Source: Arthrobacter wenxiniae (GTDB lineage Bacteria; Actinomycetota; Actinomycetes; Actinomycetales; Micrococcaceae). Taken from it: 64,000 nucleotides of DNA. A program made the position numbers and the translations under genes. The notes under the pieces are model-generated. The model saw nothing but the letters and a program-made list of their open reading frames with translations. It was not told where the DNA came from and did no database searches. The stretch spans positions 1 through 64,000 of the forward strand of contig NZ_JAAMFM010000007.1 of assembly GCF_013376105.1 (NCBI RefSeq), in the 5' to 3' direction. Shown one piece after another: positions 1-64,000 of the stretch (its first letter is position 1; the number at the start of each line of letters is the position of its first letter).

Positions 1-338
1 TGGAGGGCACCGGGGCCTCAAGGCCACACCGGCGCTCAAGACGGTCGCTCCTTGGCCGCAGGAGTATCGAGAGGCAGCCTGCGAAGCAGACACCGACCAT
101 GGGGCCAGGTCCCCATCGACCCAGCCCGCCGCGGTTCGTTAGCTTTGGGTCAGTCAACCGGATGGACAAGCTGCCAGGGTGGATCCTTGGCCAAGGATGG
201 GCCTCATGGCTGGTTTGATTGGCAACAACCGGGAGGGCATGGCGGCCAGATCAACACCTCCGCCCACTGGAATGCGGAGCCGGAGGGTCCGCTGCACACT
301 GCACCGGGGGCGTCTCCCATGCCCGGACCACCTCTCGG
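1..338. other. No gene recognised
   Basis: I see no convincing coding region on either strand before the downstream minus-strand gene ends. The only structure noted is a 16-base perfect palindrome at 183-198 (ATCCTTGGCCAAGGAT) of unknown role. Confidence 0.5.
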
Positions 339-986
339 TCAGGGCATGCAGCGGGCCCGGATGGTTTCGACTCCCGGTCCGGCCAGCTCGTCGCAGTAGG
401 TGCCGCGCCCGGCCATCGCCATGGTCAAGGCGAGGGTGGTTCCGAAGACGGGCCGGCCGCCGTCGTCCGCCACAAACGCGCTGTCCGTGGCCTCAAGGCG
501 CAGCCCCTTGACGACGCTCCGGCTGGTGATGGTGAAGTTCCGCCGCGCAAAAAAAGCGGCAACCGGCAAGAGAGCGGCCATCGGAACCTCGCGCACAATC
601 CCGAGCGGGCGGCGGATGTCCTCGCTGTGCACCACCACCTCACCCAGCCATGCCTCGACGGGTCCCAGGGGTGAGGTGGAACTGCCGACGACGGCCCGGA
701 ACCGCGAGAGTGTCTGGGCAGGAGTGGGGCAGCGGTGCTCCGCCAGGCGGCGGTCGTTGTGCAGATCGAAGTCGAACCGGGCGCCGACTGCGCTGGCAAT
801 CCAACGGAGGGGACCGATGCTGGCCGCCGCAGTGAGGTGGGCCGTGACGTCCTCGATGGTCCACCGGTTGCACAGGGACGGCAGCGCCCACTGGGCGTCG
901 TCGATTGTGGCCAGGTCCTCGGCCAGCGCGGCACGCTCCGCGTGGGCGGCCTGCCACAGGGTATTGCGCGGCGAGCTATTGGGCAT
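339..986 (-). CDS. Maleylpyruvate isomerase-fold (DinB/MDMPI) mycothiol-type enzyme
   Basis: This 215-residue protein looks like the actinobacterial family with an N-terminal MDMPI/DinB four-helix domain. Visible signatures are the WTIEDVTAHL segment with candidate metal ligand His50 and the HSEDIRRPLG segment with His120. Family members use mycothiol for isomerisation or detoxification, or are uncharacterised; the substrate here cannot be read from sequence. The ATG at 986 is preceded on the minus strand by a GGAGGG ribosome-binding site. The gene diverges from the helR-like gene, and the space between them holds a rifamycin-associated-element palindrome. A TAGATT hexamer (1055-1060, minus strand) could be its -10, so it may share the signal that controls helR. 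Family assignment is good; function is open. Confidence 0.8.
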   Translation of the reverse strand: MPNSSPRNTLWQAAHAERAALAEDLATIDDAQWALPSLCNRWTIEDVTAHLTAAASIGPLRWIASAVGARFDFDLHNDRRLAEHRCPTPAQTLSRFRAVVGSSTSPLGPVEAWLGEVVVHSEDIRRPLGIVREVPMAALLPVAAFFARRNFTITSRSVVKGLRLEATDSAFVADDGGRPVFGTTLALTMAMAGRGTYCDELAGPGVETIRARCMP

Positions 987-1071
987 TGACCCTCCGGTGC
1001 CGGCTGCGAGGTAAGGGCGAAGTAAAAGGAGGAATGCAGCTTCCCCTTAACTCCAATCTACAACGTACAGG

Positions 1072-1090
1072 GGGCCTTGCCGCAAGGCCC
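1072..1090. promoter_or_regulatory. Rifamycin-associated element (RAE)-like palindrome
   Basis: GGGCCTTGC-c-GCAAGGCCC is a perfect 9+1+9 palindrome. It closely matches the 19-20 bp RAE known from actinobacterial rifamycin-resistance genes and helR promoters (GGGGCTTGCGGCAAGGCCCC type). It lies about 105 bases before the helR start. Candidate -35 hexamers overlap it in both directions: TTGCCG at 1077-1082 with CATAAT at 1102-1107 going right, and TTGCGG (1080-1085, minus) with TAGATT (1055-1060, minus) going left. Both spacings are 19 bases, so it appears to be the centre of a symmetric divergent promoter. Confidence 0.8.
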
Positions 1091-1195
1091 GGGATGGGCC
1101 GCATAATGGGTAGCCGGCGCCCGGACCGGTCCCGCGTGGCCGCCCGCCCGGTGCGCCGTGCCGCCGCGCGAACCAATCAGAAAGGAGCTGATGGC

Positions 1196-3355
1196 ATGCC
1201 GCCTTGCACCAGCGCGTTCAACCTTCCCGGCAACCTTGCGGCCAAGGCGGATCCGGCACTGATTGCCACCGACCAACGGCACTTCGCGGCCATTGCGGAA
1301 AGCCTCGACCGGACGCTTACGGAGCTGGGCCGCGAGCTGGACGCCGCGCGCAGGGCGCCCGCCCGCCTTGGCCAGGAGGCCGTGGAACGGGACGTCGAAA
1401 TCCGGCGCCTGTCCGCCCGGCTCCGCACCCTGGGCCGCTTCGGCCTTGACCTGTGCCTCGGCCGCATTGTCCCTGCCGACGGGGCGGAGCCGCTGTACAT
1501 TGGACGGCTTGGCCTGACGGACAGCGACGGCCGGCGCCTCCTCATCGACTGGCGGTCGCCGGCGGCTGCGCCGTTCTTCGGGGCAACCCACGCCAACCCC
1601 ATGGGCCTGGCCGGCCGCCGCCGCTATCGCTGGACCCGCGGCCGGATCAGCGACTACTGGGACGAGGCCTTCACCGCGGAAGGCGCCGGCAAGAGCGCGG
1701 CGCTCGAGGACCTTTCCGCATTCATCGCCAGCCTGGGCGGCAGCCGCTCGGCCCGGATGCGGGACGTGCTCGGCACCATTGCCGCCGACCAGGATGCCAT
1801 CATCCGCGCACCGTCCCGCGGCGCCCTGGTGGTCGACGGCGGCCCGGGTACCGGCAAGACCGTGGTCGCCCTGCACCGCGCCGCCTACCTCGTCTACTCG
1901 GATCCACGCATCGGGCACCACCGGGGCGGCGTGCTGTTTGTGGGCCCGCACCAGCCGTTCCTGAACTATGTGGCGGACGTCCTGCCGAGCCTGGGGGAGG
2001 AGGGCGTGCAGACGTGCACGCTGCGCGACCTGGTACCCGAGGGGGCCGCTGCAGGTGTCGAGACGGACCCGGAGGTGGCCCGGCTGAAGTCGTCCGCGGC
2101 CATGGTCAAGGCGATCGAGCCCGCCGTCAGGTTCCATGAGCAGGCGCCCACCGACGGGATGGCGGTCGAGACTCCGTATGCGGACCTCTGGCTCAGCGCC
2201 GGCGACTGGGCCGGGGCCTTCGCCTCGCCGGCCCCCGGCGCGCCGCACAACGAGGCACGCGAGGAGGTGTGGGAGGAACTGTTGACCACCCTGGAAGACA
2301 AGTACGACGGCGGAGACGTCCCCGCAGGCTTGCTTCGCCGGGCGCTGGCGCGAAACCAGGACCTGGCTGAAGCGCTCAGCCGGGCGTGGCCGCTCATCAG
2401 CTACACGGACCTGGTGGGGGATCTCTGGAGGGTGCCCGCCTACCTGCGCCTGTGCGCGCCGTGGCTCGGAAGCGACGAGGTGAAGAAGCTGCAGCGGTCC
2501 GTTCCGGACGCTTGGACGGAGTCCGACCTGCCCCTGCTGGACGCGGCCCGGGATCGCCTCGGTGACCCGGAGGAAGCACGGCGCAGGCGGCGGCAGGACG
2601 CCGTCGCACATGAGGGACGGGAGCTCATGGACCGGGTGGTGGAAGACCTGGTGGCCGCCGACGACTCCGAACTGCTGGTGATGTCGATGTTGCGCGGGGA
2701 GGACATGCAGGACAAGCTGGCGGGCATGGACGCCTTGCCGGCGGCCGGCCCGGACACGCTGGCCGGGCCGTTTGCCCACGTGGTGGTGGATGAGGCGCAG
2801 GAGCTGACCGACGCACAGTGGCTGATGCTGATGCTGCGGTGCCCGTCGCGCAGCTTCACGATTGTGGGCGACCGCGCGCAGGCCCGGCACGGGTTCCGGG
2901 AGCAGTGGGAGGAACGGCTGCGGCGGATCGGCCTGGACCGCGTGGCGATGGCAGGGCTGGGCGTCAACTACCGTACGCCGGAGGAAGTCATGGCCGAGGC
3001 CGAACCGGTGATTCGTGGGTCGATTCCGGATGCCAATGTTCCCGTGTCGATCAGGAGCAGCGGCGTTCCGGTTGTCCACGGAACCACGTCGGAACTGGCC
3101 CCGATCCTCGACGGTTGGCTGGCGGCGGAGGGGGACGGCGTGGCCTGCGTTGTCAGCCTTGTGAAGCCGGACGCCATGCCCGAGACTCCCCGGGTCAGGT
3201 GGCTGGCCCCGCAACTGGTGAAGGGCCTCGAATTCGACCTGGTGGTGCTGGTGGATCCGGAGCAATTCGGTGCGGGCGTCGAGGGCGCCGTGGACCGCTA
3301 CGTGGCGATGACCCGGGCGACGCAACGGCTGGTGGTGCTGACGGCCGACGCTTGA
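1196..3355 (+). CDS. helR: HelR/HelD-like RNA polymerase recycling motor ATPase
   Basis: This 719-residue UvrD/Rep-like superfamily 1 protein resembles HelD/HelR. These proteins bind RNA polymerase, eject stalled or drug-bound enzyme, and in actinobacteria confer rifamycin tolerance. It has a long charged N-terminal region (about 1-90), Walker A GGPGTGKT at about 215, a Walker B-type VVVDEAQE at about 529, and a C-terminal UvrD motif ending MTRATQRLVVL. The ATG at 1196 is chosen because AAAGGAG lies at 1181-1187; the frame is open further upstream but that sequence looks non-coding. The RAE-like palindrome in the promoter is the strongest support for HelR rather than a generic helicase. There is no linked rifamycin-modifying gene. 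Confidence 0.85.
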   Translation: MPPCTSAFNLPGNLAAKADPALIATDQRHFAAIAESLDRTLTELGRELDAARRAPARLGQEAVERDVEIRRLSARLRTLGRFGLDLCLGRIVPADGAEPLYIGRLGLTDSDGRRLLIDWRSPAAAPFFGATHANPMGLAGRRRYRWTRGRISDYWDEAFTAEGAGKSAALEDLSAFIASLGGSRSARMRDVLGTIAADQDAIIRAPSRGALVVDGGPGTGKTVVALHRAAYLVYSDPRIGHHRGGVLFVGPHQPFLNYVADVLPSLGEEGVQTCTLRDLVPEGAAAGVETDPEVARLKSSAAMVKAIEPAVRFHEQAPTDGMAVETPYADLWLSAGDWAGAFASPAPGAPHNEAREEVWEELLTTLEDKYDGGDVPAGLLRRALARNQDLAEALSRAWPLISYTDLVGDLWRVPAYLRLCAPWLGSDEVKKLQRSVPDAWTESDLPLLDAARDRLGDPEEARRRRRQDAVAHEGRELMDRVVEDLVAADDSELLVMSMLRGEDMQDKLAGMDALPAAGPDTLAGPFAHVVVDEAQELTDAQWLMLMLRCPSRSFTIVGDRAQARHGFREQWEERLRRIGLDRVAMAGLGVNYRTPEEVMAEAEPVIRGSIPDANVPVSIRSSGVPVVHGTTSELAPILDGWLAAEGDGVACVVSLVKPDAMPETPRVRWLAPQLVKGLEFDLVVLVDPEQFGAGVEGAVDRYVAMTRATQRLVVLTADA

Positions 3356-3413
3356 CGCCGCATGCCGCCGCTTCCTTGGCGTGCCCATTATCCGGCGCCG
3401 TAGGATATGCAGG

Positions 3414-4367
3414 GTGGTGCGCATTCCGGGTCCATTGCGGTCCCTCTCCCCGAGCCGGCAGGAAGCTGCCCTTGTCGCGGTCACGGCTGTCTGGGGCGGG
3501 ACGTTCCTGGCCGTCCACGTCGCGATGCAGTACAGCGGCCCGATGTTTTTTGTGGGGCTTCGGTTCACGGTGGCCGGGCTGCTGGCCTGCATCCTGTTCC
3601 GCCGCGTGCTGCGCGGCATGACCCGGGCGGACGTCGGCGCCGGGGTGGCCATCGGCGTCATGATCTTCTTCGGCTACGGCCTCCAGACGTTCGGCCTGCA
3701 GACCGTCAGCAGCAGCACCTCGGCGTTCCTGACCGCACTGTACGTGCCGTTGGTGCCGCTCCTGCAGTGGGCCGCCTTCCGGAAGCGGCCCACGGCCATG
3801 GCCCTTGTTGGCGTTGCGCTCGCGTTTGTTGGGCTGCTTCTGCTGGCGGGGCCCGACGCCGTTCACGTGGGCCTGGGCGCGGGGGAGGTCGCGACGGTGG
3901 TCAGCACCCTGCCGATTGCCGGCGAGATCATCCTGATCAGCCTGTTCGCCGGCAAGGTCAACCTCGGCAGGGTCACGGTGGTGCAGCTGCTCGCCTGTGG
4001 CGTCCTCGGGTTCCTTGCCCTTCCCGTGGTGCATGAGGACATCCCGGGCTTTTCCTGGGTCTGGGTGGCCACGGCAGGAGGCATGGGGGCCGCCAGCTGT
4101 GTCATTCAGGCAACCATGAACTGGGCGCAAAAGTCCGTTTCGCCCACCCGGGCCACGATCATCTACACGGGTGAACCTGTCTGGGCCGGCATCGTCGGAC
4201 GTCTTGCCGGCGACCGGCTTCCCGGCGTGGCCCTGGCCGGTGCCGCCCTCATCGTGGTCAGCGTCCTGATCAGCGGACTCAAGCCCCGTTCAGGCCACCG
4301 GCGGCGGCCCGCTTCGGAAAGCCGGGCCGTGGTGCTGCCGGGCCCGGAGCAAGAGCTCAGCGACTGA
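3414..4367 (+). CDS. EamA/DMT-family transporter
   Basis: A roughly 317-residue polytopic membrane protein with two EamA repeats and about ten hydrophobic helices. The first repeat begins at AAVWGG-like TAVWGGTFLAVHVAM and the second near the VQLLACGVLGF segment. Members export metabolites such as amino acids; the substrate is unknown. I place the start at GTG 3414 or 3417 because TAGGAT at 3401-3406 looks like a -10 element whose transcript would begin at the start codon, with TTGGCG (3376-3381) as a possible -35. A longer reading from GTG 3381 would overlap these elements. A broken MocR-type gene follows, a partner often seen next to such transporters. Confidence 0.8.
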   Translation: MVRIPGPLRSLSPSRQEAALVAVTAVWGGTFLAVHVAMQYSGPMFFVGLRFTVAGLLACILFRRVLRGMTRADVGAGVAIGVMIFFGYGLQTFGLQTVSSSTSAFLTALYVPLVPLLQWAAFRKRPTAMALVGVALAFVGLLLLAGPDAVHVGLGAGEVATVVSTLPIAGEIILISLFAGKVNLGRVTVVQLLACGVLGFLALPVVHEDIPGFSWVWVATAGGMGAASCVIQATMNWAQKSVSPTRATIIYTGEPVWAGIVGRLAGDRLPGVALAGAALIVVSVLISGLKPRSGHRRRPASESRAVVLPGPEQELSD

Positions 4368-4431
4368 TCCGACGTGGCTGAACACTGGCCTGGGGCCGCA
4401 CCAGCCGTTTCCGGCCACTGACTCGTCGACC

Positions 4432-5485
4432 ATGCGCAGCGTCCCGAACCACGCCATCGCCCTCCATTCCGGCTGTCCGGACCGGGAACTGCTGCCGGAG
4501 CGGCTGGTGCAGGCGGCCCTGGTGCGTGCGGCGCGCAGCGACGCGGCACTGTCCCGGCCGTCCGGTGCGGGCCTGCCGGAACTGCAGTCCTGGTTTGCCC
4601 GCGAACTGGGGCCGCGACGCCGTTGGGCATCAACACGCCGACGCCCAGCGACGTGATCGTGCTGCCGGGAGGCCAGGGTGGGCTGAGCTCCATCGTCAGC
4701 GCCCCGGTGGGCCGCGGGCGTCCCCTGCCCATCGAAGCGCCGAGCTACTGGGGGGCCATCCTGGCGGCCAGGAATGCCGGCGTCAAGCTCGTCCCCGTGC
4801 CCAGCGGGCCCGGCGGCCCGGCCCCGGAGGCCCTGGACGTGGTGCGTAAACACGGGGACTTCATGGTGGAGGACGACTGGGCCCACGATTTCGGCATCGA
4901 CAGCGACCCCGTCGCCGCACGCGACGATTCCGGGCACGTCATTTACGTCCGCTCGCTGGCCAAGAGCGTGTCGCCGGCCATCCGCATTGCCGCCGTTGTG
5001 GCGCGGGGACCGGCACGGGAGCGCACCTCGCCGACCGGGAGCCGAGGCCATGTACGTCAGCGGGCCCCTGCAGGCGCCCGCCCTGGACGTGGTCACCTGG
5101 CCGGTGACAGACGCATCGTCGCAGCCTCCGCCACCACCTCCGGGCCCGCCGTGACCTGATGGTCACAAGCCTGCTGGAGCACGTGCCGGACGCCCACAGC
5201 GAGCAAATCCCCAAGGGAGGGCTCAACCTGTGGCTGCGCCTGCCGGGCGGCACCAACCTCGTACGGCTGACGCGCGACTGGGAGGATTCCGGCGTCGTCA
5301 TGGCGGCCGGCAAGGATTGGTTCCCGGCAGAACCCGCAGGGCCGTTCATCCGCCTCAACTGTTCCGGGCCGAACCCGGGGGGCCTTTCCGGAAGGGGGCC
5401 GGCAGCTGGGTTTGGCGCTGCGGCGCAACGGCCGGTAGCTGCCGTGGACGGTGCGGCAGCCGGGCGCCGGCCCCGTGGGGTGCGG
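4432..5485 (+). pseudogene. MocR-type PLP aminotransferase-like regulator, broken
   Basis: Fragments of the aminotransferase-like domain of MocR/PdxR-type regulators appear in successive frames. The first frame runs from 4432 to about 4610. The second, from about 4615 (GINTPTPSDVIVLPGGQGGL, then a VEDDWAHDFGI segment and the VRSLAKSVSPAIRI region), covers the pyridoxal-phosphate lysine neighbourhood. The third, from 5159 (a GGLNLWLRLPGG segment), is the C-terminal part. At least two frameshifts separate them, and the N-terminal GntR-type helix-turn-helix is missing because the EamA gene lies directly upstream. It cannot make a working regulator. Loss of this gene may have left the adjacent EamA transporter constitutive. 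Confidence 0.75.
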
Positions 5486-5498
5486 CTACGCTGAAACG

Positions 5499-6116
5499 AT
5501 GACAGCCATATCGCGTTCGGATGTTTGGTACCTCTTTGACTACGGCATGGTCATTTCCATGGCGCCGGAAGCGGCGGACTGGGCAGCCCTGGAAGGGGCA
5601 GCCGGCCGGGAACTTGAGGAAAGGACAAGCCCGTACTGGGCCATGCGCGAGCCATTCGACGCCGGGAAACTGACCCCCAAGGAGTACTGGTCGGGTGTGC
5701 TGGGCCGTGCGGTGGACGCTGCGGAAGTCGATGCGCTTGAGGCCATGGATGCCATGCAGTGGTCGCACCTGAACGCGGAGACGCTGGCGGTGCTGGAGAC
5801 TCTCCATACCGGGCAGTCAAATCTTGCCCTCCTGTCAAATATGCCCGCCCAAATGGCCGGCCGGTACGCTGCGGGTTCACCCTGGGTGGGCTATTTCTCC
5901 AAGCTGTACTTCAGCGGGGAACTCGGAATGGTCAAACCCGACCCGCGCATCTTTGACCATGTAGTCGCCGAGCTGGGCGCCGAAACACGGAACGTCGTGT
6001 TCATTGACGACAACCACGCCAACATTGCCACGGCTGGGGAACTTGGCCTGAACACCGTTCACTACACACCCGGAATGGATCTCCTGGACGCGCTGTCCTC
6101 AGCAGTTTGCCGGTGA
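5499..6116 (+). CDS. HAD-IA family hydrolase
   Basis: A 205-residue haloacid-dehalogenase-type phosphatase. All four motifs can be seen: motif I YLFDYGMV with Asp14, motif II LLSNMP, motif III lysine in MVKPDPRIF, and motif IV VFIDDNHANIATA. The YihX/DxG-type first motif and the cap between motifs I and II fit subfamily IA. The substrate is unknown, probably a small phosphate ester. The ATG at 5499 is preferred because TACGCT (5487-5492) sits six bases before it as a likely -10 for a leaderless transcript, and no ribosome-binding site is visible. Confidence 0.85.
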   Translation: MTAISRSDVWYLFDYGMVISMAPEAADWAALEGAAGRELEERTSPYWAMREPFDAGKLTPKEYWSGVLGRAVDAAEVDALEAMDAMQWSHLNAETLAVLETLHTGQSNLALLSNMPAQMAGRYAAGSPWVGYFSKLYFSGELGMVKPDPRIFDHVVAELGAETRNVVFIDDNHANIATAGELGLNTVHYTPGMDLLDALSSAVCR

Positions 6117-6156
6117 CCGGCTGGCGGTCCCGGGTTCTCGAATCCGCCCCGGGACG

Positions 6157-6468
6157 TCAGGGCCAGGGCGAGCAATTGCCGTGTGGCGGCAGCCGAATCC
6201 GGCCTTGCCTCACGCGCTCCGGCTGCGGGAGCAGTTCGTTGGCGGCCACCGGTCTGTCCTGGACCGCCACGTCGACAGTGGCCTGCAGCCACTCCACGAG
6301 TGCCGTTGCAGCGTTATGCAGGGGCGCGAAACGCTGCAGGTTGCTGGTGCGCGAATAGGCATCGCCCGGAGCGGAACCACTGTCCCACCGCCGGCCGTAC
6401 TCGATGGGAAGCCCGTGGCCGTCCCTGTAGGCCAGGGTCGGGAAGCTCGGACGCCGGTACTGGCTCAT
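6157..6468 (-). pseudogene. N-terminal remnant resembling DUF6226 proteins
   Basis: The 103-codon reading frame begins MSQYRRPSFPTLAYRDGHG and continues with SRTSNLQRFAPLHNAATALVEWL. This resembles the N-terminal half of DUF6226 proteins common in Micrococcaceae. The expected second half, with a cysteine-bearing CGCDAC-type end, is absent; after the RIRLPPHGN segment the frame ends and neighbouring frames do not resume it. There is no clear ribosome-binding site. It is best read as a truncated relic, although a short expressed protein cannot be excluded. Function of the family is unknown. Confidence 0.5.
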
Positions 6469-7190
6469 GGCTACACAGCAGCCCGGGCTTTAGGGGCTGT
6501 ATTCCGGTGACGGCAGCCGCTGCCTTCGCCGCTGACGTCAGGGAACCTGCCCGCACACAGGTGGGACACTGGTGCCATGAACGCCGTGGGTGTCTTGCTC
6601 AATCTTGAAAACGATCCCGGGCGCGCCCCAGCAGTCGCACCTCGAGGACGCTTTCGCCGAGTGCGCGGCGGCCGGTGGCCCAACGCCCACCTGCGGGGCA
6701 GCGGTGGCCAGCCCGTGGGTGGGCCCCACCCCACAGGCTGCAGGAAGTGGAAAGGGAGCACGTCGACCCCGGTACTCATCAGCGCGTTGATGAAGGTGGT
6801 GGGCATGGATCGCGTCAGATCCGGTGGGGCCTGCCGGGGCTGTTCTTTCAGGTTGCGGTCAGGATCGATAACATCGGGTGCCGTCTTCGCGTGGGCTCTC
6901 TTTCGAAAGGTACTTTGGTAGGTCGTTTCAAGAATTACGCGGTGGTCGCCTTACGTCCGGCAGCATCACGCCCGAGGTGGATTAGCCACGGCATCCTGGG
7001 CGACCAACCGAAGATCCGGCAGTTGCTGCTGCACTGGGCGCTGCTCGTCCGGAGGCGCCAGCAGCAGGTGCCACGCTATGGAGCCCCAGCGCTTGGCCTC
7101 GTTTGAGGCGGGACCTAAGCCCCTGTGCCGGAAAGCGGCCCGGACGTAGGTTGAAGGCGTGTACTGAAATTACGGGGACCGCACCAAAAG
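6469..7190. other. No gene recognised (about 720 bases)
   Basis: Short open frames occur on both strands but none has a recognisable motif, good start signal or coherent coding character. This stretch and the truncated gene before it look like decaying sequence. Confidence 0.45.
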
Positions 7191-7197
7191 GGGCATC

Positions 7198-7851
7198 ATG
7201 GCCAGGCATGGATTTTCGGCGTTCAGCGTTCTCTGGCCCGCCGCCCTGATCGTGCTCACAGGTTGTTTCGGTCCACTCGTCCCGGCCCCCACGAGCAGTT
7301 CCGCGGCCCCGACCACAACAGCGGGCCCCAACGCGACACCGACGACGGCGGCGAGCTCGCCCCCGACAACCGCTGCCCCGCCGTCGTCCGCCCCGGCGAG
7401 CCCGACGGCGACGGAGCAACCAACCACTCCTGCATTCCCGGAGCAGGTGGCTCCGCTGACGATCTACTACGTTGCTGTTGGTGACAACGGCGTCTCGGGA
7501 CCCGCGATCGGCTGCGGCGACAGCCTCGTCGCCACGACCACGGCTCCGGTCCGATTCACGGACCAGGTGGCCCCCAGCATCGGGACCCTGCTCGCGAACA
7601 AGAGCCGAGACGTCAGCCAGTCCGGGTTGGTGAACGTCCTGTACCGCTCGAACCTCAGCTACGCCGGTGGTGAGCTGACCGGCAGCACCATCACCATCCG
7701 GCTCAGTGGGCAGTTCATGCTGGCCGGTGTGTGCGACATCCCCCGCGCGAAGGCACAGCTGGAGTACACGGCCATGGCCGCGTCCGGGGCCACGAGTGCC
7801 CAGGTTTTCATTAACGGGCGCCCCATCGACGAGGTGCTCAGCCTCAAATAG
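7198..7851 (+). CDS. GerMN-domain lipoprotein
   Basis: A 217-residue exported lipoprotein. The N-terminus has a hydrophobic signal ending in the lipobox LTGC (Cys23), then a Pro/Thr/Ser/Ala-rich linker to about residue 82 that probably spans the cell wall. The remaining part (LTIYYVAVGDNG... to the end) resembles a GerMN sporulation/germination domain, found in many non-sporulating actinobacteria. AAAAGGGG lies just before the ATG at 7198. The next gene starts 12-15 bases downstream and is also secreted, so they are probably one transcript. Role is unknown; it may be a cell-envelope ligand-binding protein. Confidence 0.75.
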   Translation: MARHGFSAFSVLWPAALIVLTGCFGPLVPAPTSSSAAPTTTAGPNATPTTAASSPPTTAAPPSSAPASPTATEQPTTPAFPEQVAPLTIYYVAVGDNGVSGPAIGCGDSLVATTTAPVRFTDQVAPSIGTLLANKSRDVSQSGLVNVLYRSNLSYAGGELTGSTITIRLSGQFMLAGVCDIPRAKAQLEYTAMAASGATSAQVFINGRPIDEVLSLK

Positions 7852-7866
7852 GACAAAGGAGTCATG

Positions 7867-8547
7867 ATGAAACGCTTGCTTACTGGATTGTCGACGGCGG
7901 CCCTGTTGGCCGTGGGTGTGGCACCCGCCGGGGCCGCTCCCAACATCTACCACACGATTTCCTCAACCAACGGCTTCACCCAGGTGGTCGAAACTGTCGG
8001 CTGCGAGCAGACCCAAATCTTCGTCGACTCGAGCGTGGCCCAATACGCCGACCAGCCCGGTCCCGTGAACAAACAGGGCCTGACCAGCGTGTTCCTGCGC
8101 ATCACCGATATCTGCGCCACAACGGCCGGTGGGGTCGCCGCTGCGGCCGGCCCGGGCGTGGTGCTGTTCGAGGCAGAGGGCCAGAACATGGCGCCTTTGG
8201 TGGTTGATCCGAGGTTGACCGCCGCCTCCATCAGCACCGAACTGCCCGGCACCGACGGCAACGGCAACCCCGTCACCATCGGCCTCGCCGCGGCCTGGAC
8301 CGGCACCGGCCCGCTGGAGCATTCCACCGTGCACAACCACGCGAACTTCCCCGGTGAGGGCAACGTCAATGCAACAGACAACAACCTGAGGCGCACCGCC
8401 ACGGCAAAGGTGTCTGTCACGGTCAACGGGCGCACGGCTGCGGGCACTGACAGTGAGGCGTCACTGGAGCAGGTGAAGTCCCGCTGCATCGAAGTGGCCC
8501 GCCCTGGCGTGGAGGACTTCTACCCCTGCTTCGGGTTCCCGGGCTAA
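7867..8547 (+). CDS. Secreted protein of unknown function
   Basis: A 226-residue protein with a Sec signal peptide (KRLLTGLSTAALLAVGVAPAGA, cleavage near residue 24). The mature part has several cysteines and looks beta-rich, with VTVNGRTA-type strands. I do not recognise a family. AAAGGAG at 7855-7861 suits the second ATG of an ATGATG pair (7867) better than the first (7864). It follows the GerMN lipoprotein at 15 bases and is probably cotranscribed with it. A decayed transposase starts just downstream. Confidence 0.7.
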   Translation: MKRLLTGLSTAALLAVGVAPAGAAPNIYHTISSTNGFTQVVETVGCEQTQIFVDSSVAQYADQPGPVNKQGLTSVFLRITDICATTAGGVAAAAGPGVVLFEAEGQNMAPLVVDPRLTAASISTELPGTDGNGNPVTIGLAAAWTGTGPLEHSTVHNHANFPGEGNVNATDNNLRRTATAKVSVTVNGRTAAGTDSEASLEQVKSRCIEVARPGVEDFYPCFGFPG

Positions 8548-8559
8548 GGGCTGGCGACG

Positions 8560-9530
8560 CCCGGGACTGTCAATTTGACACTGTAACTGAGTTGCAAATA
8601 GTGGGTTGGCGACGACTTGCGGGGAGCCGGGCGTCGAAGGCGATTTCGAAGGTGTTGGGGTGTATTTCCATCGTTGGGTCCAGCTGGCCCGCCTTTGCCG
8701 TTCGGGTCCAAGGCCATGACCGCGAGGTGGACGAATCCGGGTCCGGACTGCTCGTTGGGGAAGTGCCTGCGGGCCCTGACGGCTTTGCGGACCCGGGCGT
8801 GGACGGACTAGATGGCGTTCGTGGTGCCCACGATCCGGCGGATACCTTGGCCGAACGGCAGGAACGGCACGAACGGCAGGAACGGCACGAAATCGCACCC
8901 AGGCGTTTTCCCAGATCATGAGGATCGGCGGGTACTTCCGGGCGCATTCCTGCCCAAATTCCGGGAACCGCTCCTCGGCTGCGGAGACCATCGCAGCCTG
9001 GCAGGCGCGTTGAGCGCCCGGGAGATCTTGTCCCAGCCCTGCCGGGCGTAGGGGCGGAAGTTGTTGCGCATCAAGTGCACGATCCAAGCGTGCACTACCG
9101 TCTCCGGCCACACGGCGGCCGCGCGTCCGGCAGCCCTGTCAGTCCGTCACAGACGAGGACGTCGTCGACGCAGCGATCCCTCATCCAAGCCCGCACCTGA
9201 AGCCAGTACCTGGCGCCTTCACCACCGCACCGGCCCACAAGAGCGGATACGCCGGATTCAAGGGCCGGTTCTGCCATTCGGCCATCCTGTCCAACACCGT
9301 CTCGGTGATCGTGGAGATCGACGTCTTGGAGATCCATCCAGCCGTACACGTCGGCCAGGTGCGCGGCGACGTCCCCATGCGTCATTCCACGGGTGGAGAA
9401 GGACAGCACGACATACTCAACGGAGCCCGGCCGGTGCCGGCGCCTGGCCACCACGGCCCGTTCGAACGTTCCCGCCCGGCCCGGGGAACCTCGGCAGGCA
9501 CCGGGCTTGCGCGTCACCGACCAGCGGCGT
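8560..9530 (-). mobile_element. Decayed IS256-family (Mutator-type) transposase
   Basis: Pieces of an IS256-type transposase are spread over several minus-strand frames. Near 9400-9500 there is a VPRDR-like/AGTFERAVV and VVLSFSTRGMTHGDVAAHLADVY segment, then DRMAEWQNRPLNPAYPLLW. Near 9050-9110 there is a WIVHLMRNNFRPYARQGWDKI segment, and around 8570-8700 a DPTMEIHPNTFEIAFDARLP C-terminal segment. Multiple frameshifts and stops make it non-functional. I could not identify terminal inverted repeats or a target duplication, so the borders are approximate. A four-unit 9-base tandem repeat lies inside it. Confidence 0.8.
8853..8888. repeat. Four tandem 9-base units in the dead transposase
   Basis: The unit GAACGGCA(G/C) occurs four times, alternating G and C in the last base. 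Because the unit is a multiple of three it would add three codons per copy to the transposase frame. It looks like replication slippage after the element died. Confidence 0.85.
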
Positions 9531-9870
9531 GATCAACGCCCGGTCCGGGACCGATGGCTTCCCGGCCTCCATCAGCTGTGACCACGCGATGGGGAAGTTC
9601 CGCGGCGGATTGACGACGAAGATGAACGCCCGGGTGGACGAAAACTTGCGGACCCGGCCAGCGCCAGCGTGGCCGACAAGGCATGCCCCGCCAAGGCGGA
9701 CCGGGCCTATTCGGGTGGCCGTGGCTTCCAATGTGTCATCCAGAAATAGGGAGACGAGTAAGCGCAAAGGCTCTGCCGGAAGCCGTCAACCACGCTACGG
9801 GAAAGAGGCATGCAAAGGCCGAAACGAAAGTCGATCGCAGCTCATACACCCCAGGCAATGGCGCTCCCCA
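9531..9870. other. No gene recognised
   Basis: Sequence upstream of the decayed transposase. Short frames exist but none is convincing; part of it may be the degraded N-terminal region of the element. Confidence 0.4.
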
Positions 9871-9897
9871 GACGGCGGCTCCTACGAAGCCGCCGTC
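9871..9897 (-). terminator. Hairpin downstream of small membrane-protein gene
   Basis: GACGGCGGCT-(7)-AGCCGCCGTC forms a perfect 10-bp stem three bases after the stop of the minus-strand gene ending at 9900. No T-tract is present. Its place supports that reading frame being a real gene. Confidence 0.5.
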
Positions 9898-9899
9898 GT

Positions 9900-10271
9900 C
9901 TACCAGGCAGCAGCCGTCCTCGAAGCCGGAGTCATCTGGAGCACCGTCATCTGGAGCACTGCCGTCACAATGGAAGGCACGCACTCACAATGGAAGACAC
10001 GCCCCCAGTATCCAGTGACGGCGGGGACCGGGGCGTAGGACGGTGGCCAGTCCGCCGGGAACAGCACCAGTGATCCCGCTGCAACCACGACCACGAATCC
10101 GCCGCACAGGAGCCCGGGCATGACCCCGGGGGTGGCATGCCCCATCAGGATGAGTGCGACGAATGCTGCAGCGACCAGCCCCAGGAAGGAGAGCAGGCAG
10201 CCGAGGTTCCCATGGTCCGTCCCCCCGGGAACGCAAACGCGCCGCCGCAATGCCAGATTGCGGCGGCGCAT
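9900..10271 (-). CDS. Small membrane protein, unknown
   Basis: A 123-residue frame with a basic N-terminus (MRRRNLALRRR) and two hydrophobic segments: LLSFLGLVAAAFVALILMG (about 26-44) and VMPGLLCGGFVVVVAAGSLVLF (about 50-71), the second followed by a WPPSYAPVPAVTGYW segment. GGAGGGAG lies four bases before the ATG at 10271, and a hairpin follows the stop. The C-terminal 30 residues lie over two short direct repeats (CGTCATCTGGAGCAC and TCACAATGGAAG) and may be altered. The first codons overlap a strong hairpin (10241-10267), so a later start near 10213 is possible. I do not recognise a family. Confidence 0.5.
   Translation of the reverse strand: MRRRNLALRRRVCVPGGTDHGNLGCLLSFLGLVAAAFVALILMGHATPGVMPGLLCGGFVVVVAAGSLVLFPADWPPSYAPVPAVTGYWGRVFHCECVPSIVTAVLQMTVLQMTPASRTAAAW
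10241..10267 (-). terminator. Strong hairpin, terminator or 5' structure
   Basis: GCCGCCGCAAT-gccag-ATTGCGGCGGC is a perfect 11-bp stem with a 5-base loop. It is 19 bases after the stop of the small minus-strand gene at 10286 and could terminate it. It also falls in the first codons of the next minus-strand gene if that starts at 10271, where it could hinder translation. Confidence 0.55.
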
Positions 10272-10285
10272 TGGGCTCCCTCCGG

Positions 10286-10480
10286 CTAAATGCCGGAGTG
10301 GGTGTGGGATTCCTCGGACGTGCTGACCGTGAACAGGTTCGGTCCGCTGCGCGTTACCCGGACACGTTCCCTCGGGGCGTTCGCCCGGCTTGAAATGTGG
10401 GTGATGGCAGAATCCAGGGTGGGCTCAATGGTTGAGTGGTCCCAGATCTTGAGGGTCATGGAGTGCGATTCAAAGCTCAT
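10286..10480 (-). CDS. Small conserved-looking protein (64 residues)
   Basis: The protein starts MSFESHSMTLKIWDHSTIEP and contains an RERVRVTRSGPNLFTVS segment. It has no membrane segment and no motif I recognise. Composition and codon use look like a real gene. AAAGGAAG lies about 11 bases before the ATG at 10480. The frame is open further upstream but that extension lacks a start signal. A strong hairpin follows the stop. It sits between ligA, which diverges from it, and a small membrane-protein gene on the same strand. Confidence 0.55.
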   Translation of the reverse strand: MSFESHSMTLKIWDHSTIEPTLDSAITHISSRANAPRERVRVTRSGPNLFTVSTSEESHTHSGI

Positions 10481-10578
10481 GCGCCATTGCTTCCTTTGAT
10501 TGTCTTCCGGCCGCCTCGTCGTTGAGGCACCGCCTTCCACGGTACGTGACGGGGCGCCCCGATGGCCAAGTGCTGTGA

Positions 10579-13875
<3,297 letters not shown>

Positions 13876-13880
<5 letters not shown>

Positions 13881-13931
13881 CCCGGATGGACTAGCCCGGA
13901 TGGACCAGTCCGGATGGACCAGTCCGGACGA
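13876..13931. repeat. Four 14-base tandem repeats
   Basis: ACTAGCCCGGATGG appears twice exactly (13876-13889, 13890-13903), then ACCAGTCCGGATGG and ACCAGTCCGGACGA. The first unit contains the TAG stop of the phosphatase gene, and the last unit leads straight into the AAAGGA ribosome-binding site of the VOC gene. Confidence 0.9.
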
Positions 13932-13944
13932 AAGGATGATCGAG

Positions 13945-14361
13945 ATGGAAACCGACGGGGTGGTGCTCTCCCGGGTGGTGGCGGATGCCGCGCGCTCGCT
14001 GGCGTTTTACCGCGACGGGCTGGGCATGGACAATGCCAGGCTCATGTTTGGCATCGCGTGCCTTGAGCTGCCCGGGCTGACCTTGTTCCTGGCCGGGCCG
14101 GAGGACTTTGCCCGCAACACCGGACTTGCGGCCGGTGCGGTTGCCGGACGCAGCGACGGAGTGCTCAGCTGCGCGATCAGGTCCACCGCCGAGGTTGACC
14201 GGCTGCTGACAACGGCAAGGACGGCCGGGGGATCGGCCTCCGCACCTCAAGTGATCGACCACGCGAGCGGGCGCCGGCAGTACATTGGCACCGTCACGGA
14301 CCCGGACGGCTACGTGTGGCAGCTGGTGTGCAACATCGAGGGCCCGGGGGAAGGTGCATGA
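13945..14361 (+). CDS. VOC-family (glyoxalase/bleomycin-resistance-like) protein
   Basis: A 138-residue single-domain vicinal-oxygen-chelate protein. It has the paired beta-alpha-beta-beta-beta pattern with LSRVVADAARSLAFYRDGLGM at the start and a YIGTVTDPDGYVWQLV C-terminal metal-ligand strand. Such proteins are dioxygenases, glyoxalases or antibiotic-binding proteins; no particular one can be named. ATG 13945 is chosen over ATG 13936 because AAAGGA at 13931-13936 leaves an eight-base spacing. It stands just after a tandem repeat array. Confidence 0.75.
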   Translation: METDGVVLSRVVADAARSLAFYRDGLGMDNARLMFGIACLELPGLTLFLAGPEDFARNTGLAAGAVAGRSDGVLSCAIRSTAEVDRLLTTARTAGGSASAPQVIDHASGRRQYIGTVTDPDGYVWQLVCNIEGPGEGA

Positions 14362-14523
14362 CGGGCGCGAAACCGTGGCAGCCGGTCATGGCGGCGCTGG
14401 CTCGGAATACGGTCCGCCCTGGCGGCTGGGGCCAGGCAATCTCACGTTTTACACCCGGGCAACGTCTGTAGGGGTGGTGCCACCGAACCCGGCGGCCAAC
14501 GGCGGCTGTAACGAAGGATGCGA

Positions 14524-15495
14524 ATGTCCACGACGAGTTCCACCAGCAAATGGCCGCTGGCCCAATTTGTCACCTTGGCCCTGGTTTGGGGTGCCAGCTT
14601 CCTGTTCATTGCGATTGGCCTTGAGGGCCTGTCGCCGGCCCAGGTGGTGCTGGGCCGGCTCGGTGCCGGGGCAGTGGCGCTGGCCGCCATCTCGCTGGCC
14701 GCCCGGCAAAGGCTGCCCACCGAACCGGCGGTGTGGGCCCATCTGCTCGTGGTCTCGGTGCTGCTGTGCGTTGCACCGTTTCTGCTGTATTCGTGGGCCG
14801 AACAGACCATCGGCTCCGGCCTGGCCAGCATCTACAACGCCACCACCCCGCTCATGACCACGCTCGTGGCACTCGCGGCGCTGCCCCGGGAACGGCCCAC
14901 CCGGGTCCGCCTGTTGGGGCTGCTCGCCGGCTTCCTCGGCGTCGTCATCGTCCTGGGACCCTGGCGTGGGACCGGCGGCGGCACCCTGGCCGCCCAGGCG
15001 TCCTGCCTCGCGGCCACCGCCTGCTACGGCCTCGGCTTCGTCTACCTGCGGCGCTTTGTCTCACCGCGCGGCCTGCCGGCCCTGTCCCTGGCCACGGTAC
15101 AGGTGGGCCTCGGCGCCCTGATCATGCTGATCCTTGCGCCGTGGATTGCCACGGCTCCCGTCCACCTCACCCCGCGCGTGGTGGTCAGCATCCTCATCCT
15201 CGGCATGGCCGGGACCGGCCTCGCCTACGTGTGGAACACCAACCTGGTGGCCGCCTGGGGCGCGGCCAACGCATCGACCGTCACCTACCTCACGCCGGTG
15301 GTCGGCGTCAGCCTGGGCGTCGCCGTCCTGTCCGAACCCGTCAGCTGGAACCAGCCCGTCGGCGCCGTCATTGTCGTGGCAGGGATCGCCATCAGCCAGG
15401 GCCGCCTGTCCGGCGTCGGACGGTGGGGGCGCAGGCACGCACCCGTCGGCCGCAGTGCTGCGGATCAGTCCAGCAGGGGGCGCACCGACGCGTAG
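14524..15495 (+). CDS. EamA/DMT-family transporter
   Basis: A 323-residue membrane protein with ten predicted helices and two EamA domains (LVWGASFLFIAIGLEGLSP at the start, then MAGTGLAYVWNTNLVAAWGA in the second repeat). It is an RhaT/RarD-type drug/metabolite exporter of unknown substrate. GAAGGA at 14513-14518 supports the ATG at 14524 rather than 14518. Its 3' end overlaps the convergent carboxylesterase gene by 31 bases. Confidence 0.85.
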   Translation: MSTTSSTSKWPLAQFVTLALVWGASFLFIAIGLEGLSPAQVVLGRLGAGAVALAAISLAARQRLPTEPAVWAHLLVVSVLLCVAPFLLYSWAEQTIGSGLASIYNATTPLMTTLVALAALPRERPTRVRLLGLLAGFLGVVIVLGPWRGTGGGTLAAQASCLAATACYGLGFVYLRRFVSPRGLPALSLATVQVGLGALIMLILAPWIATAPVHLTPRVVVSILILGMAGTGLAYVWNTNLVAAWGAANASTVTYLTPVVGVSLGVAVLSEPVSWNQPVGAVIVVAGIAISQGRLSGVGRWGRRHAPVGRSAADQSSRGRTDA

Positions 15496-17093
15496 CCGTC
15501 GGGCACCACCGACGCGGGCGTGTCAAAGACCTTGGTCGGCCGGTCCCCGTCATGGCCGTCCCATCCCGGATCGCCGGAGATCGCGAAGGACACAGCGGCT
15601 GCATGGACCTCGTCGGCGAGGGCCTGCGGGGGCGACTTGCCGGCCAGGGCGTCAATCCCGCCGGTGCCCAGGCAGTCGAAGAAGAATGGCACATCCAGGC
15701 AGTGCACGGCCCGGCCAAACACCGGTGAACGCCACGAGAACCGGTACAGCCAGGTCCCGGCAGGGTTCGCGGCCGCGGCGGCCCCGGCCGGGGACCCATC
15801 AGCGTACTCGACGGACCCGGACCCGGCGGTCCCGGACCCGGCGGCCCGGGCAGCGGCCCGGGCAGCGGCCCCCGCCGCCCGCGATTCGGCCACCGTGAGC
15901 GCGGTGCTCCGGAAGACGGCATCGCTGATGTACCTGCCCAGCACCGCCGCGGAGCCCAGCCGCGCCACATCCTTGTTGGCGGCCAGGTAGCTGCTGCGGC
16001 GCCCCCGCGCCAGTCCGGCCTGGCCCAGGAGCAGCCGCGACGGGACAAAACGCAGCTTGGACGCCAGGCGGCCCAGGGCCATGGCAAATTCGTCGTCGGC
16101 CGTGCCCAGCACCAGCGGCTTGCCGGCGCCGGTGCCGGCGCGCAGGGAGTCGGGCGTGGGCGCGGTGATGAGTTCGCCGTCGACCATGGGGCCCAGCGAC
16201 TGCCCGCCGTCCAGCACGCGCCGCAGGACCGAAAACATCCCGCCGCCGGCCTCCAGCGCCCTGGGCTGGAGCTCGAGCAGGCGCTCCTCAGGCACCGAGG
16301 CGAACCCCTCCACGGTGGGCTCGACGCCGGCCAGTGCCGCCAGCCGCTCCGCGAGCGCGCCCGCCCGGTCGCGGGGGACGTCGCCGAGCGCGCCGGAGAG
16401 GCAGTAGGCCTGCGCGAAAAGGTGCTGCGCCTGGGGCATGCCCAAGAGGGTCAGGACTGCGCCGCCCCCGGCCGACTGCCCCGCCAGGGTCACCCGGGCC
16501 GGGTCGCCGCCAAACGCGGCAATGTTCGCCTGCACCCACTCCAGGGCCAGCAGCCAGTCGAGGACGGCGCGGTTGTCCGGGGCGCCGTCCACCAGGCCAA
16601 AGCCGTCGAAGCCAAGCCGGTAGGAGACGTTGACTGTGACGACACCGTCGCGGTTGAAGGCGGCGCCGTCGTACCAGGGGCTGGCGGGGGAGCCGGCCGT
16701 GAAACCGCCGCCGTGGATGTACACCAGGACCGGGAGCGCCGCCGCCACGGACGGCGCCGGGGTGAAGACGTCCAGGTTCAGCGTGGATGCGCCCGGCACG
16801 GACGGTTCCGGGATGAGGGTGTGCGCCGGCGGGCCCGGCCGCTGCGGCGTGGGCCCGTGTTCGAGGGCGCCGCGCACGCCGTCCCAGCGCGCATGCGGCA
16901 CCGGCGCGGCGAAGCGCAGCGGGCCGACGGGCGCTTCGCCGAAGGGGATGCCCAGGAATGCCGCGGAATGGCTGAAGGCTCCGGGTCCGGCGGCGGTTTC
17001 AGGGCAGGGCCGCCACAGGCCGCGGACCTGCCCGGCGCAGGTGGCGGCGACGGGAGGCGTGCTGGGATCGATGAGTGAATGCTGGGCGGCCAT
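15465..17093 (-). CDS. Type B carboxylesterase (para-nitrobenzyl esterase-like)
   Basis: A 542-residue alpha/beta hydrolase. It has the oxyanion-hole motif VYIHGGGF, the nucleophile elbow TLAGQSAGGG, and the conserved DNRAVLDWLLALEWVQANIAAFGGDP segment before it. No signal peptide is seen, so it is probably cytoplasmic. Near the C-terminus there is a low-complexity AAARAAARAAGSGTAGSGS stretch (around 15790-15870) that is probably an expanded linker. The ATG at 17093 is near the start of the divergent CoA-transferase gene. Natural ester substrates are unknown. Confidence 0.9.
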   Translation of the reverse strand: MAAQHSLIDPSTPPVAATCAGQVRGLWRPCPETAAGPGAFSHSAAFLGIPFGEAPVGPLRFAAPVPHARWDGVRGALEHGPTPQRPGPPAHTLIPEPSVPGASTLNLDVFTPAPSVAAALPVLVYIHGGGFTAGSPASPWYDGAAFNRDGVVTVNVSYRLGFDGFGLVDGAPDNRAVLDWLLALEWVQANIAAFGGDPARVTLAGQSAGGGAVLTLLGMPQAQHLFAQAYCLSGALGDVPRDRAGALAERLAALAGVEPTVEGFASVPEERLLELQPRALEAGGGMFSVLRRVLDGGQSLGPMVDGELITAPTPDSLRAGTGAGKPLVLGTADDEFAMALGRLASKLRFVPSRLLLGQAGLARGRRSSYLAANKDVARLGSAAVLGRYISDAVFRSTALTVAESRAAGAAARAAARAAGSGTAGSGSVEYADGSPAGAAAAANPAGTWLYRFSWRSPVFGRAVHCLDVPFFFDCLGTGGIDALAGKSPPQALADEVHAAAVSFAISGDPGWDGHDGDRPTKVFDTPASVVPDGYASVRPLLD

Positions 17094-17158
17094 CCCTCCA
17101 TGCTACGGAACAAGGCTGTCGCCGGGCACGCGCCGGCCCACGGGCGTACCCTGTTGCA

Positions 17159-18604
17159 ATGAACCTCACGGTCATTGATGCGAACTTCGCGGCCCCGGAC
17201 CACACCCACGTCACGGGGGAGGGGGCGCTGCCGTCCGCCTTCGACGTCACGGGGCTTGCGGCAGCCTCCGTGGCCGCGGCCGGAAACGCGGTGGCGCGCC
17301 TGTGCGGGCGCCTGGGCGCAGGGACCCCGCCCGTCGCGGTGGACCGGGCGCTGGCCTCGGCCTGGTTTGGGCTGTCCTTCACGCCCACAGGCTGGGAGCT
17401 GCCCCCCGTGTGGGACTCCATTGCCGGAGACTACCCGTGCGCCGACGGCTGGATCCGCCTCCACACCAACGCCCCGCACCACCGGGCCGCCGCGCTCGCC
17501 GTCCTGGGCCTGCCCGCGGACGTCGAGCGCGGACGGGTGGCGCAGGCGCTCGCATCCTGGCCGGGGGAGCGGCTGGAAGCGACAGTTGTTGCCGCCAACG
17601 GGTGTGCCGCCGTCATGCGCACCCGGGACGAGTGGCTGGCCCATCCCCAAGGCGCCGCGCTCGCCGCCGAGCCCCTGGTGCATTGGGGCCCGGAACGCCG
17701 CGTCCCGCCGTTTGGAAGGCACGACGCCGGCACCCGCCGCCGCGGGTCCGTCACCCGTGCGCAGCCCGCCGTTGTGAGTGCGGCCTTGCCTGCGGCCGCT
17801 GTGCCTGCGGCGGCTGTGCCTGCGGCGGCCCGCCCGCTGGCGGGTGTGCGTGTCCTGGACCTGACCCGGGTCATCGCGGGCCCGGTCGCCACCCGGTTCC
17901 TGGCCCTGTACGGTGCCGAAGTCCTGCGGATCGACCCGCCGGACTGGAACGAGCCGGGCCTCGAGGCCGAGATGACGCTGGGCAAGCGGTGCGCCCGCCT
18001 TGACGTAAAGACGCCCGAAGGCCTGGCCCGGCTCAAGGTGCTGCTGGCGGGAGCCGATATTTTCATCCACGGCTACCGCGCTGACGCACTGGACCGGCTG
18101 GGCCTCTCGGATGCGGCCCTCGCCGAACGCCACCCTGCCCTGGTCAGCGTTGCCCTCGACGCCTATGGCTGGACCGGCCCGTGGGCGCAGCGCCGCGGCT
18201 TCGACTCCTTGGTGCAGATGAGCTGCGGGATCGCGCATGCCGGCATGGAACACTTTGGGCGCGAGCGGCCATTCCCGCTGCCCGTCCAGGCGCTCGACCA
18301 CGCCACCGGCTACCTCACTGCCGCCGCTGCCATCGATGCGTGGCGGGAGCGCCTGGACGGCACCGTGCGCAACGCCCGGCTGTCACTGGCCCGCACCGCC
18401 ATGGACCTGATGCGCACCGGCCCCAGCCGGGTTTCGGGCGGGCTGCCGCCACCCGAAGCTCTTGCGAGCGAACCGGAATACACGGCCTGGGGCCCGGGGC
18501 TGCGGCTGGCGCCCGCCGTCGTGGTGGACGGCGTCCCTGCCTGTACCGCAGTGGAGGCCCGCGGCTACGGTTCCGCCGACGCGTCCTGGTCCGGCGGCAG
18601 CTGA
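17159..18604 (+). CDS. Family III CoA-transferase (CaiB/BaiF)
   Basis: A 481-residue protein with a partial N-terminal repeat (to about 210) and a full CoA-transferase III domain after a repeated Ala/Val/Pro linker (AVPAAAVPAAARPLAGVRVLDLTRVIAGP). The RLDVKTPEGLARL and GFDSLVQMSCGIA regions fit the family, which moves CoA between organic acids through an aspartyl-CoA intermediate. The substrate pair cannot be told. ATG 17159 is preferred; TACCCT at 17147-17152 is a good -10 seven bases before it, so the mRNA may be leaderless. It diverges from the carboxylesterase. Confidence 0.85.
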   Translation: MNLTVIDANFAAPDHTHVTGEGALPSAFDVTGLAAASVAAAGNAVARLCGRLGAGTPPVAVDRALASAWFGLSFTPTGWELPPVWDSIAGDYPCADGWIRLHTNAPHHRAAALAVLGLPADVERGRVAQALASWPGERLEATVVAANGCAAVMRTRDEWLAHPQGAALAAEPLVHWGPERRVPPFGRHDAGTRRRGSVTRAQPAVVSAALPAAAVPAAAVPAAARPLAGVRVLDLTRVIAGPVATRFLALYGAEVLRIDPPDWNEPGLEAEMTLGKRCARLDVKTPEGLARLKVLLAGADIFIHGYRADALDRLGLSDAALAERHPALVSVALDAYGWTGPWAQRRGFDSLVQMSCGIAHAGMEHFGRERPFPLPVQALDHATGYLTAAAAIDAWRERLDGTVRNARLSLARTAMDLMRTGPSRVSGGLPPPEALASEPEYTAWGPGLRLAPAVVVDGVPACTAVEARGYGSADASWSGGS

Positions 18605-18981
18605 CGGCGTCCGGGCTGCCGGAGGGTGTGGCTGCGCGTCCAGGGCACTACGGCAGGGCCAGGACAGCCCTCGGTTCAGACATGGCGTGTAGGTTCCGGT
18701 TGCACTTGTCGCTAATCCGGATCTCAGGTCGGGAGCCATTGACTCGATGGCGGTCGTCAGCAAGACCAGGAGTCAAGGGCGATACTTGTGCGCCCCACAA
18801 GGGGAACGCCATACGGGACGCCCCGGGAGCCGTTCGGGTGTCGCGGAAGTCGGTGAAGTCGCTGGGGTCGGGGCTTTGTCCCCTGCGTTTCCCGTGGCGG
18901 CCGAGAACGAAGAGTTCATCCCAGGCGCGAGAACCGTTGCTTCGTCGCGAGGCAGCGGCCAACGTGCCAGGCCACTTCGCG
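18605..18981. other. No gene recognised
   Basis: Only short, incoherent frames are present between the CoA-transferase and the convergent reductase-like gene. Composition is less regular than in the flanking genes, and it may contain old mobile-element debris that I cannot identify. Confidence 0.45.
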
Positions 18982-19551
18982 TCAGGCCGCGACTCGCGCC
19001 GGCCTGTATCGCAGGGCGGTCGCTCCCGACCGGAACTCATGGCGACCCACAAGTTCGAGTTGGATGCGCTCGCGCAGGCCTGCGAGCAACCTAGGCCCAT
19101 GTCCGGCAAGGACAGGCTGCACGAGGAACTCGTACTCGTCGATCAGTCTCAGATCCGCCAACGCCAGGGGGAGCGTCACGCCACCAACCCACAAGCCCCT
19201 GCCTGACTCCTGCTTGAGCCGCTGAACCGCTTGCCCCAAGTCGCCCCGAACCAGCTCGGCATTCCAATCGACCCCGCTCAGCGTGCTCGACACAACGTAC
19301 TTCTTCGCCCCGTCGATGGCTTCGGCGAACGGGATCTGCCACCCATCCACCCAGCCGGGCCACGAGCCCGAGGCGGGCTTCCGCCACGCAGACTCCATCA
19401 TCTCGTAGGTCACCCGGCCGAACAGCAGGGCATCGGCCCGCTCCATCTCAGCGGTCCAGTAGCGCATCGACTCCTCGTCCGGGGGGAGCCCAGCCTCGTG
19501 ATGGCAGCAGCCGTCGAGCGTGACGTTGATCGAGTATCGAAGTGGTCTCAT
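18982..19551 (-). CDS. Dihydrofolate reductase/RibD C-terminal-like protein
   Basis: A 189-residue protein of the RibD C-terminal/DHFR-like family. The typical start (RPLRYSINVTLDG), the middle ADALLFGRVTYEMM and the NADPH-site WVGGVTLPLALADLRLIDEYEFLVQPVLAG region are present. Most such proteins are uncharacterised NADPH-dependent reductases. The ATG at 19551 is preceded by GGGAGGG on the minus strand; longer readings run through non-coding-looking sequence. Codon use is a little less GC-biased than in neighbouring genes, which hints at a separate history. Confidence 0.85.
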   Translation of the reverse strand: MRPLRYSINVTLDGCCHHEAGLPPDEESMRYWTAEMERADALLFGRVTYEMMESAWRKPASGSWPGWVDGWQIPFAEAIDGAKKYVVSSTLSGVDWNAELVRGDLGQAVQRLKQESGRGLWVGGVTLPLALADLRLIDEYEFLVQPVLAGHGPRLLAGLRERIQLELVGRHEFRSGATALRYRPARVAA

Positions 19552-20129
19552 CTCGGTGCCCTCCCTTGATGCGCGCAATTTGTTTTCACCAAACCGACGG
19601 CCAGCCGGACCACGGCTTCGCTTGAACCGCTCATGGTCCGAGGATATGCAGCCTCGCCGTTTAGCGGAAGTGTCCGCGCACGAGTCCGGCCTGGACAGGC
19701 CCGCCGGGTGTGACGCGCCAGGACTCGTTTTCAACTCCGGGTGAACTGTCACAGATGGGGGGTCCTTGACCGGACAAACATGCCTCTGAACTGCGCATCT
19801 GTTGCGCCTGGGCATTCGCCGTCCCAGAAGACCCGTCCGTGGAAATGCCGGGTGAACAGACCTCATTCGGGGCAGGATTTCAGTTCCACGCGAACCCGTT
19901 GTTCGGGCTCCGGCAGGCGCCGGCTCGACATCCGCCAAGATCCTCGTGATGCCAAGTGGGACGACTGCGGGAACGCCGGGGAACCAGCTGGGAGCATCGT
20001 GGGAGCATCGCCGCAGGGCAGCTCGATCCGCTGGTGAGAGATGGTTCGGGATCCTACTTGGACCTCGCTGCCGCAAAGCCCCGCGGCCCCGCACTTTGCC
20101 CTGCGGCGAGTACGGGAAGTAGGAGAGAA
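19552..20129. other. No gene recognised (about 580 bases)
   Basis: I find no coherent coding frame on either strand. It lies between the reductase-like gene and a broken SDR gene and is probably a relic region. Confidence 0.45.
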
Positions 20130-20480
20130 ATGGATTTGCAGCTCGGCGGATCAAGCGTTCATCAGCGGTTCAACCCAGGGGACCGGCCATGCGGTGGCGA
20201 AGGGCCTGGCCGAAGAGGGCATGGACGTGACGCTCAACGGGCGTGGCCAAGTGAAGCTGTCCGCGGCCGTGGAATCCCTGCGGCCGAGGGATCCCTGTGG
20301 CCGCAGGTGCCGGGCGCGACGCCGGCCATGCTGGCGCGCGGCTGGGGCCGGATCGTCGTTGTCAGCAGCGCACCGGCCGAGATTGCCAACATGGTGGTGT
20401 TTCTGGCCAGTCCGGGAGCGTCCGCGGGCAACGGATCGGCGGTGCTCGTGGACGAAGGCGTGCCGACAAGCCTGTTCTGA
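20130..20480 (+). pseudogene. Short-chain dehydrogenase/reductase, internally deleted
   Basis: The start (GTAGGAGAG then ATG at 20130, MDLQLGG), the cofactor-binding region in another frame (FISGSTQGTGHAVAKGLAEEG, a TGxxxGxG-like glycine motif) and a C-terminal MVVFLASPGASAGNGSAVLVDEG segment are recognisable. The middle, which should hold the catalytic YxxxK, is missing, and the frame changes at least twice. About 117 codons remain of a family that is usually about 250 long. It is clearly inactive. Confidence 0.8.
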
Positions 20481-20580
20481 ACTCCCGGTGCCAGGTCGTG
20501 CATTTCCTGCGCGGCACCCGGGTGCGGGAAACTTGGGAAGGCAAGTCCCGCCGTCGTACGCCACCAGGAGAACCCAACGC

Positions 20581-21111
20581 ATGAACGTCACCGTCCGCCC
20601 AGCCACACCCCTTGACTACGACGCCGTTGCCCGGATCACGGCCGACGCGTACCTGGGCGCGGGCTACTTTGAGAGCGCCGAGTACCCGTACATGCAAAAG
20701 ATCCTGAGCGTGGCGGAGCGCGCGGCGGTGGCGCCGGTGATCGTGGCCGAACGTGACGGCGTGGTGGTGGGCTCGGCGACGCTGGCCGTGTTCGGGGACG
20801 AGTGGGCGGACATCGCGCTGCCCGACGAGCTCGAATTCCGGCTGCTGGTGGTGGACCCGAAGGTGCAGCGCAGCGGTGCCGGGGCGGCCATGGTGCGTTA
20901 CATCCTGGACCGGGCCCGCGGCACGGACGGCATCCGCGCCGTCAGCCTCACCACCGGGGACGACTGGCACGGCGCCCACGCCCTCTACCGCAAGCTCGGC
21001 TTCTCCCGCGCGCCCGAGCGCGACTGGCCGATCCCGGAAAATGGCAAGATGCTGCGCGTGTACCGCCAGGAGCTGCGGACGAAGGATTTATCCCCGGCCG
21101 CGGGCGACTAA
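20581..21111 (+). CDS. GNAT-family N-acetyltransferase
   Basis: A 176-residue GCN5-type acetyltransferase. The acetyl-CoA-binding segment is the LVVDPKVQRSGAGAAMVRYIL region (R/Q-x-x-G-x-G/A), and ALYRKLGFSRAPERDW near the C-terminus is typical. The acceptor is unknown. AGGAGA precedes the ATG at 20581. The TAA stop (21109-21111) is embedded in TAAGCT, a candidate -10 for the gatCAB operon. Confidence 0.85.
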   Translation: MNVTVRPATPLDYDAVARITADAYLGAGYFESAEYPYMQKILSVAERAAVAPVIVAERDGVVVGSATLAVFGDEWADIALPDELEFRLLVVDPKVQRSGAGAAMVRYILDRARGTDGIRAVSLTTGDDWHGAHALYRKLGFSRAPERDWPIPENGKMLRVYRQELRTKDLSPAAGD

Positions 21112-21114
21112 GCT
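21109..21114 (+). promoter_or_regulatory. Candidate -10 for gatCAB
   Basis: TAAGCT overlaps the stop codon of the GNAT gene and would start transcription about 33 bases before gatC. No confident -35 is seen. Confidence 0.35.
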
Positions 21115-21154
21115 GGTGGGGACACAATTTTTCTTTTTCATGCAGGGGAGATCC

Positions 21155-21451
21155 ATGGCTGCGATCAACCGTGAGCAGGTGGCGCATCTGGCGCAACTGG
21201 CCCACATCGAGATGAGCGACGACGAACTGGACCGCATGGCCAATGAACTGGCCGTGATTGTCGATTCCGTCAAGAGCGTCAGCGAGGCCGCCGGGGCGGA
21301 CGTCCCGGCCACGTCCCACCCGATCCCGCTCACCAACGTCATGCGCGAGGACGTGGTGGGCCATGTGCTCACCGCCGAAGAGGCACTTTCCGGTGCCCCG
21401 GATTCCGCGGACGGCCGCTTCAAGGTGCCCGCAATCTTGGAGGAGAGCTAA
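21155..21451 (+). CDS. gatC: Glutamyl-/aspartyl-tRNA amidotransferase subunit C
   Basis: A 98-residue GatC, the small subunit that holds GatA and GatB together in the enzyme that turns misacylated Glu-tRNA(Gln) or Asp-tRNA(Asn) into the amidated form. The INREQVAHLAQLAHIEMSDDEL N-terminal helix and the Pro-rich LTNVMREDVV region are typical. GCAGGGGAGATCC before the ATG at 21155 is the ribosome-binding site. It leads the operon gatC-gatA-gatB; gatA follows after three bases. Confidence 0.95.
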   Translation: MAAINREQVAHLAQLAHIEMSDDELDRMANELAVIVDSVKSVSEAAGADVPATSHPIPLTNVMREDVVGHVLTAEEALSGAPDSADGRFKVPAILEES

Positions 21452-21454
21452 GCC

Positions 21455-23032
21455 ATGACCGCCCATGAACTGATCCGCTCCAGCGCGGCCGAAATGGCCG
21501 CCAAGCTGGCCTCCGGGGAGATCACCTCGGTTGAGCTGGTCCAGGCACACCTGGACCGCATTGCCGCCGTGGACGGCGGGGAGCGCGGCGTCAACGCGTT
21601 CCTGCACGTCAACACGGAGGAAGCCCTGGCCGTCGCGGCCGACGTCGACGCCCGCCGCGCCGCCGGGGAGCAGCTCCACGAGCTCGCCGGCGTCCCGATC
21701 GCCGTCAAGGACCTGATCGTGACGAAGGGCCAGCCCACCACGGCCGGCTCCAAGATCCTCGAGGGCTGGATGAGCCCCTACGACGCCACGGTGGTTAAGA
21801 AGCTCCGCGCCGCCCGCATGCCCATCCTCGGCAAGACGAACCTTGACGAGTTCGCCATGGGCTCCTCCACCGAGCACTCCGCCTACGGACCCACCCGCAA
21901 CCCCTGGGACCTGGACCGGATCCCCGGCGGTTCCGGCGGGGGCTCCGCGGCAGCCGTCGCCGCCTTCGAGGCCCCGCTGGCCCTCGGCACGGACACCGGC
22001 GGCTCCATCCGCCAGCCCGGCGCCGTCACCGGCACCGTGGGCGTCAAGCCCACCTACGGCGCCGTGTCCCGCTACGGCGCCATCGCCATGGCGTCCTCGC
22101 TGGACCAGATCGGCCCGGTCTCCCGGACCGTGCTCGACTCGGCCCTGCTGCAGGAAGTCATCGGCGGGCACGACCCCTTCGATTCAACGTCGCTGACCGA
22201 TCCATCCACCGGCCTGGCCGACGCCGCCCGGCTGGGCAACGTTGCCGGCATGAAGATCGGCATCATCAAGGAACTGCACGGCGAGGGCTACCAGGCCGGC
22301 GTCGAAAACCGCTTCAACGAATCCCTGGAGCTGCTGCGCGGCGCCGGCGCCGACATTGTGGAGGTTTCCTGCCCCAACTTCGGCTACGCGCTGGGCGCCT
22401 ACTACCTCATCATGCCGTCCGAGGCCTCCTCCAACCTGGCCAAGTTCGACGGCGTGCGCTTCGGCATGCGCAGGCTGCCCGCCGAAGGCCCGCTCACCAT
22501 TGAGCGCGTCATGGGCGCCACCCGCGCCGCCGGCTTCGGCGACGAGGTCAAGCGCCGCATCATCCTGGGCACCTACGCCCTGAGCGCCGGCTACTACGAC
22601 GCCTACTACGGCTCGGCCCAGAAGGTGCGCACCCTGATCCAGCGTGACTTTGCCGCCGCGTTTGAGCAGGTGGACGTGCTGATCTCCCCCACGGCGCCCA
22701 CCACGGCGTTCAAGCTGGGCGAGAAGCTCAACGACCCCCTGGCCATGTACCTCAACGACGTCGCCACCATCCCGGCCAACATGGCCGGGGTCCCCGGCCT
22801 GACCCTGCCCGGCGGCCTGGCGGAGGAGGACGGACTGCCCGTCGGCATCCAGCTGCTGGCCCCGGCCCGCGAGGACGCCCGCCTGTACCGCGTGGGCGCC
22901 GTGCTCGAATCCCTGATCGAGGCACAGTGGGGCGGCCCGATCCTGGACCGGGCGCCTTCGCTGGTCGAAACGGTGGTCGAGCCTGTCGAGACCCTTGATT
23001 ATGTCGAGACCACAGCCAAGGAGGCCAACTAA
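21455..23032 (+). CDS. gatA: Glutamyl-/aspartyl-tRNA amidotransferase subunit A
   Basis: A 525-residue amidase-signature enzyme that releases ammonia from glutamine for GatB. The Lys-cis-Ser-Ser triad reads as Lys85 (PIAVKDL), Ser160 (IPGGSGGGS) and Ser184 (DTGGSIRQP). The C-terminus is longer than usual and ends in a [22 protein letters not shown] tail, which is encoded by a REP-like palindrome (22972-22993). It overlaps gatB by one base (TAATG), so the two are translationally coupled. Confidence 0.95.
22972..22993. repeat. REP-like palindrome inside the gatA 3' end
   Basis: GGTGGTCGAGC-ctg-TCGAGACC lies within the last 20 codons of gatA. It has the same arms as the intergenic element at 24552-24589 after gatB. 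Part of the GatA tail is therefore read from a repeat element. Confidence 0.65.
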
Positions 23033-24540
23033 TGAGCACCGACACCATCGTCTCCTTCGAGGAAGCCATGGAAAAGTACGATCCCGTCCTTGGCTTTGAG
23101 GTCCACGTGGAGCTGAACACCAAGACCAAGATGTTCTCCTCCGCCCCCAACGTCTTTGGCGACCAGCCCAACAGCAACGTCAACGAGGTATGCCTGGGCC
23201 TGCCCGGCGTGCTGCCCGTGGTGAACAGGAAGGCCGTGGAGTCCTCGATCCTGATCGGCCTGGCGCTGAACTGCAAGATCGCCCCGCACTGCACCTTTGC
23301 CCGGAAGCAGTACTTCTACCCGGACACCCCCAAGAACTTCCAGACGTCCCAGTACGAGGACCCGATCTGCTACGACGGCTGGATCGACATCGAGCTGGCG
23401 GACGGCACGGTGTTCCGCGTGGAGATCGAACGCGCGCACATGGAGGAGGACGCCGGCAAGCTGACGCACATGGGCGGGGCCACCGGCCGCATCCAGGGCG
23501 CCGATTTCTCCCTGGTGGACTACAACCGCTCCGGCGTGCCGCTCGTGGAAATTGTCACCAAGCCCATCGAAGGCGCCGGCTCCCGCGCCCCTGAACTGGC
23601 CAAGGCCTACGTGGCCGCCATCCGGGAAATCGTGAAGAACCTGGGCGTTTCCGACGCCAGGATGGAACGCGGCAACGTCCGCTGCGACGCCAACGTCTCC
23701 CTGCGCCCCTACGGCCGGGAAAAGTTCGGCACCCGCACCGAGACCAAGAACGTGAACTCGCTGCGCGCCGTCGAAAACGCCGTCCGCTTCGAGATCCAGC
23801 GCCACGCGGCCGTGCTTGATTCCGGTGTGGCCATCACGCAGGAAACCCGCCACTGGCACGAGGACACCAAGTCCACCACGTCCGGGCGCCCCAAGTCCGA
23901 CGCCGACGACTACCGCTACTTCCCGGAACCGGACCTGGTGCCCATCGTCACCACGGCCGAGTGGGTCGAGGAGCTGCGCTCCCGCCTGCCCGAGCCGCCG
24001 GCCGAGCGCCGCAAGCGCCTCCAGGCCGACTGGGGCTACACGGACCTGGAATTCCGCGACGTGGTCAACGCCGGCCTCATGGACGAGATCGAGGAAACCG
24101 TGGCGGCCGGCGCCACGGCCGCGGCCGCCCGCAAGTGGTGGATGGGCGAGATCGCCCGCCGCGCCAAGCTGGCCGACGTCGACCCCGCCGCGCTGGGCGT
24201 CACGCCCGCCGTCGTCGTGGAGATCGAGAGGCTCATCGCGTCCGGCGCCATCAACGACAAGCTGGCCCGCAAGGTCCTCGATGGCGTCCTCGACGGCGAA
24301 GGCACGCCGGCCGAGGTTGTCGAGAAACGCGGCCTGGCCGTGGTGTCCGACGACGGCGCCCTCCAGGCCGCCATCGACGAGGCCCTCGCCGCCCAGCCCG
24401 ACGTTGCGGAGAAAATCCGCGGCGGCAAGGTCCAGGCCGTCGGCGCGATCGTCGGCGGCGTCATGAAGGTCACCCGCGGGCAGGCCGACGCCGGCCGCGT
24501 CCGCGAGCTGATCCTGGCGACGCTCGGGGTCGAGGGCTAG
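23032..24540 (+). CDS. gatB: Glutamyl-/aspartyl-tRNA amidotransferase subunit B
   Basis: A 502-residue GatB, the subunit that activates the glutamyl/aspartyl group with ATP and transfers ammonia to it. The GatB/E signature appears early ([21 protein letters not shown]... [12 protein letters not shown]) and the ED(A)G-type [13 protein letters not shown] motif follows. The C-terminal YqeY-like tail that binds tRNA is complete. It ends the gatCAB operon and is followed by a REP-like palindrome. Confidence 0.95.
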
Positions 24541-24551
24541 CTTCCGCGCCC

Positions 24552-24589
24552 GGTGGTCGAGCAGCGGGCGCTGCGAGCGCGTCGAGACC
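24552..24589. repeat. REP-like palindrome after gatB
   Basis: The element begins GGTGGTCGAGCAGCGG and ends GCGAGCGCGTCGAGACC, with an imperfect inverted middle. It follows the gatB stop by 11 bases and shares its arms with the copy inside gatA. It may protect or end the gatCAB transcript. Confidence 0.6.
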
Positions 24590-24730
24590 CCGCGCCCGCC
24601 CCCCGAGAATGCGCCCGTTCCACCGGGCGCAAAAACGGGGGGCGGGCGCATATTTTGGATGGGACGGCTCCTGAGGCCTTCGGGGGTGCCGGAGGGATGC
24701 GGCGGATGGCGGCTGTGGCAGGATGAAGGC

Positions 24731-25552
24731 ATGAGCTTCGGCTGGGAAATCCGTGCACGGGTGCAGTTTGAGGGCGACGCCCATGTCATGGAGGACGCCT
24801 GCGGCTTCAACGGCCCCAACGCCTGGGTGATCGACGGCGCCAGCCAGCTCCTCGAACCGATCGGGATGCCTGCCGCGTCCGACCCCCAGTGGCTCGCGCA
24901 GGCGCTGTCCATGTTTCTTGCCGGGCCGTGCCTGGACCCGGCGCGCACCGGCGTCCGTGCACGGCTGGCTTCCGCGCTGGCCTGCGTTGATGCCGCCGCC
25001 ACGCCACTGGTCGGCGCCGAGCGCGTGCGCTTTCCCTCCGCGGCGATCTCCGTGGCCCAGCTCAACGCCGACGGCGTGGAGGTCGCCAGCCTGGCCGACT
25101 GCACGGTACTGGTGCGCACGGACGACGGCGCCACCCACCTGGTGCGCGCCGCCGCCGCCGACGCCGCCGTGGACGCGGCGGCGGACGGGGCGATGGATGG
25201 GCCCGTGGATCCCGCGGAACGCCGCCGACTGCTCGTACATGACCGCGAGCAGCGCAACCTGCCCGGAAGGCTTTGGGTGGCGCGGCGCGAACCCGAGGCC
25301 GCAGACCATGCCCGCGTGGTCCAGCTGGGCCGGCCGGAGCTGATGGTGATGGCCACGGACGGGGCCTGGCGCGCGGTGGACCTGGGGCTGGTCAGCGGCC
25401 CGGAAGAGTTCCTGGCACGCACTGGGACCACGCTGGGCGCCCTCGCGCTGATGCACGAATTGCGCTGCAGGCAGGCCGAAATCGGCGAGGTGTCCGACGA
25501 CGCCGCGGTCCTGGCGCTGGCCCCGGCACGGACGCCGCGATCGCTGCCGTGA
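24731..25552 (+). CDS. PP2C-like protein phosphatase
   Basis: A 273-residue protein with PPM/PP2C signatures: MEDACGFNG with its acidic pair, WVIDGASQLL (the DGxx metal site), VASLADCTVLV, MATDGAWRAVD and a C-terminal DDAAVLAL. The family removes phosphate from Ser/Thr using two metal ions. No membrane segment is seen. The ATG at 24731 follows a GATGAAGG ribosome-binding region. Its stop overlaps the GTG start of a phosphotransferase-type kinase gene by four bases, so the pair is coupled; the partner suggests a small regulatory or resistance module of unknown target. Confidence 0.75.
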   Translation: MSFGWEIRARVQFEGDAHVMEDACGFNGPNAWVIDGASQLLEPIGMPAASDPQWLAQALSMFLAGPCLDPARTGVRARLASALACVDAAATPLVGAERVRFPSAAISVAQLNADGVEVASLADCTVLVRTDDGATHLVRAAAADAAVDAAADGAMDGPVDPAERRRLLVHDREQRNLPGRLWVARREPEAADHARVVQLGRPELMVMATDGAWRAVDLGLVSGPEEFLARTGTTLGALALMHELRCRQAEIGEVSDDAAVLALAPARTPRSLP

Positions 25553-26523
25553 CCGCGCGAATTGGCTGGGGCGAACTGCCCGAACCGGTGCGCCATGGCG
25601 TGGAGGCGCTGCTTGGCGAACCCGTGGTGGAGGCCCGCTCGCAGTCCGGCGGATTCTCTCCCGGTTCGGCCGACAGGGTGCGCCTCGCGTCCGGGCGCAG
25701 GGCCTTCGTGAAGGCCGTCAGCGCCGACGTCAACGCCACGTCCGCCGCCCTGCACCGCCGCGAGGCCGCCATTGCCTCGACGCTCCCGGACGGCCTTCCG
25801 GTCCCCGGATTCCTGGGCGCCTACGACGACGGCACCTGGGTGGCGCTGGCCTTCACCGACGTGGACGGCCGGCAGCCGGAGGAGCCGTGGGTGGAGGCCG
25901 AGCTGGTGCAGGTCCTGGACACCTTGGACGCGATGCGGCGCATCAGCCTGACCGGATCCGTTGCCTTGCCCGGCTGCGGGGACGCCCTGCGCGGAGCCTT
26001 CCTCGGCTGGGAGAAACTGGCCCGGCGGCCCATGGTGGGCCTCGATCCCTGGGCCACGGGAAACCTCGACCGGCTGGCGGGCCTGGCACGGCAGGGAGTT
26101 TCCGCCGTCGCGGGCCAATCGCTGGTGCACGGCGACCTGCGCACCGACAACATCCTGCTGACCGGTCCCGACGGCAGGAGCCCGAATGGATCAAGTCCGG
26201 GCGCCGGCGGCGCAGTGCTGGTCGACTGGCCGTGGGCCGCCCTTGGTGCGCCGTGGGTGGACGCCCTGTCCGTGCTGATCAACGTCAAGTCCCTCGACCC
26301 GGGGAGCGACCCGGAAGTGCAGTTGCGGGAGCACCGCGTGTTTTCAGGTGTGCCCGCGCCGGACGTCGACGGCGTCCTGGCCGGCTTTGCCGGATATTTC
26401 CTGGACATGTCCCGCAGGCCGGACTCGCCCGGGATCCCCACGCTGCGCGCCTTCCAGCGGAAGCAGGGCGACGCCCTCATCGGCTGGCTCAAGCTCCGCC
26501 TGCCCCCTCGCCGTACGGGATAA
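25549..26523 (+). CDS. Aminoglycoside-phosphotransferase-family kinase
   Basis: A 324-residue APH/choline-kinase-fold protein. The catalytic Brenner motif SLVHGDLRTDNILL and the metal-binding VLVDWPWAALG are both intact. Such kinases phosphorylate small molecules or, less often, proteins; the substrate is unknown and antibiotic resistance should not be assumed. The start is GTG at 25549, overlapping the PP2C stop. A longer upstream reading in the same frame is antiparallel-free but overlaps the PP2C gene and is unlikely. Confidence 0.75.
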   Translation: MTARIGWGELPEPVRHGVEALLGEPVVEARSQSGGFSPGSADRVRLASGRRAFVKAVSADVNATSAALHRREAAIASTLPDGLPVPGFLGAYDDGTWVALAFTDVDGRQPEEPWVEAELVQVLDTLDAMRRISLTGSVALPGCGDALRGAFLGWEKLARRPMVGLDPWATGNLDRLAGLARQGVSAVAGQSLVHGDLRTDNILLTGPDGRSPNGSSPGAGGAVLVDWPWAALGAPWVDALSVLINVKSLDPGSDPEVQLREHRVFSGVPAPDVDGVLAGFAGYFLDMSRRPDSPGIPTLRAFQRKQGDALIGWLKLRLPPRRTG

Positions 26524-26543
26524 CCCCCTTCACCTGCCTTGGC

Positions 26544-26565
26544 GGAGGTGGTGATCTCCAACCTC
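26544..26565. repeat. Short palindromic repeat, copy 1
   Basis: GGAGGTGGTGATCTCCAACCTC, with GGAG...CTCC and GAGGT...ACCTC arms. The same GGTGGTGATCTCCA core occurs twice more at 47684-47732, also just after a stop codon. Confidence 0.6.
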
Positions 26566-26668
26566 ACCGGATGAATATGAGTGATTCGGATTTGTAATGC
26601 CGCTTTGCGATCACCAAATTTCAGGAAAGCATGGAGTGAACGCACCCGACCACCTTGGAGCCGAGCCC

Positions 26669-29600
26669 ATGCCCACCCCTGAAACAGCCGCGCCAGCCAT
26701 CCGCGCCATCGTCCCGCCCGCACGCCTCCACCCGGAGCTCGACTGCGGCACGGGGGAGTGGGACAAGCTCCTGTACGGCAATCACCGGATTGTGGTGGAG
26801 GTCGCCGCGGCGGGCGGCGCGGGCGAAGGCGGTCCGGACCGTTCAGGCGGAAGGTTCATGGCCTGCACCACCACCCTCCCGTGGCGCCGCCAGGACCCCG
26901 TCCCCGCCGCCGTGGACGTCATCGTGGTTTCCGCCGCCACGGGTTCGCGCGTCCGGAATGTGGTGGCCGGCGAACACACCCCCGCGGCCGGCACCTTCAC
27001 CTTTGAGCCCGTGGACGGCGCCGGGCCCTACTACTTTTACTACCTGCCCTACGCCATGGCGGGCCCCGCGCACTACCCGCAGGCCCATTACCTCCCGGCA
27101 CGTCCGACGGCGGACCCGGCCTGGGTGCGCGACGTCGCCGCGAGCGGGTGGGCGGGCGGGCATGCGCTGCCGGACGGCGGCCACCCGGCAGCGCCCGCCG
27201 TGCGGTACGAGGCCGCCAGCGCGTGGGATTCCTTCGCACCGATGAACTTCGCCGCCACGGACCACGAGCTCGCGGACCTGCACGCACGCCATGCCGGCGC
27301 CGCGTTCCTGCTGTTCGCTGAGGACCGGCAGCACCCCATCTCGATGCGCACGGCCGTGCCGGCGCACTGGGCCGCCGGCGGTCCCGTGGCGGTTGCGTCG
27401 CCGGACGCCGGACCGGCGGGCGGCGGGCAGTCGGGCCGGGGCCCGGCGGCCCGTGCCGGGCAACTTGCGGCGGGGGCGCGGCCCGGCGAGGACTACGTGC
27501 TGCAGCTGGGGCTGTACGCGCTGGAGGACCTGGACGGCATCACCGTGTCCGTGGCCCCGTGCGGCACGGAAAACGGCGCCGCCGGCCCGGACGGTGCGGC
27601 ACGCTGCATCACCACGGCCGGCGTTGACCGGCTGGGCCGGCCGTTCGCCCAAACACTGGACGTGGACAAAGGCTCCGTCCAGGCGCTCTACGTGGTGCTC
27701 CCCGTCCCGAAGGATGCCGCCGGAAGCACTGTGCAGGCGCTCGTCACCGTGTCGGGTCCCGCCGGAACCGCCGCCGTGGAACTCCGCCTGGAGGTCGCGC
27801 CCGGAGCCGACGCAGCGGGCGGGTCAACGGCTGCCGGCCCGGGCGACCCCCAACTGCTGCACCGCCTCGCCTGGCTGGACTCCACCCTGGGCCAGGACGA
27901 CGAACTCGTCCGGCCCTTCACGGCGGTCACCCTGGACGAGGCCACGCGGACGCTGGGCATCCTCGGCCGCACCGTGGTGCTGGCTGCCAACGGCCTGCCG
28001 GAGCAGCTTTCCTCAACCTTCACGGCGGCGGTCACCGGCACGGACGGGCCCGCGAGGGAGCTGTTGGCCCGGCCGCTCAGCCTGGATCCGCTCCCCACCG
28101 CCGGCCCCGTTGCCTGGCACCATTCGCGCTTGAAGTTCACAGCCCACGGGCCGGCCCGGATCGGCTGGAGCTGCACCTGGACCAGTCCCGGCACGCCCCT
28201 CACGGTCGCCGTCGAAGGGCAGCTGGAGGCCGACGGCGCGGCGGACTTTGCCGTGCGGCTGCACCTGCCCCGCGCGGCGGGCACCGCGGTGAAACTGGAC
28301 GATGTGCGCCTTGTCCTGCCCCTCCGCGGGGACGCCGTGCCGTACGCCATGGGCCTGGGCGTGCCCGGCGGGCGGCGCCCCGCGTCGCTCGACTGGACCT
28401 GGGACGTGGCCCACCGCAACCAGGACTCGCTCTGGCTCGGCGACGCCGGCATCGGGGTCCAGCTGGCCCTGCGGGACAGCAACTACGAGCGCCCGCTGAA
28501 CACCAACTTTTACCGCGAGAAGCCGCTGAAGGAGCCCGCCTCGTGGGCCAATCCGGAGAATTCCGGCACCCCGGGCGCGCCGGGAGCCGCGGGAGTCACG
28601 CTCCGTGAGGAGCAGGCGGGGGGAGCGGGCGCCGTCGTGCTTGAGGCGTTCAGCGGGGGGCGGACCATGGCGCCGGGGGACCGGCTCAACTACGGCTTCC
28701 GGCTGCTGCTGACCCCGTTCAAGCCCATCGAGCCGCGGCGGCAGCTGGCCAACCGCTACTTCCACGGGCAGGGCAGCGTGACGGACGTGGCGGCGGCCGG
28801 CGCCACCGTCATCAATGTCCACCACGCCACCGCGCTGGCGCCGTACATCAACGACCCCCTGCTCAGCGCCGGCGGACTGGCGCGGTACACCGCCGAGGCC
28901 CATGCCGCGGGGCTGAAGGTCAAGGTCTATGACACAGTGCGGGAACTGACGGCGCACAGCCCGGAGCTGCTGGCGCTGATGTCGCTGGGCGGTGAGATTT
29001 TCAGCGCCGGGCCCGGCAGGGGGCACATATGGCTGCAGGAACATGCTGGCGACGACTACGTTTCGGCCTGGTATGCGCCCAATGTTGACGATGTCGCGGT
29101 GGTGACGGCGGGGGAGTCGCGCCTGCACAACTGGTACGTCCGAGGGCTGGACGACCTGCTGCGCCAGACCGGGGTGGACGGCATCTACCTGGACGACATC
29201 GCCTTCGACCGGCACGCCATGAAGCGCGTCCGCAAGGTGCTCCAGCGGCGCTGCGCAGACCCGGAGGTCGACATCCACTCGGCCAACCAGTTCAACGAAA
29301 AGGACGGCTTCGCCTCAAGCGCCAACATGTACTTGGAACAGCTGCCGTACACCGACAGGCTGTGGCTCGGGGAGTACTTTGACTACGAAGCCACCGATCC
29401 GGCGTACTGGCTGGTGGAGGTTTCCGGGATCCCGTTCGGGCTGATGGGGGAGATGCTCGAGGGCGGAGGAAACCCGTGGCGGGGCCTCGTTTTCGGCATG
29501 ACCGGGCGGGCGCCGGGCGTGGACAACCGGCCAATGTGGGAGTTTTGGGCCGCACACGGGCTGGAGGCGGCGGAGATGGTGGGGCACTGGGACCCCGGCG

Positions 29601-29860
29601 CGCCGGTGCGGACCAGCAACCCGGACGTGCTGGCGACGTCGTGGATCACTCCTGCCGGGCTGGTGACGGCGCTGGCGAGCTGGGCGGACGGGCCCGCCTC
29701 CGTGACACTGGAGTTTGGACCGGCGCTTGGGGAGCTTTCCGCCGCGCGGGTGCTCGCCGAGGCGATTCCGGGCTTCCAGGACGCGGCGGACTACCGGCCC
29801 GGCGAAGCCATCACGGTGGACCCCGGGCGCGGCATGGTGCTGGTCATCAACCGGCGGTGA
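26669..29860 (+). CDS. DUF6067-type glycoside hydrolase domain protein
   Basis: A 1063-residue protein without a signal peptide, so probably cytoplasmic. The N-terminal 400 or so residues look like beta-rich accessory domains. The C-terminal half resembles the DUF6067 hydrolases: TVRELTAHSPELLALMSLGGE, then LQEHAGDDY, the barrel motif GVDGIYLDDIAFDR (Asp842, Asp843), IHSANQFN, then LWLGEYFDYE (Glu902) and VEVSGIPFGLMGEM. The Asp and Glu residues are candidate catalytic acids. ATG 26669 with GGAG eight bases before it is preferred over ATG 26597. It converges on the formylglycine-generating enzyme gene with a 14-base overlap. The sulfatase-containing neighbourhood suggests a sulfated or acidic oligosaccharide substrate; this is inference. 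Confidence 0.75.
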   Translation: MPTPETAAPAIRAIVPPARLHPELDCGTGEWDKLLYGNHRIVVEVAAAGGAGEGGPDRSGGRFMACTTTLPWRRQDPVPAAVDVIVVSAATGSRVRNVVAGEHTPAAGTFTFEPVDGAGPYYFYYLPYAMAGPAHYPQAHYLPARPTADPAWVRDVAASGWAGGHALPDGGHPAAPAVRYEAASAWDSFAPMNFAATDHELADLHARHAGAAFLLFAEDRQHPISMRTAVPAHWAAGGPVAVASPDAGPAGGGQSGRGPAARAGQLAAGARPGEDYVLQLGLYALEDLDGITVSVAPCGTENGAAGPDGAARCITTAGVDRLGRPFAQTLDVDKGSVQALYVVLPVPKDAAGSTVQALVTVSGPAGTAAVELRLEVAPGADAAGGSTAAGPGDPQLLHRLAWLDSTLGQDDELVRPFTAVTLDEATRTLGILGRTVVLAANGLPEQLSSTFTAAVTGTDGPARELLARPLSLDPLPTAGPVAWHHSRLKFTAHGPARIGWSCTWTSPGTPLTVAVEGQLEADGAADFAVRLHLPRAAGTAVKLDDVRLVLPLRGDAVPYAMGLGVPGGRRPASLDWTWDVAHRNQDSLWLGDAGIGVQLALRDSNYERPLNTNFYREKPLKEPASWANPENSGTPGAPGAAGVTLREEQAGGAGAVVLEAFSGGRTMAPGDRLNYGFRLLLTPFKPIEPRRQLANRYFHGQGSVTDVAAAGATVINVHHATALAPYINDPLLSAGGLARYTAEAHAAGLKVKVYDTVRELTAHSPELLALMSLGGEIFSAGPGRGHIWLQEHAGDDYVSAWYAPNVDDVAVVTAGESRLHNWYVRGLDDLLRQTGVDGIYLDDIAFDRHAMKRVRKVLQRRCADPEVDIHSANQFNEKDGFASSANMYLEQLPYTDRLWLGEYFDYEATDPAYWLVEVSGIPFGLMGEMLEGGGNPWRGLVFGMTGRAPGVDNRPMWEFWAAHGLEAAEMVGHWDPGAPVRTSNPDVLATSWITPAGLVTALASWADGPASVTLEFGPALGELSAARVLAEAIPGFQDAADYRPGEAITVDPGRGMVLVINRR

Positions 29861-30962
29861 CGGTACGAAAACCGCAGTTGCCGCTCGCAGACTCGGGAGA
29901 GTTCGAGCTCCGGGCGGCAAGCCGGTAGCGGTTGCAGTAGGAGTCGTGGCACAGGTACGAGCCGCCGCGCATGACCCGGCCCCGTCCGATGGTGGGGCCG
30001 GGCGGATCCTCCACGGTGCCCCGCGCCAGGCATGACTTGTAGTACTTGGGCAGGAACCAGTCCGCGCACCATTCCCACACGTTGCCGCTTGTCTGGAAAA
30101 GCCCGTAGCCGTTCGGTGCGAAGGTGCGAACGGGCGCAGTGGTGAGGTAGCCGTCACCGCAGGTGTTTTTCGTGGGGAAGGTGCCCTGCCAGATGTTGCA
30201 GTGGTGGATGGTGGCGCCGTCAGCCGTGGTGCCGTGCAGCTCGGCGCCCCAGGGGTACCGGGCCTGCGCCAGGCCGCCGCGGGCCGCGTATTCCCACTGC
30301 GCCTCCGTGGGCAGCGACCGGCCCGCCCAGGCGCAGTACGCCAGGGCGTCCGTGTGCGAAACCTGCACGACGGGATGGTCCGGGACGTCCCGCCAGTCCG
30401 ACTTGGGGCCCGAGGGATGTGCCCAGTCTGCGCCGCGGACGTTCAGCCACCAGGGCGTGCCTGTGGCCGTTCCCAGGATGTCCCGTTTGTCCGCCTGGAC
30501 GGCGAGGTGAAAGACGGCCGAGGTCCCGTAAATCTCCGATTCGGTGCGGTGGCCCGTGGCGTCGACGAAGGCCGCGAACGCGGCGTTGCTCACGGCGGTG
30601 GCATCAATCCGGAAGGCGGAAACCCTGACCTGGTGGACGGGCGTCTCGCCGTCGTCCGGGTAGCCCTCGCCGAAGGGGTCGCCCATGGCAAAGGTGCCGG
30701 CGGGAATGGGGACGTCGTCATGCGCCACCGCAGGGACGGGACCGCCAGCCCCGGTGCCGTCACTGCGGGGGTGGACGGACAGGCCCGCGTGGCCCGCGGC
30801 GTTGCCCGCGCCCGCGTTGCCCGCGTGGACCTGCTGGTCTGTTGCCGGGCGGCCTTCCGGGGTGCAGCAGCTGGACACTTGTTCTCCTTCACAGATGGCG
30901 GCGGGCGGCTGTCCGCCGGCAGGGCGGCTTCCCTTAAGTGTGCCGCAACAGGAGTGGGTCAT
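29847..30962 (-). CDS. Formylglycine-generating enzyme (sulfatase maturase)
   Basis: A 371-residue FGE/SUMF1-type protein that oxidises the cysteine of CxPxR in sulfatases to formylglycine with oxygen and copper. The whole FGE-sulfatase domain is present: IPAGTFAMGDPFGEGYPDDGETPVHQV..., LPTEAQWEYAARGG, YPWG, and SGNVWEWCADW. The copper-binding cysteine pair is intact as LCHDSYC (Cys338 and Cys343). The N-terminus is unusual, with CCGTLKG, EGEQVSSCC clusters of cysteine and a low-complexity region to about residue 80. No signal peptide is seen, matching the cytoplasmic sulfatase of this locus. It is divergent from the ABC transporter operon. Confidence 0.92.
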   Translation of the reverse strand: MTHSCCGTLKGSRPAGGQPPAAICEGEQVSSCCTPEGRPATDQQVHAGNAGAGNAAGHAGLSVHPRSDGTGAGGPVPAVAHDDVPIPAGTFAMGDPFGEGYPDDGETPVHQVRVSAFRIDATAVSNAAFAAFVDATGHRTESEIYGTSAVFHLAVQADKRDILGTATGTPWWLNVRGADWAHPSGPKSDWRDVPDHPVVQVSHTDALAYCAWAGRSLPTEAQWEYAARGGLAQARYPWGAELHGTTADGATIHHCNIWQGTFPTKNTCGDGYLTTAPVRTFAPNGYGLFQTSGNVWEWCADWFLPKYYKSCLARGTVEDPPGPTIGRGRVMRGGSYLCHDSYCNRYRLAARSSNSPESASGNCGFRTVTAG

Positions 30963-31018
30963 GGCACGCCGGCCCGGCGCCAAGGGTCATGACCATGCGT
31001 AATTGTGACTTATTTCGA

Positions 31019-31035
31019 GAACTTGAATCAAGTTC
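31019..31035. promoter_or_regulatory. Perfect palindrome, candidate operator 1
   Basis: GAACTTGA-A-TCAAGTTC is a perfect 8+1+8 palindrome directly upstream of the -35 of the transporter promoter and between the divergent FGE and transporter genes. Its core TTGATTCAAG recurs at 36041-36050 before the oxidoreductase gene. Confidence 0.7.
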
Positions 31036-31064
31036 TTGCACAAGTCCGCTTCATGGTTTATCTT
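31036..31064 (+). promoter_or_regulatory. Promoter of the glycan ABC transporter operon
   Basis: TTGCAC (31036-31041) and TATCTT (31059-31064) are separated by 17 bases. Transcription would begin near 31071, inside the second palindrome and about 85 bases before the first gene. Confidence 0.6.
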
Positions 31065-31081
31065 TGTTAAACGATTAACAA
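31064..31081. promoter_or_regulatory. LacI-type operator, candidate operator 2
   Basis: TTGTTAA-ACGA-TTAACAA is a 7+4+7 palindrome with the central CG typical of LacI-family operators. It covers the predicted transcription start, a position suited to repression. The LacI-family gene at 35012 is the obvious candidate ligand-sensing repressor. Confidence 0.75.
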
Positions 31082-31155
31082 GTGTGGCGGGCATCACATT
31101 CAGCAGCCCCGCCACCACTGCCCGCCACCCACCCAAACCCATACCAGGAGCACGA

Positions 31156-32223
31156 ATGAGCCCGACGACACGTCAGGAAACCCTGGAGACTGCGGCTCCC
31201 GCAGGAGTGTCCGGCGCACCCTCCCCTGGCACGGGCACCAGCCGGCGCCACGGCTGGCGCGCACGGCCAGCCGGACGCTCCGCGGGCAGGAAGGCCCCTG
31301 TCCATGCCGTCCCGTTCAAGGTCCGCTGGCGGCGCGACTGGCAGATGGTGCTCATGATGGTGCCCGGCGTGCTGGTCATGCTCCTGTTCGCCTACATTCC
31401 CATCCTCGGAAACGTGATCGCGTTCCAGGACTACCAGCCGTACCTGAGCATCTTTGAGGCACCGTTTGTTGGGCTGGAGAAGTTTGTGGGGCTCTTTGAC
31501 GATCCCGACTTCCTGGACGCCTTCAGGAACACGATGGTGCTCGCGGTCACACAGCTCGTATTGTTCTTCCCGGTGCCGATCATTCTGGCCTTGGTGGTCG
31601 ACTCGCTCTCGCCGAGGCGCATCCGCAACGTGTTCCAGTCAATCGTGTACCTGCCGCACTTCCTGTCCTGGGTCCTGGTCATCACCTTCTTCCAGGAGTT
31701 CCTCGGCGGAGCCGGATTCATCAACAACACGCTCAAGCTCCTGGGCATGGGCTCCATCCCGTTCATGACGGACCCGTCCACGTTCCCGCTCATGGCCACC
31801 ATCCAGCTCGTCTGGAAGGATGCCGGGTGGGCCATGATCATCTTCCTCGCGGCCCTGTCCACGGTTGACGTCTCCCTCTACGAAGCTGCGGCGGCCGACG
31901 GCGCAGGACGGTGGCGCCGGCTGTGGCATGTCACCCTCCCGGCGCTGCGCCCCATCATCATCCTGCTGCTTATCCTGCGCATCGGCGACATCCTCAGTGT
32001 CGGATTCGAACAATTCATCCTGCAACGGGACAACGTCGGCCCGGGCGCGGCGGAAGTGCTGGACACCTACGTCTATTACTCGGGGGTGATTGGCGGCGAC
32101 TGGAGTGCCGGCGCCGCGGCCGGCCTCGCGAAAGGCATCATCAGTGCACTGCTCATCTGGGGCGCCAACTCGCTGGCCCACAAGTTCGGCGAAGCCGGAC
32201 TCTTTCAGAAGAAGGTCGGCTAG
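31156..32223 (+). CDS. ABC transporter permease, LplB/YteP type
   Basis: A 355-residue CUT1-family sugar-transporter permease. After a hydrophilic N-terminus (about 1-60) there are six hydrophobic helices. The EAA loop that meets the ATPase reads YEAAAADGAGRWRRLWHVTLPAL. LplB/YteP-type permeases bring in oligosaccharides, including uronate-containing ones. AGGAG lies before the ATG at 31156. It is first of permease-permease-binding protein; no ATPase gene is present, so a shared MsmK/UgpC-type ATPase elsewhere probably powers it. Confidence 0.9.
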   Translation: MSPTTRQETLETAAPAGVSGAPSPGTGTSRRHGWRARPAGRSAGRKAPVHAVPFKVRWRRDWQMVLMMVPGVLVMLLFAYIPILGNVIAFQDYQPYLSIFEAPFVGLEKFVGLFDDPDFLDAFRNTMVLAVTQLVLFFPVPIILALVVDSLSPRRIRNVFQSIVYLPHFLSWVLVITFFQEFLGGAGFINNTLKLLGMGSIPFMTDPSTFPLMATIQLVWKDAGWAMIIFLAALSTVDVSLYEAAAADGAGRWRRLWHVTLPALRPIIILLLILRIGDILSVGFEQFILQRDNVGPGAAEVLDTYVYYSGVIGGDWSAGAAAGLAKGIISALLIWGANSLAHKFGEAGLFQKKVG

Positions 32224-32250
32224 GCTCCGCCTGCCACAAGGAGAACTGAC

Positions 32251-33174
32251 ATGACTTCCCTGTTGAACCGTAAAGCCCCCGGGCTCAGCTACTCTCCGAC
32301 CAGGCCCGCCTGGAAGGAAAAGCCCTCGCTGTTGTATTCCAGCCTCAAGGCACTGATCGTGGTGGGCGTCACCGCATGCATCGGGCTGCCGGTCCTGGTG
32401 GTCTTCGCGACGTCGTTCGCGGACAACCAGCAGATCATCCATGCCGGCGGCTACGTCCTGTGGCCCACGCACCCGAACCTGGACGCCTACCGCACCTTGT
32501 TCTCCGGAAACCTCATGATCCGGGCCCTGGGGGTCAGCGCGTTCATCACCGTGATCGGCACGGCAATCGCCCTGTTCGTCACGATCCTGCTCGCCTATGC
32601 CACCAGCCGCCCGGTGCTCTTCGGCCGACCCGTGGTGCTCGCCGTGCTGTTCACCATGCTCTTCAGCGCCGGCATCATCCCCATGTACCTCATGATCAAG
32701 CAGCTGGGCCTCATTGACAGCCTGTGGTCGCTGATCCTTCCCGGTGCGCTGGGAGGCTTCAACTTCGTGGTCATGCGCTCCTTCTTCATGGGCATCCCCG
32801 GGGAGCTGATCGAAAGTGCCCGCATCGACGGGGCCAGCGACTGGAAGATCCTGTGGACCATGGTGCTGCCCCTGTCCAAGGCCGTGACGGCCGTCGTCGG
32901 ACTCTTTTATGCGGTGGGCATCTGGAACGCGTTCTTCAACGCCCTCCTGTACCTCAACGACACGGCGAAGTGGCCCGTCCAGGTGGTGCTTCGCTCCTAC
33001 GTCCTGCAGGGGAAGTCCATGGCGGCGGACCAGCTCGGCGTGGCCGTCCAGGCCCAACCCCAGTCGCTGCAAATGGCTGTCGTGGTCGTGGCCCTGCTCC
33101 CGATCCTGCTCGTCTACCCGTTCCTGCAGCGCCACTTCACCAAGGGCGTCATCACCGGCGCCGTCAAGGGCTAG
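32251..33174 (+). CDS. ABC transporter permease, LplC/YtcP type
   Basis: A 307-residue partner permease with six helices. The EAA-loop equivalent is ELIESARIDGASDWKILWTMVLPLSK. The long periplasmic-type loop after LNDTAKWPVQVVLRSYVLQG is typical of LplC/YtcP. It follows the first permease by 27 bases with AAGGAGAA before the ATG. The pair forms the membrane channel for the binding protein encoded next. Confidence 0.9.
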   Translation: MTSLLNRKAPGLSYSPTRPAWKEKPSLLYSSLKALIVVGVTACIGLPVLVVFATSFADNQQIIHAGGYVLWPTHPNLDAYRTLFSGNLMIRALGVSAFITVIGTAIALFVTILLAYATSRPVLFGRPVVLAVLFTMLFSAGIIPMYLMIKQLGLIDSLWSLILPGALGGFNFVVMRSFFMGIPGELIESARIDGASDWKILWTMVLPLSKAVTAVVGLFYAVGIWNAFFNALLYLNDTAKWPVQVVLRSYVLQGKSMAADQLGVAVQAQPQSLQMAVVVVALLPILLVYPFLQRHFTKGVITGAVKG

Positions 33175-33230
33175 CCCCTCCCGAACCAACCAGCTTCATC
33201 CACCGGAATCACCAACGAAAGGCAAGCACG

Positions 33231-34868
33231 ATGTCAACAGCCACCACCGCCGGCTACAGCCGGCGCGGATTCCTGGGCATGCTCGGCGTGAGCGCCGCGA
33301 CCATCGCCATCGGCACCTCGCTGACGGGTTGTGGACCGTCCGCCCAAGGCGGCAACGCAGCCGCTTCGGCTTCGGTCAAGTTGCCCACCTACAAGGAGTT
33401 CACCGGCATCAAGCCGGACCTGCCCGGCAACGCCGAGGGCCTGCAGCCGGCGTTCCTGTCGATGCCGAAGAACTTCATCAAGACGACCTCCAAGGCGCCG
33501 CTGATACAGGAACTGACCGCCTACACGGAAACATTCGCCACGCCGCCTCCGGGCATGGACTCGAACGCGTTTTGGAAGCGGCTGAACACGGCCCTGGGCG
33601 CCAACCTGAACCTGACCATCGGCACCGACCCGGGCTACCCGGACAAGTTCGCGACGATCCTGGCCAGCGGGGACCTGCCGGACCTGATGTGGCTGCCGCC
33701 GAACCAGGGCATCCCCAACATCGGCCCCATGCTCGAGGCCAAGTTCACCGACATGACCACGTACCTCTCCGGCGATGCGGTGCTGCAGTACCCCAACCTT
33801 GCAGCGCTCAAGCCGGCCTCCTGGAAGACGGCCGTGGTCAACGGCAAGATCTGGGGCGCGCCGATTCCGTCAACCCCCATGGGACAGGTCATGATCGGCA
33901 ACCCGGAGATGTGGAGCAAGGTGGGCGGCTTCAAGTTCACCTCCGTCGACGACTTCATGGCCAAGGGCGCCGAAGTGGTCAAGGCCTTTCCCGGAAGCTT
34001 TGTCCTGGGCAGCGACTACATCAATGAGCTCCACATGTTCGGCGAATGGTTCGGCGTGCCCACCACGTGGCGGCTGAACAAGGACCGCACCCTGACGCAC
34101 ATGTACGAGACCCCCGAGTACAAGGCCATGCTCGAATTCGCCGCCAAGGTGTTCAAGGCCGGCTTCTTCAACCCGGACACCACGCTGTCCAGCTTCAGCG
34201 CACCGTTTGTGGCCAACAAGCTGGCCGCGTACGTATCCGTGGGACCCAAGGGCATCAGCGAGCCCCGAGAAGCCGACCCCACCCGCCACGGCGAGGTGCT
34301 CATCCCCTTCGGCCACGACGGCAGGGCCACGCCGGTTTATGACATGGGCTACGGCACAGTCGGCTTCACCCCGCTGAAAAAGACCACGGATGAAAAGCGG
34401 ATCCGCGAGGTCCTGGACTTCTACAACTGGATGGCCGCCCCCTTTGGCAGCGCCGAATACCTGCAAAAGAACTACGGCACGGAAGGCGCCGACTTCACCT
34501 TCGACCAGGGCGGCAATCCCGTCTTCACCAAGGACGGCAACACCAACGCCCCCGGCCTGGTGAGCGCGCTGAACATCATGTCCAGCCCGGAGAACCCCAT
34601 CTACAGCGCGTCCTTCACCAAGGACACGCAGGCCATCTACGACGCCTCCAAGGAACTGCTGAAGTACGCCAGCAGGAACCCCACCGCCGGGACGTATTCG
34701 GACACCAACTCCAAGCTCGGCGGCAAGCTCACCACTGCCGCCCGCGACACGGCCACCGACATCCTCACGGGCCGGGCGGGCGTGGACACGTGGGACGCTG
34801 CGGTCACCAAGTGGAAGAACGGCGGCGGGGACAAGATCCGCGAGGAATACCAGAAGGCGCTCGCCTAG
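33231..34868 (+). CDS. Extracellular solute-binding lipoprotein (LipO/YtcQ type)
   Basis: A 545-residue binding protein with a twin-arginine signal (YSRRGFLGMLG) and a lipobox (LTGC), so it is exported by Tat and anchored outside the membrane. The remaining part is a large two-lobed type 1 oligosaccharide-binding protein; NIGPMLEAKFTDMTTYL and DMGYGTVGFTPLKKTTDEKRI are family-like. Size and class fit binding of oligosaccharides rather than single sugars. GAAAGG precedes the ATG at 33231. It closes the transporter unit and is followed by a strong hairpin. Confidence 0.9.
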   Translation: MSTATTAGYSRRGFLGMLGVSAATIAIGTSLTGCGPSAQGGNAAASASVKLPTYKEFTGIKPDLPGNAEGLQPAFLSMPKNFIKTTSKAPLIQELTAYTETFATPPPGMDSNAFWKRLNTALGANLNLTIGTDPGYPDKFATILASGDLPDLMWLPPNQGIPNIGPMLEAKFTDMTTYLSGDAVLQYPNLAALKPASWKTAVVNGKIWGAPIPSTPMGQVMIGNPEMWSKVGGFKFTSVDDFMAKGAEVVKAFPGSFVLGSDYINELHMFGEWFGVPTTWRLNKDRTLTHMYETPEYKAMLEFAAKVFKAGFFNPDTTLSSFSAPFVANKLAAYVSVGPKGISEPREADPTRHGEVLIPFGHDGRATPVYDMGYGTVGFTPLKKTTDEKRIREVLDFYNWMAAPFGSAEYLQKNYGTEGADFTFDQGGNPVFTKDGNTNAPGLVSALNIMSSPENPIYSASFTKDTQAIYDASKELLKYASRNPTAGTYSDTNSKLGGKLTTAARDTATDILTGRAGVDTWDAAVTKWKNGGGDKIREEYQKALA

Positions 34869-34883
34869 CCAAGCCCGGATGGC

Positions 34884-34916
34884 GCCGTGGCGGCGCCACG
34901 TTGCCGCCGCCACGGC
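34884..34916 (+). terminator. Hairpin after the transporter operon
   Basis: GCCGTGGCGGCG-(9)-CGCCGCCACGGC is a perfect 12-bp stem starting 16 bases after the binding-protein stop. There is no T-tract, but it probably ends or stabilises the transcript. Confidence 0.6.
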
Positions 34917-35011
34917 CACTGTAGGCTCATGAAACACGCCATTAAGCGGCCTACGGGACAGCGCCGCACGGACCGAATGTCAAGGAACGTCCAAGGGAAG
35001 AGGGTAGCTTC

Positions 35012-36034
35012 GTGAACACGGCAGGCACGGCGCCGCGGCGCGCCACCATCCGCACCGTGGCGCAGGCGGCAGGGGTTTCCACGGCCACGGTTTCCTACGT
35101 CTTGTCCGGCAGGTCCGGGAACACGGAGTCCTCCGGTGTTTCTTCCGAGACGGAACTGCGCGTCCGGGAGGCCGCCCTGGGGCTGGGCTACCGTCCCAAC
35201 CAGGCGGCCCGTGCCATCAGGACAGGCAAGTCGAACCTGATGATGCTGTCCCTGACCATGCTCTCGGACCCCTGGTCCCTTTCCGTCAGCAAGGCGGTGG
35301 GCTCGGCAGTTGCGGATGCGGGGATCACGCCCATGATCCTCGCGGACACGGATTGGCGCACGGCCATCAGGCGGCAGGGAGCGGACGTGGTCTTCATTGA
35401 CGCCGCGGATGGCGAAGGGGACGCCGAACTTTTGGCCGAGCTGGCCCTCAGCAACCGCTTGGTGGTCTTCAGCGAAACCCTGGAACCCAACGGCTTCGAC
35501 GTGGTCCGCTCCATGGCCGGAAAGTCCATGGAGCAGGCCATGGACCACCTGACGGCATCCCATTCGACCGTCGGGTGCCTCACGTCCGCCCCCAGCCGCA
35601 AGGCGCCACGCCAGGGCAGGTACGGCGCCTATGTGCGGGGCCTTGAACGGGCGGGGCTTGAGCTTCGTGAGGACCATGTGGCGACGTTCGACGGCGACGA
35701 ATTCAGTGCCTATGAGGCTGCCGTGACGCTGCTGGATCAGCCTGACCCGCCTACGGCCATCTTCGCCACGTCCGACTTCGTGGCGATTGCCGCCATCCAT
35801 GCCGCCCAGCGGCTGCGGCTGGACGTCCCCGGCGACGTGGCCGTCGTCGGCGTCGGCAACACCCTGCAGGGCGAGGCCATGGCGCCGTCGCTGACCAGTG
35901 TGGGGCCGGCCGGATTCTTTGACGGCCTGGCCCGGTTCCTGGTTGACAGGGCCCATGACCCTGCCGCGGCGGTGCAGGTCCTGGAGTTCCCTTGGCAGCT
36001 GTTCGTGCGCGATTCCGCACCTGCCGTGTCCTGA
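35012..36034 (+). CDS. LacI-family transcriptional regulator
   Basis: A 340-residue LacI/GalR regulator. The N-terminal helix-turn-helix reads TIRTVAQAAGVSTATVSYVLSG and the hinge helix GYRPNQAARAIRTGK; a sugar-binding core follows, ending with the DVPGDVAVVGVGNT segment. Between the recognition helix and hinge there is an extra NTESSG stretch compared with usual LacI proteins. The start is a GTG at 35012 after AAGAGGG. It sits between the transporter and the oxidoreductase-sulfatase genes and is the likely reader of the palindromes at 31019-31081 and 36037-36053; inducer is presumably a degradation product. Confidence 0.9.
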   Translation: MNTAGTAPRRATIRTVAQAAGVSTATVSYVLSGRSGNTESSGVSSETELRVREAALGLGYRPNQAARAIRTGKSNLMMLSLTMLSDPWSLSVSKAVGSAVADAGITPMILADTDWRTAIRRQGADVVFIDAADGEGDAELLAELALSNRLVVFSETLEPNGFDVVRSMAGKSMEQAMDHLTASHSTVGCLTSAPSRKAPRQGRYGAYVRGLERAGLELREDHVATFDGDEFSAYEAAVTLLDQPDPPTAIFATSDFVAIAAIHAAQRLRLDVPGDVAVVGVGNTLQGEAMAPSLTSVGPAGFFDGLARFLVDRAHDPAAAVQVLEFPWQLFVRDSAPAVS

Positions 36035-36036
36035 CT

Positions 36037-36053
36037 TTTTTTGATTCAAGAAC
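36037..36053. promoter_or_regulatory. Half-conserved operator before the oxidoreductase gene
   Basis: Contains TTGATTCAAG (36041-36050), identical to the core of the inverted palindrome at 31019-31035; 11 of 17 positions agree overall, including the final C. It lies 18 bases before the GTG start at 36071. Confidence 0.5.
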
Positions 36054-36070
36054 TAGAGAGAAGAAGCGTT

Positions 36071-37285
36071 GTGACAGATTTGGTTGAAGCCGTGCCCGGG
36101 CCTGCCCGGAATGCCCGTGACATGCGGGTGGGGATTGTGGGCTTCGGCCTGAGGTCCTCCCTGTGGCGCCAGGTGCATCGGCCCGGGGAGGGCTCGGAAG
36201 TGGCCATGGTGTGCGACCTTTCCGAGCGTGGGCGCGCTGATGCCGCCGAACGAATTCCGACGGCGGAGGTCACCGGGGACCTGGACATGCTGTTGGGTGC
36301 GGGGCTGGACGCCGTGTTGGTCCTGACCCCGGACAACCGGCATGCCGAGGTGGCGGTTCGGACGCTGAAGGCCGGCCTTCCCACGTTTTGCGAAAAGCCC
36401 CTGGACGTGACCCTGGAAGCGGCCGACGCCGTCCTGGCTGCCGCCTACGAGTCCGGAACCCCGCTGTACGTGGGGCACAACATGCGCCACATGCCTGTGG
36501 TGGTGCAGATGCGCGATATCATCCAGGCCGGGACCATCGGGGAGGTCAAGGCCGTCTGGTGCCGCCACTTCGTGGGCAACGGCGGCGACTACTACTTCAA
36601 GGACTGGCACGCGGAGCGGGCCAACACCACCTCGCTGCTGCTGCAGAAGGGCGCCCATGACATTGACGTGATCCACTGGCTCGCAGGCGGCTACTCGCGG
36701 AGGGTCTCCGCCATTGGCGACCTGGCCGTGTACGGCGGCGTGACCAGCCGGCGGGACAACTCGGACCGGAGGATGGGCGACTGGTTCTCGCTGGACAACT
36801 GGCCGCCGGAGGAGCAGACGGACCTCAACCCGGTGATCGACGTCGAGGACATCTCCATGATGCAGATGGTGCTGGACAACGGGGCCCTGGCCTCCTACCA
36901 GCAATGCCACTTCACGCCGGACTACTGGCGCAACTACACGGTCATTGGCACGAAGGGCCGGATCGAGAACTTTGGCGACGGCCCCGGCGATTTCATCCAC
37001 GTCTGGACCACGCGCACACAGGACGGCTTCGTGGCGCCGGATGTGAAAGTGGAGATCCGGGACGGGGAGGGGGGGCACGGCGGTGCCGATCCGTTGCTGA
37101 TTGCCGAGTTCCTGCGCTTCGCCCGGGTGGGCGGCACCACGCAGACGTCCCCGGTCGCGGCCCGTGAAGCGGTGGCCGCCGGGGTGCTCGCCGCCCAGTC
37201 GCTGCGCTCGGGCGGCGGGGCACTGGAGGTTCCGGCGCTGCCCGCGGGGATGGTGGAGTACTTCAACGCCGGCCAACAACGCTAG
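36071..37285 (+). CDS. Gfo/Idh/MocA-family oxidoreductase
   Basis: A 404-residue NAD(P)-dependent sugar or inositol oxidoreductase. The Rossmann motif is VGIVGFGLRSSLW and the catalytic-lysine motif FCEKPLDV is intact; QKGAHDIDVIHWLAGG in the C-terminal domain supplies the usual Asp/His pair. It likely oxidises, epimerises or cleaves a sugar from the imported glycan. Some relatives act as NAD-dependent glycosidases, so that is possible too. The GTG at 36071 is chosen because AGAGAGAAGAAG lies in front. The sulfatase gene follows after 192 bases. Confidence 0.85.
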   Translation: MTDLVEAVPGPARNARDMRVGIVGFGLRSSLWRQVHRPGEGSEVAMVCDLSERGRADAAERIPTAEVTGDLDMLLGAGLDAVLVLTPDNRHAEVAVRTLKAGLPTFCEKPLDVTLEAADAVLAAAYESGTPLYVGHNMRHMPVVVQMRDIIQAGTIGEVKAVWCRHFVGNGGDYYFKDWHAERANTTSLLLQKGAHDIDVIHWLAGGYSRRVSAIGDLAVYGGVTSRRDNSDRRMGDWFSLDNWPPEEQTDLNPVIDVEDISMMQMVLDNGALASYQQCHFTPDYWRNYTVIGTKGRIENFGDGPGDFIHVWTTRTQDGFVAPDVKVEIRDGEGGHGGADPLLIAEFLRFARVGGTTQTSPVAAREAVAAGVLAAQSLRSGGGALEVPALPAGMVEYFNAGQQR

Positions 37286-37477
37286 CGGCCGGGCCCGGTG
37301 GTTGGGCCCGCCGGAATCCGGTGCGGACCCTATCGCCCTGTCCGTCACCGGGCCGGGCGGCATGGTTCTGAGCGTCCGGCCCAACGCCCCGGGCAACGGG
37401 GCCGGGTGCCGATCCATGCGCCACAGGCACTGCACCTGCCAGCCCTGCGAACCCTATGAAGGAGATGGTGTCCAGCG

Positions 37478-38965
37478 ATGGGCAAGCCAAATGTAATCTT
37501 GATCTGCGTGGATGAATGGCGGGGGGACTGCCTGTCGGCGGACGGCCACCCTTTCGTGGAAACGCCCCATCTCGACGAGCTCGCGCGCAGCGGCGTCCGG
37601 TTTTCCAAGGGATACTCCGCAACGCCCACCTGCGTTCCGGCCCGTGTCGCCCTGTTCACCGGCCAGTCGCAGGAAAAACACGGCCGGGTGGGCTACAACG
37701 ACGGCGTCCCCTTTGACGCGGCCCATCCGGTAACCATCCAGGGCGAATTCAGGAAGGCCGGGTACCACACCCAGGCCATCGGGAAGATGCATGTTTACCC
37801 GGAACGGGGGCGCATTGGTTTTGACGACGTCATCCTGCATGACGGCTTCCTGCACCACTCCCGCAGGCACTTCAAGCAGAACTTCGCCTTTTTCGACGAC
37901 TATGTGCCGTGGTTGCGCCGCCAGCCCGGCAGCACGCCCGAGGCGGAGTACTTCGACCACGGGGTGAACTGCAACTCCGTGGTGGCCCGGCCCTGGGACA
38001 AGGCCGAGCACCTGCACCCAAGCCACTGGATCGGCACCCAGGCCATCGACTGGATGTACCGGCGCGACCCCTCCAAGCCGTTCTTCCTGTACCTGTCGTG
38101 GCACCGGCCGCACCCGCCCTACGACCCGCCGCAGTGGGCCATTGACCAGTACCTGGACATTGACCCCTACAAGCCGGTGGCAGGGAACTGGGAGCAGGAC
38201 TGGGACGAGTTCCGCAACGACGGCGACTACCAGGCGGCCTTCGGAGATCTGCCTGACCGCACCGTGCACCGCGCCCGCGCCGGCTACTACGGGCTGATGG
38301 CCCAGATCGATTTGCAGATCAACCGCATCAAGGAATCCCTGGCCGACTTTGGCCTGGCCGAGGACACCATCATTGCCTTCACCTCGGACCACGGGGAAAT
38401 GATGGGCGACCACCACATGTTCCGCAAGGGGCTGCCCTATGAAGGCTCGGCGCGCGTTCCCTTCATCGTTGCTGACGCGCCGTCCGCCAAGGGATCCGCG
38501 CGCGGCGCCGTCATGGACCATGTTGTCGAGCTGCGGGACCTCATGCCCACCCTGCTGGACCTGGCCGGCGTGGACATCCCGGATTCGGTGGACGGCAGGT
38601 CCCTGGCGCCGCACGTCAGGGGCGAGCCGGGGGCAGGGCCGGTCCGGGACCACCTGCACGGCGAACACGTGTATTTTGGCCAGAACATCCACTGGCTGAC
38701 AGATGGCAGGATCAAGTATGTGTGGGGCTCGGCCAAGGGCGTGGAGCAGCTCTTTGACCTGGAAGCTGACCCGGATGAATGCCGCAACCTGTCCCGCGAG
38801 GACGCATCCGCGGAACTGCTGCAGCTCTGGCGGTCCAGAATGGTGGATGCCCTGGACGGCCGCGAAGAGGGATTTGTGCAGGACGGGGCCCTGGTGCCGG
38901 GCCGGCCCGTGGTGCCCATCCTGGCGCACACCCGGGAGTTGATAGCGGCCGCTGCCGGGCGGTAA
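37478..38965 (+). CDS. Type I (formylglycine) sulfatase
   Basis: A 495-residue alkaline-phosphatase-superfamily sulfatase. The maturation motif is CVPAR (Cys52) in TPTCVPARVALFTGQ, the proper CxPxR substrate for the FGE of this locus. Metal ligands are visible as ICVDEWRGD at the start and TSDHGEMMGDHHMF (Asp304, His305). The GKMH motif around 103 fits substrate and sulfate binding. There is no signal peptide, so it desulfates an imported sugar in the cytoplasm. GAAGGAGATGG precedes the ATG. Sulfatase subfamily and sugar position cannot be assigned by eye. Confidence 0.93.
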   Translation: MGKPNVILICVDEWRGDCLSADGHPFVETPHLDELARSGVRFSKGYSATPTCVPARVALFTGQSQEKHGRVGYNDGVPFDAAHPVTIQGEFRKAGYHTQAIGKMHVYPERGRIGFDDVILHDGFLHHSRRHFKQNFAFFDDYVPWLRRQPGSTPEAEYFDHGVNCNSVVARPWDKAEHLHPSHWIGTQAIDWMYRRDPSKPFFLYLSWHRPHPPYDPPQWAIDQYLDIDPYKPVAGNWEQDWDEFRNDGDYQAAFGDLPDRTVHRARAGYYGLMAQIDLQINRIKESLADFGLAEDTIIAFTSDHGEMMGDHHMFRKGLPYEGSARVPFIVADAPSAKGSARGAVMDHVVELRDLMPTLLDLAGVDIPDSVDGRSLAPHVRGEPGAGPVRDHLHGEHVYFGQNIHWLTDGRIKYVWGSAKGVEQLFDLEADPDECRNLSREDASAELLQLWRSRMVDALDGREEGFVQDGALVPGRPVVPILAHTRELIAAAAGR

Positions 38966-38989
38966 GGGAACAGACTTCGACGGGATGGG

Positions 38990-39370
38990 CGCTCCTCCCG
39001 GCGACGACCGTGCGCGCCTGGAGCTACAGCTTTGACGCCGTCAGCCGGGTAGGGCATGGGCGGGTTCCGCTGGGGACGGGCGTGCCCCGGTCCGGGTCCT
39101 GCAGCTCCAAGGCCACGCGGTGGAAGTTCCGTGCGGAGCGGACTTCCCAGCTGCTCCATCCTGCCACCGCTCAGATCGATGATGAAGTCCAGGGCCTCAA
39201 ACAGGGTCAGGGCGGCAACCCGCCACCAGGAGGCAGGCCAGGGCGTTGGCCGTAATCCGGGGAGCCCAGTTGTTCCGCGGATCTTCCGGGGGCCCGAACC
39301 AGTAGCGGGTCCTGCCGATGAACGGCGTCAGGACGCGGCAGCTCCCGGCCCCGGGAAGCTCTTTTTGGGC
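38990..39370 (-). pseudogene. Degraded fragment, possibly heparinase II/III-like
   Basis: On the minus strand, about 39255-39370 reads FIGRTRYWFGPPEDPRNNW followed by APRITANALACLLVA, and after a frame change about 39125-39215 reads ALTLFEALDFIIDLSGGRM. The NNW...N...L pattern is reminiscent of heparinase II/III-type lyases, which carry a conserved HNW/NNW region, but the match is weak. No intact frame, start or stop spans it. It is certainly not a working gene; identity is tentative. Confidence 0.35.
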
Positions 39371-39372
39371 GG

Positions 39373-40734
39373 TCAAGGCCGCCCCTGCGCCAAGGCGCCC
39401 ATGGGGTCCCAGGCGGGCAGGACCGTTGGCTCGGCAGCCAGTGCGGAGCGCAGCCCGGAGGGAAGGCGCTTCTTGTCCACCACCACCTCGAAGACGTACT
39501 CGTCGAACCAGTTGTCGGCCATGGTGAAGAAGCCCTGGTCGCCGTTCTCGTCGCCCCAGCTGTTCTCCACCCGCCAGCGGCGCGGGACGCCGTCGAGCAC
39601 GTCGACGCCGGTCAGCAGCATGGCGTGCGTCATGGCGGACTCGCCAAAGCGCACCCGGGTTTCCTTGTCCATGGCCAGCTCGGCGCCATACAGGCCCGCA
39701 TAGTCGTAGAGGCGGGCGTCCCAGATGCCGTCCTTGCGGACCATCTGCGGGCCCACGTCGCAGCCGAACCAGACTGGCTCACCGTTGACGATGGCCTCCT
39801 TGGCCATGCGCTTGGCCAGTGAGATGTCCACGTTGAGGTAGAGGACGGGCGGGGCGCCGACCACGTTGCCCAGGTGCGCCACCGTCAGGGTGGTTCCCTT
39901 CGGGTGCTCGGCCCTGGGGTCATCGACCAGGCACACGTAGTCCTGGAGTCTGAGGGTGGTGTACTTGGCGAGGAACTCCAGCGGAGTCAGGACGCCTTCG
40001 CGGTGGAAGTCCTTTTTGTCGTCGGTGTACTCCCACTCGAAGGATTCCGGCGGCGTGCCCAGGTGCAGGGTGAGGATCCGGTGGACCTCCGTGATGATCC
40101 GTTCCCTGGTCTGCTCCTGCCCTTCCGTGTCGGCGTTGCGGTGCAGCTGGCGCAGTTCCTGCGCACCCCGGCGCAACAGGGAGCACAGGACGGCGTTCAT
40201 GCGGCCGGTGTTGGAGGAAGACTCCGTCTCGGGCATGGCTGCCTTGGGCACCGCCCCGTACTTGGTGAAGATGTTCACGGCCATGTCCCATTGCCCGCCG
40301 TCGCCCATGAGGGTCTGCAGAAGGTGGGCCACCAGCCGGTCGTCTTCGGGGAGTTCGGCCGTTTCCAGGATGGACTGGAGGAAATAGTTGGCCCGCTCCA
40401 GCTTGTCGAAGTACATGGCGTAGTTCTGGGAAAACTCGAACTCCTTGACATCCAACTTTTCCTTGACACCGGCACGCAGCAGGTTCAGCGCGGCGAAGAG
40501 CCAGCACCGCCCGGACTTCTTCTGGTTCGTCACTTTCCAGTCGTCGATGCGGTTTGAGACGGTGGTTGTCAGCGAAGTGGCGAGCTGGTGGTCAATGGCA
40601 AGGTCGTCAACGCTGACGCGGGCGATCGCGTTTTGCGTGCGCCTAAGGACCGGATCTGCGCCAAAGGCCTGGTGGAGGTCCGATACCTGCGAGGTGGTCA
40701 GTGGGAAAGCGGTCACGTCCGTGACGGTGCTCAT
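39373..40734 (-). CDS. pepC: Aminopeptidase C (bleomycin hydrolase family)
   Basis: A 453-residue C1B cysteine peptidase, cytoplasmic, removing N-terminal residues from peptides. The oxyanion Gln and nucleophile Cys are in NQKKSGRCWLFAALN, the His in AMTHAMLLTGV and the Asn in WRVENSWGDENG. The usual C-terminal end follows. The ATG at 40734 has AAAGGAG about 12 bases in front on the minus strand. It stands alone between the sulfatase locus and the LysR-tdh region; I see no reason to link it to glycan use. Confidence 0.93.
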   Translation of the reverse strand: MSTVTDVTAFPLTTSQVSDLHQAFGADPVLRRTQNAIARVSVDDLAIDHQLATSLTTTVSNRIDDWKVTNQKKSGRCWLFAALNLLRAGVKEKLDVKEFEFSQNYAMYFDKLERANYFLQSILETAELPEDDRLVAHLLQTLMGDGGQWDMAVNIFTKYGAVPKAAMPETESSSNTGRMNAVLCSLLRRGAQELRQLHRNADTEGQEQTRERIITEVHRILTLHLGTPPESFEWEYTDDKKDFHREGVLTPLEFLAKYTTLRLQDYVCLVDDPRAEHPKGTTLTVAHLGNVVGAPPVLYLNVDISLAKRMAKEAIVNGEPVWFGCDVGPQMVRKDGIWDARLYDYAGLYGAELAMDKETRVRFGESAMTHAMLLTGVDVLDGVPRRWRVENSWGDENGDQGFFTMADNWFDEYVFEVVVDKKRLPSGLRSALAAEPTVLPAWDPMGALAQGRP

Positions 40735-40968
40735 GGAAAGGACTCCTTTGTGACGTACATGGTGTTGGGGGGGCATCCAACCGCTCCGGCAGCGCGGGCA
40801 TGCAGTCCCCGAACCACGCAACGGCCATGACCCAACGCTCATTTTGACCCTAGCGCAGATCTTTCGTCGCTGCGAGAGCATGATTGTTGTTCGTCGGAAA
40901 ATATCAGAAAAGGCTGGTTGGTCCCGGGCGGGGCGGCCACAAGTGTCCGGTGAGGGACGTCCGGGCCG

Positions 40969-41955
40969 TTATTCGCCCACCAGCTCCGCCATGACATGCT
41001 GCAGCGCCTCGGCCACGACCACGACCGAGGCGCGCTTCAGGTTTTCCGGGCGGACCAGCAGGTCGATCCGGCGCCGGGTGCTGATCCCGTTCAGCGGGCG
41101 CAGCGTCACGCCGGGGTTCAACGCCGGGCTGGCGGTATAGCGGGGGAGCAGGCCTATCACCTCGCCCGTGGAGACCAGTGCGGCGGCGGTCGAGTAGTCG
41201 TTGATCCGGTGCACCACGTTCACGGGCCGGCTGGCCACCGCGCCGATGGCTGTCAGCACGTCGGCGGGGGAATATCCGCTGCGGCTGGCCACCCAGGGGT
41301 AGTCCACCACGTCGTCCGGCGACAGCTCCGCCTTGGCCGCCAGCGGATGGTCCACGGACAGCGCGATGTCCAGCGGTTCGTGGGCCAGCGGGATGACCCG
41401 CACCCGGGACTCCGGCCAGGCCGGGCTGTGGTCCATCCGGTGGGCCAGCACCAGGTCGTACCGGGCGGTGAGCGCGGGGAAGTCGTGCTGCGCCACGTCC
41501 TCGTCGCTCAACCTGACCCGCGGCATACCCGCCGGGACGGCGGAAACCATCCCGCCGGCGTCGCCCATCACCCCGGAACCCATCCCCACGGAAGCCGTGC
41601 CGGCCCGCAGCTCCGCCAGCCTGCGCACCAGCGGCGCAAAGAGTGCCTGGCCGGCGCTGTGGAAGCCGCTGATGGAGACGGTGCCGCGGCTCTCGTGCTG
41701 GTACGCGCCGATGGCCGCCTTCGCCGTGGCCATGGCGTTGATGACCTCGGCTCCGGCGTCGGCCAGGACCTGGCCGGCCTCGGTGAGCACCAGGTTCCGG
41801 CCGTCCTTGCGTGTGAGCGGCGTGTCCACCTGGCGCTGGAGCAGGGAGATTTGCTGGCTGACGGCCGACGGCGTGACGGACATGGTTTCCGCGACCGCCT
41901 TGACGCTGCCCAGCTCGCCGAGTTCGCGCAGCATCTGGAGTTGGTGTAGTTCCAC
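40969..41955 (-). CDS. LysR-family regulator, divergent from tdh
   Basis: A 328-residue LysR-type regulator. The helix-turn-helix is [26 protein letters not shown], followed by the usual linker and a two-lobed effector domain. It diverges from tdh with 125 bases between starts. This gap holds an 18-base palindrome and a 12-base inverted repeat, so the protein probably regulates tdh-kbl and itself, perhaps with threonine or glycine as effector. No ribosome-binding site stands out. Confidence 0.9.
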
Positions 41956-41965
41956 GCCGCCAGAC

Positions 41966-42023
41966 TACCATTTAGCAAATGCTAAATCGATGATGGAGCA
42001 AAATTCGATTGTGCTAAATGGTA
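41966..42023. promoter_or_regulatory. LysR-type operator region of tdh
   Basis: ATTTAGCA-AA-TGCTAAAT (41970-41987) is a perfect 8+2+8 palindrome. In addition TACCATTTAGCA (41966-41977) recurs inverted as TGCTAAATGGTA at 42012-42023. The paired sites, 34 bases apart, are the pattern expected of a LysR activation and repression site. Confidence 0.7.
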
Positions 42024-42079
42024 TGGCGGGTTGTAATGGAGCCGGGGGAACCCACCGACATGCCAGCAGAAAGCCGCCC

Positions 42080-43129
42080 ATGAAAGCACTGTACAAGTCC
42101 GGCGCGCACCCGGGATTCGAACTCGTCGACCGCCCCGAGCCGGAAACCGGCACCCGGGACGTAAAGATCAAGGTCGCCGCCACCGGCCTGTGCGGCACCG
42201 ACCTGCACATCCAGGCCTGGGACGCCTGGGCCGCGGAAACCATCGCCGCCCCGCTCATTGCCGGGCACGAATTCTATGGCGAAGTCGTGGAAACCGGCGC
42301 CGACGTCCACGACGTGAAAATCGGCGACAAGGTCTCCGGCGAGGGCCACGTGGTGTGTGGGATGTGCCGCAACTGCCGCGCCGGCCGCCGCCACATGTGC
42401 ATCAACACGGTGTCCGTGGGCGTGCAGCGCGACGGCGCGTTTGCCGAGTTTGTGGCGATCCCCGAATCCAACGTCTGGGTGCACCACGACCCCTCCATCA
42501 CCCCGGAACTCGGCGCCATCTTCGACCCCCTCGGCAACGCCGTCCACACCGCGCTCAGCTACGGGCTGGTCGGCGAGGACGTGCTCATCACCGGTGCCGG
42601 GCCCATCGGCCTGATGGCCGTCGCCGTGGCCCGCCACGCCGGCGCCCGCAAGATCGCCATTACCGACATCTCCGAACCGCGCCTGGCCATGGCCGCCTCC
42701 ATGGGCGCCGACCTCGCCGTCAACGTCGCCACCACCCGCCTCCGTGACGCGCAGCGCGAGCTGGGCCTGCGCGAGGGCTTCGACGTCGGCCTGGAAATGT
42801 CAGGCCACCGCACCGCCCTGCCGGAAATGATCGACAACATGAACCACGGCGGCCGCATCGCCATGCTCGGTCTGCCCAGCGAGTCCATCGACATCAACTG
42901 GGGCAAGGTGGTCACGCACATGCTCACGCTCAAGGGCATCTACGGCCGGGAAATGTTTGAGACCTGGTACGCCATGAGCGCCATGCTCTCCTCCAACCCC
43001 GTGCTGCGCGCCGCCGTCGCCTCCGTGGTCACCGACCGCCTGCCCGCCACCGAATGGGAACAGGCGTTTGAGATCGCCAAGTCCGGCCGGGGTGGCAAAG
43101 TGGTCCTTGACTGGTCCGTCTTTTCCTAA
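42080..43129 (+). CDS. tdh: L-threonine 3-dehydrogenase
   Basis: A 349-residue zinc alcohol-dehydrogenase-family enzyme oxidising threonine to 2-amino-3-oxobutyrate with NAD. Catalytic zinc ligands appear in GLCGTDLHI and GHEFYGEV; the structural zinc cysteines are in [17 protein letters not shown]; the NAD site is [15 protein letters not shown]. Length and the C-terminal [19 protein letters not shown] match Tdh closely. The kbl gene that processes its unstable product follows. The ATG at 42080 is preceded by a weak AGCAGAAAG. Confidence 0.93.
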
Positions 43130-43147
43130 CCACCCGCCCGGGCGCGC

Positions 43148-43177
43148 ACGACGGCGGAACGCCCGTTCCGCCGTCGT
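43148..43177 (+). terminator. Strong hairpin between tdh and kbl
   Basis: ACGACGGCGGAAC-gccc-GTTCCGCCGTCGT is a perfect 13-bp stem in the 78-base gap. It lacks a T-tract. It may partly terminate or set RNA processing between the two genes. Confidence 0.55.
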
Positions 43178-43207
43178 CCACCGTCCGCCCAACCCCAGGA
43201 GTCCCCG

Positions 43208-44419
43208 ATGTATACCTCCATGAAGGACCAGCTCGCCGCCGAGCTGGCCGAAATCCGCACCGCCGGGCTGTTCAAGACCGAGCGCCGGATCACCTCTCCC
43301 CAGTCCAGCCATGTCCAGGCAGGCCCGCTCGACGGCCCCACCGCCCCCGTGCTGAACTTCTGCGCCAACAACTACCTGGGCCTGGCCGACCACCCCGAGA
43401 TCATCGCCGCGGCCAAGGACGCCATGGACTCCCACGGCTTCGGCATGGCCAGCGTCCGCTTCATCTGCGGCACCCAGGACCTGCACCTGGAACTGGAAGC
43501 GGCCGTCTCCACGTTCCTGGGCACGGAGGACACCATCCTCTTCTCCTCCTGCTTCGACGCGAACGGCGGCGTCTTCGAGTCCTTGTTCGGCACGGAAGAC
43601 GCCATCATCTCCGACGCCCTGAACCACGCCTCCATCATCGACGGGATCCGCCTGTCCAAGGCCGCCCGCTTCCGCTACGCCAACCAGGACATGGCGGACC
43701 TTGAGGCGCAGCTGCAGGCTGCCGCGCGGCTGAACGACGGCGCCGGGGCCCGCCGCACCGTCGTGGTCACCGACGGCGTGTTCTCCATGGACGGCTTCCT
43801 GGCCCCCCTGCAGGCCATCTGCGACCTGGCCGACAAGTACGGCGCCCTGGTCATGGTCGATGACTCCCACGCGGTCGGCTTCATGGGCGCCACGGGTGCC
43901 GGCACGCCCGAGCACGCAGGGGTTTCCGGCCGGGTGGACATCTACACGGGCACCTTCGGCAAGGCCCTGGGCGGGGCGTCCGGCGGCTACGTCTCCGGCC
44001 GCCGCGAGATCGTGGCGATGCTGCGCCAAAAGGCCCGCCCCTACCTGTTCTCCAACTCGCTGGCCCCCGCCATTGTCGCCGCGACGCTCAAGGCGCTGGA
44101 GCTCGTGGCCGGCTCCGCCGAGCTGCGGACCCGCCTGTTCGACAACGCCGCGCTGTTCCGCCGCCGCATGACGGAGGAGGGCTTCGAACTGCTCCCCGGC
44201 GAGCACGCCATTGTCCCGGTCATGTTCGGCGACGCCGTGGAGGCCGCCCGCGTGGCCGATTCCATGCTGGACCACGGGGTCTACGTCACGGCCTTCAGCT
44301 TCCCGGTGGTGCCGCGGGGGGCCGCCCGCATCCGGGTCCAGCTTTCCGCCGCCCACAGCGCGGACGACGTCGAGGCCTGCGTGGGCGCGTTCGTCGCCGC
44401 CCGCGCCGCGCACGCCTAG
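43208..44419 (+). CDS. kbl: Glycine C-acetyltransferase (2-amino-3-ketobutyrate CoA ligase)
   Basis: A 403-residue PLP enzyme of the alpha-oxoamine synthase family. It cleaves 2-amino-3-oxobutyrate with CoA to glycine and acetyl-CoA, finishing threonine degradation begun by Tdh. The [14 protein letters not shown] start, [11 protein letters not shown] and the PLP lysine region [15 protein letters not shown] are all present. The ATG at 43208 follows CCAGGAG. It is downstream of tdh with a strong hairpin in between. Confidence 0.95.
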
Positions 44420-44518
44420 GCCCGCTCCCCTCCGCCGCCTGGATCCGGACGGGGCAATGCCGGGTCCCGCCCGGACGTGAATTTTTGCGCCGGGCCGGTG
44501 CTGTGCCACGATTGCCGC

Positions 44519-45637
44519 ATGGACTGTGATGTACTTATTGTCGGCGGGGGAGTGGCAGGGCTGTCCCTGGCGTGGCGGCTGGCGCCGTCGCTGGGCGTGG
44601 TGCTGGTGGAAGCCGAGGACTCGCTGGCGTACCACACCTCGTCGCGCTCGGCGCGGCAAATGCAGCCCGCCTACGGGCCCGCCCCCATCCAGGAACTGAC
44701 CCGGCGCAGCATCGCCATGGTGGAGCGCCTCTCGGCAAGGCTCCCAGCGCCCATCCTCATGCCGCGGCCCATGCTCACTCTCGGCACGGCCGGGGAGGTG
44801 GCGCGCCTGGTGGCCGGCAACTCGAATCTGGTGGCCCTGACCCATGCCGAGACCATGGAACGCAGCCCGGAACTGCGGCCCTCCACCTTTGAAGCCTCCG
44901 CCCTGGACTGCACGGCCATGGAGGTGGACGTCCCGGCGCTGCTGGAGCACTACCGCAGCCAGGCCGTCGCGGCGGGCGCCGTGGTGCTGACGGGATCACC
45001 TGCTTCCGGCGTGGAATCCTCCCAGGGGCGCTGCCGCGTGTCCGCCGGCTCGCACACCATCACGGCCGGCACCGTGGTGGACGCCGCCGGGGCATGGGCG
45101 GACGCCGTGGCGGCCCAGTTCGGCGCCCGCCCCCGCGGCCTGCAGCCCCACCGGCGCAGCGTCGCAATCGTGTCCACGCAAAACCCGCCCGACCCCGGCG
45201 GCCCCATGGTGGAGCCCGCCGACGAATCGTTCTACTACCGGCCCGACGGCGGCCTGCTGCTCATTTCCCCGTGTGAGTCCGTGCCCGCGGACCCCGGCGA
45301 CGCGCAGGTGGAGGAGGCGGACATCACCGAACTCATCCAGCGCATTGGCGAGGTCACCACGGTGGGGATCACCGGCGTCGTGCGTGCCTGGACGGGGCTG
45401 CGCACGCAGCCGGCGGACGGGCTGCCCGTGGTGGGGTTCGACGCGGACGTTCCCGGCTTCTTCTGGTTGGCCGGCCAGGGAGGCTACGGCATCCAGACCT
45501 CGGCCGCACTCGCCACCCTGGCCGCCGGGCTGATCACCGGCGGCACGGCGGACGGCGACGGCTGGCTGGTGGAGGCGCTCAGCCCCCAGCGGGCGGGGCT
45601 GGGCTGGGCGAAACGCAGTTCAGCTTGCCGCGCCTGA
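44519..45637 (+). CDS. FAD-dependent amino-acid/amine oxidoreductase (DAO family)
   Basis: A 372-residue DadA/glycine-oxidase-like flavoprotein. The FAD-binding motif MDCDVLIVGGGVAGLSLAWRL starts the protein, and LAGQGGYGIQTSAALATLAAGL near the end is the second nucleotide contact. Substrate is probably a D-amino acid, glycine or sarcosine; close linkage to kbl makes glycine plausible but this is inference. ATG 44519 is preferred as CACGAT (44507-44512) is seven bases in front and there is no ribosome-binding site, suggesting a leaderless mRNA. It converges with the LysE gene with an 18-base overlap. Confidence 0.85.
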   Translation: MDCDVLIVGGGVAGLSLAWRLAPSLGVVLVEAEDSLAYHTSSRSARQMQPAYGPAPIQELTRRSIAMVERLSARLPAPILMPRPMLTLGTAGEVARLVAGNSNLVALTHAETMERSPELRPSTFEASALDCTAMEVDVPALLEHYRSQAVAAGAVVLTGSPASGVESSQGRCRVSAGSHTITAGTVVDAAGAWADAVAAQFGARPRGLQPHRRSVAIVSTQNPPDPGGPMVEPADESFYYRPDGGLLLISPCESVPADPGDAQVEEADITELIQRIGEVTTVGITGVVRAWTGLRTQPADGLPVVGFDADVPGFFWLAGQGGYGIQTSAALATLAAGLITGGTADGDGWLVEALSPQRAGLGWAKRSSACRA

Positions 45638-46258
45638 CGCGAGCACGCCCACGCCCAGGACGGTGATGATGCCGCTGCTGGCGCGCTCCATGGCGCTGTT
45701 GACTTTGGGCCGGCGCAGCCACGTCATGGCCTTGTAGGCAACCACCGCGACCGCCGTCAGGTAGCTGAAGGCGATAACCGCCTCAACCGCGCCCAGGATC
45801 ATGGCCGTGCCGAATGTGTTGCCGCCGTGCGGAATGAACTGCGGCACCACGGCAAGGTAAAACAAGCCCACCTTGGGGTTGAGCAGCGTGGACAGCGCGC
45901 CGGCGCCAAAGCCGGCCCAGCGGCTGTACGGCAGAGGGGCGTCCGCGCCCTCCTTCATGCCGGCCCGCGCGGCCTTGCGGGTCTTCAGGAACGACGACAC
46001 GCCCAGGTAGACCAGGTAGATTCCGCCGGCAATCTTGACCCACCGGAACACTTCCGCCGACTGCTCCAGGATGGCGGCCAGGCCCAGGCCCACCAGCCCC
46101 GCCCACACAACGGCGGCCGACGCCGAGCCGGCCGCCGCGGCCACCCCGGCACTGGCGCGGTTCAGTGCGATGCGGAGCACCAGGAAGGTGTCCGGGCCCG
46201 GGGTGACGGAGAGGAGCAGGCACAGCCCCGCAAAGGCCAGCAGGGAAAGCAAGGTCAT
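45620..46258 (-). CDS. LysE-family amino-acid exporter
   Basis: A 212-residue membrane protein with six hydrophobic helices. The N-terminal signature LLLSVTPGPDTFLVLRIAL is typical of LysE/RhtB exporters, and STLLNPKVGLFYLAVVPQFI is the second conserved block. It most likely exports an amino acid or a related compound. ATG 46258 is chosen because GATAAT (46266-46271, minus strand) is seven bases before it, fitting a leaderless transcript. Its tail overlaps the convergent oxidoreductase gene. Confidence 0.88.
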   Translation of the reverse strand: MTLLSLLAFAGLCLLLSVTPGPDTFLVLRIALNRASAGVAAAAGSASAAVVWAGLVGLGLAAILEQSAEVFRWVKIAGGIYLVYLGVSSFLKTRKAARAGMKEGADAPLPYSRWAGFGAGALSTLLNPKVGLFYLAVVPQFIPHGGNTFGTAMILGAVEAVIAFSYLTAVAVVAYKAMTWLRRPKVNSAMERASSGIITVLGVGVLASGAAS

Positions 46259-46470
46259 GGACACCATTATCCACAGCCGGGGGTGATCTGTCCTGCGCAA
46301 CGGCCGCTTCGGAGCAGGCGCACAACACTGTCCTGCGCTGCGGCCGGCACCACCGCGGCGCCAGGGAGGCCACGGTCGTGGAGCCGATCGTCGAGACCCC
46401 CGTCTGCCATCCCAGACGCAACCGCCGCGGGCAGGCGCAAGGCGGCAGGCCGGCGTCGTACGCTGGGGAC

Positions 46471-47676
46471 ATGAGCGAACTGATCACCAACATCGGCGAA
46501 TTGATGACCCAGGACCAGGACCAGGGGACGCGGCGCAATGCCGCCGTGGTGCTCGAAGGGGAGCGGGTCGCGTGGATTGGCGACGCCGTCCACGCGCCGG
46601 CCGCCGACACCGCCACCGACGCGCACGGCCGGGCCGTGCTGCCGGGATGGGTGGATTCGCACTCGCACCTGATCTTCGCGGGGGACCGGACGGCCGAGTT
46701 TGAGGCCCGCATGGCCGGGGAGGGCTACACCGCCGGCGGCATCGCCGTGTCCGTGGCCGCCACCCGCGCCGCGGGGGACTACGATCTCACCCGCCTGGCG
46801 CTGGGACGGGTGGCCGAGGCCGTCGCGCAGGGCACCACCTACCTGGAGACGAAAACCGGCTACGGGCTGGACGTGGAGCACGAGGCCCGCAGCGCCCGCA
46901 TCGCCTCCACCATTGCCGACGAGGCGACCTTCCTGGGCGCCCATCTCGTCCCCGCCGGAGCGGACGCGGACGAGTACACCGAGCTGGTCTGCGGGGAGAT
47001 GCTGCGCGCCGTGCGGCCCTTCGTGAAGTGGGCGGACGTCTTTTGCGAGACCGGCGCGTTCACCCCGGAGCAGTCGCGCCGCGTGCTCACCGCCTGCCGC
47101 GACGCCGGCCTTGGCCTCCGCGTGCACGGCAACCAGCTGGGCCCGGGCGCCGGCGCGGCGCTCGCCGTGGAGTTCGGCGCCGCCAGCGTCGACCACGTCA
47201 ATTACCTGACGGACGACGACGTCGACCGCCTCGCGCAGTCGTGGTCCGGCTGGGCCGGTGGCACGGGGGACAGGGGCACCGTGGCCACGGTGCTGCCCGC
47301 CTGCGACCTGTCCACGCGTCAGCCGCTGGCCCCCGCCCGCCGGCTCCTCGACGCGGGCGTGCAGGTGGCCATCGCCTCAAACTGCAACCCGGGGACGTCG
47401 TATACATCGTCGGTGGCGTTTTGCGTGACGACGGCCGTGCTGCAAATGGGCCTTTCCGTGCACGAGGCCGTGCGCGCCGCCACCTGGGGCGGGGCACTGG
47501 CGTTGCACCGCGAAACCGGCGCCGACGAAGACGGCCGACGCGCGGTGGGGTCCATCGCCGTCGGACACCGGGCCGACCTCCACATGCTCAAGGCGCCCTC
47601 CGCGACGCACCTGGCCTACCGGCCGGGCATCCCGCTGACCCACGCCGTGTGGAAGGCCGGGGTGCGCGAGGCATGA
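46471..47676 (+). CDS. hutI: Imidazolonepropionase
   Basis: A 401-residue amidohydrolase that opens imidazolone-5-propionate to formiminoglutamate in histidine breakdown. The metal site is SHSHLIFAGDRTAEFEARMAG, substrate contacts lie in TYLETKTGYGLD, further metal ligands in RVHGNQLG and the catalytic Asp region in SNCNPGTSYTSS. The ATG at 46471 is six bases after TACGCT (46459-46464), so transcription is probably leaderless. No other hut gene is adjacent, which is unusual; the rest of the pathway must be elsewhere. Confidence 0.93.
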   Translation: MSELITNIGELMTQDQDQGTRRNAAVVLEGERVAWIGDAVHAPAADTATDAHGRAVLPGWVDSHSHLIFAGDRTAEFEARMAGEGYTAGGIAVSVAATRAAGDYDLTRLALGRVAEAVAQGTTYLETKTGYGLDVEHEARSARIASTIADEATFLGAHLVPAGADADEYTELVCGEMLRAVRPFVKWADVFCETGAFTPEQSRRVLTACRDAGLGLRVHGNQLGPGAGAALAVEFGAASVDHVNYLTDDDVDRLAQSWSGWAGGTGDRGTVATVLPACDLSTRQPLAPARRLLDAGVQVAIASNCNPGTSYTSSVAFCVTTAVLQMGLSVHEAVRAATWGGALALHRETGADEDGRRAVGSIAVGHRADLHMLKAPSATHLAYRPGIPLTHAVWKAGVREA

Positions 47677-47683
47677 CCGCGTT

Positions 47684-47732
47684 GAGGTGGTGATCTCCAC
47701 CCTCGGCGGGGGCAGCGGTGGTGATCTCCAAC
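47684..47732. repeat. Short palindromic repeat, copies 2 and 3
   Basis: GAGGTGGTGATCTCCACCCTC at 47684-47704 and GGTGGTGATCTCCAAC at 47717-47732. Both share GGTGGTGATCTCCA with the copy at 26544-26565, and lie just after the hutI stop. Confidence 0.65.
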
Positions 47733-47733
47733 G

Positions 47734-47803
47734 AAAAGGCCCCGGCGGCTGAGACTGTCGGAATCCGGATGACCGGGTGTCGACGGGCTCGGCCACCGGG
47801 GCC
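47734..47803 (-). terminator. Rho-independent terminator of the GH101 gene
   Basis: On the minus strand, a 16-base arm (47788-47803) pairs at 14 of 16 positions with 47738-47753 and is followed by TTTT. It starts 16 bases after the GH101 stop. The loop of about 34 bases can form secondary stems. Confidence 0.75.
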
Positions 47804-47818
47804 CCACCGCGGGGGGTG

Positions 47819-50800
47819 CTACGGCGTGCAGGCCGTGTCAGCCGGGCGCAAGGCGGGGTCGAAGCCCGTGGCCGTGGTCCCGCCCGTGCCGTAGACGCGC
47901 ATCTCGGCGGCCGCCGCGAATGGCTGGCCGTTGATGGCGCTGTCCGCCTGGAACTTCACGAACTTGGCCGCAACGGCCGGGAACGTGATGTCCTGCATCG
48001 CGGTGGTGTCCACCAGGTTGCCCGTGGCCACCTGCGTCCAGGTGGTGCCGTCCCCGGAGGTGAGGACCGTGTAGCCCTTCACCTTCCCGTTCTGGCCGCC
48101 CGACTGCCGGCCCTGGTAGCCGAAGCCGCTGACGGTGTACTCCCCGCCGAGGTCCAGCCGCACCCAGTGCGGGTAGTTCGTGATGGTCGGGTCGTACTGG
48201 CTGTGCCAGATGGTGCCCAGATCCCCGTCCAGCACGTTGGCCGCAGGCCCCTCGGCCGGACCGGAATCCAGGTTCTCGGAGTCGGCACCCGCCTTCATGC
48301 CCGACGTCGGCACCATGGCCCTGCTGCTGACCGACAGGTTCGAATCCGAATCCACGGTCTTGGTGACGCAGTTGTTGAAGTACGTCGCGGCCGGGTGGAT
48401 CAGTGCGGTGCTGCCGGCTGCCCCGGCCGGCGCCGTGATGAGCCACGTGGTCTTGGCCGTGGCGCCGGGCTTGACGGTGCCCGCCAGGTTGCCATCCTTC
48501 GCGGCCACCTGCGCGGTCCAGCCGGCGGGCAGGGTCCCCAGCGACATGGCCACGTTGGTGGCGTCCGTGGACTCGTTGTTGGTGAACGTGGTCACGAAGC
48601 TGTTGCTGGTGCCCGGGTTCAGGTCCGCGTTGGCCGGGCCGGCCACGGCGGCGCAGGATGCCCCGCCGCTGACGGCGCCAAGGTCGGTGACGGTGAAGTC
48701 ATCGATGACGAAGTCGGCGCCGTTGGCGGCCCCGGTCTTGCGCAGTCCCACCCAGTTGTCGCCGCAGCCGGCCGTGAAGGTCCGCGAGTACCTCGCCGTG
48801 TCCAGCGCCGGGGCCATGGCCTCGGCCTTCAGGTCCGTCGAGATCACAGTGCCACCGGCTGTTCCTCCCGACAGAGTGTCCGCCCCCGTCACCCACTGCC
48901 ACTGTCCGGCCACGTTCGTCTGGTACTTGAAGGACACCTGGTACGAGTGGCCGGCCGTGAACGGCACCGTGGCGGGCACGGTCCGGTACACCAGGCCGGT
49001 GTTCTCCTCATGCGCCTTCAGCGAATGGTTCCCGTTCAGCACGTCGTCCACCGCCTGGCCGTTCAGTGTCCCGGAGTTGTACGGGCTGTACGTGTTCTTC
49101 CAGGACTTCTGCGAGTACGGGGCGTGGAGGTCGCTGATGCTGGTGCGCGGATCCGTGGATCCGCCGGCGTCGCCCTTGACGAAAGGGCCCCAGCCGGGCT
49201 GGTTCCCCTCGAAGTCGGCGCTGGCCACCAGCTTGCCGGGAGTGCCCGCGGGCACGGCCACCGGCGTCGTGGTGTCCTCCATGATCCGCACGTCGTCCAG
49301 TGTCACCGCTGCGGCACCGGCCACCACGCTGATGGAAACGTCCACCTTGTGGTTGACGGGGGCGGTGAACTGCACCGAGGCCCGCTGGGAGTAGGTGCCC
49401 TGCTTGGCATCGGCCGCCACCCTGTTCTGTTGCGGCGTGATGTCAAAGGTGTTGGCGGCGTCCAGGTCCTTGCCGGTGACGGCCAAGGTGACGGCGCGGC
49501 GGCTGCCGGCGGCGATCTCCACGTTGGCGCTGAGCGTGTACTTCCTGCCCGCTTCGAGCTTCTTCACGCTTTGGCCGATGGACGACGCCGAGGTCCCCAG
49601 CACCGTCACATTGTCACCCGTCGCGGTGCGTGTGATGGCGGCCCCCCCTGTGGGGTTCCAGGCGTCGAGGTTGCCGGCGTTGAAGCCGGGGTCCACGAGC
49701 AGGGAGCCGTCGCCGTAGTTGGCGTCCTTGTTCACCGGCTGGTCGCCGTTCGGCGCCAGCACATAGGCCACCGCCTTGTCACCGGTCAGGGTGACGGTGC
49801 CGTTGTTGTTGATGACATCGGAGACCTTGGTGCGCCCCTGGTCCGTGAGCTTGTACAGCGAGAAGTTGCGCTTGTTGGCAAACTGGCTGGTCAGCGTGAA
49901 CGTGGTGGTGCCGCCGGCGGCCGAGTAGAAGTACATCTTGTTGGCCGCCTCCGGGGAGGTGGTTTTGCTGTTGTCCGCGGCGTCCTGCCACGGCAGCAGG
50001 TAGGTGCCGCCGGACAGCACCACGGCGTTGCCCATGGTGACCTGGCGCTGGCCGTTGACCATCTTGACAGCCACTCCGCCCGTCAACGTTGCCGACTTGC
50101 CAAAGTCCCAGTTGGTCACGTCAAAGTGCTGGAGGAACTTGGTGGGCAGGTTGTTGACCCAGATGTTGTTGTAGAAGGTGTTGAAGTTGTCCTGGCCCGT
50201 CCAGCCCTCGAACTCCTTGACCTGGTCGCCGCCCAGCAGGGGGTCGGTGTTCCAGACGTCGCGCTGGGCGTTGGAGATGAAGCGGACGATGTTGGAGTTG
50301 ATGCCCTTGTTCGTGGCTCCGCCGTAGTTCTTGTCATTGGCCCAGTGCGACCAGATGGAGTTGCCCTCGAACTTGTACGCCCATTCGCTGGCCACCTCGA
50401 AGCCCATCTTGTGCAGCTGGGTGGCGAGCTGGTCGGCCAGCCATCCGCTGGAGTAGTAGGCGTCGATGTAGACCGTCTTGATGCCGGGGGCTTCCTTGCG
50501 CAGTTGCGCAAAGCGGTCCAGGATGGCGCCGGTGCCCAGGTCCTTGCGCTGGTCGATGTGGTACGACTGGTTCAGCCAGTCCCAGCCGTTGACTTGGCCG
50601 GAGATCATGCCGTCGCTGAAGCTTTTGGCCTGCGGGTAGGCCTCGGTGACGTTGACGTGCACGGCGACGTCGGCGTTGAACTTTGCACCCGCCGTGGTCA
50701 GCGTCTTCAGGTCCGCCAGGCCGCCGGCGCGGGTGTTGTAGTCTCCGCCGTAGTCGGGGTGGCCGGAGTCGTGGCCTTCATTGGCGTAGCCCTTCTCCAG

Positions 50801-52426
50801 GACCCATTGGCCGAGGTCGTCCGTCGACTGGGAAATCCGCTTGACGTTGTCCAGGGTCTTCAGGAACGGGTTGGTGGCCTGGGAGGCAAAGTTGAACGGG
50901 ATGTGCTGGACCACGCGCTCCGGGACCCTGTCGGCGCCCAGCGGCGCCGTCATGGCTGAACGGAACGCGATGGCGCCGTCCTCCCAGGTGACCTTGCCGT
51001 CGCTGTTGGCGTCGGCCGAAAGGACCACGGTGGTCTTGGGCAGCGTGTAGAACTGCACCCGGGGGTCCGTTGCCCCCGCCGCTGCATAGCTGTAGTTGCC
51101 CACGGACAGTTCGGCCCGCTTGGCGCCGTTGCCGGCGTCGACGATCCGCGACTGCAGCCGGGTGTTCCAGTTGTTGTTGTTGTCCTGGGCGGAGTCGTCG
51201 GTCGCGTTGGTCATGAGACCGGCGGAGAGCTGGGAGTTGCTGACGAAACCGTACGGGGTGCCGACGTCGGCCGCGTCGGCCTTGGTGCTTGCGGTGACGG
51301 CGGTGAACTGGTCGGCCGTGGTGGTGGAGTCGGTGGAGATCCTGGTCCGCGCCAGCTGCGCGGCCGGGTCGCCCGAGTCCACGGAGACCAGCGACTGGTT
51401 CGGGATGGCGAGCTGGTCAAGGGAGCCGGCGGCGCTGCCAGAAATCTTCGTTACTGCGAACTCCACCGTGTTTTTGGCGGTGGCCGTCAGCGAGGATTCG
51501 ATGGTGAGGCTCGGGAAGTCCGCGAACGTGGATGAGTAGGTGGCTGTTGCGCCCCTGGCAGACATGGTGGTGGTGGCCGCGTGGTTCTTGCCGTTCAGCG
51601 TGAAGTCCGAGAGTTTGTCCGCCTGGCCGGCCAACGACTTGCCGTCCAGCGAATAGGAGATGACTTGCGGGAATTCCTTGCCTACCTTTACTTCCAGGCC
51701 GGCGCCGTTGCTGATCGTGACCGGGGTTGCCGGATCCGCCGGGGGCGCTGGCGGGACGGGCGCCGGGGTGGTGTCGCCGGTGGCGCGCACGCGCAGTTCC
51801 GAGGCGGAGACGTTGTTGCTGCCGTTGATGGTGCTGTCGGCCTCAAACTTCACGTAACGGGCCTTGACGGGGCTGTCGAAGAGGATGGTCTGCACCTGGG
51901 TGTTCGACGTCGGCTGGGCCAGGCTGCCCGATGCCACGGGTGCGCCCCAGTCGCCGGCCGGATCCGTGGCCACGGCACGGTTGTCGGTGGCGAAGACCTT
52001 GTAGTTCTTCACGGGGCCGTTGGCCTGGTTCTTGACGGAGTAGTCCAGCCCGGTCAAGGTGAAGGATCCGCCCACGTCCCAGGAGATCCAGTGGGGGAGG
52101 GGGTCGGCCACGCCGACGCCGTCGACCACCTTGTAGGCGACAGTCCACTGCGAGGCGTAGTCGTTGTCGAAGGCGCCGGCCGCCGTGCCGTCCAGGGCCG
52201 GCGGGGCCGGGTAGGCGGGCGACTGGGAGTCGGCTCCAATGAGCGTGTACTGCGACGGGGTGACGGGTGTGCCGGTGGGGTCCGGGGCGGCCTGGGCGGC
52301 GGACCCCATGCCGACGCTGAGGGTGGCCACGAGCGCCAGCACGGCCGCGGCGGCCGTGGCGCGGTGCAGTCTCGGGCGCACCTGGGGCGCAGGTGCCGCC
52401 AGGGTGCAAGGTTGGGGGGAGTTCAC
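47819..52426 (-). CDS. Secreted GH101 endo-alpha-N-acetylgalactosaminidase
   Basis: A 1535-residue exported enzyme. Order: Sec signal peptide (cleavage after AQA, near 47), F5/8-type carbohydrate-binding domain (about 50-215), a beta domain, the GH101 barrel (about 480-800), further beta domains with a carbohydrate-binding region (about 930-1250), a NEW3-type domain (about 1260-1350) and a second F5/8-type domain (about 1378-1510). By analogy with characterised GH101 enzymes, Asp655 (KTVYIDAYYSSGW) is the nucleophile and Glu681 (VASEWAYKFEG) the acid/base; the loop between them is about six residues shorter. The family releases core-1 Gal-beta-1,3-GalNAc disaccharide from Ser/Thr of mucin-type glycoproteins. 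No sortase motif is seen at the C-terminus. The start is GTG; AAAAGGA lies about 13 bases upstream. Confidence 0.92.
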   Translation of the reverse strand: MNSPQPCTLAAPAPQVRPRLHRATAAAAVLALVATLSVGMGSAAQAAPDPTGTPVTPSQYTLIGADSQSPAYPAPPALDGTAAGAFDNDYASQWTVAYKVVDGVGVADPLPHWISWDVGGSFTLTGLDYSVKNQANGPVKNYKVFATDNRAVATDPAGDWGAPVASGSLAQPTSNTQVQTILFDSPVKARYVKFEADSTINGSNNVSASELRVRATGDTTPAPVPPAPPADPATPVTISNGAGLEVKVGKEFPQVISYSLDGKSLAGQADKLSDFTLNGKNHAATTTMSARGATATYSSTFADFPSLTIESSLTATAKNTVEFAVTKISGSAAGSLDQLAIPNQSLVSVDSGDPAAQLARTRISTDSTTTADQFTAVTASTKADAADVGTPYGFVSNSQLSAGLMTNATDDSAQDNNNNWNTRLQSRIVDAGNGAKRAELSVGNYSYAAAGATDPRVQFYTLPKTTVVLSADANSDGKVTWEDGAIAFRSAMTAPLGADRVPERVVQHIPFNFASQATNPFLKTLDNVKRISQSTDDLGQWVLEKGYANEGHDSGHPDYGGDYNTRAGGLADLKTLTTAGAKFNADVAVHVNVTEAYPQAKSFSDGMISGQVNGWDWLNQSYHIDQRKDLGTGAILDRFAQLRKEAPGIKTVYIDAYYSSGWLADQLATQLHKMGFEVASEWAYKFEGNSIWSHWANDKNYGGATNKGINSNIVRFISNAQRDVWNTDPLLGGDQVKEFEGWTGQDNFNTFYNNIWVNNLPTKFLQHFDVTNWDFGKSATLTGGVAVKMVNGQRQVTMGNAVVLSGGTYLLPWQDAADNSKTTSPEAANKMYFYSAAGGTTTFTLTSQFANKRNFSLYKLTDQGRTKVSDVINNNGTVTLTGDKAVAYVLAPNGDQPVNKDANYGDGSLLVDPGFNAGNLDAWNPTGGAAITRTATGDNVTVLGTSASSIGQSVKKLEAGRKYTLSANVEIAAGSRRAVTLAVTGKDLDAANTFDITPQQNRVAADAKQGTYSQRASVQFTAPVNHKVDVSISVVAGAAAVTLDDVRIMEDTTTPVAVPAGTPGKLVASADFEGNQPGWGPFVKGDAGGSTDPRTSISDLHAPYSQKSWKNTYSPYNSGTLNGQAVDDVLNGNHSLKAHEENTGLVYRTVPATVPFTAGHSYQVSFKYQTNVAGQWQWVTGADTLSGGTAGGTVISTDLKAEAMAPALDTARYSRTFTAGCGDNWVGLRKTGAANGADFVIDDFTVTDLGAVSGGASCAAVAGPANADLNPGTSNSFVTTFTNNESTDATNVAMSLGTLPAGWTAQVAAKDGNLAGTVKPGATAKTTWLITAPAGAAGSTALIHPAATYFNNCVTKTVDSDSNLSVSSRAMVPTSGMKAGADSENLDSGPAEGPAANVLDGDLGTIWHSQYDPTITNYPHWVRLDLGGEYTVSGFGYQGRQSGGQNGKVKGYTVLTSGDGTTWTQVATGNLVDTTAMQDITFPAVAAKFVKFQADSAINGQPFAAAAEMRVYGTGGTTATGFDPALRPADTACTP

Positions 52427-52788
52427 GAAAGAATGTCCTTTTGCGGGAAGGGAAACGCTTCAAGTGTGCCGGGGGATGCCCCCGGCGGGCGGGCCGGCGG
52501 CGGGCGGAACCAGGTGTGGCGGCCCTGCCGGCCCCGAACGATTGTTATGGATAACAGGAAAAGTATTCCACGTGGGTGACCTGGATTACAAGGGCAGGTT
52601 CCACTGCGTCCGTCGGGTGCCCGTCGGACGCCCTTTAGGTGGCCGGGCCACGTGATTGGCATTAAGTTGATCATTTGCCTATGTTTTACGTCATTAACAA
52701 TCATTGCGTGGTAGTCTTGGCCTATAGAATGAAACAGCCCGCGCGGCCCCGCTGCTGCCGGACCCCCACCTCAAGGAGTACGCACACA
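52427..52788. promoter_or_regulatory. Divergent control region of GH101 and GalNAc operon
   Basis: This gap controls the minus-strand GH101 gene and the plus-strand isomerase gene. GATTGTTA at 52540-52547 and its inverted copy TAACAATC at 52695-52702 lie in matching contexts (A-N-GATTGTTA-N-N-N-GA); they are candidate binding sites for the DeoR-type regulator encoded at 56648. TATAGAAT at 52723-52730 is a good -10 region for the plus strand; I cannot fix a -35. Confidence 0.5.
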
Positions 52789-53706
52789 ATGAGCGAGAAC
52801 GCCGTTACGGACCTGGGCCCCTTCATGGCAGCCGAGCTGACCAGCCAGCCCGAGGTGTGGGCCCGGGCCATCGCCCAGGCCCGCGAGGAAAGCCTGCTGC
52901 CAGCCGACGGCCAGCGTGTGGCCGTCATTGGCTGCGGCACCTCCTGGTTCATGGCCCAGAGCTATGCCGCCGCCCGCGAATCCGCCGGCAAGGGCGTCAC
53001 GGACGCCTTCGCCGCCTCCGAGGCCTTCCTGGGCGGGGACCGCGGCTACGACGCCGTCATCGCCATCACCCGCTCCGGCACCACCACCGAGGTGCTGGAG
53101 GTTCTGGCCGAACTCAAGGGCACCGTGCGCACCGTTGCCCTGGTGGGGGACACCTCCTCGCCGATCATGGCGCTGGCGGATGCCGTCGTCGCACTTCCCT
53201 ATGCGGATGAGAAGTCCGTGGTGCAGACCCGCTTCGCCACCACGGCCCTGGCCTACCTGCTCACCAGCGTGGGCGTGGACCTGTCCGCCGCGGTCGAGGA
53301 CGCCAAGGCCGCGGTCACGGCGCCCGTGGAGCAGGAGCTCATCGACGCCGAACAGTTCACCTTCCTGGGCACCGGCTGGACCGTGGGCCTGGCGCACGAG
53401 GCCGGCCTGAAAATGCGCGAGGCCGTCCAGGGCTGGACCGAGTCGTACCCCGCCAAGGAATACCGCCACGGCCCCATCTCGATCGCCGCGCCCAACCGTG
53501 TGACCTGGATGTTCGGCCGGCAGCCCGAGGGCCTGGACGCCGACATGGAAAAGACCGGCGCGCTGTACATCAACAATGACGTGCACCCGCTCGCCGAACT
53601 GGCCCGCGTCCACCGCGTCACCCTGGAGCGTGCCCGCGCCCGCGGCATGAACCCGGACCTGCCACGCAACCTGACCCGCTCCGTCATCCTGGACGAGACC
53701 GCCTAG
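52789..53706 (+). CDS. SIS-domain sugar isomerase (AgaS-like)
   Basis: A 305-residue protein with two SIS domains. The first holds VAVIGCGTSWFMAQSYAAARESAG and ITRSGTTTEVLEVL; the second contains FLGTGWTVGLAHEAGLKMREA and the SYPAKEYRHGP segment typical of aldose/ketose-phosphate isomerases and deaminases such as AgaS and GlmS. In this setting it probably converts galactosamine-6-phosphate to tagatose-6-phosphate with loss of ammonia. AAGGAG lies 11 bases before the ATG at 52789. It leads the operon isomerase-kinase-kinase-aldolase-regulator. Confidence 0.8.
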   Translation: MSENAVTDLGPFMAAELTSQPEVWARAIAQAREESLLPADGQRVAVIGCGTSWFMAQSYAAARESAGKGVTDAFAASEAFLGGDRGYDAVIAITRSGTTTEVLEVLAELKGTVRTVALVGDTSSPIMALADAVVALPYADEKSVVQTRFATTALAYLLTSVGVDLSAAVEDAKAAVTAPVEQELIDAEQFTFLGTGWTVGLAHEAGLKMREAVQGWTESYPAKEYRHGPISIAAPNRVTWMFGRQPEGLDADMEKTGALYINNDVHPLAELARVHRVTLERARARGMNPDLPRNLTRSVILDETA

Positions 53707-53739
53707 GGCCGGCCGGCCACCGCGAAAGCAAGCAACGTG

Positions 53740-54762
53740 ATGAGCATCCCCTCCGCACGCCCCGCAGCGGCCACAGGCGCCGGCGGGGCCAGCCACCCGG
53801 CGGGCCCGGCCACAGGCGCCGGCGGGGCCAGCCACCCGGCGGGCCCGGCCGTCCTGGCCTTTGACGTCGGCGGGACGGACATGAAAGTGGGGCTGGTGCG
53901 CGGCGGGCTGAGCGCCGCCTCCCACGCCGTGACGGACCTCCAGCGCCATCCCACGCCGCTGGACGGCGAACGCTCCGGGGAAACGGTCTGCGCCCGCATC
54001 GCGGAACTGGCGCGCGACTACCAGGCGCGGCACGCGGACACGCACATCGCGGCCGTGGGCGTCACGGTGCCCGGGATCGTGGACGAGGCCAACGGGATCG
54101 GCGTCTATTCGGCCAACCTGGGCTGGCGCGACTTCCCCTTCACCCAGACCCTCACCGGGGCGCTGGGCCTGCCGGTGGCCTTCGGCCATGACGTCTCCAT
54201 GGCCGGGGAGGCCGAATTCAGGATCGGCGCGGCCGTGGGCAAGTCCGACGTGCTGGTGCTGGTGATCGGCACAGGCATTGCCGGCGCCGTGCTGTGCGAC
54301 GGGCACCGCGTGGCAGGTGGCGGCTATGCCGGCGAAATCGGCCATGCCATGGTCCCCTCGCCCGACGGCGGCCTCGCCATCCTGGAGTCGCTGGGCTCCG
54401 CCGGGGCCATTGCCCGGCGCTACGCCGAGTCCGGCGGCCGGCCCGTGGACGGCGCCCGCGACGTCCTGGCCCTGGCCGGGGCCGGCGACGCCACCGCCCG
54501 GCAGGTCTGGGACGACGCCGTCAACGCCCTCGCGTTCAGCGTGGCCCAGTGCGTGTCCATCCTGGGCACCGAAACGGTGGTGCTGGGCGGCGGGCTGTCC
54601 ATGGCCGGCCCGGCCCTGTTCGAACCACTGGCGGCCCGCATCGACGCGCTGCTTTCCTTCCACCGCCGTCCCCGCCTGGTCCGCGCGCTCCTGGGCGAAA
54701 ACGCCGGGCTCATCGGTTCCGCCCTCAAGGCCCGGAGCCTGGCCGCGGGAGGGTCCCGGTGA
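53740..54762 (+). CDS. ROK-family sugar kinase, probable GalNAc/GlcNAc kinase
   Basis: A 340-residue ROK kinase. The ATP-binding loop LAFDVGGTDMKVGLV and the second motif VIGTGIAGAVLCDG are present, as is the sugar-binding GEIGH. The usual ROK zinc motif CxCGxxGC after GEIGH is missing; the same place reads PDGGLAILESLGSAGAI. An extra N-terminus contains a 13-residue unit (ATGAGGASHPAGP) repeated exactly twice. ATG 53740 or GTG 53737 may start it. Its stop overlaps the next start. A role in phosphorylating GalNAc is inferred from the operon. Confidence 0.8.
   Translation: MSIPSARPAAATGAGGASHPAGPATGAGGASHPAGPAVLAFDVGGTDMKVGLVRGGLSAASHAVTDLQRHPTPLDGERSGETVCARIAELARDYQARHADTHIAAVGVTVPGIVDEANGIGVYSANLGWRDFPFTQTLTGALGLPVAFGHDVSMAGEAEFRIGAAVGKSDVLVLVIGTGIAGAVLCDGHRVAGGGYAGEIGHAMVPSPDGGLAILESLGSAGAIARRYAESGGRPVDGARDVLALAGAGDATARQVWDDAVNALAFSVAQCVSILGTETVVLGGGLSMAGPALFEPLAARIDALLSFHRRPRLVRALLGENAGLIGSALKARSLAAGGSR
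53769..53846. repeat. 39-base direct duplication in the ROK N-terminus
   Basis: Two exact, adjacent 39-base copies (53769-53807 and 53808-53846). In frame, they add one 13-residue unit to the flexible N-terminus and leave the kinase fold intact. Confidence 0.9.
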
Positions 54763-55736
54763 GCGGGGGCAAGCTGGTCCTGACCGTCACGCCCAATCCC
54801 GCCGTTGACGTCACCTACACGGTGGCCGGCATCGAGCAGGGGTCCTCGCACCGCGTCCCCACGCCGCTGTGCCGGGCCGGCGGCAAGGGCCTGAACGTCT
54901 CCCGCGTGGCCCGGCAGCAAGGCGTCGCCACGCTGGCCGTCGCCACCGCGGGCGGGGCCTCCGGCGCGCAGCTGCGCAGGGACCTCGAGGCCTCGGGCAT
55001 CCCGCACCGCCTGGTCCCCGTGGCCGCGGAGACCCGCCGCACCCTGGCGCTGGTGGACACCGTGTCCGGGCTGACCAGCATCTTCAACGAAGCCGGCCCC
55101 GCGCTCAGCGGCGCGGAATGGGCGGCGCTGGCGGCCGCCGTCGTCGACGGCCTGGAAGGCGTCCGGCCGGACGGTTCCCCCACGCACGACGCCGGTGCGC
55201 GCCCCGGCGTGCTGGTGGGCTCCGGCTCCCTCCCGGAGGGGGCCCCGGCCGACTTCTACCCCGGGCTGGTGGCACTGGCCCACAACGCCGGCGTCCCGGC
55301 GGTCATTGACACCTCCGGCGCCGGGATCCTGTCCGCCGCCAGGGCCGGGGCGGACCTGCTCAAGCCCAACCACCACGAGCTCATGGACGCCATGGGCGGG
55401 ACGGACCTGATTGCCGCGGCCGGCAAGCTCATGGGCCTGGGCGCGCGGCGCGTCCTCGTCAGCGTGGGCGAGGAGGGCATGCTCGCCTTCGAGGCCGGCC
55501 GCCCCGGACACCTCCAGGCGAGGCTGCCCGCCCCGCTGGCCGGCAACCCGACGGGCGCCGGGGACGCAGCGGTGGCCGCGGCCGCCGTCGCACTTGCCGG
55601 CGGGACCACGGACCTGCGGGAGATCCTGCGCCTGGCCGCGTCCTGGGGCGCCGCCGCGGTGCTCATGCCGGGGGCGGGGGAAATTTCCCCGCGCCACGCC
55701 GAGCTCGCCGCACAACTCATCATCACCGACCACTAA
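54759..55736 (+). CDS. PfkB-family kinase, probable tagatose-6-phosphate kinase
   Basis: A 325-residue PfkB kinase of the LacC/1-phosphofructokinase type. It starts LVLTVTPNPAVDVTYTV, has AGGKGLNVSRVARQQG for sugar binding and NPTGAGDAAVAAA with the catalytic Asp. By context it makes tagatose-1,6-bisphosphate. The GTG at 54759 overlaps the ROK stop by four bases (GTGA), coupling the two. The aldolase gene follows after 15 bases. Confidence 0.85.
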   Translation: MSGGKLVLTVTPNPAVDVTYTVAGIEQGSSHRVPTPLCRAGGKGLNVSRVARQQGVATLAVATAGGASGAQLRRDLEASGIPHRLVPVAAETRRTLALVDTVSGLTSIFNEAGPALSGAEWAALAAAVVDGLEGVRPDGSPTHDAGARPGVLVGSGSLPEGAPADFYPGLVALAHNAGVPAVIDTSGAGILSAARAGADLLKPNHHELMDAMGGTDLIAAAGKLMGLGARRVLVSVGEEGMLAFEAGRPGHLQARLPAPLAGNPTGAGDAAVAAAAVALAGGTTDLREILRLAASWGAAAVLMPGAGEISPRHAELAAQLIITDH

Positions 55737-55751
55737 ATAAGGATTCATCCC

Positions 55752-56603
55752 ATGGCATTGGCCACCACCCGCAGCATCATGGAGCAGGCAGCAACGGCCG
55801 GCACCGGCCAGGGCGCCTTCAACGTCATCCACCTCGAGACGCTCGAAGGCCTCATCGCAGGGGCCGAGGCGGCCGGGCTCCCCGTCATCCTGCAGATTTC
55901 CGAGAACTGCGCGAAGTTCCACGGCGGGCTGGAGCCCGTGGCGGCCGCCTCCCTGGCCGCGGCCCGCAAGGCGGCCGTGCCGGTCGCGGTGCACCTCGAC
56001 CACGCCGAGGACGAGGCACTGGCCCGCGAAGCCGTCGACCTGGGCTTCGGCTCCATCATGTACGACGGCGCCCACCTCGACTATGCGGAGAACGTCGAAG
56101 CGACCGCCCGCGTGGCCGTCTACGCCCACGCGCGCGGCGTCTATGTTGAGGCGGAACTTGGCAAGGTGGGCGGCAAGGACGGCGCGCACGCACCCGGAGT
56201 GCTGACCGACCCCGCCGAGGCCGCCGCGTTTGTGGCCGCCACCGGCGTCGACGCCCTGGCCGTCGCCGTGGGCTCCTCCCACGCGATGACCGAGCGCTCC
56301 GCCGCCTTGAACCTGGACCGGATCACGGCCCTCAAGGCCGCCCTGGACGTGCCGCTGGTGCTGCATGGATCCTCCGGCGTCTCCGACGCGAGCATTGTGG
56401 CGGCGATCGCGGCGGGCATGACCAAGATCAACGTCTCCACGCACCTCAACGGCTTCTTCACCCGTGCCGTGCGCGATTACCTCGGGGCCAATCCGGCCGT
56501 GGTGGATTCCCGCAGGTACCTCGGCGCCGGGCGCGCCGCATTGGTTCCGGAGGTTGCCCGGCTGCTAGCGTTGTTTGCAGGCGCAGGGGCTGCGTCCAGG
56601 TAG
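55752..56603 (+). CDS. Class II bisphosphate aldolase (GatY/KbaY/AgaY type)
   Basis: A 283-residue zinc aldolase. Zinc and catalytic residues appear in VHLDHAEDEAL, the VEAELGKVGGKDGA loop, VAVGSSHAM and VLHGSSGVSDASI, and the phosphate site in INVSTHLN. Family members split fructose- or tagatose-1,6-bisphosphate to two triose phosphates. With a LacC-like kinase and an AgaS-like isomerase beside it, tagatose bisphosphate is the likely substrate. AAGGATT precedes the ATG at 55752. Confidence 0.88.
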   Translation: MALATTRSIMEQAATAGTGQGAFNVIHLETLEGLIAGAEAAGLPVILQISENCAKFHGGLEPVAAASLAAARKAAVPVAVHLDHAEDEALAREAVDLGFGSIMYDGAHLDYAENVEATARVAVYAHARGVYVEAELGKVGGKDGAHAPGVLTDPAEAAAFVAATGVDALAVAVGSSHAMTERSAALNLDRITALKAALDVPLVLHGSSGVSDASIVAAIAAGMTKINVSTHLNGFFTRAVRDYLGANPAVVDSRRYLGAGRAALVPEVARLLALFAGAGAASR

Positions 56604-56647
56604 GTGCCCTGCCCCTCAACGCATCTTTCTTCTCAGCGGGAGTTTCC

Positions 56648-57439
56648 ATGAACCGGACCGAACGGCTGGCCGCCATTCTCGACATCCTGGCGGCCGACGG
56701 CCAAGTGGAGGTCGAGGAGATTGTTGGGAAGCTGGGCGTCTCGCCGGCCACCGCCCGGCGCGACCTGGACTCCCTGGCCAATGAACGGCTGCTGACCCGC
56801 ACCCGCGGCGGTGCCACGTCCGGCTCGGTCTCCTACGAGCTGCCGGGCCGGTACAACCGCGACGACCACGCCCGGCAAAAGCACCAGATCGCCCTGGCCG
56901 CCAGCGCCCTGATTCCCAAGGGGGCCGTCATCGGCCTGTGTGGAGGCACCACCAGCACCGCGCTGGCGCAGGTCCTGTCCACGCGCGAGGACCTGATGGA
57001 GCCGTCCAACCGGCCCACCCTTACGGTGGTCACCAACGCCATCAACATCGCCGCGCAGCTGGCCATCCGACCCAACCTGAAGATCATGGTCACCGGCGGC
57101 ATCGTCAATGCCCGGTCCTACGAGCTGGTGGGCCCGTACGCGGACTCCATCCTGCAGAAGGTGGCGCTGGACATTGCGTTCATCGGTGTCAACGGCATTG
57201 AACCGGGCACCGGGCCCACCATCAACGACGAGGGCGAGGCGTCGGTCAACTCGCGCATGGCCCGCCGGGCCTCGGAGGCGTACATGCTCGCCGACTCCTC
57301 CAAGATCGGCAAGCGCGCCTTCGCCACCATGGAGGACCACCGCTTCCACAAGCTCATCACCGATTCCGGCGTCACGGCCGAACAGCTGGCGGCGTTCACG
57401 GACGCCGGCACGGAAGTCATCGTCGCCCCGGACGTGTAG
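56648..57439 (+). CDS. DeoR-family regulator
   Basis: A 263-residue DeoR-type regulator. It begins with a winged helix (NRTERLAAILDILAADGQVEVEEIVGKLGVSPATARRDLDSL) and has a DeoR C-terminal sensor domain with IGLCGGTTSTALAQVL and VTGGIVNARSYELVGPYA for sugar-phosphate binding. As the last gene of the GalNAc operon it probably represses it until a sugar phosphate builds up, acting at the GATTGTTA inverted pair at 52540-52702. A start at 56648 has GGGAG in front. Confidence 0.88.
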   Translation: MNRTERLAAILDILAADGQVEVEEIVGKLGVSPATARRDLDSLANERLLTRTRGGATSGSVSYELPGRYNRDDHARQKHQIALAASALIPKGAVIGLCGGTTSTALAQVLSTREDLMEPSNRPTLTVVTNAINIAAQLAIRPNLKIMVTGGIVNARSYELVGPYADSILQKVALDIAFIGVNGIEPGTGPTINDEGEASVNSRMARRASEAYMLADSSKIGKRAFATMEDHRFHKLITDSGVTAEQLAAFTDAGTEVIVAPDV

Positions 57440-57443
57440 CCCC

Positions 57444-57467
57444 CGTTGGGGGTCATGACGCCCAACG
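57444..57467. terminator. Bidirectional hairpin between convergent genes
   Basis: CGTTGGG-g-GTCATGAC-g-CCCAACG is a near-perfect 24-base palindrome between the deoR-type and phosphatase genes. On the plus strand CTAAAA follows rather than a T-tract. Confidence 0.6.
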
Positions 57468-58142
57468 CTAAAACCTGAGTGGCGAGTCCATGACGGTGGT
57501 GCCGGGATGGGCCTGGATCCACTGCTCGAACGGCACGTCCAAGGCATAGCGTCCGTTGCCTGCGACCAATGTGCGCACCTCGGCGTTTCCCGGATTGTTA
57601 AGCGACTCAAAATACTCCACGGACCAATGGAACCAGCGCATGCAAAACAGCCGCATGGTCAGCCCGTGTGTCACCAGCAGCGTGTTGGGCGCGTAGTCCG
57701 GCCGGGACCAGTGCCTGTGGAGGGTCTCCAGGAACGACGACACGCGGTCAAAGACATCCGAGCCGGATTCCCCCTCGCGGAAGCGGTAGAAAAAATGCCC
57801 GTAGGCGTTGCGCAGTTCCTTTTGGTCGGCAATCTCCGCCGGGTTTTGAAAGTTGGCCCAGTCCTGTTCGCGCAGCCGTGGCTCCTCCATGGTCCGGTCC
57901 ACCAGGTCGCCCAGGTCCAGCGCCTCCAACGTTTGATAGGCCCGGAGATAGGGCGAGACATAGACGCTCACCTTTTCGCCGTTGAGCTGGCGCCTGATCT
58001 GCTCCCCGGCCTCCCGCGCCTGGGCCACACCCAGCTGCGTCAGCGGAATCCGATAGTCGGGGATTCGGTTGTAGATGGACTGGTCCTGGTTGGCCGCCGA
58101 CTGTCCGTGGCGGACCATGATGATCTGGTGTGGGGCACTCAT
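57468..58142 (-). CDS. Histidine-phosphatase (phosphoglycerate mutase-like) protein
   Basis: A 224-residue histidine-phosphatase-superfamily protein. The catalytic RHG is in IIMVRHGQSAANQDQ, the second histidine in LLVTHGLTMRLF, and RLREQDWANFQNP is a typical mid motif. Substrates range from sugar phosphates to nucleotides; unknown here. The ATG at 58142 is seven bases after TAGGCT on the minus strand, suggesting a leaderless transcript. It converges with the DeoR gene. Confidence 0.88.
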   Translation of the reverse strand: MSAPHQIIMVRHGQSAANQDQSIYNRIPDYRIPLTQLGVAQAREAGEQIRRQLNGEKVSVYVSPYLRAYQTLEALDLGDLVDRTMEEPRLREQDWANFQNPAEIADQKELRNAYGHFFYRFREGESGSDVFDRVSSFLETLHRHWSRPDYAPNTLLVTHGLTMRLFCMRWFHWSVEYFESLNNPGNAEVRTLVAGNGRYALDVPFEQWIQAHPGTTVMDSPLRF

Positions 58143-58511
58143 GTCCCCGAGCCTACGGCGTGAGCCCCGGGCGCCGCGATCCTTCCGGCCTGTGTTTGCG
58201 GCCGGGCTGGGATTCCCGCGGCCCGGGAGGCGGTGGCCGGCAGCAACGGCGGGGTCCGGCCGCCAATGGGCCGTTTCCAACAGCGTGTGGATTGCCCTCG
58301 GAAGGCCAAAGCCAGGCTTGGCCGCTTCCCTAGAGACGGGGAGCTTACTGGCAGGAATGGGTGGGAGGATGGCGTCAGTGGGTGTCCTTGGGCCCCCGCG
58401 GCCTTTCCGCAGGGACTGCCTTGGCCGCGGCCCCGAAGGGTGCCTGTCCCGCGGGGTTGCGGGATGTCAAAATGGTCGTATCGGAAGACGCAGGGCGAGA
58501 GGAAATGTTGG
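58143..58511. other. No gene recognised; upstream region of the kinase
   Basis: Intergenic between divergent phosphatase and histidine-kinase genes. No coding frame or clear operator is seen, apart from the minus-strand TAGGCT -10 near 58150 and AGAGGAAA at 58498 leading the kinase. Confidence 0.45.
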
Positions 58512-60029
58512 ATGGATGCCTCGACGCACATGGTGCAGACCCCCGGCATCGGCTCCGGGGGTGCCGTTGGTACCGGGCTGGAGAAGTGCCTGCGCCGGAT
58601 ACTCGGCTCCGCAATGGCGCTGACCGGTGCGGCGCAGGGGGAGATCAGGTACCAGGACGCCGGCCAGGGTGCCAGCGGGTCGGTGAGTGCCGGCGCGGAC
58701 GGCGGACACATGGCAGGTGTCCGTCCCCAGGACGGCCCCATGCTGGACATTCCGCTCGCCGCGGGTGGGGACGCCCTCGGCAGCCTCCATTTGGCCAAGC
58801 GGGCCGGTGCTGCACCCTTTGGCAGCGCGGACGAGGAGATCGCCGTGGAATTGGCGGCCGTTGCGGGCGTCGCCGTCGAAAGTGCCCGGTTGCAGGGGCA
58901 GGTGGTTGCGCGGGAACGGTGGATTGACGTGACCAGCCAGTTGACCGCATCGTTGATGGCTGCCGCGCCTTCAGCGAACCCCTTCACCGTGATCGCCGAC
59001 CACGTGGCCGCCGCGACGAAGGCGTCCTGCGCAGCGGCCCTGATCGGCGCTGACTCGGACGAGCCATTTCCGGCGTCCCTGCACGACGGATCACCGTCGA
59101 TGCAGCGCATTGGCGGGCCGCTGCTCGCGAAAGTGGCCAAAGGTCTCCCGCGTTCTGCCGCGCGCCTGGACGAAGAGCTGTTGGGGGCGACCACCCTTCC
59201 CGCCGGGCCGGCGCTCATGGCGGAACTGTCGGCCCGCCACGGCACCCTGGGCGTCTTCGTGGTCGTCCGGGATCCCGGTGCGCCCCAGTTCAGCGCGCTT
59301 GATCAAGAAATGCTGCAGCGTTTCGCCTCCCACGCCGCCTTGGTGATCGAGCATTTGCTGGCACAGCAGACGTTACAGGTGCGGGCCGTCCACGAGGACC
59401 GCAGGCGCATCGCCCGCAACCTCCACGACCTGGTGATCCAGCACCTCTTTGGTGTTGGATTGGGCCTTCAGGCGCTTAGCGCGAGAATTCAGCCAGTCAA
59501 CGCGGCGGCCGAAGTTGCGTCCTACGTGGACCAGATCGATGGCACCATCCGCGACATCCGCCGCTCCATTTTCGCCTTAAACCAGCCAATTGACGATGGG
59601 ATCGGGCTGCGGTCCAGGATCTTGAATGTTGTGACGGCCACTCCGTTCAGCTTCGAGCCGCGCGTGTATTTCGACGGGCCTGTCGATTCGGCCATCCCGG
59701 ACAGGATCCACCACGACATTCTGGCGTCGCTGGGTGAGATGCTCTCCAACGCCATCCGCCATGCCAGGGCCTGCTCCGTGGATGTCACGGTCTCGGTCGA
59801 CTTAAACGCGCGCCGGGTGGTCCTGCGTGTTCGTGACGACGGCGTTGGATGGGCCGGACCCCTGGTCGCCGGCAGCGGGACGGGCAACTTGGCCGACCGC
59901 GCCCGCAGGCTCAATGGCACATGCCATGTTTCCCTCGCAGAGGGCGGTGGCACCCAAATGGAATGGTCGGTGCCGTTACAGGGCTCGGATGCGTCCGCTA
60001 TCGATGGCGATCCTGTGTCAGGCGGGTAG
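58512..60029 (+). CDS. GAF-domain sensor histidine kinase, DevS/DosS-like
   Basis: A 505-residue cytoplasmic sensor kinase. It has GAF-like regions (about 20-130 and 140-285), then a HisKA_3 dimerisation segment with phosphorylatable His305 in RRRIARNLHDLVIQHLFGVG and a HATPase domain (GEMLSNAIRHA, VRDDGVGW, GTGNLADRARRL). The NarL/DevS class matches the LuxR-type regulator next to it. No membrane segment is seen. The first GAF region lacks an obvious heme-binding His that I can point to. ATG 58512 follows AGAGGAAA. Its end overlaps the convergent regulator gene by 32 bases. Confidence 0.85.
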   Translation: MDASTHMVQTPGIGSGGAVGTGLEKCLRRILGSAMALTGAAQGEIRYQDAGQGASGSVSAGADGGHMAGVRPQDGPMLDIPLAAGGDALGSLHLAKRAGAAPFGSADEEIAVELAAVAGVAVESARLQGQVVARERWIDVTSQLTASLMAAAPSANPFTVIADHVAAATKASCAAALIGADSDEPFPASLHDGSPSMQRIGGPLLAKVAKGLPRSAARLDEELLGATTLPAGPALMAELSARHGTLGVFVVVRDPGAPQFSALDQEMLQRFASHAALVIEHLLAQQTLQVRAVHEDRRRIARNLHDLVIQHLFGVGLGLQALSARIQPVNAAAEVASYVDQIDGTIRDIRRSIFALNQPIDDGIGLRSRILNVVTATPFSFEPRVYFDGPVDSAIPDRIHHDILASLGEMLSNAIRHARACSVDVTVSVDLNARRVVLRVRDDGVGWAGPLVAGSGTGNLADRARRLNGTCHVSLAEGGGTQMEWSVPLQGSDASAIDGDPVSGG

Positions 60030-60642
60030 CCAGGATGGCCGCCTGCGTCCGTGACGTCAACCCGAGCTTGTCCAGGATCCGTGACACATAATTCCTCACC
60101 GTCTTTTCCGCCAGGCCAAGATGTTCCCCCATTTCCCGATTCGTGTGGCCAGCCGCAATCAAGTCGAAAACGCGCAACTCCTGCACGGTCAGCGGGTCCA
60201 GCGCGGCAGGCCGCGAGGGTTCCTGCCGCATCCGTTCCCGGATCCGCAAGGTGACGGCCGGGTCCAGCAGGTTCTCACCCGCGGCAACCGCGCGCACGCT
60301 CCGAACCAGCGACGCACCGCGCACCTGCTTGAGCAGGTATCCCTTCGCCCCCGCCATGACGGCCCCCAGAAACGCCTCGTCGTCCTCGAAGGAGGTGAGA
60401 ATGAGCGCCTGGATGGTCGGATCGACCGATCTCACGTCCCGGCACACGGAGATGCCGTTGCCGTCGGCCAGGCGGACGTCCAGGATCATCACATCCGGAT
60501 GGGCAGCCGGAATGCGGCGCGCGGACGCCCTGGCGGATGCTGATTCGCCGACGACGACGATGTCCCCCTCCGCTTCCAGGAGGTCACGGAGGCCGCGGCG
60601 CACCACTTCGTGGTCGTCGACCAAATAGACGCCAATCACCAT
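59998..60642 (-). CDS. LuxR-type response regulator, DevR/DosR-like
   Basis: A 214-residue NarL/DosR-type regulator. The receiver domain has acidic pair Asp9/Asp10, phosphoacceptor Asp55 in VMILDVRLADG, and Lys in GYLLKQVRG. The LuxR helix-turn-helix near the C-terminus (LTVQELRVFDLIAAGHTNREMGEHLGLAEKTVRNYVSRIL) closely resembles DosR. The ATG at 60642 is on the minus strand. It is paired with the kinase at 58512 by convergent, overlapping genes. A DosR-like box lies about 94 bases before its start. Confidence 0.9.
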   Translation of the reverse strand: MVIGVYLVDDHEVVRRGLRDLLEAEGDIVVVGESASARASARRIPAAHPDVMILDVRLADGNGISVCRDVRSVDPTIQALILTSFEDDEAFLGAVMAGAKGYLLKQVRGASLVRSVRAVAAGENLLDPAVTLRIRERMRQEPSRPAALDPLTVQELRVFDLIAAGHTNREMGEHLGLAEKTVRNYVSRILDKLGLTSRTQAAILATRLTQDRHR

Positions 60643-60735
60643 CAGTCCTTCCCAGCAGCCGCAGCCGAGGCGCCTGCCCGGCAGTTTCCAAACCGCATCT
60701 GGAGCCAGTCTCGCGCCCGGGCCCACGGCACACTA

Positions 60736-60749
60736 GGGACTTACGTCCC
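60736..60749. promoter_or_regulatory. DosR/DevR-box-like palindrome
   Basis: GGGAC-TTAC-GTCCC is a palindrome matching the core of the mycobacterial DosR box (GGGACTWWAGTCCC type). It lies in the divergent gap between the DosR-like regulator gene and the operon starting at 60980, so both may be regulated by it. Confidence 0.75.
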
Positions 60750-60979
60750 AGCGGACCGAAATGACTGAACGGACGAACTGCCCGGAGCCACGAGCCGGGG
60801 CACACGCAAATCCGCACACCCGCGGTGGGTCGTTTGACACTATTGCGTGCATACCTGCGGGAGCAGACTGCATCAGAAGCATAAGCATAATGCGAGCAGG
60901 GACCGGGCGCCTCGTTTGCCCCGGCGTGCACACGGCCCAGCCCGGGCTGTCCCGCAAGACCGGCTTTCGAAGGGGAATC

Positions 60980-61462
60980 ATGTTTAAACCACTACACGAG
61001 ACGGCAGTGAAGGATGCGGCAGTGAAGGATGCCGTGCAGGGCATCGACAGGATGGTGCGGAACATACAAACGGGGAGGTTTGAACGCAGCCTTGCCGGAC
61101 TGACCGCCGTCGGCTCGATTGTCACGGCCGTGGAGATCTATTTTGAGCACGACAGCGCAAGCTTCGGCAACAAGTTGATGTGGATCCCCGTCGCGCTGGG
61201 CCCTGTGGGGGCCGTGGCGGGCATCGCCGGCGTCTTCAGCCGCAGGCTGGCCAAGACCGCCCTGCCGCTGGCATCGGCCATCATCGTCGCCAACGGCTTG
61301 CAGGGAACATATTTGCACGCGCGGGGGATCCACCAAAAGCCGGGGGGCTTCAGGAATTTCCGGTACAACATGGAAATGGGTCCGCCGTTGATGGCGCCGC
61401 TCCTGGTGACCATGGTCGGCGGCATGGGACTGCTGGCCGCAATCCTGCGGAGGGAGCAATGA
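60980..61462 (+). CDS. Small polytopic membrane protein
   Basis: A 160-residue membrane protein with about four hydrophobic segments (LAGLTAVGSIVTAVEIYF, MWIPVALGPVGAVAGIAGVF, LPLASAIIVANGLQG, MAPLLVTMVGGMGLLAAIL). YLHARGIHQKPGGF and FRYNMEMGPP are notable conserved-looking loops with histidines. I do not know a characterised relative, but such proteins occur before gluconate-dehydrogenase-3/GMC pairs and may anchor them or handle electrons. GAAGGGG precedes the ATG at 60980. Its stop overlaps the next start. Confidence 0.7.
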   Translation: MFKPLHETAVKDAAVKDAVQGIDRMVRNIQTGRFERSLAGLTAVGSIVTAVEIYFEHDSASFGNKLMWIPVALGPVGAVAGIAGVFSRRLAKTALPLASAIIVANGLQGTYLHARGIHQKPGGFRNFRYNMEMGPPLMAPLLVTMVGGMGLLAAILRREQ

Positions 61463-62112
61463 GCGGTGGCACCCGCGGCAGGCTTCCCCTCAACGAGGCC
61501 AACGGCGGGGGCCGCTTCCCGGGTTTCGATGTGGTGGGCCAGTCCAAGCACTGGGACGACGTGACGACCTCGGTCGTCCTGGCGCGGCTGGGCATGCCGC
61601 CGGACATCCGCTTCTTCAGCGCAGCCGAGGAAGCCACGGCCAGCGCCCTCTGCGACCAGCTGCTGGGGCAGCGGCAGGAGCCGCGGGTGCCCGTGGTCAA
61701 CATGATCGACGCCCGCCTGGCCGAGAACCAGACGGACGGCTGGCACTACGAGGGGATGGCGCCGGACCGCCAGGCCTGGCGCGACTCGCTGGCCGGTCTC
61801 AACCAGGATGCCCGCCAAAGCGGCCACGTTTTTGCGCAGACCCCGTGGCCCGGACAGTCAGCAATATTGCAGGCGGTGCTGGACCTCGGTTCGCATCAAT
61901 GGCACGGCATGAACGCCTCGCGGGTGTGGAGCCTGTGGACGCGCTACGCGTGCACCGCGTTCTACTCCCACCCGTGGGCCTGGGAGGAGATTGGATTTGC
62001 CGGGCCGGCCTATCCCCGCGGCTACAAGAACCCCGGCGTCGACAAGCTCGAACCGTTCGAGGTGGCCGACGCCAAACCGGACCAGGACCCGCTGCGCAGG
62101 GGAGAGTCATGA
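61459..62112 (+). CDS. Gluconate 2-dehydrogenase subunit 3-like protein
   Basis: A 217-residue protein of the gluconate_2-dh3 family, the small partner of membrane-linked GMC dehydrogenases. Recognisable are IRFFSAAEEATASALCDQLLGQ, RVPVVNMIDARLAENQTDGWHYEGM and SHPWAWEEIGFAGPAYPRGY near the end. No clear Tat or Sec signal is present, which is unusual for a family often exported. Overlapping ATGA junctions link it to the genes on both sides. Function in electron transfer or assembly is inferred. Confidence 0.85.
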   Translation: MSGGTRGRLPLNEANGGGRFPGFDVVGQSKHWDDVTTSVVLARLGMPPDIRFFSAAEEATASALCDQLLGQRQEPRVPVVNMIDARLAENQTDGWHYEGMAPDRQAWRDSLAGLNQDARQSGHVFAQTPWPGQSAILQAVLDLGSHQWHGMNASRVWSLWTRYACTAFYSHPWAWEEIGFAGPAYPRGYKNPGVDKLEPFEVADAKPDQDPLRRGES

Positions 62113-63740
62113 CAGGCGTCCGTGACCGCAACGAGTCGGCCTGGCTGCTTCCTGCCGGCCCCGGCCTGAACCACCGCCTGCGTGAGGACATGCGCGCCTT
62201 CAATGACGGCGACGAGGTCGATGCCGTCATCGTGGGCTGCGGGGCCGGAGGCGCCACGATGCTGCAGCGCCTGGCCCGGGCCGGGTGGAGCGCCGTCGCC
62301 CTGGATGCGGGGCCGTTCTGGGATCCCGAAACCGACTGGGTCAGCGACGAAGCCGGCTCCCACCATCTTTACTGGACGGAACCGCGGGTGATCGGCGGCG
62401 ACGACCCGGTGCCGCTGGGTTCAAACAATTCCGGCCGCGGCGTCGGCGGGTCAATGGTGCATTACGCCGGTTACACGCCGCGCTTCCACCCCAGCGACTT
62501 CCGCATGCACAGCCAGGACGGGGTCGGTGCCGACTGGCCCATCGACTACACGGACCTCAAGCCGTACTACGCGGACATTGAGGGCGAGCTGCCGGTCTCG
62601 GGCGAGGACTGGCCGTGGGGCGACCCGCATTCCTACCCGCAACGCCCGCATCCGGTGTCCGGCAACGGGGACATGTTCCTGCGTGGGGCGCTGGCCTGCG
62701 GGATAACCGCCAAGGTGGGGCCGGTCGCCATCAGCAACGGCCGTTTTGGCAACCGGCCGCACTGCATCTACCGCGGCTTCTGCCTGCAGGGCTGCAAGGT
62801 GAACGCAAAGGCGTCGCCGCTGATCACCCACGTTCCGGACGCCTTGGCGCGCGGTGGGGAGGTGCGTGCCGACTCGATGGTCACCGGCATCGAGGTCGAC
62901 GAACGGACCGGCCGTGCCACCGGTGTGCGTTACAACCGGCGGGGGCGCGAACACTTCCAGCGTGCGCGCATGGTGATCGTCGCAGGGTACTCGATCGAGA
63001 CGCCCCGGCTGCTGCTCAACTCCGCCTCCCACCGCTTCCCCGACGGGCTGTGCAACGACTTCGACCAGGTGGGCCGCTACCTCATGGTGCAGGGGGCGCC
63101 CCAGACGGCCGGCCGTTTCGACGCCGAGGTCCGCATGTTCAAGGCCCCGCCGCCCGAGGTCAGCACGGAGCAGTTCTACGAAACGGACCCGGCGAAGCCG
63201 TACAAGCGCGGCTTCTCGGTGCAAACCGTTTCGCCGCTGCCGATCACGTGGGCCGAACACGTGGCCGCCCAGGGACACTGGGGCGACGGGCTGCGGCAGT
63301 ACATGAGCGACTATGTGCACTGGTCGTGCCTGGGTGCGCTGTGCGACTTCCTTCCGCAGCCGCACAACCGGGTCATCCTGTCGGAGGAGAAGGACAGGTT
63401 CGGACTTCCCATTGCTCACTTCAACTACTCCCAGTGCGACAACGACAAGGCGCTGATGCGGGCCGCGCAATCCGTGATGGAGGACATCCTGCACGGCGCC
63501 GGCGCGGACGAGGTCATCACCATAGACCGCTACGCCCACCTGGTGGGCGGGGCGCGGATGGCCTCGGGCGAGCAGGACGGCGTGGTCGACGCCAACTGCC
63601 GCAGCTTTGCGGTGCCGAACCTGTATATCACCGACGGCAGCGTGCTGCCGACCCAGGGCAGCGCCAATCCCGCGCTGACCATCATGGCCGTCGCGGCGCG
63701 TGCCGCCGACCGGCTCATCCAGGGCAGTGCCCATGATTGA
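62109..63740 (+). CDS. GMC-family FAD oxidoreductase
   Basis: A 543-residue GMC oxidoreductase probably acting with the subunit 3-like protein on a sugar or polyol. FAD-binding motifs include VDAVIVGCGAGGATMLQRLARAG and, near the end, LYITDGSVLPTQGSANPALTIMA. GRGVGGSMVHYAGYTPRF contacts the cofactor. A CIYRGFCLQGCKVNAKAS segment with cysteines fits dehydrogenases that pass electrons onward. No signal peptide is seen. It starts with ATG in a four-base overlap, and overlaps the next gene by eight bases. Confidence 0.88.
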   Translation: MTGVRDRNESAWLLPAGPGLNHRLREDMRAFNDGDEVDAVIVGCGAGGATMLQRLARAGWSAVALDAGPFWDPETDWVSDEAGSHHLYWTEPRVIGGDDPVPLGSNNSGRGVGGSMVHYAGYTPRFHPSDFRMHSQDGVGADWPIDYTDLKPYYADIEGELPVSGEDWPWGDPHSYPQRPHPVSGNGDMFLRGALACGITAKVGPVAISNGRFGNRPHCIYRGFCLQGCKVNAKASPLITHVPDALARGGEVRADSMVTGIEVDERTGRATGVRYNRRGREHFQRARMVIVAGYSIETPRLLLNSASHRFPDGLCNDFDQVGRYLMVQGAPQTAGRFDAEVRMFKAPPPEVSTEQFYETDPAKPYKRGFSVQTVSPLPITWAEHVAAQGHWGDGLRQYMSDYVHWSCLGALCDFLPQPHNRVILSEEKDRFGLPIAHFNYSQCDNDKALMRAAQSVMEDILHGAGADEVITIDRYAHLVGGARMASGEQDGVVDANCRSFAVPNLYITDGSVLPTQGSANPALTIMAVAARAADRLIQGSAHD

Positions 63741-64000
63741 CCCGGCGATCGACGCAATCGACGTGCGCGTGTACACCGTCCCGACGGACGCGCCGGAGGC
63801 GGACGGCACCATCGCCTGGGACTCAACCACCATGGTGATGGTGCGCGCCACCTCCGGCGCGGCCGTGGGCACCGGATGGACCTACGGCGCCGCGGCCTGC
63901 GGGGCTGTGGCCAACGACGTCCTTGCCCCGATTGTCCGCGGGCGGAGCGCGCTCGACGTCGGAGGATGCTGGGAGGCCATGGTCAAGGCGGTGCGCAACA
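63733..64000 (+). CDS. Enolase-superfamily (mandelate racemase/muconate lactonizing) enzyme, N-terminal part
   Basis: The window ends after 89 codons. The visible part, starting MIDPAIDAIDVRVYTVPTDA and running through a TIAWDSTTMVMVRATSGA and GTGWTYG segment, is the capping domain of an MR/MLE-type enzyme, commonly an acid-sugar dehydratase or epimerase. The catalytic barrel is outside the window. The operon layout (GMC oxidase first) suggests oxidation of a sugar to an acid and then dehydration. Confidence 0.75.
   Translation, partial: MIDPAIDAIDVRVYTVPTDAPEADGTIAWDSTTMVMVRATSGAAVGTGWTYGAAACGAVANDVLAPIVRGRSALDVGGCWEAMVKAVRN

Follow-up and report, generated by a model that had tools for sequence, protein, structure and literature searches.

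A locus of Arthrobacter wenxiniae with a putative role in O-glycan utilization and an uncharacterized PF19543 (DUF6067) enzyme

In the available part of the published account, the ats1 and ats2 clusters of Bifidobacterium breve combine a sulfatase and its maturase with a transporter and a regulator, and are tied to host sulfated glycans (PMC9239261). The O-glycan/GalNAc locus BT4240-50 of Bacteroides thetaiotaomicron, as the accessible text describes it, dismantles core-1 and Tn structures and has, alongside a GH109 and a second glycosidase, a GalNAc kinase with a phosphotransferase domain (PMC11992087). Among single proteins, EfAS is a Mn-dependent arylsulfatase of Enterococcus faecium whose substrates are aryl sulfates, phosphates, and phosphonates (PMC12421950), and the deep-sea protein DSSM_1, set aside in the study that describes it, is GH123-like in one beta-sandwich only; its (beta/alpha)8 barrel is separate, and DUF4091 is lacking (PMC11087588).

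We compared these systems with a locus of Arthrobacter wenxiniae in a 64,000-nucleotide stretch of DNA, the whole of which is referred to here as the window. On balance we lean toward a role of the region in mucin-type O-glycan (GalNAc-core) utilization, by uptake and cytoplasmic dismantling, with desulfation optional because the core of the locus occurs both with and without a nearby sulfatase. Every gene named in the original prediction for this DNA (DUF6067-type protein, formylglycine-generating enzyme [FGE], permeases, LacI, Gfo/Idh/MocA, and CVPAR sulfatase) is present:

24659..25552, + strand: open reading frame for a presumably PP2C-like protein, so named by sequence resemblance; frequent FGE neighbor
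25552..26523, + strand: APH-fold phosphotransferase (PF01636, Pfam 29.6 bits)
26669..29860, + strand: PF19543 (DUF6067, "GH123_N") hydrolase, 1063 aa, cytoplasmic-looking (Pfam, structure model)
29847..30983, - strand: FGE (PF03781, 254 bits in the genome search)
31019..31035, no strand: palindrome GAACTTGAATCAAGTTC (1 match at ≤3 mismatches; such a match arose in 3 of 100 shuffles)
31064..31081, no strand: LacI operator TTGTTAAACGATTAACAA (single LacI-type site in the genome, ≤3 mismatches allowed)
31156..32223, + strand: LplB-type permease (PF00528; ATG at 31156 read from the DNA)
32251..33174, + strand: LplC-type permease (PF00528)
33231..34868, + strand: LipO-type solute-binding lipoprotein (RR leader and TGC lipobox in the sequence)
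35012..36034, + strand: LacI-family regulator (PF00356, PF13377)
36041..37285, + strand: Gfo/Idh/MocA oxidoreductase (alternative start 36122)
37478..38965, + strand: type I sulfatase, CVPAR, cytoplasmic-looking (nearest solved relative 9koq)

What stays constant in the locus is LplB-LplC-LipO-LacI-Gfo/Idh, together with a single LacI operator. Around this core, the DUF6067 enzyme, sulfatase, and FGE are present or absent from genome to genome, and relatives carry GH35, GH123, GH20, GH29, GH95, or DUF2264 genes at distances of up to 20 kb from it. The Gfo/Idh/MocA gene is evenly conserved across related loci, and a similar LacI-type site precedes LplB in 26 of the 27 loci examined; given this conserved site, LacI would repress the transporter operon via one operator. 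The supposedly shared operator-like sequences come down to this operator and one other palindrome, both before LplB, and operators common to several genes were ruled out, as there is one site only. A promoter and terminator scan gave a count no higher than in shuffles, no RNA family reached its gathering score in the window, and a tRNA-Ser reported by ARAGORN, antisense within gatA, was taken as a false positive.

The predicted transporter is borne out for its two BPD permeases, but the solute-binding protein has no Pfam match at E ≤ 0.01, just a weak Tat-signal match in NCBIfam, and no solved relative in the PDB at E ≤ 0.1. With no ATPase gene observed next to the transporter, LipO and LplB/LplC would presumably rely on a shared ATPase in importing O-glycan pieces. 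GH109 is a Gfo/Idh-fold family; the Gfo protein matches general GFO_IDH_MocA models and, below cut-off, a Gal80p_C-like one, and a Pfam search found no GH109 C-terminal domain on it. The APH-fold protein, weighed as a GalNAc kinase, has no PDB match at E ≤ 1. The hydrolase, FGE, and sulfatase have no signal-peptide-like N-terminus (hydropathy and inspection by eye) and, since the core and its operator are conserved as well, import followed by cytoplasmic processing, as originally suggested, is supported.

Further along the window lie a GH101 gene and genes of GalNAc-type catabolism, a substrate clue overlooked in the original prediction:

47819..52381, - strand: secreted GH101 endo-alpha-N-acetylgalactosaminidase (GTG at 52381 or 52426; signal peptide by eye)
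52789..53706, + strand: SIS-domain sugar-phosphate isomerase/deaminase, AgaS-like (PF01380; under NCBIfam cut-offs)
53740..54762, + strand: ROK-family sugar kinase (PF00480)
54759..55736, + strand: PfkB hexose kinase, 1-PFK/tagatose-6-P kinase type (TIGR03168 above cut-off)
55752..56603, + strand: class II ketose-bisphosphate aldolase, GatY/KbaY type (TIGR00167 above cut-off)
56648..57439, + strand: DeoR-family repressor (best match AgaR NF040755, 149 bits, cut-off 260)

The GH101 catalytic domain PF12905 scores 418 bits (profile 1-272 of 272) and PDB 2zxq matches at E 5e-145, while the AgaS- and AgaR-like proteins fall short of equivalog cut-offs. Some 10 kb separate GH101 from the core, and the tdh, kbl, and HutI genes in that interval look unrelated. 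Among 395 family genomes, GH101 is present in 43, the Gfo orthologue in 79, and both in 39, in 26 of which they are ≤30 kb apart. GH101 accompanies PF19543 in 19 of 22 genomes versus 24 of the 373 others, by statistics that ignore kinship. Among the 20 Gfo-bearing genomes of the Paenarthrobacter-type group (g10), where PF19543 is outside the core locus, GH101 is found in 10 of 12 with PF19543 versus 1 of 8 without it (p = 0.0045, kinship ignored); in the window's own genus the correlation is weak (9/10 vs 7/13, p = 0.089, kinship ignored), and one genus genome (G231) has PF19543 350 kb away from the core. G221, whose enzyme set is the largest of any locus read, is without GH101. A GH112 phosphorylase route was considered as well; the search of 41 genomes turned up no such enzyme, but its control was silent too.

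The hydrolase is the sole PF19543 match in the genome, over the full-length profile (1113 bits where the cut-off is 22; positions 2-969 of the 969 in the profile). We take this Pfam family, named GH123_N, to be the same as DUF6067. The best Foldseek matches of its structure model (pLDDT 82.2, pTM 0.83) are a Flavonifractor galactosaminidase (E 3e-17) and GH101 EngBF (7e-13), at a large rmsd (7.7 Å over 523 residues) and tied with other glycosidase and mutarotase folds; as modeled, the protein appears to resemble GH36 and GH101 galactosaminidases. Asp842 and Glu902 are invariant in 44 of 44 PF19543 sequences and are found at or after model strands 838-842 and 897-900, which are numbered from the model and not by residue-level superposition. 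Judging from fold and invariance, the enzyme would cleave a glycosidic bond in the cytoplasm, probably as a retaining enzyme in which Asp842 would be the nucleophile and Glu902 the acid/base. It has a beta-sandwich in common with GH123 beta-N-acetylgalactosaminidases (profile E 3e-7 to 5l7v, profile positions 199-319), but no match to their catalytic domain PF13320 (DUF4091) was found at E ≤ 0.01, in a type of search that does detect GH123 (338 bits for a G221 protein), and the consecutive Asp-Glu of GH123 is absent from the invariant columns of the 44 sequences. Strict mutual replacement of GH123 and PF19543 was ruled out, as both occur in G221 and G239.

Phyla with PF19543 include Bacteroidota, Acidobacteria, Gemmatimonadetes, and Actinobacteria (at least 585 relatives, the best 80 of which were kept), and a natural sulfatase-PF19543 fusion occurs in an uncultured bacterium (L132). 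Literature searches by name found no study of PF19543 activity. As a tentative proposal, which we consider quite possible but short of probable, the misnamed GH123_N could be an unrecognized glycosidase family, retaining in mechanism and GH36/GH101-like in its catalytic half (Asp842/Glu902), that acts on GalNAc- or Gal-containing O-glycan pieces; its members would be cytoplasmic behind an LplBC importer in Micrococcaceae, and placed in SusCD-type loci with DUF5107, with at least one sulfatase fusion, in other phyla. Because the database name points to GH123, under which one annotation tool lists PF19543 in the accessible part of its documentation (PMC13355591), genomes may be credited with beta-N-acetylgalactosaminidases they do not have.

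The FGE matches PDB 6muj (E 6e-104), and its predicted cysteine pair is confirmed as Cys345/Cys350 from the first start, or 338/343 from an ATG seven codons downstream; the PF03781 fold and this active-site pair mark it as a probable aerobic FGE. It had been described as the locus's own maturase, but no second FGE was found in the genome, and of 17 loci that match FGE, 14 also carry a PP2C-like gene within the stretch fetched, whether or not a DUF6067 gene is present; by synteny and copy number, an FGE belonging to this locus alone was ruled out. The sole FGE would also be needed by four more sulfatases that look cytoplasmic. Its being the only copy found argues against the original proposal of a dedicated sulfated-glycan locus in which sulfatase, FGE, and DUF6067 hydrolase form a single functional unit. 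We regard that proposal as unlikely, even with all three together in the window, with sulfatase, FGE, and core still together where PF19543 is absent (FGE whole in G056, broken or a remnant in G098 and G270), and with the L132 fusion in nature. Among 80 DUF6067 loci taken from records that carry a title (the best 80 of at least 585 relatives), just 2 have a sulfatase match within ~10 kb; in the family genomes, the window aside, one is nearby in 1 of 21 PF19543 loci as fetched (in G221 it is ~15 kb from PF19543, outside the fetched stretch), and five PF19543 core loci (G170, G202, G024, G263, and G128) have theirs elsewhere. Within the genus, 22 of 23 genomes have a sulfatase match (a few with stops or split) but just 10 of 23 the DUF6067 gene, and such figures weaken the idea of a dedicated sulfated-glycan locus. 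For the sulfatase (PF00884, 159 bits; type I, FGly, with the CVPAR Cys at residue 52), an association with sugar loci of this kind is supported in separate branches of its tree: a near-Gfo label on that tree needs 3 changes versus 7.3 in shuffles, none of 500 being that low.

This pattern also argues against the sulfatase being instead a general aryl- or organosulfate scavenger, beside the sugar locus by chance, a reading that we think has some chance but is rather improbable. The sulfatase passes the NCBI arylsulfatase equivalog (685 bits vs 481) and matches PDB 9koq, presumably EfAS with its aryl substrates, at E 4e-111, so that the grouping with aryl-sulfatases named beforehand as a refutation is partly seen; with the Mn-dependent arylsulfatase model NF052527 (Mn_arylsulf) it scores 430 of 850 bits and misses the cut-off. 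Among the 33 family genomes carrying the sulfatase it is near the Gfo gene in 8 and not seen there in 25, where draft contigs may hide some, but in G004 it adjoins an Aga-like set of AgaR/AgaS/ROK/PfkB/aldolase homologues. Service to chondroitin or dermatan sulfate pieces is very improbable: GalNAc sulfate is common to both, and another contig holds two PL8 lyases (Tat-type leaders) with the four further sulfatases, but that cluster has a solute-binding protein, permeases, and regulator of its own, and no polysaccharide-lyase or GH88 match was found among the scanned proteins of the window locus. Chondroitin sulfate as substrate was set aside in favor of this better-fitting cluster, a second locus of like logic that, with the precedent of the B. 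breve ats clusters, tempers the description of the arrangement as little described.

GH101 enzymes cut Gal-GalNAc pieces off O-glycoproteins. In O-glycan utilization as we favor it, the secreted GH101 would free such pieces outside the cell and, after import, an EfAS-like sulfatase activated by the sole FGE would remove sulfate from a sulfated sugar. Gfo/Idh may oxidize or prepare a product, and, from their families, AgaS/ROK/PfkB/aldolase would receive GalNAc-derived sugar phosphates. The locus links the uncharacterized PF19543 family to a group of substrates open to testing and to a putative route by which imported sugars lose their sulfate in the cytoplasm with the help of FGE.

By an alignment reading, the reported metal-site residues of EfAS (PMC12421950) correspond to D12, C52, D304, and H305 of the window sulfatase, whereas EfAS Gln21 is Glu13 here. 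DSSM_1 appears similar to the PF19543 protein by its published description, in which its barrel is likened to GH66 (PMC11087588). BT4240-50, as far as its accessible account goes, differs in having SusCD and an O-glycopeptidase where the window has LplBC/LipO and a secreted GH101, and a GH109 where the window has a Gfo protein without the GH109 C-terminal match. The B. breve ats1/ats2 clusters, again from the part of the account available, are alike in being actinobacterial and in joining a sulfatase and maturase to a transporter and regulator, but use an anaerobic anSME, whereas the window has an FGE, with no second one found in the genome, and PF19543, Gfo/Idh, and a nearby GH101.

Our preferred reading of the region is a locus that scavenges O-glycans and in which desulfation is optional. 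Its substrate, catalytic residues and order of steps are inferred; gene content, the one FGE found, the single operator and the synteny counts come directly from the sequences. Scanned proteins of the window agree with the gene list of the original prediction: a protein with PF19543 (Pfam GH123_N, which we equate with DUF6067), a formylglycine-generating enzyme (FGE), two permeases (LplB, LplC), a binding lipoprotein (LipO), a LacI regulator, a Gfo/Idh/MocA oxidoreductase (Gfo) and a sulfatase. The first two lie at these positions:

26669-29860, PF19543 protein
29847-30983, minus strand, FGE

The FGE contains Cys345/Cys350 and the sulfatase a CVPAR motif (Cys52), both read from the sequence. 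As had been claimed, the hydrolase, FGE and sulfatase lack signal peptides; LipO carries a lipoprotein leader of the RR type. All were judged by hydropathy and by eye rather than with SignalP. A palindrome at 31019-31035, between FGE and LplB, might be bound by a second regulator, and a tRNA-Ser called by ARAGORN at 21990-22082 (minus strand), antisense within the gatA reading frame, is probably false.

Although these parts are real, the centre of the region was wrongly named, and the original list overlooked a GH101 endo-alpha-GalNAcase and aga/gat-like genes downstream in the window. The GH101 (418 bits; PDB 2zxq, E 5e-145) has a signal peptide by eye. A divergent group encodes SIS, ROK, PfkB, class II aldolase and DeoR proteins and is similar to an aga/gat set; among its products the hexose kinase and ketose-bisphosphate aldolase score above subfamily cut-offs and the names AgaS and AgaR are given by resemblance only.

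We surveyed 395 genomes (G numbers) from the window's family, reading 21 loci (L numbers) centred on PF19543 and 60 centred on either the sulfatase or the Gfo gene. PF19543 is present in 22 of the 395, comprising 10 of 23 genomes in the window's own genus and 12 in a second, Paenarthrobacter-type genus, and a Gfo orthologue in 79 (E≤1e-120). In many loci, from genera with or without PF19543, gatB lies upstream of LplB-LplC-LipO-LacI-Gfo, and a LacI-type site precedes LplB in 26 of 27 loci tested (L213 is the sole miss). This site is single in the window's genome, so the proposed shared operator-like sequences were not recovered.

The enzyme genes no further than 20 kb from this core vary between loci, PF19543 being one of them. 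Others are GH35 (G098; by clustering also G270 and G056), GH123 (G054 and G394, plus G390 judging by coordinates), GH123 with GH20, GH95 and, by clustering, DUF2264 (G221), GH29 with DUF2264 (G255), and DUF2264 (G202); four loci of the genus have a beta-helix protein, with GLAA-B-like matches below Pfam cut-offs. An Arthrobacter-type locus also occurs in a record titled Sporosarcina beigongshangi (L053), possibly a misnamed assembly.

GH101 is found in 43 of the 395 genomes, 39 of which have the Gfo gene, at most 30 kb away in 26. It occurs in 19 of the 22 PF19543 genomes (one partial, G378) versus 24 of the 373 others. Among Gfo-bearing genomes of the second genus, GH101 is present in 10/12 with PF19543 versus 1/8 without (p = 0.0045), and in the window's genus in 9/10 versus 7/13 (p = 0.089; both Fisher tests, uncorrected for kinship). 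In the second genus PF19543 sits in a different neighbourhood, far from the LplBC core (L034-L052): it is followed by DUF5107 and adjoins two proteins resembling ABC exporters, and the surroundings include a thioesterase, a CutC-like protein and, in many cases, McrBC.

The window's sulfatase scores above the cut-off of NCBI's arylsulfatase equivalog, and its best solved relative in a PDB comparison is 9koq, which we take to be EfAS, the Enterococcus faecium Mn-dependent arylsulfatase. The metal ligands described for EfAS in PMC12421950 correspond to D12, C52, D304 and H305, positions that we derived from the 9koq alignment and whose residues we checked. Matches occur in 33 of the 395 genomes (E≤1e-60); the window's genus has them in 22 of its 23 genomes, of which G182 is split, G170 and G202 each have one in-frame stop, and G024 is partial. 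The sulfatase is near a Gfo gene in 8 of the 33 (the window's own genome, G211, G221, G247, G270, G098, G056 and G004, where Gfo is a more distant homologue), based on 21 neighbourhoods read and 12 taken from contig coordinates, which draft assemblies may distort. In a 34-row tree (32 sulfatases like the window's, with G182 omitted, and two from another contig of the window's genome, C12), the near-Gfo label requires 3 changes versus 7.3 expected from shuffles, or 2 versus 6.5 with G004 unlabelled, with 0/500 shuffles as low in either case, a test inflated by close relatives. Most of the 33 sulfatases are located elsewhere, which counts against a tight partnership; in the loci read, their neighbours often include genes resembling glnA and glnE.

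The sulfatase of G004 adjoins Aga-like genes. At L216:1536-14268 in this genome, two sulfatases flank the Aga-like set, with an ABC permease and Gfo gene nearby; this compact stretch is a candidate locus for using sulfated GalNAc.

The idea that the locus has its own maturase did not hold, as one FGE was found in the window's genome versus six PF00884 matches. Four of the six are on C12, near two PL8 lyases. Besides these lyases, which have Tat-type leaders, and the four sulfatases, which look cytoplasmic, this cluster (~239-259 kb; L008, L009) encodes DUF2264, Gfo/Idh, a sugar isomerase-like protein, a binding protein, permeases and a GntR/LacI-type regulator. It contains no FGE match and is likely a chondroitin- or hyaluronan-type locus. 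A PP2C-like gene shares the stretch with the FGE match in 14 of 17 loci (exceptions L166, L167 and L195), and the FGE adjoining the sulfatase in G270 and G098 is a remnant or broken up.

Beyond Actinobacteria, 80 loci from titled records are the best 80 of 585 relatives and therefore no random sample; their cluster labels come from one Pfam-scanned member per cluster. All 26 Flavobacterium-titled loci among these best 80 (L073-L131) encode SusC and SusD, then a protein with an arylsulfotransferase fold, cytochrome c and PF19543. In 25 of them DUF5107 and a peptidase of the M1 type come next (L108 ends earlier), and GH109-type, GLAA-B or DUF3472 genes often lie after these. The SusCD loci of this make-up place a redox protein and a fold like that of sulfotransferases next to a predicted glycosidase. 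A sulfatase match occurs in 2 of the best 80, L096 (a fragment) and L132, a count that omits A. silviterrae (L067) because its sulfatase lies just outside the stretch read. In L132 (~1400-5870), from an uncultured bacterium, one open frame encodes a complete-looking, secreted-looking sulfatase (CAPSR) and then a full PF19543 domain. This single fusion, on one metagenome contig, is the best external evidence linking sulfatase and PF19543.

In the literature accessible to us, which mostly excludes subscription papers, PF19543 appears by name only in an annotation tool (PMC13355591) and DUF6067 in no paper, and titles and opening abstract lines on GH101 and Arthrobacter contain nothing on the present locus. 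Among known systems, PMC9239261 describes Bifidobacterium breve ats clusters combining a glycosulfatase, anSME, transporter and regulator, and PMC11992087 describes the B. theta BT4240-50 locus, in which GH2 and GH109 enzymes break down core-1 and Tn.
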